Assembly (NCBI RefSeq): GCF_025398335.1
Contig: NZ_JAODOO010000023.1
Location: forward strand, 1-43,921
Source: Clostridium sp. CX1
GTDB lineage: Bacteria; Bacillota; Clostridia; Clostridiales; Clostridiaceae
Length of the DNA: 43,921 nucleotides
Reading direction: 5' to 3'
The translations under genes were made by a program, and so were the position numbers. Shown piece after piece: positions 1-43,921 of this stretch (positions are counted from its first letter, which is position 1; each line of letters starts with the position of its first letter). The notes below the pieces were generated by a model that worked only from the letters and a program-made list of their open reading frames with translations, was not told the DNA's origin and did not search any database.

Positions 1-82
1 CAACCTTTAGCACAAAAACTGCGTTATATCCTTGCTCTATATATTTTTTAGCTATTTCTACTTTATCTTTAATTGAGGGTTG
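1..82 (-). CDS. IS3-family transposase OrfB, N-terminal end only (runs off the window)
   Basis: Reading leftwards in the -1 frame relative to the upstream orfA, the sequence gives an uninterrupted stretch resembling the start of IS3-type OrfB (KDKVEIAKKYIEQGYNA). OrfB carries the DDE catalytic core, which lies outside the window, so integrity cannot be judged. It has no obvious start codon of its own here, which fits production as an OrfAB fusion by frameshifting at the A-rich run just upstream. Family assignment rests on the OrfA partner and this short segment. Confidence 0.6.
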
Positions 83-387
83 GCTTTTTTTATTAAATCT
101 TTAAGTATTGCTATTTCTAAATCTTTTTCTCCTAAAAGTTTTTTAAGTTGATCATTCTCCTTTGTTACCTCTGTAAGATCATTTTCAAGTTTTTTATCTC
201 CCTCAATTAAAGTCTTTCTTCCTGGTTTGACCTTAATTTTATCCTTATTCTTAGACTGTTTTATCCATGTAAATATTGTTGATTTGGATATCCCATGTCT
301 TCTTGAAACTAAAGAAACATTCCCAACCTCTTGTACTTCTCTTATTATCTCTTCTCTCAATTCTTTTGTATAACTTTTACCTTTCAT
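58..387 (-). CDS. IS3-family transposase OrfA (helix-turn-helix, leucine-zipper protein)
   Basis: This 109-residue protein is the regulatory and DNA-binding half of an IS3-type transposase. The N-terminal half (about residues 5-45) is an HTH_Tnp_1-like domain (YTKELREEIIREV, then SLVSRRHGISKSTIFTWIK). The C-terminal half (about 60-105) is a heptad-rich coiled coil of the kind that multimerises OrfA and OrfAB. A strong GGAGGTAA ribosome binding site precedes the ATG. The length is normal for the family, so it looks intact. The OrfB frame follows downstream in the -1 frame. Confidence 0.85.
   Translation of the reverse strand: MKGKSYTKELREEIIREVQEVGNVSLVSRRHGISKSTIFTWIKQSKNKDKIKVKPGRKTLIEGDKKLENDLTEVTKENDQLKKLLGEKDLEIAILKDLIKKANPQLKIK
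85..91 (-). promoter_or_regulatory. Probable -1 programmed frameshift site of the IS3 element
   Basis: On the minus strand a run of seven A followed by G sits 24 nt before the orfA stop, read in frame as ATA AAA AAA GCC. Slipping back one base enters the OrfB frame, which stays open past the orfA stop. IS3-family elements typically make the active OrfAB transposase by this mechanism at A-rich slippery sites. No stimulatory structure was worked out. Confidence 0.55.
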
Positions 388-420
388 AACTTACCTCCAA
401 TCACTTTCTACATTATAATA

Positions 421-440
421 AATGTATAGGTAATTGTCCA
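421..440 (-). repeat. Candidate terminal inverted repeat of the IS3 element
   Basis: Upstream of orfA, the minus strand from 440 inwards begins TGGACAATTACC, which looks like an IS3/IS150-group tip starting with TG. The other end lies outside the window, so neither the repeat partner nor a target duplication can be checked. The decayed IS21 fragment begins immediately outside this point. Confidence 0.35.
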
Positions 441-442
441 AG

Positions 443-607
443 ATATTTTCGGGGCTTAAGAGATATGAACTCTATCGAGATTTAGGTGGTGTAACAAAAG
501 AACTATTAATTGATAATCCAAAAGCACTAGTTATTAGTACTAGTCCAGATAAGGAAGTTAAGCTTAATGAAAATGCTTTAAGGCAATACACAAATAGGTA
601 TTTTTAG
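443..607 (+). pseudogene. IS21-family IstA transposase fragment
   Basis: This stretch has no start codon but stays open to a TAG at 605-607. The translation contains DLGGVTKELLIDNPKALV, which resembles the catalytic-core segment of IS21 IstA proteins (family pattern roughly FGGVP, then I, then DN, then K, then AV). Only about 55 of the usual 350-500 residues remain and the IS3 end abuts the 5' side. It may mark an IS3 insertion into, or a deletion next to, an older IS21 copy. Confidence 0.6.
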
Positions 608-724
608 TAACCAGAAAACTAATATGTAATTATCATATATTTACATGATGAAAATAACTCGCAAATATGATATACTAAAAAGGTATATATAAACTAATTT
701 AATAATAAAAGGGGTATTATTAAA

Positions 725-2176
725 ATGATAAAAGAAAATCAAAGATATTTAAATAAGCTACTAGTTTTGATTGATTCAATAATACTACTTTTGTCTATAA
801 AAATTTCATGGCTTATAAGGTTTCAAACTTTATTTTTAGGAAATAAGCATGAGAATTTTCCACTTCAACAGTATTTTATTCCTTTAGCATTTATGATTCC
901 AATATATATAGCACTATATAGTATATTTAGACTATATATGCCATATAGGTTTAAAACTTTGATTAGTGAATCAATGAACATACTAAAAGCAAGTATCATA
1001 GGAATTCTTATATTTATTATGATTCTATATATTATCAAAGAAATAGATTATTCAAGATATCTAATTCTTACTTACTTTATTATAAGTACTCTAATGATGA
1101 TAGTTGAAAGAATTGCAATTAGATTTATACTAAGACATATAAGAAGAAAAGGATACAATCAAAAACATGTATTATTTATAGGATTAAATGATGTTACTCT
1201 AGAATTTATAAACCGAATTGTATATAACAGGCATTGGGGGTATACGATTGAGGGAATATTAGATGATCATATTAACGATGTATATAGTGATCTTAACGGG
1301 CAATATTGGGATACATGCGAGATAGCAGCTGCTTTGGAAAAATGTAATAAGATAACAGGAAATATAAATAGATTAGAAGAATATCTAAGAAAGCCTTTTA
1401 TCGATGAAGTGTTCATAACTCTTCCTTTTAAGGAATATGACAAGCTTAATAATGTAATAGAAACTTGTGAAAAATATGGAGTTAAAGCTCAGATTATACC
1501 AGAGTTTTCAAAATTTCTTTCTTCAAAACCTTATATTGAGGATATAGAAGGAACAGCGGTTATAGGTATGAGGTATATACCACTAGACAGCATGATTAAC
1601 AAGATTATAAAAAGAGTTTTTGATGTGGTATGCTCACTTATAGCTATAATTATTTTCTCACCTGTAATGATAGCTACTACTATTATTATAAAAGCAACCT
1701 CGCCTGGTCCAATAATATTTAGACAAGAAAGAGTTGGCCTTAATAAAAAGACATTTGACATGTATAAGTTTAGATCCATGAAGGTTCAAAAGGAAAGTGA
1801 AGAAAAGGTTCAATGGACGACAAAAAATGACCCTAGAAAAACAAAATTTGGTTCATTTATAAGAAAGACAAGCATAGATGAACTTCCTCAACTATTCAAT
1901 GTTCTTAAGGGAGATATGAGTCTTGTAGGGCCGAGACCAGAGAGACCTTTCTTTGTAGACAAGTTTAAAGAAGAAATACCAAAGTATATGGTAAAGCATC
2001 AAGTAAGACCTGGTATTACTGGATGGGCTCAGGTTAACGGATGGAGAGGGGATACCTCTATAGAGAAGAGAATTCAGTGTGATATTTATTATATTGAGCA
2101 TTGGAATTTCTGGCTTGATATCAAGATTATGTTTTTAACTGTCTTTAAAGGATTTGTAAATAAAAATGCATATTAA
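725..2176 (+). CDS. Polyprenyl-phosphate sugar-1-phosphate transferase (WcaJ/exopolysaccharide initiation type)
   Basis: The protein is predicted to move a sugar-1-phosphate from a nucleotide sugar to undecaprenyl phosphate in the membrane, the first step of an exopolysaccharide or wall glycan. The N-terminal 130 residues hold four hydrophobic helices. A CoA-binding-like Rossmann segment follows (about 148-260, VLFIGLNDVTLEFINRI). Then come another membrane helix (about 295-320) and the catalytic bacterial sugar transferase domain: FRQERVGLNKKTFDMYKFRS, SIDELPQLFNVLKGDMSLVG, PRPE, then RPGITGWAQVNGWRG. The length (483 residues) is normal. A GGGG ribosome binding site lies about 10 nt upstream. 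It is transcribed alone and followed by a terminator, with no other glycan genes beside it. Sugar specificity cannot be read from sequence. Confidence 0.9.
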   Translation: MIKENQRYLNKLLVLIDSIILLLSIKISWLIRFQTLFLGNKHENFPLQQYFIPLAFMIPIYIALYSIFRLYMPYRFKTLISESMNILKASIIGILIFIMILYIIKEIDYSRYLILTYFIISTLMMIVERIAIRFILRHIRRKGYNQKHVLFIGLNDVTLEFINRIVYNRHWGYTIEGILDDHINDVYSDLNGQYWDTCEIAAALEKCNKITGNINRLEEYLRKPFIDEVFITLPFKEYDKLNNVIETCEKYGVKAQIIPEFSKFLSSKPYIEDIEGTAVIGMRYIPLDSMINKIIKRVFDVVCSLIAIIIFSPVMIATTIIIKATSPGPIIFRQERVGLNKKTFDMYKFRSMKVQKESEEKVQWTTKNDPRKTKFGSFIRKTSIDELPQLFNVLKGDMSLVGPRPERPFFVDKFKEEIPKYMVKHQVRPGITGWAQVNGWRGDTSIEKRIQCDIYYIEHWNFWLDIKIMFLTVFKGFVNKNAY

Positions 2177-2199
2177 CAATAAAAGTTGGAAGAATTTTA

Positions 2200-2226
2200 A
2201 AGCAGCCTTTTGGCTGTTTTTTCTTT
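2200..2226 (+). terminator. Rho-independent terminator of the sugar transferase gene
   Basis: A CAGCC/GGCTG stem extended by A-T and G-T pairs, with a TTTT loop, is followed by a long T-rich tract. Confidence 0.8.
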
Positions 2227-2323
2227 TTCTAAGGTATGTAGTATGATAAAATGTACTAGAGTGGTAATAAATACATATGTTAAATAACTGATTACATATT
2301 TATATTATTTTGGAGGGGATGTA

Positions 2324-4024
2324 GTGAATAAAAAACTTAAAAGTTACAGTTTTGCCTTAGGTCTTTTACTTTTTTCTAGCAGTTTATTTTTTTATAATAC
2401 ATCGCAAAAAGTATTTGCAAAGGAAGGTCTTCAATATATAAACATAGATAAAAAGGATTCATTTGATAACTTGTATAACTTTGAACAAGGATTACTTAAA
2501 ATTGAAAAGAATGGGCTTTACGGAATAACTGACGATACAGGAAAAGTTATTGTTTCACCTAGGTTTAACTCTATAGACTCTTTTAACAAGGGATTTGCTA
2601 AAGTAAGGATTGGTACAAAGTGTGGTTTAATAGATTTAAATGGTAAAGTGATTGTAGAACCTAAATACAATACTATTTATGATTTTGTGGAGGGACTAGC
2701 TGAAGTAAGCATTGGTGGAAAGTGGGGATTTATAGACAAAACTGGCAGAGCCATTGTTGAGCCTCAGTTTGATACTGTATATGATTTTAGTGATGGAATG
2801 GCTAGAGTTAGACAAGGCACAAAATATGGTTTTATAGATTGTAATGGCAACGTTATAATTAAACCTCAGTTTGATGAGGCCTATGATTTTCAAGAAGGCA
2901 CTGCTGCGGTAAAGAATAATGGAAAGTGGGGGTTTATAGACAAGGAAGGTAGTTTTATACAATGTATATTTCAGGAAGTGCAGTCTTTTAAAGGAGGGAT
3001 AGCACCTGTAAAAAGAAATGATAAATGGGGTCTTGTAGATAAAAGTTGGAATGTAGTAATAGAACCTAAGTACGATAAGATTGTTTTTTTAAATAAAGAT
3101 CTAATAAAAGTCTTAGAAGGTAGTAGTTGGGGAGTCTTGGACAAGAAAGGTAAAATGATAATTGATACAGATTTTAGCAGTATAGTTCCTACTCACGGAG
3201 ATTTTATACAAATAGAAAAAGATGGACTTTATGGGCTTATAGACAAAAATGGAAAGCTCATTGTAGATGCTAAATTTGACCACATAGATGAATTTCAAGA
3301 AGGAATAGCTATCGTTAGGTATCATCAAAGATACTATTTCATAGATAAGACTGGAGAGGTTAACTTAAAACCTAAATTTCAAGCTATATATTCTTTCAAT
3401 GGAGGAGTGGCCAGAGTATTTAATGGTTCAAAATATGGTTTCATAGACAAATCAGGACAGATAGTCATCGAACCGCGGTTTGATTATGCATCTGATTTTG
3501 AGGATGGAACAGCATTAATTAAGTCAGGTGATAAGTGGGGAATTATAGATCGATTTGGAAATACTGTTGTTGAATGTAAATATGATTATACATCTAATTT
3601 TCAAAATGGAGTATCTGTTGTAAAGAAAGATGACGAATACAGTATTGTAAAAAACACTGATTTTAAGATTACCAAAAGCAATATTGATATAGACCCTTTT
3701 AAACAATGGAAGATTAAATTTACTATATCTGTTGACGATACTAACATAGATGGCAAGGATATAGATTATGACAAGATACACGAGAGTAATATGGACTATA
3801 GTAATTTAATAGATAATATAGAAGTAAGAGATAGTAAAGGAGTAAAGTTAGATGTTTCACTTGAACTTGAGGATTCTTGTACAGTAGTTGTGAAACCTCC
3901 ATCTACTGGCTATGAAAAAGGGCAAGTATATAGGCTTACAATACTTGGTGGCATTAAATCTAAGAGTGGGGAGATACTAAAACCTAAAGCTACAGCTAAG
4001 AGATTTCTTATAGTTGATAACTAG
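2324..4024 (+). CDS. Exported WG-repeat protein with C-terminal Ig-like domain
   Basis: The GTG start follows GGAGGGG. The N-terminus is a signal peptide (about residues 1-33, ending FAKE). Residues about 50-445 are eleven consecutive WG repeats of about 34 residues (pattern KWGFIDKxGxxIVEPxFDxxxDFxEGxAxV), plus a degenerate twelfth. These are predicted to form a beta-rich scaffold. The last 110 residues resemble a bacterial Ig-like/SbsA domain (FKQWKIKFTISVD, then YRLTILGGIKSKSG). WG-repeat proteins are common in Clostridia but have no defined biochemical role, so extracellular binding is only an inference. No wall anchor is visible. It appears monocistronic. Confidence 0.8.
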   Translation: MNKKLKSYSFALGLLLFSSSLFFYNTSQKVFAKEGLQYINIDKKDSFDNLYNFEQGLLKIEKNGLYGITDDTGKVIVSPRFNSIDSFNKGFAKVRIGTKCGLIDLNGKVIVEPKYNTIYDFVEGLAEVSIGGKWGFIDKTGRAIVEPQFDTVYDFSDGMARVRQGTKYGFIDCNGNVIIKPQFDEAYDFQEGTAAVKNNGKWGFIDKEGSFIQCIFQEVQSFKGGIAPVKRNDKWGLVDKSWNVVIEPKYDKIVFLNKDLIKVLEGSSWGVLDKKGKMIIDTDFSSIVPTHGDFIQIEKDGLYGLIDKNGKLIVDAKFDHIDEFQEGIAIVRYHQRYYFIDKTGEVNLKPKFQAIYSFNGGVARVFNGSKYGFIDKSGQIVIEPRFDYASDFEDGTALIKSGDKWGIIDRFGNTVVECKYDYTSNFQNGVSVVKKDDEYSIVKNTDFKITKSNIDIDPFKQWKIKFTISVDDTNIDGKDIDYDKIHESNMDYSNLIDNIEVRDSKGVKLDVSLELEDSCTVVVKPPSTGYEKGQVYRLTILGGIKSKSGEILKPKATAKRFLIVDN

Positions 4025-4114
4025 TAGATATAAGTTTTTTGAAGTAACTAATATTAATGTTAAAATGTAATTCTTGCTGACTCTAATGAGATTGAAATTA
4101 ATTATACTTAAACT

Positions 4115-4143
4115 TTGAATGAAAATCTTCATTGTGATAAAAT
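4115..4143 (+). promoter_or_regulatory. Sigma-A-type promoter of the small lipoprotein gene
   Basis: TTGAAT and TAAAAT are separated by 17 nt, upstream of a GGAGAG ribosome binding site and the ATG at 4177. Both hexamers are close to consensus. Confidence 0.5.
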
Positions 4144-4176
4144 AGATTAGTAAGAATGAAGGAGAGTGAGTAATTT

Positions 4177-4563
4177 ATGAAAGGATTCGCAAAGAAACTA
4201 TCAATAATGTCTGTAATAGCGCTCTTGCTTGTATCTATGTCGGCATGTTCTTTGGGAACGAAGGACTCTAAGCAAAACAACGATACAAAACAATCACAGC
4301 AGAATGTTAGCAAAGTTGAGCAGGATACTAAAAAGACAAAACAGCTTAAGAAGGAGAAACAAGTATCCGATGGACAGGTATATTTCCAAGATGATTCAGT
4401 AGTAGCAACTATGATAATTAAAGATAATATAAGTGAAAGTGATGCTAAAGCTTTAGCAGATAAATATGCTAAAGAGTTAAAATCAACTTATAAAGATAAG
4501 AAGGTAAATGTTCAAGCGGTACAAAAAGGCAAAAATATTGCAAACATAACTATAGAAAAATAG
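4177..4563 (+). CDS. Small lipoprotein of unknown function
   Basis: The 128-residue product starts with a lipoprotein signal peptide: basic MKGFAKK, a hydrophobic stretch, then SMSAC, where the cysteine would be lipidated at about residue 24. A Lys/Gln/Asp-rich linker (about 28-65) follows. The compact C-terminal part (about 66-128) has alternating beta and alpha character (VYFQDDSVVATMIIKDNI, then ALADKYAKELKSTYKDK), like a small ferredoxin-like fold. I do not recognise a named family. The gene is flanked by its own promoter and a strong terminator. Confidence 0.75.
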   Translation: MKGFAKKLSIMSVIALLLVSMSACSLGTKDSKQNNDTKQSQQNVSKVEQDTKKTKQLKKEKQVSDGQVYFQDDSVVATMIIKDNISESDAKALADKYAKELKSTYKDKKVNVQAVQKGKNIANITIEK

Positions 4564-4590
4564 GTAACGTAAAGTTGCTTCTAGTTGTTT

Positions 4591-4627
4591 AAAACCCTCT
4601 AGTCCTTATGAACTAGAGGGTTTTCTG
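4591..4627 (+). terminator. Strong terminator after the lipoprotein gene
   Basis: AAAACCCTCTAGT pairs perfectly with ACTAGAGGGTTTT over an 8-nt loop. The A and T flanks could let it work in both directions. Confidence 0.85.
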
Positions 4628-4748
4628 TTAAATAAAATATTTAAGATTAAGAAGATCTTTATAGTAAGCCTTAGGTTAATTGTTCATTATTATGGTTATT
4701 TTACCAGATGATTTTTATATTGTTACTATACTTATAATTTTAGATTTA

Positions 4749-4757
4749 TGGTACAAT
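4749..4757 (+). promoter_or_regulatory. Possible extended -10 of the CWB2/Ig-like gene
   Basis: TGG followed by TACAAT forms an extended -10 about 45 nt before the chosen start. A second TATAAT lies at 4733-4738. Neither has a convincing -35, so this is tentative. Confidence 0.3.
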
Positions 4758-4801
4758 GTTGTTATATTAGATTATTTAGGAAGATGGGAGGAAGCTACGA
4801 T

Positions 4802-7800
4802 ATGAAAAAAAATTACACCAAAGCCATGAGCAGTGCGATGGTTATGTCTTTAATTTTAACAGCAGCTCTACCAACAACGTTAGTTAGAGCTGCATCAGGG
4901 GAAGTTACAAGAGTAGGAGAAGCGGACAGTTATGCAACTGCAGCTAGAGTTGCTACTTTAAACTGGAGTAATCCTAAAGATGTAGTATTAGTTTGTGGTG
5001 AAGGCTATGCAGATGCAGTAAGTGCAACAGTATTAGCAAAACAACTGGATGCACCAATACTTTTAACTACAGCATCGTCACTTAGTAAGAGTGCAAAAGA
5101 TGCATTAGATACACTGAAACCTGAAAATATATATGTTATAGGTGGGAATGCTTCAGTATCTAAAATTGTAAGAGATGGATTAAAGGATTCTAAATATAAT
5201 TTAGTAGAACTATCTGGAAAGGATAGGTATGAAACTAATATTGCTGTTGCCAAACAATTAGTTAAACTTGGAGTAAGTGCTGACAATGTTATTTTAGTTA
5301 GTGGTGAAGGTTTTTCTGATACGTTATCAGTCACTTCTGTAGCAGCAGCTAAAAATCAAATTTTATTACTGGGAACTAACGACAAAACCTCAATGAAGCC
5401 AGTACTAGACTTTGTGAAGTCTAGTAACTCAAAGGTTACTGTTGTAGGTACAAGTTATTCTATAAATGACGCTACGTATAAGTCACTTAATGCTGTTAAG
5501 AGAGTTAATGGTGGTGCAGATAGATTTGCAACTAATTTAAATGTTTTAAGTGAATTTGGAGAACAGTTAAGTTCAACAAAGTTATTTGTAGCTAATGCAA
5601 GTGAAGATAGATATGCAGATGCATTAATTGCCTCATCCTTAGCAGGAAAGTGGAGCACTCCGTTGGTTTTAGTTGATAGTGAAAATAGTGAAGCTACAGA
5701 CAAAGCAATAAATTATATTAAGGGTAAGATAAATAGCTTAACTGACTTAAATGTTATAGGGAATCTAGATGCTGTTTCAGATAATGTTATTTCTAAAATA
5801 AATGGAGCAGTTCCAATCGTGGACAGCCCTACAGTAAAGTCTATAAGTACTAATGGGCTTAATCAGATTAAGGTTGTATTCAATACTGATGTTGATGAAG
5901 ATTCTGCAGAACTAATGCAAAACTACCAGATTGATGGTGCTAATTTAAACTCGGTTTCTGCAGCAAATATTACTCTACAGGATGACAAAAGGACAGTATT
6001 AATTACCATTTCAAAATCATTTGAACAATATAAAGAGGTAACCTTCACAGTTAAAAATACAATATTGAGTAAAAACTTAACTGATTCTATAGCTAAATTT
6101 GAACAAAAGATTACTTTTTTTGATATTGAGGCACCGAGAGTGGAATCTGTAACATCACATGGAGGAAATAAACTAACAGTTAAATTCTCAGAACCTATAA
6201 GAATGAGCGTAGGTGACTTATCCTCAATAAAGATTAACAGACAGAGTATAACTAACTATAGCCTAAATACAGCGTCAGGAATGACTGTTTTTAAAAATCG
6301 TTCAGGGATGTGGACAGATACAGTGGAGCTTTACTTTGATTCACCTCTTCCAACAGGAACAAATATACTTAGTATTCCGAACGGTGATAGGGGATCAAAA
6401 TTTGATGATGCAGCTGGATTCACTGTGAAAGGTACTTCCTTAAGTTTTAATGTAGATTCGCAAGAAGGAACTCCTAAGGTTACAAGTGTAACAGGAGATA
6501 ACTCAGGTAACATTTATATAAGATATGATAGACCTATGGATAAGCAAACAGCTCTTGAAGGTACCAATTACAAAATAAATGGTAATACAAATTATATCAG
6601 TTCTTCTGACATAGCTTTTGATGAAGGTTCAAGTGACGAAGTTGTCAAGATAAAAGGACTAAGCTATTTACTTAAAGATGGTGAAAATGAAGTAATTATA
6701 AAACGCAATGTGAAGGATACTTATGGAAATGAAATAGATGAAACTAAAATGACCTTTAATATTGGAACAGATAGCATCAAACCACAAGTTACAAATGTAA
6801 GCTTAATTGATGATGATACTATTCGAGTTAAGTTTAATAAGGATGTGTCTAATAGTTATGCGACTAATAGATCTAATTATAAATTAATTGATTCTGATGG
6901 AACAGATGTTACTTATAAAATTGACTATATAAAGTCAGTATATATGGATGGCAATGATAAGAGAACCTTTGACATCAATTTCCAAAGTAATAATGATTTA
7001 AAGGGTTCTAAGTTCACTTTAACTATCAAAAATATTGCAGATACTAACTCAACATCGAATGTAATGGATACTTATACTACGGTGATTTCTGGTTTAGCCG
7101 ATGGAGGCCCAAAGGTTACATCAATAGTAAAAGTAGTAGATGATGACCAAAGTTTAGTAATTTTCTTCGATAAGACTATGGACCAATCTTCACTTTGTGA
7201 ATTAAAGAATTATCAATTTATGAATGGAAAGGGAGAAGGCCAAAGGTTACCAACTAGTACGGTAATTACACCAAGTTCTGACAATAAGAGTGTAACGATT
7301 GAATTTCCTACAAGCTATGTAATAGACAACGGAACAGAAGAAAGGTCAATATTAAAAATGAGTGTTTCTAATGTTAGAGATAAGGATGGTAATTTACTGG
7401 AGGCAGGAACGTATAGTGGATCAATAAGTATGGATTATAACAATGGACCTAAACTTATTGATAATACCGCTAAGCTTACCTATGAAGGTGATGACATAAA
7501 GGTTAGATTCTCATTAACTGCACCGTTAGACACACTAGTTTTAAGTGACTTTAGAGTCAACAGTCAGGTTCCTGATAGTTGTACAATGATAGGAAATGAT
7601 ATAATTCTCACTTTTAAAGCAGGTGTTAAGAATAACGAAAAGATAAATAATATTAAGAATGGTGGCAGCAGTACTACGCTTACTATATCTGGAAGAGCCT
7701 CTGCAGATGCTGCAGGACGAAGCTTAAGAACTGGCTCAGATACAATATTACTTCCTCCAACTACTGTCTCAGATTCATGGAGAGCAGATAGCAATAAGTC

Positions 7801-8122
7801 TTCAGGCACTAATTCAACTGTAACTATAGTATTTAACCAAGATATCGATAGCGATATTCAAAGCTCATATAGTGATGACTTTATATTTACAAATGAGAGA
7901 ACTGGACAAAGACTTAATGTTTTATCAGTTAGTATTGATGGAAAGAATGTCACTTATAAGTTTAATACTGGTTCAATAATAGCTGGAGATCGTATTAGTA
8001 TTAAGGCCAATAGTGATGTAGCCAATATTAATATAAGAAGCAAAAAGCGTAGCAATGGAGATTATTCAGTATATAGTCCATCAAGAGATGACTTAGGAAC
8101 TAGGACAATAACTGCACGTTAA
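4802..8122 (+). CDS. Cell-wall-binding (CWB2) surface protein with tandem SbsA/Ig-like domains
   Basis: The start is placed at the ATG at 4802 because GGGAGG lies 10 nt upstream and the signal peptide (MKKNYTKAMSS, hydrophobic core, LVRAAS) begins there. Longer in-frame starts lack both. The mature 1106-residue protein has three cell-wall-binding type 2 repeats (about residues 34-340; RVGEADSYATAARVA, GKDRYETNIAVAKQL, NGGADRFATNLNVL). Repeats of this family hold S-layer-associated proteins to anionic wall polymers in C. difficile. The rest is about seven SbsA/Big-type Ig-like modules (recurring P-x-V-x-S-V/I, then KVxFNxDVD or RYDRPMD, then NYxI). No sortase motif is present, so attachment should be non-covalent. 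Probable role: an S-layer-associated adhesin or stalk. It is monocistronic. Confidence 0.85.
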   Translation: MKKNYTKAMSSAMVMSLILTAALPTTLVRAASGEVTRVGEADSYATAARVATLNWSNPKDVVLVCGEGYADAVSATVLAKQLDAPILLTTASSLSKSAKDALDTLKPENIYVIGGNASVSKIVRDGLKDSKYNLVELSGKDRYETNIAVAKQLVKLGVSADNVILVSGEGFSDTLSVTSVAAAKNQILLLGTNDKTSMKPVLDFVKSSNSKVTVVGTSYSINDATYKSLNAVKRVNGGADRFATNLNVLSEFGEQLSSTKLFVANASEDRYADALIASSLAGKWSTPLVLVDSENSEATDKAINYIKGKINSLTDLNVIGNLDAVSDNVISKINGAVPIVDSPTVKSISTNGLNQIKVVFNTDVDEDSAELMQNYQIDGANLNSVSAANITLQDDKRTVLITISKSFEQYKEVTFTVKNTILSKNLTDSIAKFEQKITFFDIEAPRVESVTSHGGNKLTVKFSEPIRMSVGDLSSIKINRQSITNYSLNTASGMTVFKNRSGMWTDTVELYFDSPLPTGTNILSIPNGDRGSKFDDAAGFTVKGTSLSFNVDSQEGTPKVTSVTGDNSGNIYIRYDRPMDKQTALEGTNYKINGNTNYISSSDIAFDEGSSDEVVKIKGLSYLLKDGENEVIIKRNVKDTYGNEIDETKMTFNIGTDSIKPQVTNVSLIDDDTIRVKFNKDVSNSYATNRSNYKLIDSDGTDVTYKIDYIKSVYMDGNDKRTFDINFQSNNDLKGSKFTLTIKNIADTNSTSNVMDTYTTVISGLADGGPKVTSIVKVVDDDQSLVIFFDKTMDQSSLCELKNYQFMNGKGEGQRLPTSTVITPSSDNKSVTIEFPTSYVIDNGTEERSILKMSVSNVRDKDGNLLEAGTYSGSISMDYNNGPKLIDNTAKLTYEGDDIKVRFSLTAPLDTLVLSDFRVNSQVPDSCTMIGNDIILTFKAGVKNNEKINNIKNGGSSTTLTISGRASADAAGRSLRTGSDTILLPPTTVSDSWRADSNKSSGTNSTVTIVFNQDIDSDIQSSYSDDFIFTNERTGQRLNVLSVSIDGKNVTYKFNTGSIIAGDRISIKANSDVANINIRSKKRSNGDYSVYSPSRDDLGTRTITAR

Positions 8123-8232
8123 TCCCAAGGTTAGCGAGAAGATTTTAAATTATTCGTATACTATAGCAAGTGTTTTAATTAACTTGTTAGAAAAACTTAA
8201 TCTTTATATTAACAAATAAATATTTAAAGAAG

Positions 8233-8263
8233 AACCCCGTACTTTTCGAAAGTGCGGGGTTTA
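8233..8263 (+). terminator. Terminator after the CWB2/Ig-like gene
   Basis: A 13-bp stem (AACCCCGTACTTT with AAAGTGCGGGGTT, one G-T pair) has a 3-nt loop. The following T tract is short, but the stem is very stable. Confidence 0.75.
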
Positions 8264-8367
8264 TAATCAGTCTAAAAATGAGAGATTGGTGACTTATTCT
8301 ACTTAGATTTGTTCTTCAATTTCTTTATAAAAGATAGCAAGTTAACAAAAAATATAAACTAAAGATA

Positions 8368-8420
8368 TAGAAATATCTTTACCTATATGATAAAATTATT
8401 TCAAGATTGAAATATTTTTA
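8368..8420 (+). promoter_or_regulatory. Promoter with palindromic MarR-type operator, duplicated at 29294-29350
   Basis: TAGAAATAT sits in the -35 position, followed by 10 nt and then ATGATAAAATTATTTCA, which includes an extended -10 (TGA then TAAAAT). A 4-nt spacer and the inverted half TGAAATATTTTT follow. The -35-like element, the spacing and the 17-nt block are identical to those before the MarR gene at 29363. The palindrome overlaps the -10, so a bound repressor would block RNA polymerase. It should drive the three TolC-like genes. Confidence 0.7.
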
Positions 8421-8539
8421 CCCACCAGGAAATATTATGAATGCAAACAATATTAATGAACATGTTACTGTAATAGGATTTTTTATAGTATTTAAAACAG
8501 TAATTCCAGAATAACTAATTTAGGAGGTATAAAACTAAA

Positions 8540-9607
8540 ATGAAAAAAATAAGGTTACTCTGTACCGCTGCAGTAATGACTATAATACTTTCTTCTGCAA
8601 CTTTTGTACAAGCAGCAGGAACCACACTGGATATAGATAGTATTACAAGTAAGGCTATTGAAAGTTCATACCAATTAAAAAGTATAGATATATCCATTGA
8701 AAAGGCTAAAAACACTTTAAAGGATGCTACTAGAGGAGCAGGAAAAGGTAACGCAGATATAGAGGTAAAGTACAGCATATATGAATATACAAACCTAAAG
8801 GAAGCTGCAAAAAACTCAATAAAGCTTAATATGCAGACTCAATATTCGTCCTTTATAAATACTAAAGAAGCATTAGACTTAGAAACACAGGAATTTCAAA
8901 ATACAGAATCAAAATATAAAAGAGCACAGCTTCAATTAAGCTTAGGTACTATAAGCAGAAATGAGTTTAAAACTATGGAGCAGTCTTATTATGACGGAAA
9001 AGCTCAGTTAAATAAAGCTCAAAGAAAGTTTGACTCAACTACAAAGACTATAAATCAGGCTTCTGGTTTAAGTCTAAATGATACATATACTGGTTTTACA
9101 AAGGATATAATTACAGATACCACAAATATAAAGACTTATAATGATTATTTAAATGATGCTTTACAAAATAGAGTAGAAATCTTAAATGATAATGAAAAAA
9201 TTAAACTGAAAAAATTAGAATTTGCTGGTATCAGAGGTGCTAACCCCTACAATAATTCCCCAGAATATATAATTGGGAAGTATGGTGTAACGGAGGCGGA
9301 AAATAAACTAGAGACAGATAAAATAGATATATCTATAGAGATAAATGGACTATACAATGACTTACAGAGTAAGATCCAAAAATTGCAGCCTCAAAAAGAA
9401 AACTATAATGCTGAAAAGAAAAAATATGATCAAGCTCTACAAAAATATAATTTAGGAATGATTAGTAAAATAGATTTTCAAGATCAATCAGCAGCTTTTA
9501 AAGCAGCAGAGAATTCTCTAAAGCTAGCGCAAAGAGATGTAGCTTTAGCAAAATTAAAACTTGAATATGCATCTGGATTAGGGACAAACTCTTTAAGTAG
9601 CAACTAA
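8540..9607 (+). CDS. TolC-family secreted coiled-coil protein (first of three)
   Basis: The 355-residue protein has a Sec signal peptide (residues 1-26, ending VQAAG). Two long helical hairpins follow, in the layout of TolC/OEP repeats (helices at about 30-155 and 225-345). The hairpin-turn phrase occurs in both halves (LSLGTISRNEFKTMEQ and YNLGMISKIDFQDQSA), showing the internal duplication of the family. In TolC about 60-70 residues between the first helices form beta-barrel strands. Here that stretch is only about 20 residues with little beta character, so a barrel is unlikely. It is first in a three-gene operon behind the shared operator. It probably acts outside the membrane as a periplasm-like adaptor or conduit for an exporter, but this is an inference. 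Confidence 0.7.
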   Translation: MKKIRLLCTAAVMTIILSSATFVQAAGTTLDIDSITSKAIESSYQLKSIDISIEKAKNTLKDATRGAGKGNADIEVKYSIYEYTNLKEAAKNSIKLNMQTQYSSFINTKEALDLETQEFQNTESKYKRAQLQLSLGTISRNEFKTMEQSYYDGKAQLNKAQRKFDSTTKTINQASGLSLNDTYTGFTKDIITDTTNIKTYNDYLNDALQNRVEILNDNEKIKLKKLEFAGIRGANPYNNSPEYIIGKYGVTEAENKLETDKIDISIEINGLYNDLQSKIQKLQPQKENYNAEKKKYDQALQKYNLGMISKIDFQDQSAAFKAAENSLKLAQRDVALAKLKLEYASGLGTNSLSSN

Positions 9608-9634
9608 AACTAATACAAGGCAGGAGGCAAAATC

Positions 9635-10843
9635 ATGAAAAAAAAGTTAAGTTTCTTAATTGCTTTAGCAATTTCTTTGAGCGTAAATACTGCAGCATTT
9701 GCGGATGCAGCTATTCCAGCTGAATCTGGTAATATAAACACTATATCCACTAGTGATACAATAAACCTAACTCTAGAGGACGCACTAAATAGTGTAGAAA
9801 AAAATAATACTGAATTAAAACTTATGAAGGATAAAATAAATTCTTTAAATAAGCAGTTTGATATAGATCATAACTATGCTACAACTATAGATACTAACAA
9901 GATGGGTAGTATAGAGCGTCTTACAAATCAATATTTGCAAGCTAAAATGCTTCAGGAAATTGTACCTTTAAATGATGTGCAGAAAATAAAGGATGCAAAA
10001 AACTCTAGAGATGAAAGAATAAATGTAATAAAATTTGATCTTCAAAGACATTATTTGAATGTATTAAATTCCAGAAGTCAGATAGATAACATAAATAAGA
10101 CTATAGCTAATATAGACGAGAAGATCAAACAAACTGAAGAAAAGATAAAGGTTGGTCAGGCAACTGCTAATTCATTAGACCCTTTAAATGTCCAAAAAAG
10201 TCAGCTTTACTCTCAAATTAGAAACATTGAAGACCAGACAGATCAATCATTGTTAACTATAAAACAGTATCTTAACATAGATTTAAATAAGAATTTAAAT
10301 TTATCTTCTGTAAAAAAGGATTTTGTTAAAATTGATGACAAGGATATAGCTAGCAAAATTAATGAAGCAGCTAGTAAAGATTATACACTAAGTTCACTTA
10401 AGGCAAATATGGACATTGTAAAGAAACAAAATGAGTTATATTCTAAGTATTCCCACAATGCTCCTTCAGGTGAAAATACAAGTAAATCTACTTTAGCAGG
10501 TTTACAAACTCAATTAATTACTGTGAATACTGGTATACCACAAACTTTGTGGAATTCATACTACAGCTTAAAGAGTAAAGAAAATGCAATTCAGACACAG
10601 ATACTTACAGAACAGAGTGCACAGGATGCCTATGATAAGGCAAAGAAAAATTTTGAGGTTGGAATGACAGATAAAGTAACTGTAGACTCAGCAGCCTTAG
10701 AATTAGATAAGCAAAAAAGTATAACTGAGAGAACTGTAAATGAGTACATGGTAGCTCAAGAGGAGTTTAAATACATGTTAGAGGGGCATTCTTTAACAAA
10801 GATGCCTACTCAGTCTATGGGAGTTTCAGGTATAGGATACTAG
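9635..10843 (+). CDS. TolC-family secreted coiled-coil protein (second of three)
   Basis: Starts 27 nt after the first gene with GGAGG in front. The signal peptide ends around AAFADA. The mature 402-residue product opens with the family phrase LTLEDALNSVEKNNTELKL, followed by long helices with the hairpin segments KVGQATANSLDPLNVQKSQL and FEVGMTDKVTVDSAALELDK, one per repeat. The place where TolC carries barrel strands is occupied by a short Thr/Asn-rich stretch and then helix-forming sequence. It is close to the third gene across the whole length, so the two arose by duplication. Its role is unknown. The operon suggests that the three proteins assemble together or with an exporter. Confidence 0.7.
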   Translation: MKKKLSFLIALAISLSVNTAAFADAAIPAESGNINTISTSDTINLTLEDALNSVEKNNTELKLMKDKINSLNKQFDIDHNYATTIDTNKMGSIERLTNQYLQAKMLQEIVPLNDVQKIKDAKNSRDERINVIKFDLQRHYLNVLNSRSQIDNINKTIANIDEKIKQTEEKIKVGQATANSLDPLNVQKSQLYSQIRNIEDQTDQSLLTIKQYLNIDLNKNLNLSSVKKDFVKIDDKDIASKINEAASKDYTLSSLKANMDIVKKQNELYSKYSHNAPSGENTSKSTLAGLQTQLITVNTGIPQTLWNSYYSLKSKENAIQTQILTEQSAQDAYDKAKKNFEVGMTDKVTVDSAALELDKQKSITERTVNEYMVAQEEFKYMLEGHSLTKMPTQSMGVSGIGY

Positions 10844-10871
10844 ACTAACAATTAAGTATGGAGGAATATTT

Positions 10872-12017
10872 ATGAAAAAGAAACTAGGTTTTTTAGTTGC
10901 AATTGCCATTTCCCTAAACGTAACAACTACTTGTTTTGCAGAAGCGGCACCTGTGCAAAATAATGCAGTACAAATAACATTAGAACAGGCTATTGGTAGT
11001 TTAGAAAGTAATAATGAAGAGTTAAAAAATATAGATAGCCAAATAGAGGCAGCAAAGAAACAATATGATTGGGATAATCAACAGTCTATATCCATATCTT
11101 TAGGTAAGGGTGAGGCTCAATACGGTCCTGGTCAATATTTACAGGCAGTAATACAAAGGGACTTAACTCCATTAAACGATCAGAAGAAAATAGATGACAC
11201 AAAAAATTCTAAGGATGAAAGATTAAATAACATAAAGTTTGACTTGGAAAAGCAGTACATGAAGGTTTTAACCTCTAAGCAGCAAATAGATAATATTAAT
11301 AAATCTATATCAACTATAGACGCACAAATGAATCAGATTGAACAAAAAATAAAACTAGGACAGGCAACTAAAGATGAATTAAATCCATTAAAGGTAAAGA
11401 GGAATACATTGTTGTCAACAATAAATGGACCACATATTCAAATGGAGGTTTCATCTTTAGCCGTAAAAAAATATTTAAATATTGATTTCAATAGTGAATT
11501 AAGCTTAGCTCCTGCTAAAAAAGAATTTGCTAAGTTCGATGACACTGATATAGAAAAGAAAATATCTGCAGCTGCTGAAAAAGACTACAACTATGGAAGT
11601 CTTCAAAAGACTACAGAGCTTTCTAAAAAACAATTAGATATATATAAAAAGTATGTTTACGACTCTGTAACAGAGCCAATGAACTCAGAGTTAACTGTAA
11701 AAGATAACGAAAATAAATTAGTGGATACGTCTACTTCAACAGAGGTAAGTCTATGGAATTCCTACTATAACTTAAAAAACAAAGAAGATGCTGTTCAAAC
11801 TCAAAATACAGCACTAGAAGTTGCTCAATTGAGCTATGACAAAGCAAAAGAGAGTTTTAATAATGGATTAATAGACAAGGTAACTTTAGACTTAGCTGAG
11901 CTAAATTTAAATAACCAAAGGGTTACTACTGAAGATGCAATAAATGATTATATGATTGCTCAGGAGCAATTTAAGTATTTGCTAGATGGTCATGCTTCTT
12001 CTGGGACTATAAATTAG
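10872..12017 (+). CDS. TolC-family secreted coiled-coil protein (third of three)
   Basis: Begins 28 nt after the second gene behind GGAGGAAT. The signal peptide (about 1-25, ending CFAEA) closely matches that of its neighbour. The 381-residue protein repeats the same pattern: ITLEQAIGSLESNNEELKN, the segment KLGQATKDELNPLKVKRNTL, then FNNGLIDKVTLDLAELNLNN, ending in YMIAQEQFKYLLDGH, which is nearly the same as the second protein. As in the other two, no stretch looks long enough for outer-membrane barrel strands. Three paralogues could form a hetero-oligomer, since TolC itself is a trimer. A terminator follows. Confidence 0.7.
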   Translation: MKKKLGFLVAIAISLNVTTTCFAEAAPVQNNAVQITLEQAIGSLESNNEELKNIDSQIEAAKKQYDWDNQQSISISLGKGEAQYGPGQYLQAVIQRDLTPLNDQKKIDDTKNSKDERLNNIKFDLEKQYMKVLTSKQQIDNINKSISTIDAQMNQIEQKIKLGQATKDELNPLKVKRNTLLSTINGPHIQMEVSSLAVKKYLNIDFNSELSLAPAKKEFAKFDDTDIEKKISAAAEKDYNYGSLQKTTELSKKQLDIYKKYVYDSVTEPMNSELTVKDNENKLVDTSTSTEVSLWNSYYNLKNKEDAVQTQNTALEVAQLSYDKAKESFNNGLIDKVTLDLAELNLNNQRVTTEDAINDYMIAQEQFKYLLDGHASSGTIN

Positions 12018-12078
12018 TATTTACTGAATTTGTACAAAAATAAATATACAATAATTAGAGATAGTATAAAGATTAAAT

Positions 12079-12115
12079 AGCCTCCACCTATTTTCAGGTG
12101 GGGGCTTTAGCTTGC
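12079..12115 (+). terminator. Terminator of the TolC-like operon
   Basis: AGCCTCCACCT pairs with AGGTGGGGGCT (one wobble) over a 6-nt loop. The tail is only moderately T-rich. Confidence 0.7.
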
Positions 12116-12158
12116 TCTTTTGCACACAATGTTTATCAGAACTATTTGAAAATAGTGA

Positions 12159-12187
12159 TTGAATATAGATTTGTTTCATTATATAAT
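12159..12187 (+). promoter_or_regulatory. Promoter of the riboswitch-adhesin transcript
   Basis: TTGAAT and a perfect TATAAT are separated by 17 nt. Transcription would begin near 12194, just ahead of the c-di-GMP-II aptamer. Confidence 0.7.
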
Positions 12188-12210
12188 AAGATAAATTACT
12201 ATTTATTGGG

Positions 12211-12292
12211 AATATTATCTAGGGAAACAATGATCTGTACATTTAACTGGGCACTTTATGTATAGTGAGTTAGTAGTGCAACCGGCCGTTAT
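12211..12292 (+). promoter_or_regulatory. c-di-GMP class II riboswitch aptamer
   Basis: The conserved c-di-GMP-II landmarks appear in order: GGGAAACAATGA, CTGGGCACTT, GAGTTAGTAGTGCAACCG and GGCCG. They match my memory of the clostridial class II aptamers, including those of C. difficile. The 3' end of the aptamer overlaps the 5' arm of the terminator at 12280, so the two structures exclude each other and ligand binding should favour read-through (an ON switch). The downstream gene is a giant adhesin, the type of target that class II switches activate in C. difficile. Confidence 0.85.
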
Positions 12293-12317
12293 ATTTAATA
12301 TAATAGCCGGTTTTTTG
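12280..12317 (+). terminator. Riboswitch expression-platform terminator
   Basis: AACCGGC pairs with GCCGGTT, continued by an inner TTATAT/ATATAA stem, and is followed by six T. The 5' arm lies inside the aptamer's 3' side, so it should form only when c-di-GMP is absent. About 120 nt of leader follow before the gene start. Confidence 0.8.
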
Positions 12318-12435
12318 CATATAGAGAAGTTTTTCTTAATAAATTAGTAAAAATAAAAGATACATAAGGGGGTTTTAATTAATATTCTAGTTTTAAGATA
12401 CTTGGTAAGTAACTAAAGGGGAAAGGGGGGATAGA

Positions 12436-15400
12436 TTGATTAGATTAAGAAAAAACAGACTTTTAGTATTCTTTACACTCTTGTCTTTTATCTTCAATAT
12501 TTTTTCAGTAGCTATGGAGAGTAAGGTAAAGGCAGCTGAAAATGACAGCAGCTTTGACGTACAGTGTATAGTAGATAAAAGCGAGGTTTATATTGGAGAT
12601 GAATTTACTTATACTATAAAGTACAGATATGCTAACACCACTACAGCTGCAGCGTTTGTGGCCATAACAGATGAGCTTCCGGAAAATGTAAAGTATATTT
12701 CTTCTATTACTTCGCCAGATATAGAGTCAGTAACAACAGGGGCGAGCATTAGTGGACGAGATGTGATAACCTTTAACTTCAAAGAAGTAAATGGAATACC
12801 AGGATATTTAAAGGACGGTACAACTGGTTTTGTTAAGATTACAGCTAAGTTTCAAGAGGGGACACCTTTAGCAACGGACTCCTATAAGGCAGAAAACTTT
12901 GCAACAATTAAAGGCTCTATTGACGGTACTGAGAAAGAGATAACAAGTAATATTGTCACTGTAACTCCAAAAGTAAATAAACCAGATTGGAAAGTAACTA
13001 AAACTAGAGTAATTCCATCAGGGGTTGAGCCTGCTGTAGGATATCCTGTAACCTATAGGATAGATGTTATTGGTAATAGTAAAATTGGAGGGTTAAATCT
13101 TGAAAATGTAACCTTGGTTGATAGTATTCCAGAAGGAGCTAAATACATTTCTTCCTCTGATGATGGGAAGTATGATGAGGAAAGTAGAAAGGTTACTTGG
13201 GATATAGGAGATTTGCCAGTTGGTACTTCTCAAAGCAGAACCATAACTTTGATTTATTCACGCTCTGTGAGCTCAGTAACCAATACAGCACAGGCTTCGG
13301 GAAACCTCCTTGGAAGTAATGAAGTAATAACTCAAAGCGGTGAAGCCCAACATGGTTTTACTAAACCTACTATGTCTGTAGGCGACTTCAGTAAATATGG
13401 CAGACAGGCAGATGATAGATATTCCGCAGGTCAGACAGCTAAGTTTTGGATAGGTGGAATTGAAAATACGGGAAATATTTCTATAGACAAAATTCAGATA
13501 GTGGATGATATATCAGAAGACTTGGAGCTAAAGTCTGTAAGTACTGGGGCTTATAGTGGGAAAGGGACTGTAGAGGTACAGTATAAGATAACTAAAAATA
13601 CAACGGGAAGTGGAATCGAAAGCGGGAATACAACAGAAACACCAAATCAAAGTGAAAATGGTGACTGGATTACATGGGCAGAAACACCAGTTGATGCTGA
13701 TACTAATAAGGTTTTAAATGTAAATAATGATATGAAGCTTGAACCAGGAGATAAAATTTCTGTAAGATGGGTAATAACAAATGTTTCAAATGACCCAGAA
13801 GCATTACAGGGAATCGAAGCTGGCTTTAAAAATACTACTCCAATAGCTATAGAAGCTAAAGTTAAGCAGCCTGCATCAGGAAACACTATAACTAATATTG
13901 CAACCCTTAAAGCGTCAAAGAAGGACCTTACTGATATTGTAAAAAGCTCAAGAAAGACTATTTCTGTTATAGCTCCGATGCCTTGGTTAGTTCCAGAGAA
14001 AACTGTAAAAAATGGACAGGTTAAGTTCAATATGAATGATACCGTTGAATATAACTTGACTATAAAGAACCATCAGTTTGCAACTGGAGATTATGTAAAT
14101 CCAATAGCTATTGATGTACTTCCAGAGGAAATGGAGGATGTTAAGTTTTTAGCCTGGGATAAGGGCAATACTAGTATCACTAGAGGAGCTGAACCGGATA
14201 CAATAGAACCTAGAACTATTGATGGAAAGAACTGTCAGATACTAAGGTGGAATATTGCAGGAACACTTAAACCCGGTGAGTATGTAAAGATTAGATTTAC
14301 TGCAAAAATAAAGGATAAAACTTTAGCAGGAAAAGTTAAAAATAATTTTTATATTACTACAAACGATTCAAGTGAGTTTGAAAATTCCCCTAGTGAATTG
14401 ATAAAAGATGCAGGGAACTTAGACGGAGATTCTAGCACTTCCGATAATTTGATTTTAGTAAGTAGGGATATATTTGTAAGCTTTGTTGGCAGTGTTAAGT
14501 CTGAAAAATTGGTTAAAGGTGAGCTAGATGATAACTGGAATAAATATGATGAAACTAAGAGACATGGATATACCTTACCAGGCGGTATTGCAGATTATAG
14601 GTTAAAGATAAAGAACACTGATGCTAACGGACCTATAAGTAATCTCGTTTTTATTGATATTCTGCCTTATGTTGGTGACAAGGGAGTAATTGATACTAAA
14701 AATAGAGAAAGTGAGTGGAGACCTTATCTTGTAAATAAGATAACCGGTGAAGACAACGGACCTATAAGAATAAAAGGCAAAAATGGGGAGAAAGACATAA
14801 GTAAAAGTGTTAAGATTTATTATAACACCAAGGAAAACCCATCAACACTGGAGTTAACTGATTCTATAAATAATAAAAAGTTAAGTGACGGTGGATGGTC
14901 AGAAACACCGCCAAGTGATATTACAACCGTTAAATCATTGAAGTTTGACTTTGGTGATATAAAATTGCAGTCAGATGAAGAGATAACCTTAGAATGGCCA
15001 ATGAGAGCTCCTTACGCTGCACCAACAGGAAAAATTGCATGGGGTTCCTTTGGATATGGAGCAACCTACCCTGATGTAAATGGACAGGAACCTTTTCTTC
15101 CTTCTGAACCTAAAAAAGTAGGTTTTGAGGTGCAACCTGATCCAAATGAAAAATATTATATTGGAGACCGTGTGTGGGAGGATAAGAATAAGGACGGTAT
15201 ACAGAATGATGGAGATACCGGTATAAACGGGGTTTTGGTGAGATTACACAAATATAATAATGTAATTTCAGACTATGAGTACACTGGTAAGTATACTAGA
15301 ACTGGATATAGCTACGTAACAGGAGAAACTGGACACCCAGGATACTACGAATTTCCTAATTTAAGCCCAGGAAAGTATAAGGTTCAGTTTGTTTTCCCTA

Positions 15401-18400
15401 AAGATTATAAGGTTACGCTCTATAAAAAAGGAGCAGACATAGGACTAGATTCTAATATAGACAAAGGAGCAAGTGGGGGAAATATAACAGACTATGAAGA
15501 CAACGGTACTACTAAATCTTCAATAATGAGTGACGAAATAGTTATAGTTGACAAAAATGATTTTTCTTCAGATGCAGGTTTATATCGATTGGCATCTATT
15601 GGAGACAAGGTTTGGAATGATAAAAATATGAATGGCATACAGGATTTAGATGAGTCTGGTATAAAAGGTGTGGTAGTGAATCTTCTACAAGTGAATCCTC
15701 TAAATGGCGAGATAACTCAAGCACAGTATGAAGATGGAAGAGCTGTACCGCCCTATGTGACAGATGAAAAGGGAAATTATAATTTTACAGGTTTAGAGCC
15801 AGGAACTTATAAGGTTCAGTTTACAAATCCAAATGGTGATTATAAGTTCACTAAGGCAGATGTAGTAAGCAGTGATAAAGACATTGATGCAAATGACAGC
15901 GACGCAGTAGTCTCATCCGATGGCTTGACAGCGACATCCTCTGCAATAACCTTAGATTCTGCAGGAAGTGATATGACTATTGATGCGGGAATGTACCTTG
16001 CACAAATTGGAGATACTGTGTGGCATGATAAAAATGCAAATGGAACTCAAGATGAAACAAATGCAGGAATATCAGGAGTTGAGGTAAGTCTCCTTAACGA
16101 AGATGGAGCTGATGCAGAAGATGTACATGGTAATAATGTACCTAAAGCTACTACAAATTCCAGTGGTGAATATCTTTTTGACAACTTAAAACCAGGGAAG
16201 TATATAGTAAAGTTTGAAAAACCAACAGGTTATGATAAGTTTAGTGAAAAAGATGCAGAGGGCAATGTTACAGACATCACCAAAGACAGTAATATAGACA
16301 GCGATGCAGATAAAACCACAGGAAAAACCTCAGTGATAACTTTGTCTGCTGGTGAAAGAAATATGGATATAGATGCAGGACTGTATAAACTAGCTTCTGT
16401 AGGAGATTTTATCTGGGACGACAAAAATGCCAACGGAATACAAGATGAAGCAAATATTCAAGGGGTTAAAGGTGTTGAAGTAAAGCTTCTAAGTAAATCA
16501 AAAGATAATTCAATAAGTGAAGCTAAGCATGATGATGGTACTACAGTTTCAGCTATTACTACAGAGACAGATGGAGAGTATTTATTTGACAAGCTTAAGC
16601 CTGGTATCTATATAGTTCAATTTACTAATAAAAATAGCAGCTTTAAATTTAGTGATCGACAGCAAGGAGAAAAGGATGCTGAAGATAGTGATGCTGTAGT
16701 AGGAGCAGATGAGTCTGTGGCTACAGCAGAGATTGTTTTAAATTCAGAAGATAACAATATAACCATTGATGCTGGACTTCACAAGGCTCTAATTGGAAAC
16801 AAAGTATGGCTTGATGTAAACGGTAATGGAGTTCAAGATGCTAAAGAAGAAGGCATAGCAGGAGTTAAAGTTGAACTTTTAGACAAAGATGGTAATGCTG
16901 TAAAGGTTGGAGGGAACCCTCTTACTTCCATAACGGATTCAAAGGAGGATTCAAAGGGTATATATGAATTTAATGACCTAGAAGCAGGAGACTATAAGGT
17001 TAAATTCACCTTACCGGAAGGCTATAATTTTACAAGGCTAAATACTACATCTGCGGCAATAGATAGTGATGCAGACTTTGCAACAGGTATAACTAGAACC
17101 ATTAACCTATTAGCAGGACAGATAGACAAAAGCTGGGATGCAGGAATATATGTGCCTGCTAGACTAGGTGATTTTGTATGGCTAGATAAGAACAGTTTAG
17201 ATAAAGATACTAAAGGCATTCAAGATGCAGGAGAGCCTGGTATTGAAGGTGTAACTGTAAAGCTTTTAGATAAGGATAGTAAACCTGCTAAGTATGGTGA
17301 TGGTACAGTTATTCCAGATGCTGTTACAGACAGCCAAGGAAAGTACAGTTTCACAAATCTAGTGCCGGGAGCCTATATAGTGCAGTTTCAAAAAGCAAGT
17401 TACTATAATTATACAGAGAAAGATAAAGGGAATGATATTGGAGATAGCGACAATACAGATAGTGATGCAGATACAGCTACAGGAAAAAGTAAGGTTGTAG
17501 TGCTTAAGTCTGGAGATAGAAACGACAGTATTGATGCAGGATATACGTTAACTACAGGTATGAGCTTGGCAAAAGATGTATATTTGGGTCATGATGAAGG
17601 TAAGGGAGTAGGTTTGGATAGTGTAAAAGGTGAGGAAGGAACTGCTATAACTTACTTATTCACAGTAAAAAACACTGGTACTTCCTATTTAAATAACTTA
17701 GACATTATTGATAACGAACTTCATATCAATAAATCTAGTATGAAACAAGTCAGCGGCAAAGAGCCAATAGCACCAGGAGAAACGGCGGTGTATTATTATG
17801 AAACAACCATTAATAATGATTTAACTAATACAGCAACAGCTTCAGCATACCCTAGTGATGATAAGGGAAGCTTAATTCCTAATGGAGATAAGGTCTTTTC
17901 CCAGCAAGGCACTGCAGTTATAGGTGAGCTAATATCATCAATGAAGGTAGAAAAAACTGTATATGCTGGTCATGATAAGGGTAATCAAAGTGGTGGAGAG
18001 TTGGTAGTAGGCGAAGGAGGTATTGATATAACCTATGTCTTTAAAATAACCAATACAGGAAATGTACATTTGAAGGATATAGCTATTAAAGATTTAAATA
18101 TTAAAGATAATGGTGTTGAAATTGATAAGTCAAAAATGATTTACAAAGGAAGAAGTAAAATCGGGGAAGATAAAGATGTACCTCTAGGACTTAATGAAAG
18201 TATAACCTATTACTATGAAACCACTATTAATGGAGATTTAAAAAACACAGTAAAGGTTGTAGGAATACCAAGTAATGAGTTAGGAAAGGATATTTCTTAT
18301 GTAAGCAAAGCTGAAGCAACAGACGATGCAAAGGTAGATGAAGTAAAACCTTCAATCTCTGTAGAAAAGACAGTATACAATGGCCATGACAGCGGGAAAG

Positions 18401-19686
18401 GTACGGGAGTAGAAGTGGTATCAGGTAAGATAAACACTGATGTAACCTACTTATTTACTGTAAAAAACACTGGAGATACTATTTTAGATGACATAACAAT
18501 TGATGATACAGCCTTAGGGATTGATAAAACAAAACTTACTAAGTTAAGTGGAACTGAGCCTTTAACAACTGGTGCTGCTATTGTTTACTATTATGAAGGC
18601 AAGATTAATGGCAATTTAATAAATACTGTACAGGTAAGCGGAAAACCAGTAGATGATAAAGGTGATGCTGTTCCAAATACTCATAATCCACAAGCAAAAG
18701 ATACTGCAGAAGTAAAGCTTTCAGCTTCTCTTGGAGACTATATCTGGGCAGACACAAATATCAATGGCAAGCAGGACCCAGAAGAAAAAGGAATACCAAA
18801 GGTTAAAGTTATACTTACAGATTCAAAAGGCAATACAAAATCCACTGTCACCGATGACAATGGAAAGTATCTCTTCGACGACTTAATGCCTGGCCCTTAT
18901 ACTGTAACTATAGACAGAACCACAATACCAGCTGGAATGGCAGCCTCTTATGAATTAGATATCACATTAGATAATAAGGTTAATGTAACTTTATCTAGTA
19001 ATCAATTTAAAGACGATGTAGATTTTGGATACTATACTCCATCATCTGGAGGCGGTGTTCCTATAGTATATAAACTAGCCTCTGTAGGAGATTATGTATG
19101 GTATGACAAAAACGGCGATGGTAAACAGGGCTTAACTGAAAAAGGTATACCAAAGGTAGTGCTTACTTTAAAAGACAAGAATGGAAGAACTGCTACTGCC
19201 ACTACTGATGATAATGGTAAGTACCTTTTTGAGAAACTAATGCCGGGAACCTATACCATAGCTTTAGATCCAAATACTTTACCGGAAGGCTTTAAGGAAA
19301 CTTGGGAGTTAGATAACAGTTTAAATGAGGAAGTATCTGTAACCTTAGCCTACAATGATGTTAAAGAGGATGTAGACTTTGGATACAATAAGTCAGGAAT
19401 TAATATTGATGATGATAAAATTCCTGGCGGTCCTTCAGAAAATCCACCGGATAAACCAGCACCAGAGGATAAGCCGGGGATTGATATTGAAGATGATAAA
19501 ACACCAGGGTCTCCAGCAGATACACCGACAGATAAGGGAACAAAACCTCCAAAGGATACAAAGAACCTAGGGGATAGCAGCTTACCTAAAACAGGAACAG
19601 AAAACTTTAACCTGTTGCTTTTAGGTATAGTTTCTTTAACTGGAAGCGGGTTATTTATACTAAGGAGAAGACGTAGGGATAAGTAG
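12436..19686 (+). CDS. Giant sortase-anchored adhesin with DUF11 and SdrD B-like domains (LPKTG)
   Basis: The TTG start follows GGGGGG by 5 nt, and a signal peptide (residues 1-33, ending VKAAEN) begins there. The 2416-residue product carries N-terminal DUF11-like modules (about 40-900; DKSEVYIGDEFTYTIKYRY type). Six SdrD B-like domains start near residues 908, 1054, 1190, 1322, 1454 and 1577 (IGDxVWxDKNxNGxQD signature). Three DUF7507-like repeats (VYxGHDxGxG, then YLFTVKNTG) lie at about 1714-2095, and two more SdrD B domains start near 2099 and 2217. A Pro-rich linker (about 2322-2380) leads to LPKTG near 2383, a membrane helix and RRRRR. The Asp/Asn-rich loops suggest calcium-stiffened rods. 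A class D sortase gene lies 2.7 kb downstream. Expression should rise with c-di-GMP through the upstream riboswitch. Confidence 0.9.
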   Translation: MIRLRKNRLLVFFTLLSFIFNIFSVAMESKVKAAENDSSFDVQCIVDKSEVYIGDEFTYTIKYRYANTTTAAAFVAITDELPENVKYISSITSPDIESVTTGASISGRDVITFNFKEVNGIPGYLKDGTTGFVKITAKFQEGTPLATDSYKAENFATIKGSIDGTEKEITSNIVTVTPKVNKPDWKVTKTRVIPSGVEPAVGYPVTYRIDVIGNSKIGGLNLENVTLVDSIPEGAKYISSSDDGKYDEESRKVTWDIGDLPVGTSQSRTITLIYSRSVSSVTNTAQASGNLLGSNEVITQSGEAQHGFTKPTMSVGDFSKYGRQADDRYSAGQTAKFWIGGIENTGNISIDKIQIVDDISEDLELKSVSTGAYSGKGTVEVQYKITKNTTGSGIESGNTTETPNQSENGDWITWAETPVDADTNKVLNVNNDMKLEPGDKISVRWVITNVSNDPEALQGIEAGFKNTTPIAIEAKVKQPASGNTITNIATLKASKKDLTDIVKSSRKTISVIAPMPWLVPEKTVKNGQVKFNMNDTVEYNLTIKNHQFATGDYVNPIAIDVLPEEMEDVKFLAWDKGNTSITRGAEPDTIEPRTIDGKNCQILRWNIAGTLKPGEYVKIRFTAKIKDKTLAGKVKNNFYITTNDSSEFENSPSELIKDAGNLDGDSSTSDNLILVSRDIFVSFVGSVKSEKLVKGELDDNWNKYDETKRHGYTLPGGIADYRLKIKNTDANGPISNLVFIDILPYVGDKGVIDTKNRESEWRPYLVNKITGEDNGPIRIKGKNGEKDISKSVKIYYNTKENPSTLELTDSINNKKLSDGGWSETPPSDITTVKSLKFDFGDIKLQSDEEITLEWPMRAPYAAPTGKIAWGSFGYGATYPDVNGQEPFLPSEPKKVGFEVQPDPNEKYYIGDRVWEDKNKDGIQNDGDTGINGVLVRLHKYNNVISDYEYTGKYTRTGYSYVTGETGHPGYYEFPNLSPGKYKVQFVFPKDYKVTLYKKGADIGLDSNIDKGASGGNITDYEDNGTTKSSIMSDEIVIVDKNDFSSDAGLYRLASIGDKVWNDKNMNGIQDLDESGIKGVVVNLLQVNPLNGEITQAQYEDGRAVPPYVTDEKGNYNFTGLEPGTYKVQFTNPNGDYKFTKADVVSSDKDIDANDSDAVVSSDGLTATSSAITLDSAGSDMTIDAGMYLAQIGDTVWHDKNANGTQDETNAGISGVEVSLLNEDGADAEDVHGNNVPKATTNSSGEYLFDNLKPGKYIVKFEKPTGYDKFSEKDAEGNVTDITKDSNIDSDADKTTGKTSVITLSAGERNMDIDAGLYKLASVGDFIWDDKNANGIQDEANIQGVKGVEVKLLSKSKDNSISEAKHDDGTTVSAITTETDGEYLFDKLKPGIYIVQFTNKNSSFKFSDRQQGEKDAEDSDAVVGADESVATAEIVLNSEDNNITIDAGLHKALIGNKVWLDVNGNGVQDAKEEGIAGVKVELLDKDGNAVKVGGNPLTSITDSKEDSKGIYEFNDLEAGDYKVKFTLPEGYNFTRLNTTSAAIDSDADFATGITRTINLLAGQIDKSWDAGIYVPARLGDFVWLDKNSLDKDTKGIQDAGEPGIEGVTVKLLDKDSKPAKYGDGTVIPDAVTDSQGKYSFTNLVPGAYIVQFQKASYYNYTEKDKGNDIGDSDNTDSDADTATGKSKVVVLKSGDRNDSIDAGYTLTTGMSLAKDVYLGHDEGKGVGLDSVKGEEGTAITYLFTVKNTGTSYLNNLDIIDNELHINKSSMKQVSGKEPIAPGETAVYYYETTINNDLTNTATASAYPSDDKGSLIPNGDKVFSQQGTAVIGELISSMKVEKTVYAGHDKGNQSGGELVVGEGGIDITYVFKITNTGNVHLKDIAIKDLNIKDNGVEIDKSKMIYKGRSKIGEDKDVPLGLNESITYYYETTINGDLKNTVKVVGIPSNELGKDISYVSKAEATDDAKVDEVKPSISVEKTVYNGHDSGKGTGVEVVSGKINTDVTYLFTVKNTGDTILDDITIDDTALGIDKTKLTKLSGTEPLTTGAAIVYYYEGKINGNLINTVQVSGKPVDDKGDAVPNTHNPQAKDTAEVKLSASLGDYIWADTNINGKQDPEEKGIPKVKVILTDSKGNTKSTVTDDNGKYLFDDLMPGPYTVTIDRTTIPAGMAASYELDITLDNKVNVTLSSNQFKDDVDFGYYTPSSGGGVPIVYKLASVGDYVWYDKNGDGKQGLTEKGIPKVVLTLKDKNGRTATATTDDNGKYLFEKLMPGTYTIALDPNTLPEGFKETWELDNSLNEEVSVTLAYNDVKEDVDFGYNKSGINIDDDKIPGGPSENPPDKPAPEDKPGIDIEDDKTPGSPADTPTDKGTKPPKDTKNLGDSSLPKTGTENFNLLLLGIVSLTGSGLFILRRRRRDK

Positions 19687-19739
19687 AGTTTTTATAAGAG
19701 GAGTATATAAAAAAAGAAGCCAATAAGAGCTTCTCACAC

Positions 19740-19836
19740 AGGGCTGTTGCATTAGGAATAAATACTACAACATATTGTACTAATTTTAAGTTTGGAAACA
19801 ATATATTGTATATAAGTTTTATAATGTAACAGCCCT
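19740..19836. mobile_element. MITE-like 97-bp imperfect palindrome that also forms a terminator
   Basis: The ends AGGGCTGTTGCATTA and TAATGTAACAGCCCT are inverted copies with one mismatch. An inner pair (ACAACATATTGT and ACAATATATTGT) continues the symmetry, so most of the element folds into one hairpin. Tips beginning GGGCTGTTGCA resemble insertion-sequence ends. Seven T follow at 19838-19844. Just upstream, a small GAAGC/GCTTC hairpin at 19716-19733 lacks a T tract, as if the element had landed between a terminator stem and its tail. No clear target duplication was seen. Confidence 0.5.
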
Positions 19837-19937
19837 ATTTTTTTATAGTACTAGTTCGGTATACATATTAAAATATGGTATATTTATTGAGAGACAAGAA
19901 TACTATTTACATTATAAAGGTTTTTAGGGGGATATTT

Positions 19938-20924
19938 ATGAAGCGATTGCTTGGTTCACGGTTTATTGCCTTTCTGTTCATATCCATCTTTTTATTTCCT
20001 ATTAATGCAAAGGCACAGACAGCTTCCTATACAATAGGGAATGTAAGTAATGCCAATGTTGGAGCTTATGTTTCATTTGGAGGAAAGACTTGGAGGCTGC
20101 TATATAATAACTATTTAATTCTTGATGAGCCAGCCGCATCTATGAATTATTCTCATGATAATAATTCTGACTATCTTGTTTCTGATATTAGAACATATCT
20201 TAACACTACATTTTTTAGCAGTTTAGGAGCAGAAAGAGGCTGCGTGAAAAATACCCATTGGTATATGCATTCTGTAAATGGGGATGCAGATGTAGAATTT
20301 GATGATAAGATTTGTTTATCAGGAGCATATGAGATATCTATACTAGACGAAATTCACAGTAATTTATCTGGCTCTGCATGGGTGCTTTTAAAACCTGTTG
20401 ATAACGTAAAAGCTTATTATTATGATTTAAATAGCAACCAACTTAAGAATCAAGATAGTAACCAAGAAGGTTACATTTATGCTGCTATATGCTTAAATCC
20501 AGAGATAACAGTAACGGGTACTGGAACAAGTAGTGATCCTTATGTAGTACAGGTAGTAAGAGATACCGGAAGCAGCGGTCATGGTCCTTCTATTAGAAGT
20601 ATTAAACTTAACTTAGCTAATAATAATCTAGTTGCAGGTTCTAAAACTACTATTCAACCTGTTGCAGTATATTCCAATTCTTCAGAGAAACATTTAGTTA
20701 ATGTTAAAGCATATCTAGCAGATAAAGATATGCTTACTGGTAAATCACCTTATGATATAGTAGTTACAGGAAATGAAATAACTTATACATCTTCTAATGC
20801 TGATATAGCAGAAGTGGACAATAATGGGAACATTATAGCTAAGAGAGCTGGTACAACAAAAATAACTGTTACTTGTGCTGATTTTACTAGTACTATGGAT
20901 ATTACTGTTATTGAAAAAAAATAA
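19938..20924 (+). CDS. Exported protein with C-terminal Big2 Ig-like domain
   Basis: The ATG at 19938 is chosen because GGGGG lies 6 nt upstream and the signal peptide (MKRLLGSRFIAF, hydrophobic core, INAKAQ) begins there. The in-frame upstream TTG-like extension has neither. The mature protein starts with a domain reminiscent of DUF6273-type modules (about 25-200; GAYVSFGGKTWRLLYNNYLI, then SDIRTYLNTTF). Next comes a Gly/Ser linker with a GTGTSSDPYVV phrase. A Big2/BID-type Ig domain follows at about 215-329 (SIKLNLANNNLVAGSKTTI, then SSNADIAEVDNNGNI, then AGTTKITVTC). No wall anchor is present. It is probably secreted or surface-loose, of unknown function. Confidence 0.75.
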   Translation: MKRLLGSRFIAFLFISIFLFPINAKAQTASYTIGNVSNANVGAYVSFGGKTWRLLYNNYLILDEPAASMNYSHDNNSDYLVSDIRTYLNTTFFSSLGAERGCVKNTHWYMHSVNGDADVEFDDKICLSGAYEISILDEIHSNLSGSAWVLLKPVDNVKAYYYDLNSNQLKNQDSNQEGYIYAAICLNPEITVTGTGTSSDPYVVQVVRDTGSSGHGPSIRSIKLNLANNNLVAGSKTTIQPVAVYSNSSEKHLVNVKAYLADKDMLTGKSPYDIVVTGNEITYTSSNADIAEVDNNGNIIAKRAGTTKITVTCADFTSTMDITVIEKK

Positions 20925-20945
20925 ACTGGGAGTTATTATAATTTG

Positions 20946-20976
20946 GAGTTTGGTTTAACCAAGCTCTTTTTATTTT
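20946..20976 (+). terminator. Terminator after the Big2 protein gene
   Basis: GAGTTTGG pairs with CCAAGCTC (one G-T pair) over a 5-nt loop, followed by CTTTTTATTTT. Confidence 0.8.
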
Positions 20977-21059
20977 ACATGGTTATCAGTTACGCTCTGT
21001 AAATATATTTGTAATAAGTTTAAGGAAGCTAATACTTCAAAGACAATATAAAATTAAGT

Positions 21060-21215
21060 AACCAGTGGGGGAAGTCGCTGATATTATATACTACAAATAA
21101 TGAAAGGAGGGATATTTAGGCTTAATCTAAAAAACATTATTAATGCCGCCTGAGAGCCTATTTTTTATAGATGAGCAGGTAAGGATTTAGGTAGAGAACA
21201 TTAATAATGTTATAT
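21060..21215 (+). ncRNA. Candidate structured RNA of unknown class
   Basis: Within the 512-nt gap before the transglutaminase gene, AACATTATTAATG (21133-21145) is exactly complementary to CATTAATAATGTT (21199-21211), framing about 53 nt that can fold further. A TAGGCT/AGCCTA pair near 21118 and 21155 precedes six T. Upstream lies a G-rich phrase (GTGGGGGAAGTCGCTGA) and GGAGGG that serves no obvious gene. A 16-codon frame starting at 21102 is too short to claim. I do not recognise a family. Strand and ends are guesses. Confidence 0.3.
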
Positions 21216-21339
21216 TTTAAAAGTCAGGATTAATTGCAAAATATGCAGATGTATAAAAGATAAATACGTTGATATTATCTGTTAGAAATGTTAAAGTTAA
21301 GTTATAGATTAAATTTATAATTTAATTTGTTGCTTTTCA

Positions 21340-21431
21340 CCGATAATAGCAAACTATACGAAAGTATAGGACGCAAAGCTATAGGGCCTTACAGTTTTTA
21401 CTGTGTGGCAGCCAGTTACCGAAGGGGGAGT
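21340..21431 (+). promoter_or_regulatory. c-di-GMP class I (GEMM) riboswitch
   Basis: The GEMM signature is complete: GATAATAGCAAAC, a CTATAC/GTATAG stem closed by a GAAA tetraloop, GGACGCAAAGCTATAGGGCC, a second hairpin (TTACAG to CTGTG), GGCAGCC, then GTTACCGAA. The ribosome binding site (GGGGGAG at 21425-21431) follows the closing P1 strand directly and the ATG is at 21437. No terminator lies between, so control is more likely at translation initiation than at termination. The direction of the response cannot be decided from sequence alone. Confidence 0.9.
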
Positions 21432-21436
21432 TTTTC

Positions 21437-22303
21437 ATGTATAAAAGGCTACCAAAGATAGCTTTATTTTTGATTTTTTCATTAAGCTTAGCATCCTTTC
21501 AAGGTAAAGTGGAAGCTAAGACAACCTCTGCTGATTACAGCAAAACTACTTTACTTTCTGCTTATGCAGTTAAGTCTAATAGTCCGCAAATTAACAAGGA
21601 TTATGTTAAGGATGGATATGTACAAGTGATGTATAAAAACAGCAGCGGTAAGAAAATGAAGATATCAGTAAAAAGAGATACTAATGTTTACTACTACGAT
21701 TTTGACGGTAAAGGAGAATATGAAAATTATCCGCTTCAAATGGGTAGTGGGAAGTATGATGTAACTTTATTAGAAAACCTTGAAGGGAAAAAATATGTAG
21801 AGGTAGAGAGCTGGAACATTGAGGCTAAGATAACTAATCCTAACGCTATGTATCTTATATCTAATAAAATAGTAGACTTTAGCAAAGCTAATACAGCGGT
21901 TAATAAGGCAGCTGCTTTAACTAAGGATATAGTTAGTAATGATAAGAAGGTTCAAGTGATTTACAGCTATTTAATAAATAATGTTAACTATGATTATAAC
22001 AAGCTTAAAACTGTGCAGACCGGTTATGTACCAGATATTGATGCTGTAGTAAAATCATCTAAAGGCATTTGTTATGATTTTTCAGCGGTTTTTGCAGGAA
22101 TGTTGAGAGCTGTTGGAGTGCCTACAAAGGTTGTAATGGGATACTCTGACAACGTTAAGGGTTATCATGCTTGGAACGAAGTTTATTTAGATGGAAAGTG
22201 GATAGTGGTAGATACAAGTGTTGATTCACAGGTAAAAGGGACAAGTGCTTCAATTGGTATGTATAAGCTATCTGACAGTTATCAAAAGGAAAAAGAATAT
22301 TAG
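21437..22303 (+). CDS. Secreted transglutaminase-like cysteine protein
   Basis: A 288-residue product with a signal peptide (1-27, ending VEAKTT) and, in its C-terminal half, a transglutaminase-like fold. The catalytic triad is visible: Cys212 in KGICYDFSAVFAGMLR, His244 in GYHAWNEV and Asp259 in WIVVDTSVD. The N-terminal part (about 30-165) is a beta-rich domain I cannot name. Family members act as cysteine proteases or cross-link proteins. In this setting, modification of surface or wall proteins is plausible but unproven. Translation is predicted to be controlled by the upstream c-di-GMP-I riboswitch. A weak terminator separates it from the sortase gene 90 nt downstream. Confidence 0.85.
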   Translation: MYKRLPKIALFLIFSLSLASFQGKVEAKTTSADYSKTTLLSAYAVKSNSPQINKDYVKDGYVQVMYKNSSGKKMKISVKRDTNVYYYDFDGKGEYENYPLQMGSGKYDVTLLENLEGKKYVEVESWNIEAKITNPNAMYLISNKIVDFSKANTAVNKAAALTKDIVSNDKKVQVIYSYLINNVNYDYNKLKTVQTGYVPDIDAVVKSSKGICYDFSAVFAGMLRAVGVPTKVVMGYSDNVKGYHAWNEVYLDGKWIVVDTSVDSQVKGTSASIGMYKLSDSYQKEKEY

Positions 22304-22311
22304 ATTAGAGT

Positions 22312-22344
22312 AAAGGGAAGTCTTAGGACTTCCTTTAAATTTTA
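22312..22344 (+). terminator. Weak terminator or attenuator before the sortase gene
   Basis: AAAGGGAAGTC pairs with GACTTCCTTT (one bulge) over TTAG. The tail, AAATTTTAC, is poor in T, so read-through into the sortase gene is likely. Confidence 0.5.
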
Positions 22345-22393
22345 CATAAAATATGGTATTATACAGATTAAGGAAAGGTAAAAAGGAGTTTTC

Positions 22394-23005
22394 ATGAAAA
22401 AAGATAGGATTGTTTATAGAGGGGCTATAGGTATATTTTTAATATCCATATTAGTAATAGCCTATGCTTCTTATCAAATTATATATAGTAAAAATAAAGT
22501 TAAGAAAAACTTAGGAATCTTAGATAGTATTGAAAGGGATAAAAATATAAAGAATAGTAGCGGTGACACGGGTAGTAATCAAACTAAAGTGCAGGAGGAC
22601 ATTTATAGTAACCATGGAATTATGGGCAAGCTCATTATAGAAAGAACTAAAAAGGTATTGCCAATAGTTGAGGGCACCACTGAAGATAAGCTGAAAAGCG
22701 GTGCTGGACATTATGAGCACTCTTTTGCCCCTGGTGAAAGTGGAAATTGTGTCATATTTGGTCATAGAGATGGAGTTTTTTCAAATCTAGAAGAAGTGAA
22801 AATAAATGATATTATAACTATTGAAACGGACAAGGGCAAGTTTATCTATAAGGTTATCAGCACTGAAATAACTGAACCTAAGGAAGAAGAAGTTATTAAA
22901 GAGTGCAATGAAGCTATGCTCACATTAGTAACTTGTTATCCTTTTGGATATGTAGGGTCAGCACCAAAAAGATTTATTGTAGTTGCAAAGTTAGGATTTA
23001 AATAA
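22394..23005 (+). CDS. Class D sortase
   Basis: A membrane-anchored transpeptidase that cuts LPxTG-type signals and links the protein to peptidoglycan. Residues about 11-31 form the N-terminal membrane helix, followed by a Ser/Asp-rich linker and the sortase barrel (about 75-203). The catalytic residues are His124 (FGHRDGVF), Cys181 (TLVTCYPFGYVGSAP) and Arg193 (KRFIV). The TLVTC-YPFGY-APKR spelling is typical of class D enzymes. The length is normal and the ribosome binding site is AAGGAG. The nearby LPKTG adhesin is the obvious substrate, the only LPxTG protein in this window. An extended -10 (TGG TATTAT at 22354-22362) may give it its own promoter. Confidence 0.9.
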   Translation: MKKDRIVYRGAIGIFLISILVIAYASYQIIYSKNKVKKNLGILDSIERDKNIKNSSGDTGSNQTKVQEDIYSNHGIMGKLIIERTKKVLPIVEGTTEDKLKSGAGHYEHSFAPGESGNCVIFGHRDGVFSNLEEVKINDIITIETDKGKFIYKVISTEITEPKEEEVIKECNEAMLTLVTCYPFGYVGSAPKRFIVVAKLGFK

Positions 23006-23010
23006 AAACT

Positions 23011-23329
23011 TTGGTAAACAGAAGTGAGTATTCATCGTGCGCAAAATTAGACTTATATTTTGATGGAAAGGATTATGAGCCTTTTGCAGCCCCTATAGAT
23101 ATAAAACTGAAAAAAGAGAAGGAAGAACATTTTCAAAAGGTTATACCAGATATAGTTGTAATATGTGATAAAGATGAATTTAGAGGTATAAGTGTATGAT
23201 ATAATAAGTAGATTAAGAACTAAATTAAGAACTAAATTACTTAATGGTTGTATAGCAATTAGTGAGCTCCATGTTAAATTTTCTGAGGATGAATTTAGAA
23301 TACCAGACATATCAGTATTTTGTGGCTAA
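23011..23329 (+). pseudogene. Two broken fragments of Uma2-family (DUF820) endonuclease-like genes
   Basis: The first fragment (23011-23199) reads KLDLYFDGKDYEPFAAPIDI, then IPDIVVICDKDEF. The second (23192-23329, another frame) reads KFSEDEFRIPDISVFCG. Both match the same part of Uma2-type PD-(D/E)xK proteins, the PDI-VF/VICDK catalytic strand region, so these are two partial copies and not one frameshifted gene. Neither has a proper N- or C-terminus. A 12-nt direct repeat (AAGAACTAAATT) lies at their junction. They are decayed and unlikely to be functional. Confidence 0.6.
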
Positions 23330-23543
23330 AGGAATCTTTAAGGCTGATAGTGATATAGATTTGTGTATCATTAAGAATACAAATAATAAAAGACATCTAC
23401 TAGCGGAAATGTATGTGGAAATAGAGAGCAGCATTCCTTTTGATTTAATTCTGTATACAGAAGCAGAGTGGGATGAATGTGTAGATGACAAAAATAGTTT
23501 TGCATATGTTATAAATAATACAGGAGTGAAGATATATGGTTGA
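23325..23543 (+). pseudogene. N-terminally truncated MNT-type nucleotidyltransferase (antitoxin-like)
   Basis: The sequence matches minimal nucleotidyltransferases from just before the second catalytic acidic motif onward (AKGIFKADSDIDLCII, then ESSIPFDLILYTEAEWDE). The helix before it and the Gly-Ser of the GSxxxG motif are missing. The upstream in-frame codons instead overlap the Uma2 fragment, so a deletion fused the two remnants. The longest open frame starts at 23262, but its first 20 residues are not nucleotidyltransferase-like. The stop overlaps the start of the HEPN gene, the usual order for MNT/HEPN pairs. Confidence 0.6.
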
Positions 23544-23784
23544 TACTTTACGGTATAAAGATTGGATAGAAAAAGCTGAAAGAGATATCAAATCTGCAAA
23601 AATACTAAAGGAGCATGATTGTGGAAACGATGTTGTGGCATTTCACTGTCAGCAAGCAGTAGAAAAGTCACTAAAGGCTTACTTAATAACTCGGGGTGAG
23701 GGAGTAGTAAGTGATTATGAAGTAGAAGAAAGTATACAAATAGCAGAGAAAGTTTATAAAACTGTTATTGATAGTATTGATTAA
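23536..23784 (+). CDS. HEPN-domain protein, internally shortened (probably inactive)
   Basis: An 82-residue frame overlapping the nucleotidyltransferase fragment by 8 nt. The first helices are typical HEPN (KDWIEKAERDIKSAKILKE, then VVAFHCQQAVEKSLKAYLI). After RGEG the sequence jumps to DYEVEESIQIAEKVYK, which normally lies about 40 residues further on in full-length members of 120-130 residues. The helix with the R-x4-6-H RNase motif is therefore missing. Intact relatives are RNase toxins paired with MNT antitoxins. This pair looks like a dead relic. Confidence 0.6.
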   Translation: MVDTLRYKDWIEKAERDIKSAKILKEHDCGNDVVAFHCQQAVEKSLKAYLITRGEGVVSDYEVEESIQIAEKVYKTVIDSID

Positions 23785-23804
23785 CTGGAGTAAGCTTAGG
23801 TGAA

Positions 23805-23846
23805 GGCTACAGAAATTTACAGTAGTAAGTTTCTGTAGTCTTTTTG
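23805..23846 (+). terminator. Terminator after the HEPN gene
   Basis: GGCTACAGAAATTT pairs with AAGTTTCTGTAGTC (with wobbles), followed by six T. Confidence 0.8.
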
Positions 23847-23880
23847 CTTTAATAATTAGTATTTAGACACAAGGAATATA

Positions 23881-23926
23881 TTGACAACCATTCATAAGTT
23901 TCTTATAATTAATATGAAATTAATTA
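23881..23926 (+). promoter_or_regulatory. Consensus promoter with overlapping palindromic operator of the MarR-exporter operon
   Basis: TTGACA and TATAAT are both perfect and 17 nt apart (23881-23909). A 21-bp palindrome, TAATTAAT, five bases, ATTAATTA (23906-23926), overlaps the -10. A perfect promoter covered by a palindrome is what an autorepressing MarR protein would need. Its sequence differs from the operator at 29294, so the two MarR regulators probably have separate sites. Confidence 0.7.
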
Positions 23927-23992
23927 ACATGTTTACTATTTATGTGTTAATAATAAATATATAAAATTTTGAGAACTTTGGAGGAGAATCAG

Positions 23993-24490
23993 GTGGCGAA
24001 CAAAGAAAAGAAGGACTTATCTCATTTAATAAGCAATAGTCCCGTAGAAATTGATTCAATGAGATTAATTGAAATAATTATTAGAATAGGGGATTTAATA
24101 GAGCAGGTATTCGATAAGTTCTACAAAACTTATAAATTATCAAAGCCGCAATTTACTGCTCTTTATAGAATTTATCTAACTGGAGAGGATGGAATTGCTT
24201 TATCTGTTCTTGGAGATCAAATGTCTGTAACAAGAGCTAATATAACATCTCTAGTTGATAGAATGGTTTCAAGGGGATTGATAAAGAGAATTACCAATGA
24301 GAATGATAGAAGAAGTATAAATGCGGTAATAACAGAGGAAGGAAAAGAGATTTTAGAGAAGGTATTACCGGACAAGGAAGAACTTACTTCAGAGGTGTTG
24401 AATTTTCTATCAGGTAATGAGAGGGAGCATTTTTATGAACTACTCATAAAAGTGGAAAAATACTTGATTGCAAATTATTTTAACAAATAG
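23993..24490 (+). CDS. MarR-family transcriptional regulator (upstream of the ABC-2 export genes)
   Basis: The GTG at 23993 is chosen because GGAGGAG ends 6 nt before it. A TTG further upstream lacks a site and would sit before the ribosome binding site. The 165-residue protein has the MarR layout: an N-terminal dimerisation helix, then a winged helix-turn-helix at about 55-125 (KPQFTALYRIYL, LSVLGDQMSVTRANITSLVD, RGLIKRITNENDRRSINAVI) and C-terminal dimer helices. It is first in a likely operon with the adaptor and two permeases, so it probably represses them and itself until a ligand binds, as with MarR proteins beside drug exporters. Confidence 0.85.
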   Translation: MANKEKKDLSHLISNSPVEIDSMRLIEIIIRIGDLIEQVFDKFYKTYKLSKPQFTALYRIYLTGEDGIALSVLGDQMSVTRANITSLVDRMVSRGLIKRITNENDRRSINAVITEEGKEILEKVLPDKEELTSEVLNFLSGNEREHFYELLIKVEKYLIANYFNK

Positions 24491-24545
24491 AAGCACAGGC
24501 TATTTTAGCTTCATAAGCAGCTAATATTATACAGGGGGGTTTTTC

Positions 24546-25598
24546 ATGAAACGCAAAAATATTGTACTAGCAACATCTTTATTAACAATGGTAAGTCTTT
24601 TTACAGCATGCTCCACTAATGTACGCAGTTTAACAGGAGATAAAGTAATAAAGCAAAGTAATGGACACCTAACAGTTCAAGGAAATGTAGAAACTAAAGA
24701 GGTAAATATAAATTCCAAAACCTCAGGAAGAATAACAGCAATAAATATAAAAGAAGGAGACAACGCTAAAGGTGGACAAGTTTTGATAACTATCGACAAT
24801 AGCACTCTGCAAGCAAAAGAGGCTCAGACAGAGGCCCAAATTCAAGCAGCTACAGGGCAGAAAAAGGCAGCAGAAGCAGCAAAACAGGCAGCGGAGGCAG
24901 TACTTCAAAAGGCAAAAAATGGAGCAAGACCAGAAGAACTTGCACAGCTTAAGGCTCAATATGATTTAGCTAAAGTAACTTATGATAGAGTAAAGGCATT
25001 ATCTGATCAGGAATTTGTACCACAGGCTGATCTTGATAAGGCTCAGACTCAGCTTGAACTGGCAAAACAGCAGTATGACCTTGCTAAAAATGGTGCTAGA
25101 GCAGAGGACATAGCTGCAGCACAGGCTCAAGTAAGTCAAGCAGAATCTACAATACAGGCAGCTGAAGGACAAATTAAGCAGGCCCAAGGTGGATTAAGTG
25201 AGGTTCAGACGTATATTAATGATACTACTATAACTGCACCATTAGACGGAATAATAACTCAATTAAATGTTGAAGTTGGAGAGTTAGTAACTCCAGGAAT
25301 GCCTCTTGTTGTATTAACGAATACAGCTGCACCTTGGATTGAGTGCAATGTGAAGGAAACAGACCTTTCAAAGGTTAAGTTAAATGGAGAGGTTTCTGTA
25401 AAGTTCTCAGCTTATCCTAATCAGCAGTTTAAAGGAAAGATAGTCAGAATAAATGAAAAACCTGATTTTGCAGTTAAAAGAGCTACAAATGATAATGGTG
25501 AGTTTGATGTATTATCCTATGGTGTAAAAGTAGAGCTAACTAGTATAGATAAGCCACTTCATGCGGGAATGACAGCTATTGTTGACCTTGGAAAGTGA
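24546..25598 (+). CDS. HlyD/YbhG-type membrane-fusion adaptor, lipoprotein
   Basis: A 350-residue adaptor with a lipoprotein signal (hydrophobic core, LFTACST; Cys22 lipidated). The first lipoyl-like half is at about 40-80 (TVQGNVETKEVNINSKTSGR). A long Ala/Gln/Glu-rich coiled-coil hairpin spans about 85-220 with the duplicated phrase KNGARPEELAQ / KNGARAEDIAA. The second lipoyl half follows (ITAPLDGIITQLNVEVGELV), then a beta-barrel domain (WIECNVKETDLSKV onward). Such adaptors link an inner-membrane exporter to a TolC partner in Gram-negatives. Here it would sit on the outer face of the single membrane. It is followed 14 nt later by the two permease genes. Confidence 0.85.
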   Translation: MKRKNIVLATSLLTMVSLFTACSTNVRSLTGDKVIKQSNGHLTVQGNVETKEVNINSKTSGRITAINIKEGDNAKGGQVLITIDNSTLQAKEAQTEAQIQAATGQKKAAEAAKQAAEAVLQKAKNGARPEELAQLKAQYDLAKVTYDRVKALSDQEFVPQADLDKAQTQLELAKQQYDLAKNGARAEDIAAAQAQVSQAESTIQAAEGQIKQAQGGLSEVQTYINDTTITAPLDGIITQLNVEVGELVTPGMPLVVLTNTAAPWIECNVKETDLSKVKLNGEVSVKFSAYPNQQFKGKIVRINEKPDFAVKRATNDNGEFDVLSYGVKVELTSIDKPLHAGMTAIVDLGK

Positions 25599-25612
25599 TG
25601 TGAGAATTAATC

Positions 25613-26791
25613 ATGAATGAAAAGTTATTAAAGCTTATAGGTCTAGGTGTAAAAATTAAAAGCTTATTTTTTTCCTTCTTATTTGTACTTGGAATTCCTG
25701 TTATCTGCAGCTTTATATTAGGTTATCAAATGGAACATCACCAGATTCAACATATTCCAACGGCTATTGTAGACCATGACAATTCTCAATTTAGCCAAAT
25801 GCTTATCAAAGAAATAAAAACAAATGAAATATTTAATGTAACTAATTATAGCGATAGAGATGAGGATATTAAGACGCTAATAGAACAGGAGCAGATAAGA
25901 GTTGGAGTAATTATTCCAGAGAATTTTTCAAAGGATTTATTTAGTGGTAATGGACCTAGAGTACTTGTGTTTTATGATGGCTCACAAATGTCCGTTACCA
26001 GTGCTGCCAAGGCAAGAATGAGTGAAATTCTACTTAGCATTAAAACTGGATATTTAAAAAAGGTAGTGGAAGGAAAGCTAAACGTAATGCCTGAGGTATC
26101 TCAAAACTACGTTCTTCCAATGTATTTTAATTATAGACTTCTAAATAATCCAACTAGAAATTATATAAACTTTCTTATTCCAGGGATGATTATCTCTATT
26201 ATTCAGGTTAGTCTTGTAATGCTAGGAGTGGATATAGTTAGAAAAGATGAAAAAAGCTATTTGTGGCTGTGGCTTAAAGGGATCTTAGGAGGACTTTTCG
26301 GAGTGCTTTCTATAGGAATAAGTTTAGGAGTTCAGTTTAAGTATTTTGATGTACCCTTTAGAGGGACAGCAGAGGGAGCTATCATATTAACTCTTCTATA
26401 CTCTATAGGATTAGTAAGCTATGGTGTGTTAGTAAGAACTATTTTGCCAGATAAAATAGCTGCCTTGCAGGTAGGTGCAATATCCATTCTTCCAACAACT
26501 ATTTTAGCAGGTTTTACCTTCCCTGTTATGGGAATGCCAGTCTTCTTTCAGAAGTTATCAGAATATCTTCCATTCTTGCACTATGGGGAGACTATGAGGG
26601 ATTTGTGTTTAAAAAACATTGGAATGGAATATATTCTGCCTCAAATACACTGGTTATTTAAGTTTGTATTGTATATATGGGCAGCAACCTTTGCTATCTT
26701 TATGTTAAAGAAACTTGTTAAAAGAGAATATAATCGTATAAAAAGTAATAAAAATCAGCAGCAACAAGCTGAAGAGGTGATTCAAGCATGA
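25613..26791 (+). CDS. ABC-2 type transporter permease (first of pair)
   Basis: A 392-residue membrane protein of the ABC2_membrane_3/YhhJ-YbhR type. It has one helix at about 15-35, a large extracytoplasmic domain (about 40-185; TAIVDHDNSQFSQMLIKEI, then LIEQEQIRVGVIIPENFSKD) and five to six helices from about 188 to the end. The VDxDxS and IRVGVIIP phrases are typical. The ribosome binding site is weak, suggesting coupling to the upstream adaptor, and its 3' end overlaps the next gene by 4 nt. No ATPase is encoded in the operon although ABC-2 permeases need one, so it either borrows a subunit from elsewhere or works differently. Confidence 0.8.
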   Translation: MNEKLLKLIGLGVKIKSLFFSFLFVLGIPVICSFILGYQMEHHQIQHIPTAIVDHDNSQFSQMLIKEIKTNEIFNVTNYSDRDEDIKTLIEQEQIRVGVIIPENFSKDLFSGNGPRVLVFYDGSQMSVTSAAKARMSEILLSIKTGYLKKVVEGKLNVMPEVSQNYVLPMYFNYRLLNNPTRNYINFLIPGMIISIIQVSLVMLGVDIVRKDEKSYLWLWLKGILGGLFGVLSIGISLGVQFKYFDVPFRGTAEGAIILTLLYSIGLVSYGVLVRTILPDKIAALQVGAISILPTTILAGFTFPVMGMPVFFQKLSEYLPFLHYGETMRDLCLKNIGMEYILPQIHWLFKFVLYIWAATFAIFMLKKLVKREYNRIKSNKNQQQQAEEVIQA

Positions 26792-27972
26792 AGAAAAAGC
26801 TACCTTTTAGAGTTAGGCCAGTAACATTAAAGAACATTTTTTTACTTACCTTAGGACCAGTGCTTTTTATTTCTCTTTTAGGATTGGTTTTTAGTAAAAT
26901 TTTTGTTGAGGAAATTCCAATGGGGATTCTAGACATGGACAATTCCTCTATATCAAGAAATGTTGTGAAGCAGTTTGAAGAAACTTCAAAGTTTAAGGTT
27001 GTTTATCGTGCTCAGACTGATGAAGAGCTTAATGAAGCGATAAAGACAAAAAAAGTTAGTGTAGGGCTTATTATACCTCATAATTTTGCCAAGGATGCAA
27101 ATGCTATAAAAGCGCCTAAAACTTTATTATTGATAGATGAAACTAATATAGTAATAGGAAATAATGCTCTATCCTATGGAAGTGAAATATTAAATACTAT
27201 TAATGCTGGCATTCAGCTTAATGTTTTAGAGGCAAATAATATGGTGCCTTATGCAGCTCAAAAATCTATAGGAGCGCTATCCTTTACGGAAAGGATACTT
27301 TATGATCCCCAATTAAGTTATATGAGATACTTGCTTTATGCTATGATAGGAGCTGTTGTTCAGCAGGTGTATATTGGAGCCTTAGCACCAGTATTAATTG
27401 AAGAAAAACTAAGCATGGTAAAAATGAAGCTTCGTTCAAAGGAAGGAGTAAGAAAGCTGCTTAAAATTTCTTTGAAAATTTTAGTTTTTGCTACAATGGC
27501 AGCGGTGGGAGCTACTGGCAGCTTGTACGCAGCAGGAAAGTATTTTTATCTTCCTCTTAAGGGAAGCTTAATAGATTATTTTATTCTTCTTACCATATTT
27601 CTTTTAGATCTTACAGCCATATCCTTTGTTTTTGCCTTCGTATTTGATGCAATGGACCAATGCGTTCGGTTTAGTATGTTTTTATCTGTACCTACCTTCC
27701 TTACAGCTGGGTACGTATGGCCAGAGTATATGATGCCAGCAGGTTTCTTCAGTGTGGTAAAAAAGATATGGCCACTGGTGTACTTTATTAATCCGCTGAA
27801 GACTATGAATTTAAAGGGCGTAGATTTTGCTATTATTGCACCTTATGTACAGGGTGGAATATATTATGCACTATTTTGGCTGCCTCTAGGAGTAGGATTA
27901 TACTTATTTAAAATCTTTGGTTTTAAAGTTGTACAGAGAAAATTAATGAAGCCAAAGGAAAATGCAAGCTAA
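26788..27972 (+). CDS. ABC-2 type transporter permease (second of pair)
   Basis: Overlaps the previous gene by ATGA, so the two are translationally coupled. The 394-residue protein has the same plan: one N-terminal helix, an extracytoplasmic domain (about 45-175; MGILDMDNSSISRNVVKQF, then KKVSVGLIIPHNFAKD) and a C-terminal bundle of about six helices. It is clearly paralogous to its partner, so the pair probably forms a heterodimer. The substrate is unknown; membrane-active or hydrophobic compounds are likely from the family and the MarR context. A strong terminator follows. Confidence 0.8.
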   Translation: MKKKLPFRVRPVTLKNIFLLTLGPVLFISLLGLVFSKIFVEEIPMGILDMDNSSISRNVVKQFEETSKFKVVYRAQTDEELNEAIKTKKVSVGLIIPHNFAKDANAIKAPKTLLLIDETNIVIGNNALSYGSEILNTINAGIQLNVLEANNMVPYAAQKSIGALSFTERILYDPQLSYMRYLLYAMIGAVVQQVYIGALAPVLIEEKLSMVKMKLRSKEGVRKLLKISLKILVFATMAAVGATGSLYAAGKYFYLPLKGSLIDYFILLTIFLLDLTAISFVFAFVFDAMDQCVRFSMFLSVPTFLTAGYVWPEYMMPAGFFSVVKKIWPLVYFINPLKTMNLKGVDFAIIAPYVQGGIYYALFWLPLGVGLYLFKIFGFKVVQRKLMKPKENAS

Positions 27973-27981
27973 TAATTATAG

Positions 27982-28021
27982 GAGACTAGTAGATTATTCT
28001 AAATGACTACTAGTCTCTTTT
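27982..28021 (+). terminator. Terminator of the MarR-adaptor-permease operon
   Basis: GAGACTAGTAG pairs perfectly with CTACTAGTCTC over a 14-nt loop, followed by TTTT. Confidence 0.85.
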
Positions 28022-28186
28022 GAAGACCGAGAATGTTGCATAAAGCTATTTCTTAGGTAAATGGGGAGATATACATAAAAATGGGCAAAGAAGTATAAAA
28101 TATTATAACAACAAGTCTAATTATAAAAGCTAAAAGAAGAATTTGTAGGAATAATAAGAAAAAATAACTTCTATATAATATGTAAA

Positions 28187-28215
28187 TTGATTTTACAAAA
28201 TCATTATGATATATT
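28187..28215 (+). promoter_or_regulatory. Promoter of the SLAP-domain gene
   Basis: TTGATT and TATATT are 17 nt apart, and TG one base before the -10 makes it an extended type. The leader to the start at 28336 would be about 110 nt. The rest of the 363-nt gap (27973-28335) is AT-rich, and I see no further gene or clear structure in it. Confidence 0.6.
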
Positions 28216-28335
28216 AAACTAGTAAAATATAATGTAGAAATAGGTATAGTTACTATCGAAGTTTGTAAGTAAGGTCTTTTATTAAGTAGTAACTATTGTG
28301 AAAGTATATTAATGAGAGAAACTTGGAGGTATAAA

Positions 28336-29205
28336 ATGGAAAAGAAAAAGCAAGAAGCTAATAGCAGTGGAAGTGTAAATAATGATAAAACATATGTGTC
28401 TACGGTACTTTCACTTTTAGAGCATGATGAAAATGTAATGTCTGATGTTCAAAAAGAAATCTTAGAAGAAGAAATAGCAGAGCTTCCAAAAATAGTTGAA
28501 GGACAACTTAATGTAACTGGTATCTATGCTTATGATCAAGGTGAAAAATTTGAAGTTAAAGCTTATATAAGAAATGGACTTTCAGAGAAGGTAATTTTAA
28601 GAAAGGTTCCTTTTTATATATTAAATTCTAAAGATGAGATTTTAGGTCAACAAATGTTTAATTTAGAATCTTTAGGTGAATTGCCACCACGTTCTGCAAG
28701 ACCAGTAAAGCTTTATTTTGAGAAGAAAAATATAAAAGTTGACACTATACCAATGGATGATTGGAAGCTAGCTTTCGATGCAAGATTAAAGGCTTCTAAA
28801 ACTGTTAGGGTTCAGTTTGAAGATCTGCCAGAGGATATAGATATAGCTGATAAGCTTGTTTATGATAACTTCTTAAATGAAATTCCTGAACTAAACGAAG
28901 GAGAAGTTTCTCTATCTACTTTTAGCGTAGGAATACAAAAGAATGGAAATATATTAGTTACACTAGTAGCAAGAAACGGAAACAATCAACCAATAAATAT
29001 AGAAAAAGTTCCTGTTACTTTAAAGGATCCTAATGGAACTGTTGTAAAGTCAGAGTTATTTAAGCTAAGTGACTTTACAATTAACCCTCTTAAGGCAAGA
29101 ATCTGCAACCTTATTTTCCCTACAGGAGTAAAGGTAGAAGAGGATACTGCTTTAAAGGATTGGACTGTATCCTTTAAACTAGAGGAACTTGGAAGTAGAA
29201 GTTAA
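28336..29205 (+). CDS. SLAP-domain protein (two tandem copies)
   Basis: The ATG at 28336 follows GGAGG by 7 nt. An in-frame ATG at 28312 has no ribosome binding site and would include this one in its coding sequence. The 289-residue protein holds two related beta domains of the SLAP (TIGR04398-like) family, about 55-160 (EGQLNVTGIYAYDQGEKFEV, then PPRSARPVKLYF) and about 185-285 (EGEVSLSTFSVGIQKNGNIL, then NPLKARICNLIF). Members are linked by name to S-layer or accessory Sec genes, but the function is not settled. No signal peptide or membrane helix is visible, so it is predicted to be cytoplasmic unless exported by a special route. Confidence 0.8.
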   Translation: MEKKKQEANSSGSVNNDKTYVSTVLSLLEHDENVMSDVQKEILEEEIAELPKIVEGQLNVTGIYAYDQGEKFEVKAYIRNGLSEKVILRKVPFYILNSKDEILGQQMFNLESLGELPPRSARPVKLYFEKKNIKVDTIPMDDWKLAFDARLKASKTVRVQFEDLPEDIDIADKLVYDNFLNEIPELNEGEVSLSTFSVGIQKNGNILVTLVARNGNNQPINIEKVPVTLKDPNGTVVKSELFKLSDFTINPLKARICNLIFPTGVKVEEDTALKDWTVSFKLEELGSRS

Positions 29206-29230
29206 GTTTAGGGCTATATCCCTTAAAAAG

Positions 29231-29260
29231 AACCGTCAGTAATGATGGTTTTCTTTTTTT
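29231..29260 (+). terminator. Terminator after the SLAP gene
   Basis: AACCGTC pairs with GATGGTT over 6 nt, followed by TTCTTTTTTT. Confidence 0.8.
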
Positions 29261-29293
29261 GTGGATGAAAGATTTAACATTACAAGTTGTAAC

Positions 29294-29350
29294 TAGAAAT
29301 ATACTAAAATTCATGATAAAATTATTTCATAATTGAAATAATTTATCATG
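29294..29350 (+). promoter_or_regulatory. Promoter with 39-bp palindromic operator, duplicate of the 8368 site
   Basis: TAGAAATAT, 10 nt, then ATGATAAAATTATTTCA, TAAT, then TGAAATAATTTATCATG. The two arms are complementary over 17-18 bp with one base missing. The extended -10 (TGA TAAAAT) lies inside the left arm. It sits 13 nt before the MarR start, as expected for autoregulation. Element order, spacing and the 17-nt block are the same as at 8368-8403, upstream of the TolC-like operon. Confidence 0.75.
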
Positions 29351-29362
29351 AGAGGAAATATA

Positions 29363-29803
29363 ATGAGTAAAAAAGAGGTATATGAAATTGCACAGGAATT
29401 AATAAAAGTGCTTAAACTACTAAAAAGGAGAACAATAAATAATACTGATAAAAAGGGATTAAACATATCTTCATATATGATATTGCATCTTCTAAAAGAT
29501 GAGCCAAGAAAAACCTTAACTGAAATAAGCGAAAGTTTAGGACTGCCTAATAGTACTGCATCAGTTTTAGTAGATAAGCTTGTAAAAGAGGGCCTTGTAG
29601 ATAGAATTAGAGATAGTGATGATAGAAGAAGAGCTAGTATATGTTTAACAGATAAGGCAGAACAATATGTGGAAGGAATAAAGGTAGCGCATATGGAAAA
29701 CTTTGGACAAATAATGAGGGATGCAAGTGATAGTGAACTAGAAGAAATTCTAAAAGGCTTAAGGATGTTATCGAGAACAATAGAGGGCAATAGCAGAGAA
29801 TAG
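29363..29803 (+). CDS. MarR-family regulator, probable repressor of itself and the TolC-like operon
   Basis: The start at 29363 is favoured because AGAGG lies 7 nt upstream. The ATG at 29348 has no site and lies inside the operator. The 146-residue protein has a MarR winged helix at about 30-105 (SYMILHLLKDEPRKTLTEIS, LGLPNSTASVLVDKLVKEGL, VDRIRDSDDRRRASICLT). The DDRR wing motif is typical. Flanking helices would form the dimer. The palindromes before this gene and before the TolC-like operon are strong candidates for its binding sites. The exporter genes follow after a terminator, from their own promoter. Confidence 0.85.
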   Translation: MSKKEVYEIAQELIKVLKLLKRRTINNTDKKGLNISSYMILHLLKDEPRKTLTEISESLGLPNSTASVLVDKLVKEGLVDRIRDSDDRRRASICLTDKAEQYVEGIKVAHMENFGQIMRDASDSELEEILKGLRMLSRTIEGNSRE

Positions 29804-29812
29804 TTATAAAGA

Positions 29813-29836
29813 AATCGTCAGAAATGACGATTTTTT
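29813..29836 (+). terminator. Terminator after the second MarR gene
   Basis: AATCGTCA pairs perfectly with TGACGATT over a GAAA loop, and the T tract follows directly. It separates the regulator from the MacAB-like operon. Confidence 0.85.
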
Positions 29837-29850
29837 GTTCATAAACTAAC

Positions 29851-29908
29851 AGTTAATAAATAGTTAAGAAAAAGTTAAGAAATATATACCACAAATGTAG
29901 ATTATAAT
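29851..29908 (+). promoter_or_regulatory. Activator-type promoter with three 11-bp direct repeats
   Basis: AGTTAATAAAT, AGTTAAGAAAA and AGTTAAGAAAT stand head to tail at 29851-29883, one helical turn apart. A perfect TATAAT lies at 29903-29908, while the -35 position (29880-29885) is AAATAT, overlapped by the last repeat. Direct repeats of this spacing replacing a -35 are the usual layout for OmpR/PhoP-type response regulators. It would drive the adaptor-ATPase-permease operon that starts at 30008. Confidence 0.6.
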
Positions 29909-30007
29909 TGAAATGTAGAAATACGCTTAAATTAATGATAAGCTTATGTAGTAACTGAAATATTGTTACAAAAAAGGAATTATAATCTAGGTAAGAGGGG
30001 AAAGAGT

Positions 30008-31342
30008 ATGGGAGTAAAACTGAAGTCTATTAAGATTAAAAAAAAGGTAGTAATTATAGGAATTATTGCCCTAGCTGTTGTGGGTATGGGAGTATCATCC
30101 TATGCAAAGGCGAAAAAAGCTAAGGTTAAAGAGGTAACATTAGCTAAGGTGACAAAAAAGAAAGTTGTACAATCTGCATCTGCAGAGGGTAATGTAGAAG
30201 CGAAATACAGAAATGATATAGCACTAAATCCATCACAGAAGGTTGTGAAGGTTTTAGTTAGTGAAGGACAGCAGGTAAAAAAGGGGGACATACTAGTAGA
30301 ACTGGATGTTGCGGATTATGAAAATCAAATCCAAAAAGCAAAGCTAAACTTATCTAATGCACAGTCTACACTAAATCAACTTCTTGGAACAGGAATAGCA
30401 GCAGATAGAAGTAATGCTCAAAATGGATTATCACAGGCACAGATAACCCTTGAAAATGCACAAAGGAATTATGATGATTTAAGTAAAAAACACCAGCAGA
30501 ATGAAGGGTTACTTAAGCAGGGGTACATACCACAAAGCGACTTTGATGCTTCTAAAAAAGCCTTTGAAGATGCAGCTAATGCTGTTAAGTCTGCTAGATC
30601 TGCTTTAACAAACTCACAGGTAGCTTTTAGTAATGTAAATTCATCTAGTAATGACAAGGTAACTGCTCAAAGAAACCAGATAGCCTTAGCACAAGCAGAT
30701 ATAGATAATTTGACTAAGAAAATAGAAGAGAGTAAGTTAAGAGCTAATACTGATGGAGTAGTAATAAAGATGGATGCTAAGGAGAATCAATTTCCTAAGG
30801 CTGGAGATATGGTAATTGTAGATGATAACTCATTGTATAAGATAGCTGTAGACATGAATCAATATGATGCAGTAAAGGTTGTTAAGGGACAGAAAGCAAA
30901 TATTAAAGTAAAAGGTTCAGATAAAAAGTATACTGGTCAGGTAACGGATATAGGGGAAATGGCTCAGGCAAAAACTAATGGCACAAATCAAGAATATAAG
31001 GTTAATATTAAGATTACTATGGACAATCCTGATGATAAAGTGAAGGCTGGCTATGAAGCTGACTCAGAAATTGTAATAAATGAGAAAGACAACGTGCTTA
31101 CAGTTGGCTTCGATGGCATTAAAGATGAAAAAAGTACAGGCAAAAAGTATGTTTATGTAGTAAACAAAGAGAACAAAGTTGAGAAAAAGTACGTAAAGAT
31201 TGGTATTGAGACAGAATATGATGTAGAAATCAAAGAGGGCCTTAAAGAGGGGGACAGATATATTGTAAATCCTTCAGAAAACCTTCATGAGGGAGATGTG
31301 GTTACAGAAGGAGCAAAGAAAAGTGAGGGGACTAAAAAGTGA
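30008..31342 (+). CDS. MacA/RND-type membrane-fusion adaptor
   Basis: The start at 30008 follows GAGGGG by about 8 nt. An upstream TTG (29963) has no ribosome binding site. The 444-residue protein has an N-terminal membrane helix (about 13-31), a split lipoyl domain ([20 protein letters not shown] with its partner [20 protein letters not shown]), and a helical hairpin (about 100-230) ending in the [11 protein letters not shown] tip. A beta-barrel domain follows ([16 protein letters not shown], then [20 protein letters not shown]), then a C-terminal membrane-proximal domain ([20 protein letters not shown]). It is the adaptor of a MacAB-like exporter. The next gene's GTG overlaps its stop. Confidence 0.85.
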
Positions 31343-32040
31343 TAATTAAGCTTGAAAATCTGGTTAAAGTATATGATACTGGAGCAATTCAATTAAAAGC
31401 TTTAAAAGGTGTAAATCTTGAAATAGAGGAAAAGGAATATGTGGCTATAATGGGGGCTTCCGGCTCAGGAAAATCTACATTGATGAACATACTAGGATGT
31501 TTAGACAAGCTTACTGAAGGCAAATATTATTTAGACGGAGTTGACATATCCTCTCTTGATGATAATAGTCTTGCAAGTATCAGAAACAAAAAGATAGGCT
31601 TTGTATTTCAGGCCTTTAATCTGCTTCCAAAGCTTACCGCCATTGCTAATGTTGAACTGCCAATGATGTATGCAGGTTTGCCAAAGGCTGAAAGAGAAAG
31701 ACGCGCAAAGACAGCTTTAGACAGAGTTGGACTTTCTGATAGAGTACATCATAAGCCAAATGAGTTGTCTGGAGGACAAAAGCAGAGGGTAGCTATAGCA
31801 AGAGCTCTTGTAAATGATCCAACAATAATACTTGCAGACGAGCCTACAGGAAACTTAGATAGTAAATCCAGTGAGGAGATAATGGGGATTTTTCAGGAAC
31901 TTAATGATGAAGGAGTAACTATAGTTATGGTTACTCATGAGCCTGATATAGCCCAGCATACTAAAAGAGCCATTGTCTTTAAAGATGGAAATATTATCTC
32001 AGACAATCTAGTGGAAGATAGAACTATAGTTAGGGGGTAA
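31339..32040 (+). CDS. ABC transporter ATPase, MacB/LolD type
   Basis: The GTG start overlaps the adaptor stop, so translation is coupled. All ABC motifs are intact in 233 residues: Walker A GASGSGKS at 39-46, Q-loop VFQAFN, signature [15 protein letters not shown] from 143, Walker B IILADEPT (Asp167, Glu168) and the H-loop His200 (VTHEPD). The sequence is typical of the MacB/LolD/FtsE group that works with MacB-type permeases in mechanotransmission rather than classical transport. It should power the permease downstream. Confidence 0.92.
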
Positions 32041-32045
32041 GGACA

Positions 32046-33260
32046 GTGAATATAGCGGAAAGTTTTCAATCTGCACTGCAAAGTGTAAGATCAAATAAAA
32101 TGAGGTCCTTCCTCACTATGCTCGGTATAATTATAGGAATATCTTCTGTAATTACAATAGTATCTATAGGTGATGGAGCAAAGCTTTATGTAACAAATCA
32201 ATTTCAGGATATTGGTACTAATATAGTTAATGTTAAAATGAACTCTAACACAGATGAAGGGGTAAAAGAAAGAGATTACTATACTCTAGAGGATATGGAT
32301 CTTTTAAAGGAAAAAGTGCCTGAAATCACATCTGTTGTAACTAATATCGGGGACATGGGTTCTCTGCAAACTGAAAATAACAAGTCAAGACGTATGTATG
32401 TTTCAGGAACCAATGCTGGATCTATGAAGTATTTTAATGTGAAAATAGCAAAAGGACGATATCTCAATGAAAATGATGTAGAGAGTATAAAGAATGTTGC
32501 AGTAATAGATGATAAAACTGCAATAAAGCTTTTTGGCAATATTGATGCAGTAGGAGAAAGAGTAAAGATAAACGTTGAAGACAAAAGTATTAATGTAACT
32601 ATCATAGGTGTGTCGGCAGATCCTAATGCTGCTCTTGGAGAGTCTCTTAATCCTGATATGCCTGGAACTATGATAATTCCTATAACTATAGGAGAAAGAA
32701 TATTCAGAGATACGAAAATATCAAGCTTAACAGTAACTCTTTCAGATATGAAGAATGCAGATCAGATAGGCACAAAGATACTAAGAATTCTTGAAAGTAA
32801 ACATCAAAATAAAGGGAAGTATATTGTTGAGCAGGGATTCAAAGAGTTAGACCAGGTAAATAAGATGTTAAGCATGTTAACCTTAGGCCTTGGAGCTATA
32901 GCAGCTATATCTCTATTAGTTGGAGGTATAGGAGTTATGAACATAATGCTGGTGTCTGTTACCGAAAGAACTAGGGAGATAGGTATAAGAAAAGCAATAG
33001 GAGCAAAAACAAGAGATATTAAGATACAGTTTCTTATGGAGTCAGTAATACTTTGCTTAATAGGAGGAGCTATCGGAACTATACTGGGTATATCCTTAGG
33101 CAAGCTTGCAAGCTCCTTTATGCATATACAGATTCCGATATCTATGAGGGTAATACTAATATCCTTTGGCTTCTCATCAGCAGTCGGTATTTTCTTCGGA
33201 ATGTATCCTGCAGGTAAAGCAGCGAAGCTTGACCCTATTGAAGCCTTGAGATATGAGTAG
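32046..33260 (+). CDS. MacB/FtsX-family ABC permease
   Basis: The GTG start lies 5 nt after the ATPase stop. The 404-residue protein has the MacB plan: one N-terminal helix (about 20-42, MRSFLTMLGIIIGISSVITI), a large extracytoplasmic domain (about 50-280), then three helices with the FtsX signature (VGGIGVMNIMLVSVTERTRE, IGIRKAIGAKTRDI) and the closing YPAGKAAKLDPIEALRYE. MacAB systems export peptides, lipids or macrolides. In Gram-positives they often confer resistance to antimicrobial peptides. In Gram-negatives MacB partners TolC through MacA, which makes the co-regulated TolC-like genes at 8540 noteworthy. The substrate is unknown. Confidence 0.9.
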   Translation: MNIAESFQSALQSVRSNKMRSFLTMLGIIIGISSVITIVSIGDGAKLYVTNQFQDIGTNIVNVKMNSNTDEGVKERDYYTLEDMDLLKEKVPEITSVVTNIGDMGSLQTENNKSRRMYVSGTNAGSMKYFNVKIAKGRYLNENDVESIKNVAVIDDKTAIKLFGNIDAVGERVKINVEDKSINVTIIGVSADPNAALGESLNPDMPGTMIIPITIGERIFRDTKISSLTVTLSDMKNADQIGTKILRILESKHQNKGKYIVEQGFKELDQVNKMLSMLTLGLGAIAAISLLVGGIGVMNIMLVSVTERTREIGIRKAIGAKTRDIKIQFLMESVILCLIGGAIGTILGISLGKLASSFMHIQIPISMRVILISFGFSSAVGIFFGMYPAGKAAKLDPIEALRYE

Positions 33261-33356
33261 ACAAACTAGGGACAGTTTGCAAGTATTCAACAAAATAGAT
33301 CAAGCTATTAAAGAGCTGAGGATCATCTCAGGTAAAATATATACAACTTTTTAGTA

Positions 33357-33388
33357 TTTAGGGGATAAATTCAAGTTTATCCCCTAAA
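33357..33388. other. Perfect 13-bp inverted repeat after the MacB gene
   Basis: TTTAGGGGATAAA and TTTATCCCCTAAA flank a 6-nt loop. No T tract follows in either direction, so it is not a standard terminator; it may be an mRNA 3' stabiliser, a processed terminator or a protein site. Two smaller hairpins (CAAACT/AGTTTG near 33263 and CTGAG/CTCAG near 33316) lie upstream. Confidence 0.5.
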
Positions 33389-33457
33389 GCATTGTTAAGC
33401 TTAAATTGAAGAAAGTGTAAAATATTAAGCACAACTGTCATTTTTTATATTTGTATA

Positions 33458-33486
33458 TTCACCAAGTAAGAAATTAGTGGTATAAT
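33458..33486 (+). promoter_or_regulatory. Promoter of the agr-like operon
   Basis: TTCACC and TATAAT are 17 nt apart, with TGG before the -10 (extended). The first gene begins at 33531 behind GAGGTGA. Confidence 0.65.
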
Positions 33487-33530
33487 TACATAGTATGGAA
33501 ATAAGTATTACCTATCATATGAGGTGAATT

Positions 33531-34022
33531 ATGTTAAAACTATCGGTGCTAGAAATTTTTTTAAGGCTTATTCCTGAATCGCTTATACTTATTTTAGCAG
33601 CATATGCTTTTTCAGGTAAAAGTATTAATAAGATAAATTTTTTCGTATCTACTATATTAATATCAATAGCAACTTACTTAGTAAGAATGCTTCCAATTCA
33701 TTTTGGAGTACATACAATAATACTTCTTATAATTTATGTTTTAATAACTGTTAATATCAATAAAATTAATATTATTAAAGCTACATCTGCTGGGCTAACT
33801 TCAGCAACTATACTTTTTATTTGCGAATGGATTAATGTGTTTATAATAACAGATTTACTAAAATTTAATATTGAAAATATGTTAAAAAATGATTTACTAA
33901 AGGTGGTATATGGAATTCCGTCTATAGTACTATTTGCTCTAATTATTTTTGCAATATGGAGAAGAAGTTTGTATTTGGGAAAGGCAGGTAGGGATGTTTC
34001 TAATAGAGAAAATATCAAATAA
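33531..34022 (+). CDS. AgrC-like membrane sensor domain without a kinase
   Basis: A 163-residue membrane protein with about five helices. It resembles the N-terminal sensing half of AgrC-type peptide receptors (LRLIPESLILILAAYAFSG, VRMLPIHFGVHTIILLIIYV, then ATILFICEWINVF). It ends with a short basic tail (WRRSLYLGKAGRDVSNRENI) where a full receptor would continue into the HAMP-less dimerisation helix and the GHKL kinase domain. No frame downstream restores a kinase; the agrB start lies inside its 3' end. Its position before agrB and agrD suggests that it senses or modulates the peptide, or is a decoy. The assignment is by sequence character and is moderately sure. Confidence 0.55.
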   Translation: MLKLSVLEIFLRLIPESLILILAAYAFSGKSINKINFFVSTILISIATYLVRMLPIHFGVHTIILLIIYVLITVNINKINIIKATSAGLTSATILFICEWINVFIITDLLKFNIENMLKNDLLKVVYGIPSIVLFALIIFAIWRRSLYLGKAGRDVSNRENIK

Positions 34023-34662
34023 TTTAGCATTTAAAGTTGCTTCTAGCCTAAACTTAGACAAAGATAAGGAAGAAGTTATTGCTTATGGAGCATTTAACTT
34101 TATACAAACCATTTGGTCTATTTTTATGGTTATGATTTTAGGTATAATATTCAAAGTTCCAGTAAAGGCTTTAATTATCTCTTTTAGCATCAGCATATTA
34201 AGAAAGTACTCTGGAGGAGCTCATTCTAGTTCGCCTAATCGTTGTGCGATTATAGGAGCAATTACTGCAGTTGGACTAGCCTTATTTGTAGAATATACTT
34301 ATAAATTTTTAGATTTAAACTGGATTATTATTATATCAGTTTTTACTTTCCTATTTGCATACTATAATATTTGTAAATATGCACCAGTAGATAGTCCAGC
34401 TAAACCTATTGTAAAGGAAAAATCTAAGCAGAGGATGAAAAAAAAATCAATTCTTACACTTAATGTACTAGCTGTTTTTATGATAATAATAGTAATTAGT
34501 CAATTTACAATAGAAAATAAATATTATCTGCCGGTTGCTATGTGCATTTGTTTAGGTGTTCTATGGCAGGTGTTAACACTTACACCGAAAGGGTATCTAG
34601 TGTTATTAAATATAGATATTTCCTTTGAAAAAATTGTAAAAATATTGGGGGGAAAAAAATGA
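33994..34662 (+). CDS. agrB: AgrB peptidase processing an autoinducing peptide
   Basis: The ATG at 33994 follows AGGTAGGG; a longer in-frame start has no site. The 222-residue membrane endopeptidase cuts the AgrD C-terminus and forms the thiolactone. The catalytic pair is intact at His77 and Cys84 within RKYSGGAHSSSPNRCAIIG, the same residue numbers as in S. aureus AgrB. It has five to six membrane helices. It overlaps the sensor gene by 29 nt upstream and agrD by ATGA downstream, so the three are one translational unit. Confidence 0.92.
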   Translation: MFLIEKISNNLAFKVASSLNLDKDKEEVIAYGAFNFIQTIWSIFMVMILGIIFKVPVKALIISFSISILRKYSGGAHSSSPNRCAIIGAITAVGLALFVEYTYKFLDLNWIIIISVFTFLFAYYNICKYAPVDSPAKPIVKEKSKQRMKKKSILTLNVLAVFMIIIVISQFTIENKYYLPVAMCICLGVLWQVLTLTPKGYLVLLNIDISFEKIVKILGGKK

Positions 34663-34805
34663 AAAACTTTAAAGTAAAGGCACTAAAGTGCATGATGATG
34701 TTAGCTGCATCAGCATTTACATTTTTCGCACTTTCAACTTCAGCATCAGCATGTACTTGGGGGTTTTATCAACCTGAAGAACCTAAGTGCTTAAGAGAAG
34801 AGTAA
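34659..34805 (+). CDS. agrD: AgrD autoinducing peptide precursor
   Basis: A 48-codon gene starting at the ATGA overlap with agrB, preceded by GGGGGG. The N-terminus is an amphipathic or hydrophobic leader (KCMMMLAASAFTFFALSTSA). The signal core is SACTWGFYQPEEPKC and the charged tail is LREE. By comparison with clostridial AgrD peptides, the thiolactone ring would join Cys32 to Phe36 (CTWGF), with AgrB cutting before YQPEEP. The exact N-terminal end of the mature peptide cannot be read from sequence. Confidence 0.88.
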   Translation: MKNFKVKALKCMMMLAASAFTFFALSTSASACTWGFYQPEEPKCLREE

Positions 34806-34840
34806 TATAAAGGTCGATTATTCGACCTTTATATTTATCT
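34806..34840 (+). terminator. Hairpin ending the agr-like operon
   Basis: TATAAAGGTCGA pairs perfectly with TCGACCTTTATA over a 4-nt loop. The tail is only moderately T-rich (TTTATCTTTAA), so some read-through into the next gene is possible. Confidence 0.7.
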
Positions 34841-34868
34841 TTAATAATTGCATAAAAAGGTGTTTAAA

Positions 34869-36581
34869 ATGAATGAAATAATAAATAGAAGGCAAAACAA
34901 GGTTTATGAGATAGTATCGATTGTAAAGATAACCTCACTATTGTTTTGTGGAATTATAGTCTTCAACTTGTTTTTTTGTAATAAAAAGATTTATAGAACT
35001 GCAAGTGATGAATTTTTCAATGTGTTTCCAATAGGAATGTCCATATGTATATTAGTATTAATTTATGCCATATGGATAATCTTTTCTATAAAAAAAATTA
35101 ATTTAAGAAATATAAAGATCATACAGATAATTGAAGATTTCATATTTATTTTGCTATTTACGATTCTGGTTATTTTATCAGAGGGTCATTTAAGTCAATA
35201 TAAATTATTGTTTTTATTTATTATTATAACATCAACAATACAATCAAAGATGAAACATGGAATTATAGTGGCCGCTATATCATCAATGATAGTGTTAACA
35301 ATAGATCTAGTTTATGGCAGGAAGTTGGATGTTAACTATTACTTTGAAAATGATTTAATTTTATGTGGAATTTTCACATTGACCGCCTGGCTACTAGGAT
35401 ACTATGTTAAGATTGAGAATGAGTATATTGATAAACTATCTAACTTAGCTAATATAGACGGACTAACCGAAGTTTATAACCATAGGTTTTTTCAGGATGC
35501 TTTAAAAAGTGTGATTGAAAAAGCGAAAGAGTCAAAATTTTCAGTCTCACTAATACTACTGGATATTGATTATTTTAAGCATTACAATGACCTTAACGGG
35601 CATCAAAAAGGTGATGATGTTCTAAGGCAAATAGGCTATATACTAAATAACAATGTAAGAAAAGGTGATATAGTCGCTAGATATGGCGGGGAAGAATTTG
35701 TTATTATACTATCCAATACCGATGAAAAGACTTCAATTACCGTAGCTGAAAGAATTAGAGCAGAAGTGGAAAGATGGGAATTTGAAGGTGAAAAAAACCA
35801 GCCTAATGGAAAAATTACAATATCAGTGGGAGTGTCAACTTTCCCAAGCAAAGCAAAAAACGAAGTAGAGTTAATTAACAGTGCTGATGATGCACTATAT
35901 AGAGCTAAATTCTTTAATAAAAACAGGGTAGAAACTTACCATTCTGTTCTAGAAGAATTAAAGAAAGATATTGAAGAAGAGCACATAGACTTAATTACAT
36001 CAATAAAAACATTGATTAGTATAATAAATAATAAAGATAGATATACATATGGGCATATTGAAAGAGTTGTAATGTTCGCCAAGCTTTTGGCAAATAAGCT
36101 GGAGCTTACTAGTAAAGAAAAGAAAACTTTAAAATATGCTGCTTATTTACACGATATAGGAAAAATAAATATTGCAAAAGAAATATTAAATAAAAAGATG
36201 TCCTTAACTAATGAGGAATGGGAGATATTAAAGCAGCATCCAGCAAATGGAGTTGATCTTATAAGATCTGTAGAGTCTTTGAAAGAGGTAGCACCTATAA
36301 TTCTATATCATCACGAAAGATATGACGGCAAAGGATATCCAGCTCAGCTAAAAAAAGATGAAATTCCGTATCTCTCCAGGATTCTAACGGTAGTAGATAG
36401 CTTTGATGCAATGACATCTAACAGGCCATATGGGCTTAGAAAGAATTATGAAGATGCTTTATTAGAACTTAGAAAGTGTGCAGGGACTCAGTTTGATCCT
36501 GAAATTGCAGAAAAGTTTATAGAAGTAGTTAACGAAAATAAGGACAAGTTTGATAGCCTGGTGTCCTTTAATGAAAAATAG
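34869..36581 (+). CDS. Membrane GGDEF/HD-GYP protein (c-di-GMP synthesis and breakdown)
   Basis: The ATG at 34869 follows AAAAAGGTG; the upstream TTG at 34848 has no site. The 570-residue protein has about five or six membrane helices in residues 20-185, a short coiled linker, a GGDEF domain and an HD-GYP domain. The GGDEF active site is GGEEF at 273, and an RxxD inhibitory site (RKGD) lies exactly five residues before YGGEEF's GG, so product-inhibited cyclase activity is likely. The HD-GYP domain keeps HDIGK (His428) and HHERYDGKGYP (about 481-490), so phosphodiesterase activity is also likely. Which activity wins is unknown. It is the only visible c-di-GMP enzyme in this window with two c-di-GMP riboswitches. 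Confidence 0.92.
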   Translation: MNEIINRRQNKVYEIVSIVKITSLLFCGIIVFNLFFCNKKIYRTASDEFFNVFPIGMSICILVLIYAIWIIFSIKKINLRNIKIIQIIEDFIFILLFTILVILSEGHLSQYKLLFLFIIITSTIQSKMKHGIIVAAISSMIVLTIDLVYGRKLDVNYYFENDLILCGIFTLTAWLLGYYVKIENEYIDKLSNLANIDGLTEVYNHRFFQDALKSVIEKAKESKFSVSLILLDIDYFKHYNDLNGHQKGDDVLRQIGYILNNNVRKGDIVARYGGEEFVIILSNTDEKTSITVAERIRAEVERWEFEGEKNQPNGKITISVGVSTFPSKAKNEVELINSADDALYRAKFFNKNRVETYHSVLEELKKDIEEEHIDLITSIKTLISIINNKDRYTYGHIERVVMFAKLLANKLELTSKEKKTLKYAAYLHDIGKINIAKEILNKKMSLTNEEWEILKQHPANGVDLIRSVESLKEVAPIILYHHERYDGKGYPAQLKKDEIPYLSRILTVVDSFDAMTSNRPYGLRKNYEDALLELRKCAGTQFDPEIAEKFIEVVNENKDKFDSLVSFNEK

Positions 36582-36611
36582 AGTATGTCTTCACTATAAT
36601 GCAAGTAATTA

Positions 36612-36645
36612 ATAAAGGTCTGCCAAAAGGCAGGCCTTTATTATA
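36612..36645. terminator. Bidirectional terminator between convergent genes
   Basis: TAAAGGTCTGCC pairs with GGCAGGCCTTTA (one G-T pair) over AAAA, with A/T-rich flanks on both sides. It serves the GGDEF gene and, in reverse, the flavin/Fe-S gene. Confidence 0.75.
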
Positions 36646-36683
36646 TCTTTCATCCTATTCTAAGCAGTTTTCAGTACAGGCTT

Positions 36684-38072
36684 TTATCTATGTCTCTGTC
36701 TACGATTGCCATCAAACTCTGGTCTTATGTTATCTCCAAAGTTGTCGTTTGGAGCGTTAGGTTCATTATACTCTTCATGTGGATAGCTTTCTTCTCCAGT
36801 ATATCTATCTGAATTGCTAGATTCACCAGTAGATTGGTTATCACTTTCTTTTGCTGTACTATTATCATCAGAACCGCCAATTTTAGCCTGGCTAAGTGCA
36901 TCTTCTACTGCTTCTATTATTCCATCACTTGATCTAGTTGCACCGGACACTGTATCTACATCCGTTGACTGTGATTCTATAATTTCCTTAGGTATTGTAT
37001 CAAAAGGGATTGTAGTATATCTAGGCGTTTCATTATTTGACAATATTTGAACATCAGTAATCTTATCATTTTTTATTGTAACAGAAACCTTTAAATTCGG
37101 TCGGTAGCCACGGCCTGTTCCTTCATAAGTTCCATCTTTATACTTCTTTCCCTCTGTACTGCTTGTACTATTGCTATTTTCCGATGTTGAATTCTCAGTT
37201 CTTGATGAGTTAGTACCTGTAGTCAAACCTACATTACTTTTGCCAACAAGGGTTGTTGATAAGAAGTATATGGCTATAAAGCTCAGAATTATTACACCAC
37301 TGACTAAAATAGGACTAAGTTTCCTTCCTATCGCTTTTAGCTCAGTATTACTTCTAGGACAAGAACTTATGCATTTCATGCAATTTATACATTCCCCACT
37401 GTTTACCACATCTACTTTATAAAGCTTTATTCCCATGGAACAATTATTTGTACAGATTCGGCATTTTCCACATTTTTCTCTGTTTTTATTTATTCTCAGA
37501 AGTCTAAGCTTAGAAGTGATAGAAAAAATAGCTCCTAGAGGACATAAGTACCTGCAGAAAAATCGTTCTATGAACATAGCTCCTACAATTATTAATCCTA
37601 ATATTCCAAAACCTATTGGATATAAAAATATTGTTTCAGTAATTTCAGTTGATTGAGCAAAGGCATTCCAAGGGCTGTAGCTATCAAGGGAATTACCAAT
37701 CACCCATGAAAAAAGTACTATAAATAGTAATACTATATATTTTAAGTATTTTAATATTGAGTCTACTTTTTCTTTTACTAAGAATTTGGTCTTAAATAGC
37801 TTATTAGATAAAATATAAATAACATCATTAAGAGCACCAAAGGCACAAATCCATCCACAAAAGAATCTGCCCAGTAATATTGTCATCAGTATAATTATAA
37901 TTGCCTCCAGTAGTTGTGGAAGAGCTGTTGCAAAATTGAAGTTACCTGCAGCAATCATTGAGTAAAGCTGCTTTAATTCACCAAAGGTTAAAGTGAATAA
38001 GCTAGGTAAGAAAAATAAAAATCCTATTTGGATAATAAATCTTAATACTTGAAGTCTAGATACTTTCTTCAT
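36684..38072 (-). CDS. NapH-like iron-sulfur membrane protein fused to a covalent-FMN domain
   Basis: A 462-residue electron-transfer protein. The membrane part (about 1-190) carries NapH/NosR-type motifs FCGWICAFGAL and FCRYLCPLGA. Two 4Fe-4S ferredoxin motifs follow (CGKCRICTNNCS and CINCMKCISSCP, about 195-240), then another helix (about 252-272). A Ser/Asn-rich linker leads to an RnfG-like FMN-binding domain (about 310-395; KDGTYEGTGRGYRPNLKVSV, then TVSGATRSSDGI). The SGAT threonine (about Thr379) is the expected ApbE flavinylation site. The last 60 residues are disordered and acidic, ending in NRRQRHR. It probably carries electrons across the membrane to an outer flavin. AAGGAGG precedes the start. 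No ApbE gene is in the window. Confidence 0.88.
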   Translation of the reverse strand: MKKVSRLQVLRFIIQIGFLFFLPSLFTLTFGELKQLYSMIAAGNFNFATALPQLLEAIIIILMTILLGRFFCGWICAFGALNDVIYILSNKLFKTKFLVKEKVDSILKYLKYIVLLFIVLFSWVIGNSLDSYSPWNAFAQSTEITETIFLYPIGFGILGLIIVGAMFIERFFCRYLCPLGAIFSITSKLRLLRINKNREKCGKCRICTNNCSMGIKLYKVDVVNSGECINCMKCISSCPRSNTELKAIGRKLSPILVSGVIILSFIAIYFLSTTLVGKSNVGLTTGTNSSRTENSTSENSNSTSSTEGKKYKDGTYEGTGRGYRPNLKVSVTIKNDKITDVQILSNNETPRYTTIPFDTIPKEIIESQSTDVDTVSGATRSSDGIIEAVEDALSQAKIGGSDDNSTAKESDNQSTGESSNSDRYTGEESYPHEEYNEPNAPNDNFGDNIRPEFDGNRRQRHR

Positions 38073-38110
38073 ATATTTGGGCCTCCTTTAGTTATTTCCA
38101 TCAAGAATTC

Positions 38111-38144
38111 ATTTTACTCTTGGATTGTTACAGGATGATTACAG
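38111..38144 (-). promoter_or_regulatory. Promoter with WalR/PhoP-like direct repeats for the flavin/Fe-S gene
   Basis: On the minus strand TGTAAT, CATCC, TGTAAC forms two half-sites 11 bp apart, matching the TGTWAH-N5-TGTWAH form known for WalR and close to PhoP boxes. A TAAAAT -10 follows 6 nt later, with no usable -35. A response regulator of the OmpR family is the likely activator or repressor. The remaining 230 nt to the next gene on the plus strand are AT-rich, with an extended -10 (TGA TATAAT, 38342-38350) near the end. Confidence 0.55.
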
Positions 38145-38380
38145 TTTAGTTATAATTTTGTCTAATTATATTTTGGGTTTTTAAAAGACTGGTAAAAAAT
38201 TAAAATAATCTATAATTTGTTTTTTCCTATGAGTTATTTGATAAAGTTTGGTTGGCGTTTATATATACATAGCATAGAAGGTTGAAGCTGAGCTAAGGGT
38301 ATGAATATTTAGAAAGCTGTATATAAAAGTAAAAACATATATGATATAATAATGTAAATAAAACTAAGGCAGTGATAAAA

Positions 38381-39271
38381 GTGTCAAAAGAAAAAATAAA
38401 GTGGCATCCGGCATTTACTGCAGCAATGCAGCTAGAGCTAAAAGAATATAAAGAACACTTGGAGTTTTTAACAGAATATCAGTTAACCGATGAACCTTTA
38501 AGAATAGACATATTAGTTATAAAGAAATTAGATGACATACAAATAGGAAAGCTCATAGGAAGAATATTTAAAAAATACAATGTATTTGAATATAAATCAC
38601 CAACAGATTATATATCAGTAGATGACTATTATAAAGTAAAAGCATATGTATACTTATATAAGGCCTTATCAGAGGGAACAAATAAGATAAACATAAAAGA
38701 AATGACCATTACACTAACTTCAAATAGATATCCAAGGAAATTAGTAGAATATCTAAAAAATGAACAGGGAGCAATAGTAAAAAGAAAAGAGGATGGAATA
38801 TATTATATAGAAGGTACAGATGTTGAAACACAGCTTATAGTTGCAAAAGAGTTAAGAGATGAAGATGCGAGATATTTAAAATTACTTCAAATAGAGCATA
38901 GCAATAAAGAACTGATAAGAAAATGGATAACAGAATACATAAGCAATGTAAAAAATCCGCTATATGGAGTAATAATGAATGTGTTAACAGAAGCAAATCC
39001 AAATGAACTATTGGAGGTGTACAAAGATATGGGAATAGGGAAAATAAGTAGTGACAATAGAGAATTTATAATGGAAGTTATAAAAAAATTGGAATTAGAT
39101 AAAAAGCTCAAAGAAGAAGGTAAAGAAGAGGGGATAAAGGAAGGGATAAAAGAAGGAATAAAAGAAGGAAAACTAGATGTAGCAAGAAATTTATTAGATG
39201 TTTTAGATATAGAAACAATTGCAATGAAAACAGGGTTATCTATAGAGGAGATAAAAAAGTTAAAAAAGTAA
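38381..39271 (+). CDS. Rpn/PD-(D/E)xK family nuclease-like protein
   Basis: The GTG at 38381 is preferred over GTG 38372 because AAGG would lie too close to the latter; either is possible. The 296-residue protein opens with KIKWHPAFTAAMQLELKEY, typical of Rpn-type putative transposase/nuclease proteins. A PD-(D/E)xK core follows (PLRIDILVIKK, then NVFEYKSPTDYISVDDYYK) with the acidic and Lys residues present. The C-terminus has the family's Lys/Glu/Gly repeat (EEGIKEGIKEGIKEGK, from a 12-nt DNA repeat) and a small helical end. Relatives promote recombination-linked DNA cleavage and are often found in many copies. Confidence 0.75.
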   Translation: MSKEKIKWHPAFTAAMQLELKEYKEHLEFLTEYQLTDEPLRIDILVIKKLDDIQIGKLIGRIFKKYNVFEYKSPTDYISVDDYYKVKAYVYLYKALSEGTNKINIKEMTITLTSNRYPRKLVEYLKNEQGAIVKRKEDGIYYIEGTDVETQLIVAKELRDEDARYLKLLQIEHSNKELIRKWITEYISNVKNPLYGVIMNVLTEANPNELLEVYKDMGIGKISSDNREFIMEVIKKLELDKKLKEEGKEEGIKEGIKEGIKEGKLDVARNLLDVLDIETIAMKTGLSIEEIKKLKK

Positions 39272-39310
39272 CATGAACTATATTATTCAAGAGAGAGGTT
39301 CAATAAGAGA

Positions 39311-39350
39311 AACTACAGAGATTTATAATAGATAAATCTCTGTAGTTTTT
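39311..39350 (+). terminator. Terminator after the Rpn-like gene
   Basis: AACTACAGAGATTTA pairs perfectly with TAAATCTCTGTAGTT over 7 nt, followed by TTT. Confidence 0.8.
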
Positions 39351-39390
39351 AATCTAAATAAGTATTTTGCTAAGTTAAATTCAATAATTG

Positions 39391-39431
39391 AAAGCACTTT
39401 ACATAGTTAAAGTCTATCTAAAGTGCTTTTT
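39391..39431. terminator. Hairpin at the 3' end of the small minus-strand gene
   Basis: AAAGCACTTTA pairs perfectly with TAAAGTGCTTT over a 17-nt loop. T-rich sequence follows on the plus strand, less on the minus strand. It overlaps the last codons of the 43-residue minus-strand gene. Confidence 0.5.
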
Positions 39432-39545
39432 AAATTTTAAGAATAGCAGTGCTCCTATTATAGAGCCAAGTATAATTCCAAGTAAAAAAGTACCTAAGAG
39501 AGACTTAATCAATTGAGATAGTGACATAAATATCTTTGCTTCCAT
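39414..39545 (-). CDS. Small single-span membrane protein (43 residues)
   Basis: The ATG has AAGGTG 7 nt upstream. The product has an amphipathic start (MEAKIFMSLSQLIKSLL), one Gly-rich membrane helix (GTFLLGIILGSIIGALLFL) and a basic end (KFKKHFR), which predicts a single-pass protein with its C-terminus inside. It lies downstream of the ECF S-component gene on the same strand. No family is recognised; the helix recalls LapA-like or small regulatory membrane proteins. Confidence comes from the good ribosome binding site and clean topology. Confidence 0.55.
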   Translation of the reverse strand: MEAKIFMSLSQLIKSLLGTFLLGIILGSIIGALLFLKFKKHFR

Positions 39546-39632
39546 TAAAACACCTTATAAGCAAAATTGATAATCACTAATATAGTATTCAGGATACTGA
39601 AAATTTATTAATAGATTATAATAAATTTTCAG

Positions 39633-40202
39633 TTATGTATAAAAGTTATTATACTTTTCTGGTTTATATTGACTAGGAAGTTTTTTTACTAGAGCTAGTA
39701 CTAAAAGTGATGATAAAACTTTATCTACAATATTTCCAGTAATTCTTGGAATGAATGTTGATGTAAATATATCGGAACCAGATTTTCTAAGAAGCAGTAC
39801 TAGAAAGTCATTTCCTGTACCTGTAACTCCTCCATATAGCCACACGGCAATAGGGGTACCTATTAATGGACAAATAACTGATAGAAGTAGTCCAGTTACT
39901 ATAGCAGTAGTTAAGCTAAATCCAAATTTTTTAACTATATATCCTACTACAAGTCCAACAACTACGTTAACTAACAAAAATGGTATGTCTTTAGGGCTAA
40001 AAATCATACCTGTAATGATATTTGACACTGCACCTACAGAAGCCCCATACCAAGGACCAAAGTATGCTGCAGCAAAAATTGTACCTATAGTATCAAGGAA
40101 AAGCAAAGGAATTTTTAGTTGGGCAACAGCTGTACCTAGTACAATGTTTAAAGCTACAGCTATTGCGCAAAGTATAACTGCAAATGTTTTCTTGTTTCTC
40201 AT
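39633..40202 (-). CDS. ECF transporter S component, CD3073-like
   Basis: The ATG at 40202 is preferred over GTG 40211 because GAAGG lies 9 nt before it. The 189-residue membrane protein has six hydrophobic segments and the S-component pattern (VALNIVLGTAVAQLKIPLLF, LDTIGTIFAAAYFGPWYGAS, VGAVSNIITGMI). It should capture a small nutrient and hand it to the shared ECF ATPase/T-component module encoded elsewhere. It stands back to back with a CD3072-like desulfidase gene, and the equivalent genes are neighbours in C. difficile. The ligand may therefore be a sulfur-containing compound such as a thiolated base, but this is an inference. Confidence 0.82.
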   Translation of the reverse strand: MRNKKTFAVILCAIAVALNIVLGTAVAQLKIPLLFLDTIGTIFAAAYFGPWYGASVGAVSNIITGMIFSPKDIPFLLVNVVVGLVVGYIVKKFGFSLTTAIVTGLLLSVICPLIGTPIAVWLYGGVTGTGNDFLVLLLRKSGSDIFTSTFIPRITGNIVDKVLSSLLVLALVKKLPSQYKPEKYNNFYT

Positions 40203-40254
40203 AAATAGCACCTTCTTCTATAAATATAGTATTAGTCCCTATACAATTGTAATG

Positions 40255-40288
40255 TAGGTAAATAAAAATTTGAAATAGGAATTACCTA
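40255..40288. promoter_or_regulatory. Inverted repeat in the divergent promoter region
   Basis: TAGGTAA (40255-40261) and TTACCTA (40282-40288) are exact inverted copies 20 nt apart, midway between the divergent S-component and desulfidase genes. It may be a shared operator or a leader-RNA stem. No known site was recognised. Confidence 0.35.
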
Positions 40289-40386
40289 TAGTTCTAAGGT
40301 AAAGTATTATGAAAAACGATAGCTTCATTCTGCTCTAGTAATGTAAAATAATCTTGAACATATATATGATAGAAGGAGATAACCCT

Positions 40387-40944
40387 ATGAAAAGGACTAA
40401 AAAGATTGTAATCGTAAGTCACTGCATACTAAATGTTAATTCAAAGGTGGAGGGATGTTGTGAGTTTGGTCAAGTTTCTTCAAATTTTATTAAGTACTTA
40501 ATAGATAATGACTATGGAATAATTCAAATGCCATGTCCTGAAACTACTATCTATGGAATAAAAAGATGGGGGCATGTTAAAGAACAATTTGACACTCCTT
40601 ATTATAGAAAACACTGTAGAGGTATATTTGAACCGATATTAGAGCAAATTGAAGACTATATTAACAATGGATATAAAATAAAAGCTTTAATTGGTATAAA
40701 TGGAAGTCCAAGTTGTGGACACAGCTTAACGTGTTCATCAAATTCTTGGGGTGGGGAGTTTGCCAGTAGTGCAGATACTGATGAAAAAATAAGTAACCTA
40801 AAGTGCATAACTTCTCCAGGAATTTTTATAGAGGAAATAGAGAAGATGCTTAAAGATAGAGGAATAGAGATAGAACTTGCTGCTGTGGATGAAGAAAATG
40901 AAGAACTTACTATGAATAATATAAGAAAGATATTAGAAGCATAG
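40387..40944 (+). CDS. CD3072-like TudS-related putative desulfidase (DUF523 relative)
   Basis: The ATG at 40387 follows GAAGGAGA by 7 nt; the upstream in-frame ATGs have no site. The 185-residue protein is cysteine-rich with the motifs expected for a [4Fe-4S] enzyme of the TudS/DUF523 group: SHCILNVNSKVEGCC, MPCPETTIYGI and INGSPSCGHSLTC. TudS enzymes remove sulfur from thiouracil. This subgroup's substrate is not known. The divergent ECF S component is its likely supplier. A terminator follows. Confidence 0.82.
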   Translation: MKRTKKIVIVSHCILNVNSKVEGCCEFGQVSSNFIKYLIDNDYGIIQMPCPETTIYGIKRWGHVKEQFDTPYYRKHCRGIFEPILEQIEDYINNGYKIKALIGINGSPSCGHSLTCSSNSWGGEFASSADTDEKISNLKCITSPGIFIEEIEKMLKDRGIEIELAAVDEENEELTMNNIRKILEA

Positions 40945-40962
40945 CTAGGTAGATTGAGCCTA

Positions 40963-40997
40963 GAAAAGAATCATCGTAAAAGATGGTTCTTTTAGGT
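40963..40997 (+). terminator. Terminator after the desulfidase gene
   Basis: AAAAGAATCATC pairs with GATGGTTCTTTT (one wobble) over 6 nt, and the T run is part of the stem end. Confidence 0.7.
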
Positions 40998-41006
40998 TGG
41001 AATATT

Positions 41007-41035
41007 TTGACCAAAAATGCAAAATCCTTTATAAT
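41007..41035 (+). promoter_or_regulatory. Strong sigma-A promoter of the second CWB2 gene
   Basis: TTGACC and a perfect TATAAT are 17 nt apart, 35 nt before the start at 41070 (ribosome binding site GGAGGGAG). Confidence 0.8.
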
Positions 41036-41069
41036 AAAGTTGAATACATCATGATCTGGAGGGAGATAT

Positions 41070-42443
41070 ATGAAAAAACTAATGAAATTTGCCCTGGCGC
41101 AAACGATGATTTTATCTTTAGTACTATCCACAAAGGCATTTGCCAGTGGAAGTAATGTGGGCAGAATTTACGGGATGGATAGATTTGAAACCTCAATTAA
41201 CGTTTCTAATAACTTCAGCAGCGGAACAGTAGAAAATGTTATTGTGGCTAGTGGAAATAACTTTCCTGATGCCTTAGCAGGAAGTGTTCTTTCAAAGAAG
41301 CTAAATGCTCCAATTCTTCTAGTTGATAAATCTTTAAGTGGAAGTAAAGACTCTATCAATTATATAAGAAACCACTTAGACACAAAGGGAACTGTTTATG
41401 TTTTAGGGGGACAGGCTTCTATAAGTGAAGAATATGTAAATTATATTAGATCCTTAGGCTTTAACAATATAAAAAGGCTAGGGGGAATAAATAGATTTGA
41501 TACTAATAAAGTTATTGTAGAAAGTATGAATGCAGCTAGCAAGACACCATTAGTTATAGTTAACGGCAACAACTTTCCTGATGCACTAAGTATATCAAGT
41601 ATTGCAGGTATTAAAGGTTATCCAATAATTTTAAGTAATCAAAACTCATTGCCAGATGAGGTAAAGGGAAAGATTAGTGAAATACAGCCTTCTTCTGTTT
41701 ATATTATAGGTGGACAAGGTTCCTTGAAGGATAGCATTATTTCTGAAGTAAAAGCTTTAGTTCCTAGTATAGAGGATGACAAAATTATAAGAATATGGGG
41801 TCAGGACAGATATGAGACTTCATTAAATATATGTAAGTATTTTAATCTAGATACCGATACTGTGGTAATTGCTAATGGAGAGAATTTCCCAGATGCTTTA
41901 TCTGGAAGTGCTTTGGCAGCAAAATTACAGGCTCCTATTTTGTTGACTAATGGAAGGGATATAGGTACTCAAAAGAGTTACATAGACACTACAAATTACA
42001 AAAATAAAATAATACTTGGCGGCAAGGGTGCTGTAAGTGATGATGTTGAAAATATACTAAAGGCCGTAGAAAAGAAACAGTTTACTATAACTAATAAGTA
42101 TGAGGAAAATGGAAAGTATTATATTGAAGGAAGGTATTCAAGATTCGTTACTGATATAAATGAAGCTTTAGAATATGAAAAAAGGACAGGCTACGATGTT
42201 GTTGATGAATACGAAGGACAATACTACATACCAGATGATGGTTTTGATATGCCTATAAGTGAAATTGTGAAGTTAGAAGTATCTAAGGATGCAGAACTAA
42301 CTAAGCTATATTTTAGTGATAACGGTGATATTTTATTAGTTAAAACTGATTTTACAGGCTTAGATATTCAAGTTAGTGACACCTTTGATTTAGTAATTGA
42401 AGATGGTGTTGTAGTGAAGATGGAACAGCAGTACAGACCATAG
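41070..42443 (+). CDS. Secreted CWB2 cell-wall-binding protein
   Basis: A 457-residue protein with a signal peptide (1-26, ending AFASG) and three CWB2 repeats at about 30-125, 126-222 and 223-325. Each opens with a GxxRxET/DTS-like motif (GMDRFETSINVS, GGINRFDTNKVI, GQDRYETSLNIC) and contains N-F-P-D-A-L and a V/I-L-GG turn. These repeats bind anionic wall polymers non-covalently. The last 130 residues are a distinct acidic beta-rich domain (YYIEGRYSRFVTDINEALEY onward), which probably carries the specific function; I do not recognise it. It is monocistronic with a near-consensus promoter, so expression may be high. Confidence 0.88.
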   Translation: MKKLMKFALAQTMILSLVLSTKAFASGSNVGRIYGMDRFETSINVSNNFSSGTVENVIVASGNNFPDALAGSVLSKKLNAPILLVDKSLSGSKDSINYIRNHLDTKGTVYVLGGQASISEEYVNYIRSLGFNNIKRLGGINRFDTNKVIVESMNAASKTPLVIVNGNNFPDALSISSIAGIKGYPIILSNQNSLPDEVKGKISEIQPSSVYIIGGQGSLKDSIISEVKALVPSIEDDKIIRIWGQDRYETSLNICKYFNLDTDTVVIANGENFPDALSGSALAAKLQAPILLTNGRDIGTQKSYIDTTNYKNKIILGGKGAVSDDVENILKAVEKKQFTITNKYEENGKYYIEGRYSRFVTDINEALEYEKRTGYDVVDEYEGQYYIPDDGFDMPISEIVKLEVSKDAELTKLYFSDNGDILLVKTDFTGLDIQVSDTFDLVIEDGVVVKMEQQYRP

Positions 42444-42524
42444 TTAAGATAAATTTCTATTACTATATCGAAGAGTTCTAGTGCAGCATTGTGGTTTTAG
42501 AGAAAGAGCTTTATTAATAGTAAA

Positions 42525-42570
42525 AGGGTTGGCTCCAATGACTTATGTATTTGGAGCCAACTCTTTTTTA
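42525..42570. terminator. Terminator between convergent genes
   Basis: AGGGTTGGCTCCAA pairs with TTGGAGCCAACTCT (one G-T pair) over 12 nt, followed by six T on the plus strand. On the minus strand the tail is shorter. Confidence 0.85.
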
Positions 42571-42571
42571 T

Positions 42572-43495
42572 TTAATGAATTTCGGTAAATTCACGGAAGT
42601 AGTACTTGCCGCCTATTTTATTAAACTTAATACCAAAGTCCATGCCATTTTTCTTTAGGTAAACATATACTTCCATATCATTTTTCACTGAAAGCTGAAA
42701 TTGGTTAAAATAAGGGGAAACCTCATCACCGCCAAATTCCGGTACAGCACTGATAAGTTTCTGAGCTTCCTGTTGAGGATTGAAAACACATTGTGCCAGC
42801 AGACCTTTCTCACCATAAGTAAGTCCAAAGAGTACCATATAGGCAGCACCGTAAATATTGGTGTTGTTAAAGGTTATATCTCCTCCTTGGTTCATAATCC
42901 CTTCAAGGTCCTTTATTGTTACTACTTGTCCTTTATGAGACTGCTCAAATGCTCTAAGCTTCGCACTAAGTTCTGGATCAGCATAGGGAGCAGGAGTATT
43001 AGTAGTTTGAGATATAGTGCTGGTATTTGGAGAATATTGAACCTCCTGTTTTGTTATAGTAGTATTGTTATTTACCGGTTCACTAGAAGAACTTGTATTA
43101 GAGGTATTTTCCTTTATAATAATTGATTTAGCAATCTTTTTAAATAAATCATAGTTGCTTTTGAAGAAATCCTCAGTAACCATAGCTTCTACTTTGTACA
43201 TACTAGTTTTTGTAAAAACATAGGCAGAAAATTCCTTAGAGTTTGCAGTATCATATTCAAATATGTAGACATTTTCTCCAGTAGATATTTTATCCGTTTC
43301 TAACCTTCTTGCATTTTCCTTTAATATTTCAATAAACTTGCTAGTATCGTTATCAGCAACAGGAGCAATATTGAAGGAAACTAGATTTTTTTCATCCTTG
43401 TATAAAATTTTTCCATAAGGGTCTGCAAGATTAGCTTTGTCTTTCCATTGTTTTGGGTAAGAAAACTCAAAAGTTGAATAAGTTTCTTTAATCAT
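42572..43495 (-). CDS. Hypothetical two-domain protein, probably missing its export signal
   Basis: The longest frame with a start codon gives 307 residues. The N-terminal domain (about 5-125; STFEFSYPKQWKDKANLADP, then FTKTSMYKVEAMV) resembles PsbP/DUF1795-like modules of secreted proteins. A Ser/Thr/Asn linker (about 128-170) and a second domain (about 175-307) follow. The frame stays open for about 17 codons upstream, reading GSKVAANNSSTEESD, without a start codon, and then meets the stop region of the DnaC-like gene. That stretch looks like the start of a mature lipoprotein (expected GC before SKVAANN), so the signal peptide and start have probably been lost. It may not be expressed. Confidence 0.6.
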   Translation of the reverse strand: MIKETYSTFEFSYPKQWKDKANLADPYGKILYKDEKNLVSFNIAPVADNDTSKFIEILKENARRLETDKISTGENVYIFEYDTANSKEFSAYVFTKTSMYKVEAMVTEDFFKSNYDLFKKIAKSIIIKENTSNTSSSSEPVNNNTTITKQEVQYSPNTSTISQTTNTPAPYADPELSAKLRAFEQSHKGQVVTIKDLEGIMNQGGDITFNNTNIYGAAYMVLFGLTYGEKGLLAQCVFNPQQEAQKLISAVPEFGGDEVSPYFNQFQLSVKNDMEVYVYLKKNGMDFGIKFNKIGGKYYFREFTEIH

Positions 43496-43532
43496 ATCAG
43501 ATTCTTCGGTGGAACTGTTGTTAGCAGCAACC

Positions 43533-43921
43533 TTACTCCCTATGGTTTATCCTATAGTTGCTTTCCCTTCCCTCCATTTCAATTATATAATCCTTACACA
43601 TCTCAATAATCCGGCTGCCTACCCCTTCATCAAAATACAGCAGCCTCTCTGAGGTAAACTCTGAAGACACAATAATAGGCAGGTTCTTCATGTACCTATA
43701 ATTAATTATTTCAAAGATTATGTTGATATCTGATTCATTAATTTTACCCTTAAATAGGTCGTCAATAATTAAAACCTCTGCAGATTTGTACTTTCTTATG
43801 CAGCTGGCGTAGTATTCCTCATCTAAAATGTTCTGTTTTAGTTTTAAGATTTCATCTCTATAGGACATATAAATTACATGAAAGCCCTTTGCTAAAAGGT
43901 TCAAGCCAATGGCAATGCTTA
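43533..43921 (-). CDS. DnaC/IstB-like AAA+ ATPase, C-terminal part (runs off the window)
   Basis: The frame is open to the window edge (SIAIGLNLLAKGFHVIYMSY begins at the edge), so a TTG start near 43904 would be artificial. Visible motifs are Walker B VLIIDDLFKG, sensor-1-like LPIIVSSEF and the ending VGSRIIEMCKDYIIEMEGRE, typical of phage and chromosomal DnaC-type helicase loaders. The Walker A is outside. The stop lies about 40 nt from the following gene. It may be a chromosomal DnaC copy or a mobile-element helper. Confidence 0.75.
   Translation of the reverse strand, partial: SIAIGLNLLAKGFHVIYMSYRDEILKLKQNILDEEYYASCIRKYKSAEVLIIDDLFKGKINESDINIIFEIINYRYMKNLPIIVSSEFTSERLLYFDEGVGSRIIEMCKDYIIEMEGRESNYRINHRE

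Follow-up and report, generated by a model that had tools for sequence, protein, structure and literature searches.

We found that a promoter-operator module occurs in two copies, about 21 kb apart (8368-8414 and 29294-29340), in the window, i.e., the whole stretch of 43,921 nucleotides of Clostridium DNA that was analysed, and that it is a real, conserved regulatory element. Most likely, the module is the autoregulated promoter of a MarR repressor controlling export genes, and the operon of three tolC-like genes at the first site is now under trans control by the MarR protein encoded at 29363. The initial annotation had described two sites sharing their elements with an exact 10-nt gap and a 4-nt spacer, and this was borne out letter for letter. 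The layout at both sites is TAGAAATAT, 10 variable nucleotides, ATGATAAAATTATTTCA, 4 variable nucleotides and TGAAATA, the 33 defined letters being identical. The likeness of the copies extends beyond 8414 and 29340: 12 nt past the module, at 8427-8440 and 29353-29366, both sites carry AGGAAATAT[T/A]ATGA, which comprises a ribosome-binding site and a start codon. The features of the two sites and of the genes that follow them are as follows.

8368-8376, plus strand: -35 region of the tolC-operon promoter, TAGAAATAT (hexamer TAGAAA at 8368-8373); T[AG]GAAAT in 8/8 genus modules
8388-8396, plus strand: extended -10 element of the tolC-operon promoter, TGATAAAAT; TG[AG]TAAAAT in 8/8 genus modules
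8397-8414, plus strand: palindromic operator (predicted role) of the tolC promoter, TATTTCA-AGAT-TGAAATA; 7/7 arm positions pair
8427-8440, plus strand: ribosome-binding site and start codon, AGGAAATATTATGA, at the 12-nt offset also seen where marR is intact; proposed remnant of a marR since lost
8437-8514, plus strand: 25-codon open frame from the start codon at 8437, without significant similarity to marR coding sequence
8540-9607, plus strand: tolC1, OEP-family (TolC-like), first gene of the operon; Pfam OEP PF02321, E 5.4e-19
9635-10843, plus strand: tolC2, OEP-family; Pfam OEP, E 2.8e-10
10872-12017, plus strand: tolC3, OEP-family; Pfam OEP, E 1.7e-16
29294-29302, plus strand: -35 region of the marR promoter, TAGAAATAT, from the consensus scan
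29314-29322, plus strand: extended -10 element of the marR promoter, TGATAAAAT, from the consensus scan
29323-29340, plus strand: palindromic operator (predicted role) of the marR promoter, TATTTCA-TAAT-TGAAATA; 7/7 arm positions pair
29353-29366, plus strand: marR ribosome-binding site and start codon, AGGAAATATAATGA, at a 12-nt offset from the module
29363-29803, plus strand: marR, winged-helix MarR-family regulator of 146 aa, proposed binder of both operators; Pfam MarR PF01047, E 8.2e-14

A consensus scan placed at both sites a promoter made up of TAGAAA, a 17-nt spacer and TAAAAT with a preceding TG (9/12), which is of the extended -10 (housekeeping sigma) class, defined by a TG-N-TATAAT-like hexamer and, 16-18 nt upstream of it, a -35-like hexamer. 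Because the same scan finds such matches by chance too (7 vs 4.5 and 4 vs 3.4 in shuffles), this promoter call rests on conservation. Immediately 3' of the -10 lies the 18-bp palindrome TATTTCAnnnnTGAAATA, in which 7/7 arm positions pair at both sites, and which is likely an operator overlying the probable transcription start. The 17-nt block initially described as one element is an extended -10 that runs straight into the left arm of the operator; the 10-nt gap is part of the promoter spacer. We also observed a wider palindrome around each core, with 13/15 arm positions at 8389-8422 for the tolC site and almost all of the 17-nt arm, interrupted by a single gap, at 29313 for the marR site (29313-29349). 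By eye, the extension past the 18-bp core is greater in the window copies than in relatives, and the reverse strand scores in the profile search; a second dimer could fit the extended palindrome.

A scan of the whole genome for the module had been proposed in the initial annotation. When the 4.24-Mb genome was searched with the module pattern, allowing up to 3 mismatches, only the two known sites matched, and the reversed control pattern gave 0 matches. A profile built from 8 modules, both window copies included, gave E values of 3.2e-11 and 4.0e-9 for the two window modules (150 of 6007 first-look candidates scored); the next best match, at 0.0186, was the reverse strand of the tolC-site palindrome itself. 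Exact 17-mer pairs were at chance level, with 3 in the window vs a mean of 3.1 in order-3 Markov windows, and 2 of the 3 stemmed from a single self-matching hairpin (39310-39348); the 17-mer by itself was therefore rejected as a sign of significance. Over 33 letters, the best match among 17-mer-sharing pairs was 25 in 40 simulated windows, as compared with 33 observed. The palindrome alone, at up to 2 mismatches, was not enriched in the genome (117 vs 146 for the reversed control). Among the 8 next-best genomic palindromes (0-1 mismatch), 6 lay inside open reading frames and 2 were intergenic (C71:54818 and C8:50543), and by eye none of the 8 had TGRTAAAAT in front.

Conservation in the genus was assessed in 7 genomes, i.e., the window genome and six relatives, C. 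drakei (G001), C. muellerianum (G002), C. magnum (G003), C. carboxidivorans P7 (G004), C. thailandense (G005) and G006. The profile search, with 150 candidates scored in each genome, gave 8 strong modules (E 4e-9 or better), one per relative and two in the window genome, all at marR or tolC loci; below these came the decayed copy of marR-tolC in C. magnum, at 3.8e-4, and background set in at 0.01. The module stands directly before marR in 7/7 genomes and, as judged from this placement, is the conserved promoter of the marR gene. The order module-marR-tolC is found in 5/6 relatives (G001-G005), and in G006 a frameshifted marR comes after the module, ahead of macA-macB-macB. The five intact marR orthologues of the relatives show 37-49% identity to the window marR. 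The earlier remark that the elements are kept while the gap and spacer differ was upheld, and it applies across species too. Orthologues of macA lie elsewhere in C. thailandense (69%) and C. magnum (63%), and neither marR nor the module was seen in the 450 nt upstream of these two. On C. magnum contig 7 (L080 1-3700) we observed a second copy of marR-tolC, which is broken and has a decayed module; this suggests repeated duplication and decay of the marR-tolC unit in the genus.

A search of 206 family genomes with the operator part, allowing up to 2 mismatches, gave matches in 18, of which 7 belong to the genus and 11 to others. In G147, of a third genus, the module, marR, macA, macB, macB, tolC and tolC form one run. 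In three genomes of genus g2 (G164, G165 and G172; 3/13 of the g2 genomes examined), a variant module sharing 27-28/33 letters with the window copies stands directly before tolC, with no marR between. The other 7 of the 11 non-genus matches fell within unrelated genes or at their ends, or had no marR or tolC gene nearby. With a MarR profile (19 candidates scored per genome), the top tier, above 120 bits, comprised the genus, G147 and exactly G164, G165 and G172, the next best score being 99.7 bits. The g2 orthologues of this tier scored 126.7-129.4 bits and were present only in these three genomes, as compared with at most 95.7 bits for other g2 matches. They lie about 2 Mb from tolC in G172 and about 0.3 Mb in G164 and G165, and no module was found before them, so that autoregulation via this operator is not general. 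The arrangement of an operator before tolC with marR elsewhere is thus seen in two genera. Of the 12 modules compared in total, 8 immediately precede a marR orthologue (window, G001-G006 and G147), and 4 stand before tolC without marR (window, G164, G165 and G172).

In family members without the MarR orthologue, the tolC promoters (n=12) have TGRTAAAAT exactly in 9 and in a near form in 3. The in-register right arm TGAAATA was present in 12/12 promoters of orthologue-bearing genomes, including those of marR in the window, G006 and G147, vs 0/12 tolC promoters of genomes without the orthologue; these counts are not independent, as the genomes are related and fall into few clades, and 3 of the 12 promoters from orthologue-bearing genomes had been retrieved with a pattern that itself includes TGAAATA. 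In G166 and G169, TGAAATA is shifted out of register by one base, and the ranges of palindromy overlap, with 5-7 of 7 pairs with the orthologue vs 0-5 without it. This comparison excluded the tolC leaders of G006, G014 and G144, in which no TGRTAAAAT-like promoter was seen (for G014, the macA leader was viewed). In G014, macA-macB-macB, a response-regulator-like frame (by eye), tolC and tolC are adjacent. The pump and TolC-like genes travel together in G147, and by adjacency in G014. Matches to tolC1 occurred in 25/206 family genomes at E 1e-10 (10 candidates scored per genome).

The 29363 protein scored 51.7 bits with Pfam MarR PF01047 (cut-off 24.6), which places it among winged-helix MarR-domain proteins. 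It is below every NCBIfam equivalog cut-off among the models listed, so that no ligand is assignable to it. The palindrome in its own promoter is conserved among the marR orthologues (window, G001-G006 and G147). A PNSTxSV stretch, which by MarR-family architecture lies in the recognition helix, is present in 9/9 aligned MarRs of module-bearing genomes (window, G001-G005, G147, G164 and G172) and absent in 3 other aligned MarRs, i.e., the window MarR at 23969 and two lower-scoring g2 MarRs. The initial annotation had named the MarR at 29363 as the binder, and it is indeed the best candidate, given the 8/12 modules placed before its orthologue and the PNSTxSV stretch in 9/9. The MarR tree groups the window with G006 at only 82/84 and is weakly resolved, the broken G006 gene entering with its C-terminal part only. 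As a separate observation, the second window MarR gene heads an HlyD/ABC-2/ABC-2 exporter run (23969-27972), and in C. drakei and C. muellerianum that exporter directly follows marR-tolC, without a second MarR.

With respect to the descent of the copies, read from the spacers because these can drift more freely, the window tolC module agrees best with the C. carboxidivorans marR-tolC module (11/14 variable letters), and the window marR module is nearest to the marR-mac module of G006 (10/14 spacer letters); the two window copies agree with each other at 5/14 spacer letters and at 33/33 element letters. Recent duplication or gene conversion of the window copies was rejected, as their spacers agree at 5/14 and each is nearer a different relative. 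The identity of the window copies was also dropped as proof of co-evolution, and the letters of TAGAAATAT and ATGATAAAA are possibly ancestral because G147, of another genus, has the same letters. The window copies look old, like two descendants of one marR promoter, and given these spacer relationships, the window tolC operon would most simply have lost a former marR. The notion of one module controlling two loci was sound in that there is a promoter-operator at both, and needs amending in that the copies look like descendants of one marR promoter rather than a site set before two unrelated genes.

The window tolC operon has no marR of its own and has retained the module, the intact marR being at 29363. 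We infer the loss of marR before this operon from its leader and from the relatives, because no marR coding sequence is recognisable behind 8437 (p 0.13 to 0.99 for the whole stretch when matched to 8 marR genes). The short frame MNANNINEHVTVIGFFIVFKTVIPE looked marR-like by eye, yet was no better than shuffles against the 8 marR genes, and was rejected as a readable remnant. The three OEP (TolC-family) genes at 8540-12017 adjoin an S-layer-type (CWB2) gene, and a SLAP-type gene was seen within the examined stretch at 12/13 g2 tolC loci. The window also encodes a 2416-aa SdrD/SdrC-like surface protein with an LPXTG anchor (12436-19686; LPXTG model above its cut-off, SdrD far below), a small membrane-anchored frame, sortase-like by eye (22394-23005), and a protein with a SLAP domain, similar to the accessory Sec system S-layer assembly protein (28312-29205; 158.5 bits vs a cut-off of 250).

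No third copy of the module had been noticed by eye in the initial annotation; we found a decayed one before macA. The features downstream of marR are as follows.

29809-29836, plus strand: terminator-like hairpin 3' of marR (12-bp stem, 4-nt loop, U-rich 3' arm), -13.4 kcal/mol, z -5.0; called from folding energy and absent from the consensus-scan list
29916-29988, plus strand: third, decayed module copy in the macA leader, from repeat-finder family and matrix score
30008-31342, plus strand: macA, HlyD/MacA-type adaptor; Pfam HlyD_3, E 4.8e-11
31339-33260, plus strand: macB ATPase (31339-32040) and MacB permease (32046-33260); ABC_tran E 6.7e-35, MacB_PCD E 2.3e-38, FtsX E 1.3e-22

The repeat finder placed 29916-30008 in the same repeat family as the module, at 60% identity, and 53/73 letters of 29916-29988 equal those of the marR copy, in register through the ribosome-binding site. 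With a matrix trained on 6 relatives only, the third copy scored 17.4 bits, whereas simulated windows (n=100) reached at most 11.6 and shuffles of its intergenic region (n=2000) at most 6.2; this significance rests on the 73-nt stretch, a length chosen post hoc, because the 47-nt profile gave only E 0.13 in the window and the copy was not among the 37 matches listed for the genome. Its -35 region and right half-site are retained, and its -10 (TAAGCT), left half-site (TATGTAG) and start codon (ATC) are changed. The macA leaders of the window and G006 are alignable. Around macA of G006, G003 and G005, no equivalent of the third copy was found above -0.2, -0.6 and -10.4 bits, respectively, the G006 marR module aside.

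The 29294 module most likely drives marR alone, and not macAB directly, as the terminator-like hairpin would end marR. It is uncertain whether macAB in this genome is controlled via the damaged third copy, via read-through, or not by this system at all. The MarR had been expected to tie the TolC-like genes to the MacAB-like exporter: the single run in G147 suggests co-control, but in the window the link is indirect, with the hairpin after marR and a separate macA leader. The mac and tolC loci are separate in the window, being connected only by the module and its decayed copy. By eye, the macA leader also contains three GTTAA repeats 11 nt apart (29852, 29863 and 29874) upstream of TATAAT (29903), and TTAAG-like repeats are similarly placed before macA in G005 and G006. 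The repeats at 29852-29908 look like a PhoB/OmpR-type response-regulator site for macAB, distinct from MarR.

The observed sequence, conservation, gene order, co-occurrence and third copy can be brought together in a model in which MarR binding, repression and ligand release would proceed as follows. RNA polymerase would use the extended -10 promoter (TAGAAA, 17 nt, TAAAAT with TG), and a MarR dimer would bind the palindrome at the expected transcription start and block both promoters, until a ligand or signal frees the dimer and the marR product and three TolC-like proteins are made together. In most genus genomes examined, the promoter would drive marR and then the tolC genes. In the window lineage, the marR unit may have been present more than once; its tolC-side copy would have lost the coding sequence and kept the promoter, operator, ribosome-binding site and start codon, leaving the intact marR, 21 kb away, to control the tolC operon in trans as well as itself. 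A further copy of the unit, before macA, would have decayed.

Three other explanations were weighed against this model. The tolC module may be a relic, i.e., the leftover promoter of a deleted marR, which drives tolC while its operator has no present regulatory role and is kept by recency. The tolC leader does retain a ribosome-binding site and start codon at the place of marR, and the degraded marR-tolC copy in C. magnum indicates that such loss happens. However, the marR coding sequence has become unrecognisable and the spacers agree at 5/14, yet 33/33 element letters are identical to the marR copy, and the copy before macA shows the appearance of a decaying operator; we consider this explanation unlikely.

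It also appears improbable that both palindromes are bound by another regulator, be it a different MarR-like protein or an unrelated factor, as the 12 compared modules stand before this marR (8) or tolC1 (4), the latter all in orthologue-bearing genomes, and as the nearby MarR encoded at 23969 deviates from PNSTxSV. Such a regulator would nevertheless have a pool of candidates, the genome having 15 MarR-like matches (29363 included), and it would fit G164, G165 and G172, in which the module stands before tolC and the marR orthologue is remote, with no module found before it. The position of the inverted repeat, at or just behind the expected transcription start, would allow it to act within the RNA, at the 5' end, and not as a DNA site for a protein. 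Against this, its arms are 7 bp long and rich in A+T, part of the repeat should fall upstream of the start, and the few arm changes across the 8 modules affect one side only and are uncompensated, making an RNA-level role highly improbable. We thus prefer the model of an autoregulated marR promoter, with trans control of the tolC operon by the 29363 MarR.

The genus Clostridium is not expected to possess an outer membrane. One conjecture, which we put forward as a long shot, is that a single small regulon under MarR controls how TolC-family proteins are provided to a MacAB-type exporter, that the TolC-like conduits cross the wall and S-layer, and that loss of the local repressor turned cis control into trans control from the pump locus. 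If true, TolC-like conduits in a Gram-positive genus with S-layer-type proteins would span the wall and S-layer instead of an outer membrane. The module provides a regulatory handle on the Clostridium TolC-family proteins and connects them to a MacAB-type pump, with a defined operator and a defined candidate repressor. The loci also form a natural series, with the regulator in cis, the regulator lost and the operator decayed, in which to follow how the target of a repressor remains controlled once its local repressor gene has been lost.

In the Gram-negative systems EmrR (MprA)-emrAB and MexR-mexAB-oprM, a MarR-type repressor controls a tripartite exporter with a TolC-family channel. The pump class is different here, and the 29363 MarR scored 28 bits with the MprA model, as compared with a cut-off of 157. 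MacAB-TolC of E. coli resembles the present genes in having a MacA-type adaptor, a MacB ATPase and permease (MacB_PCD, FtsX) and OEP proteins, which form a single run in G147; it differs in that here the ATPase and permease are separate genes, and the tolC and mac loci of the window lie 18 kb apart. Among the open-licence papers listed, judged by titles and abstract openings, none treated this operator. A close parallel is with MarR-family efflux autorepressors: in PMC6401476, MarR dimers are described as reading palindromes via their recognition helix, and repression of the own gene and of an efflux pump as ancestral in the SlyA/RovA lineage. The present system is like these in its winged-helix MarR, the palindrome in its own promoter and its exporter neighbours. 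Unlike them, it concerns an exporter set that includes TolC-family proteins in Clostridium, and has one putative target operon that lacks a regulator and has retained the operator. Taken together, MarR autoregulation of export genes is of a kind already known, and what is new is the TolC-family target in Clostridium together with the lost local repressor.
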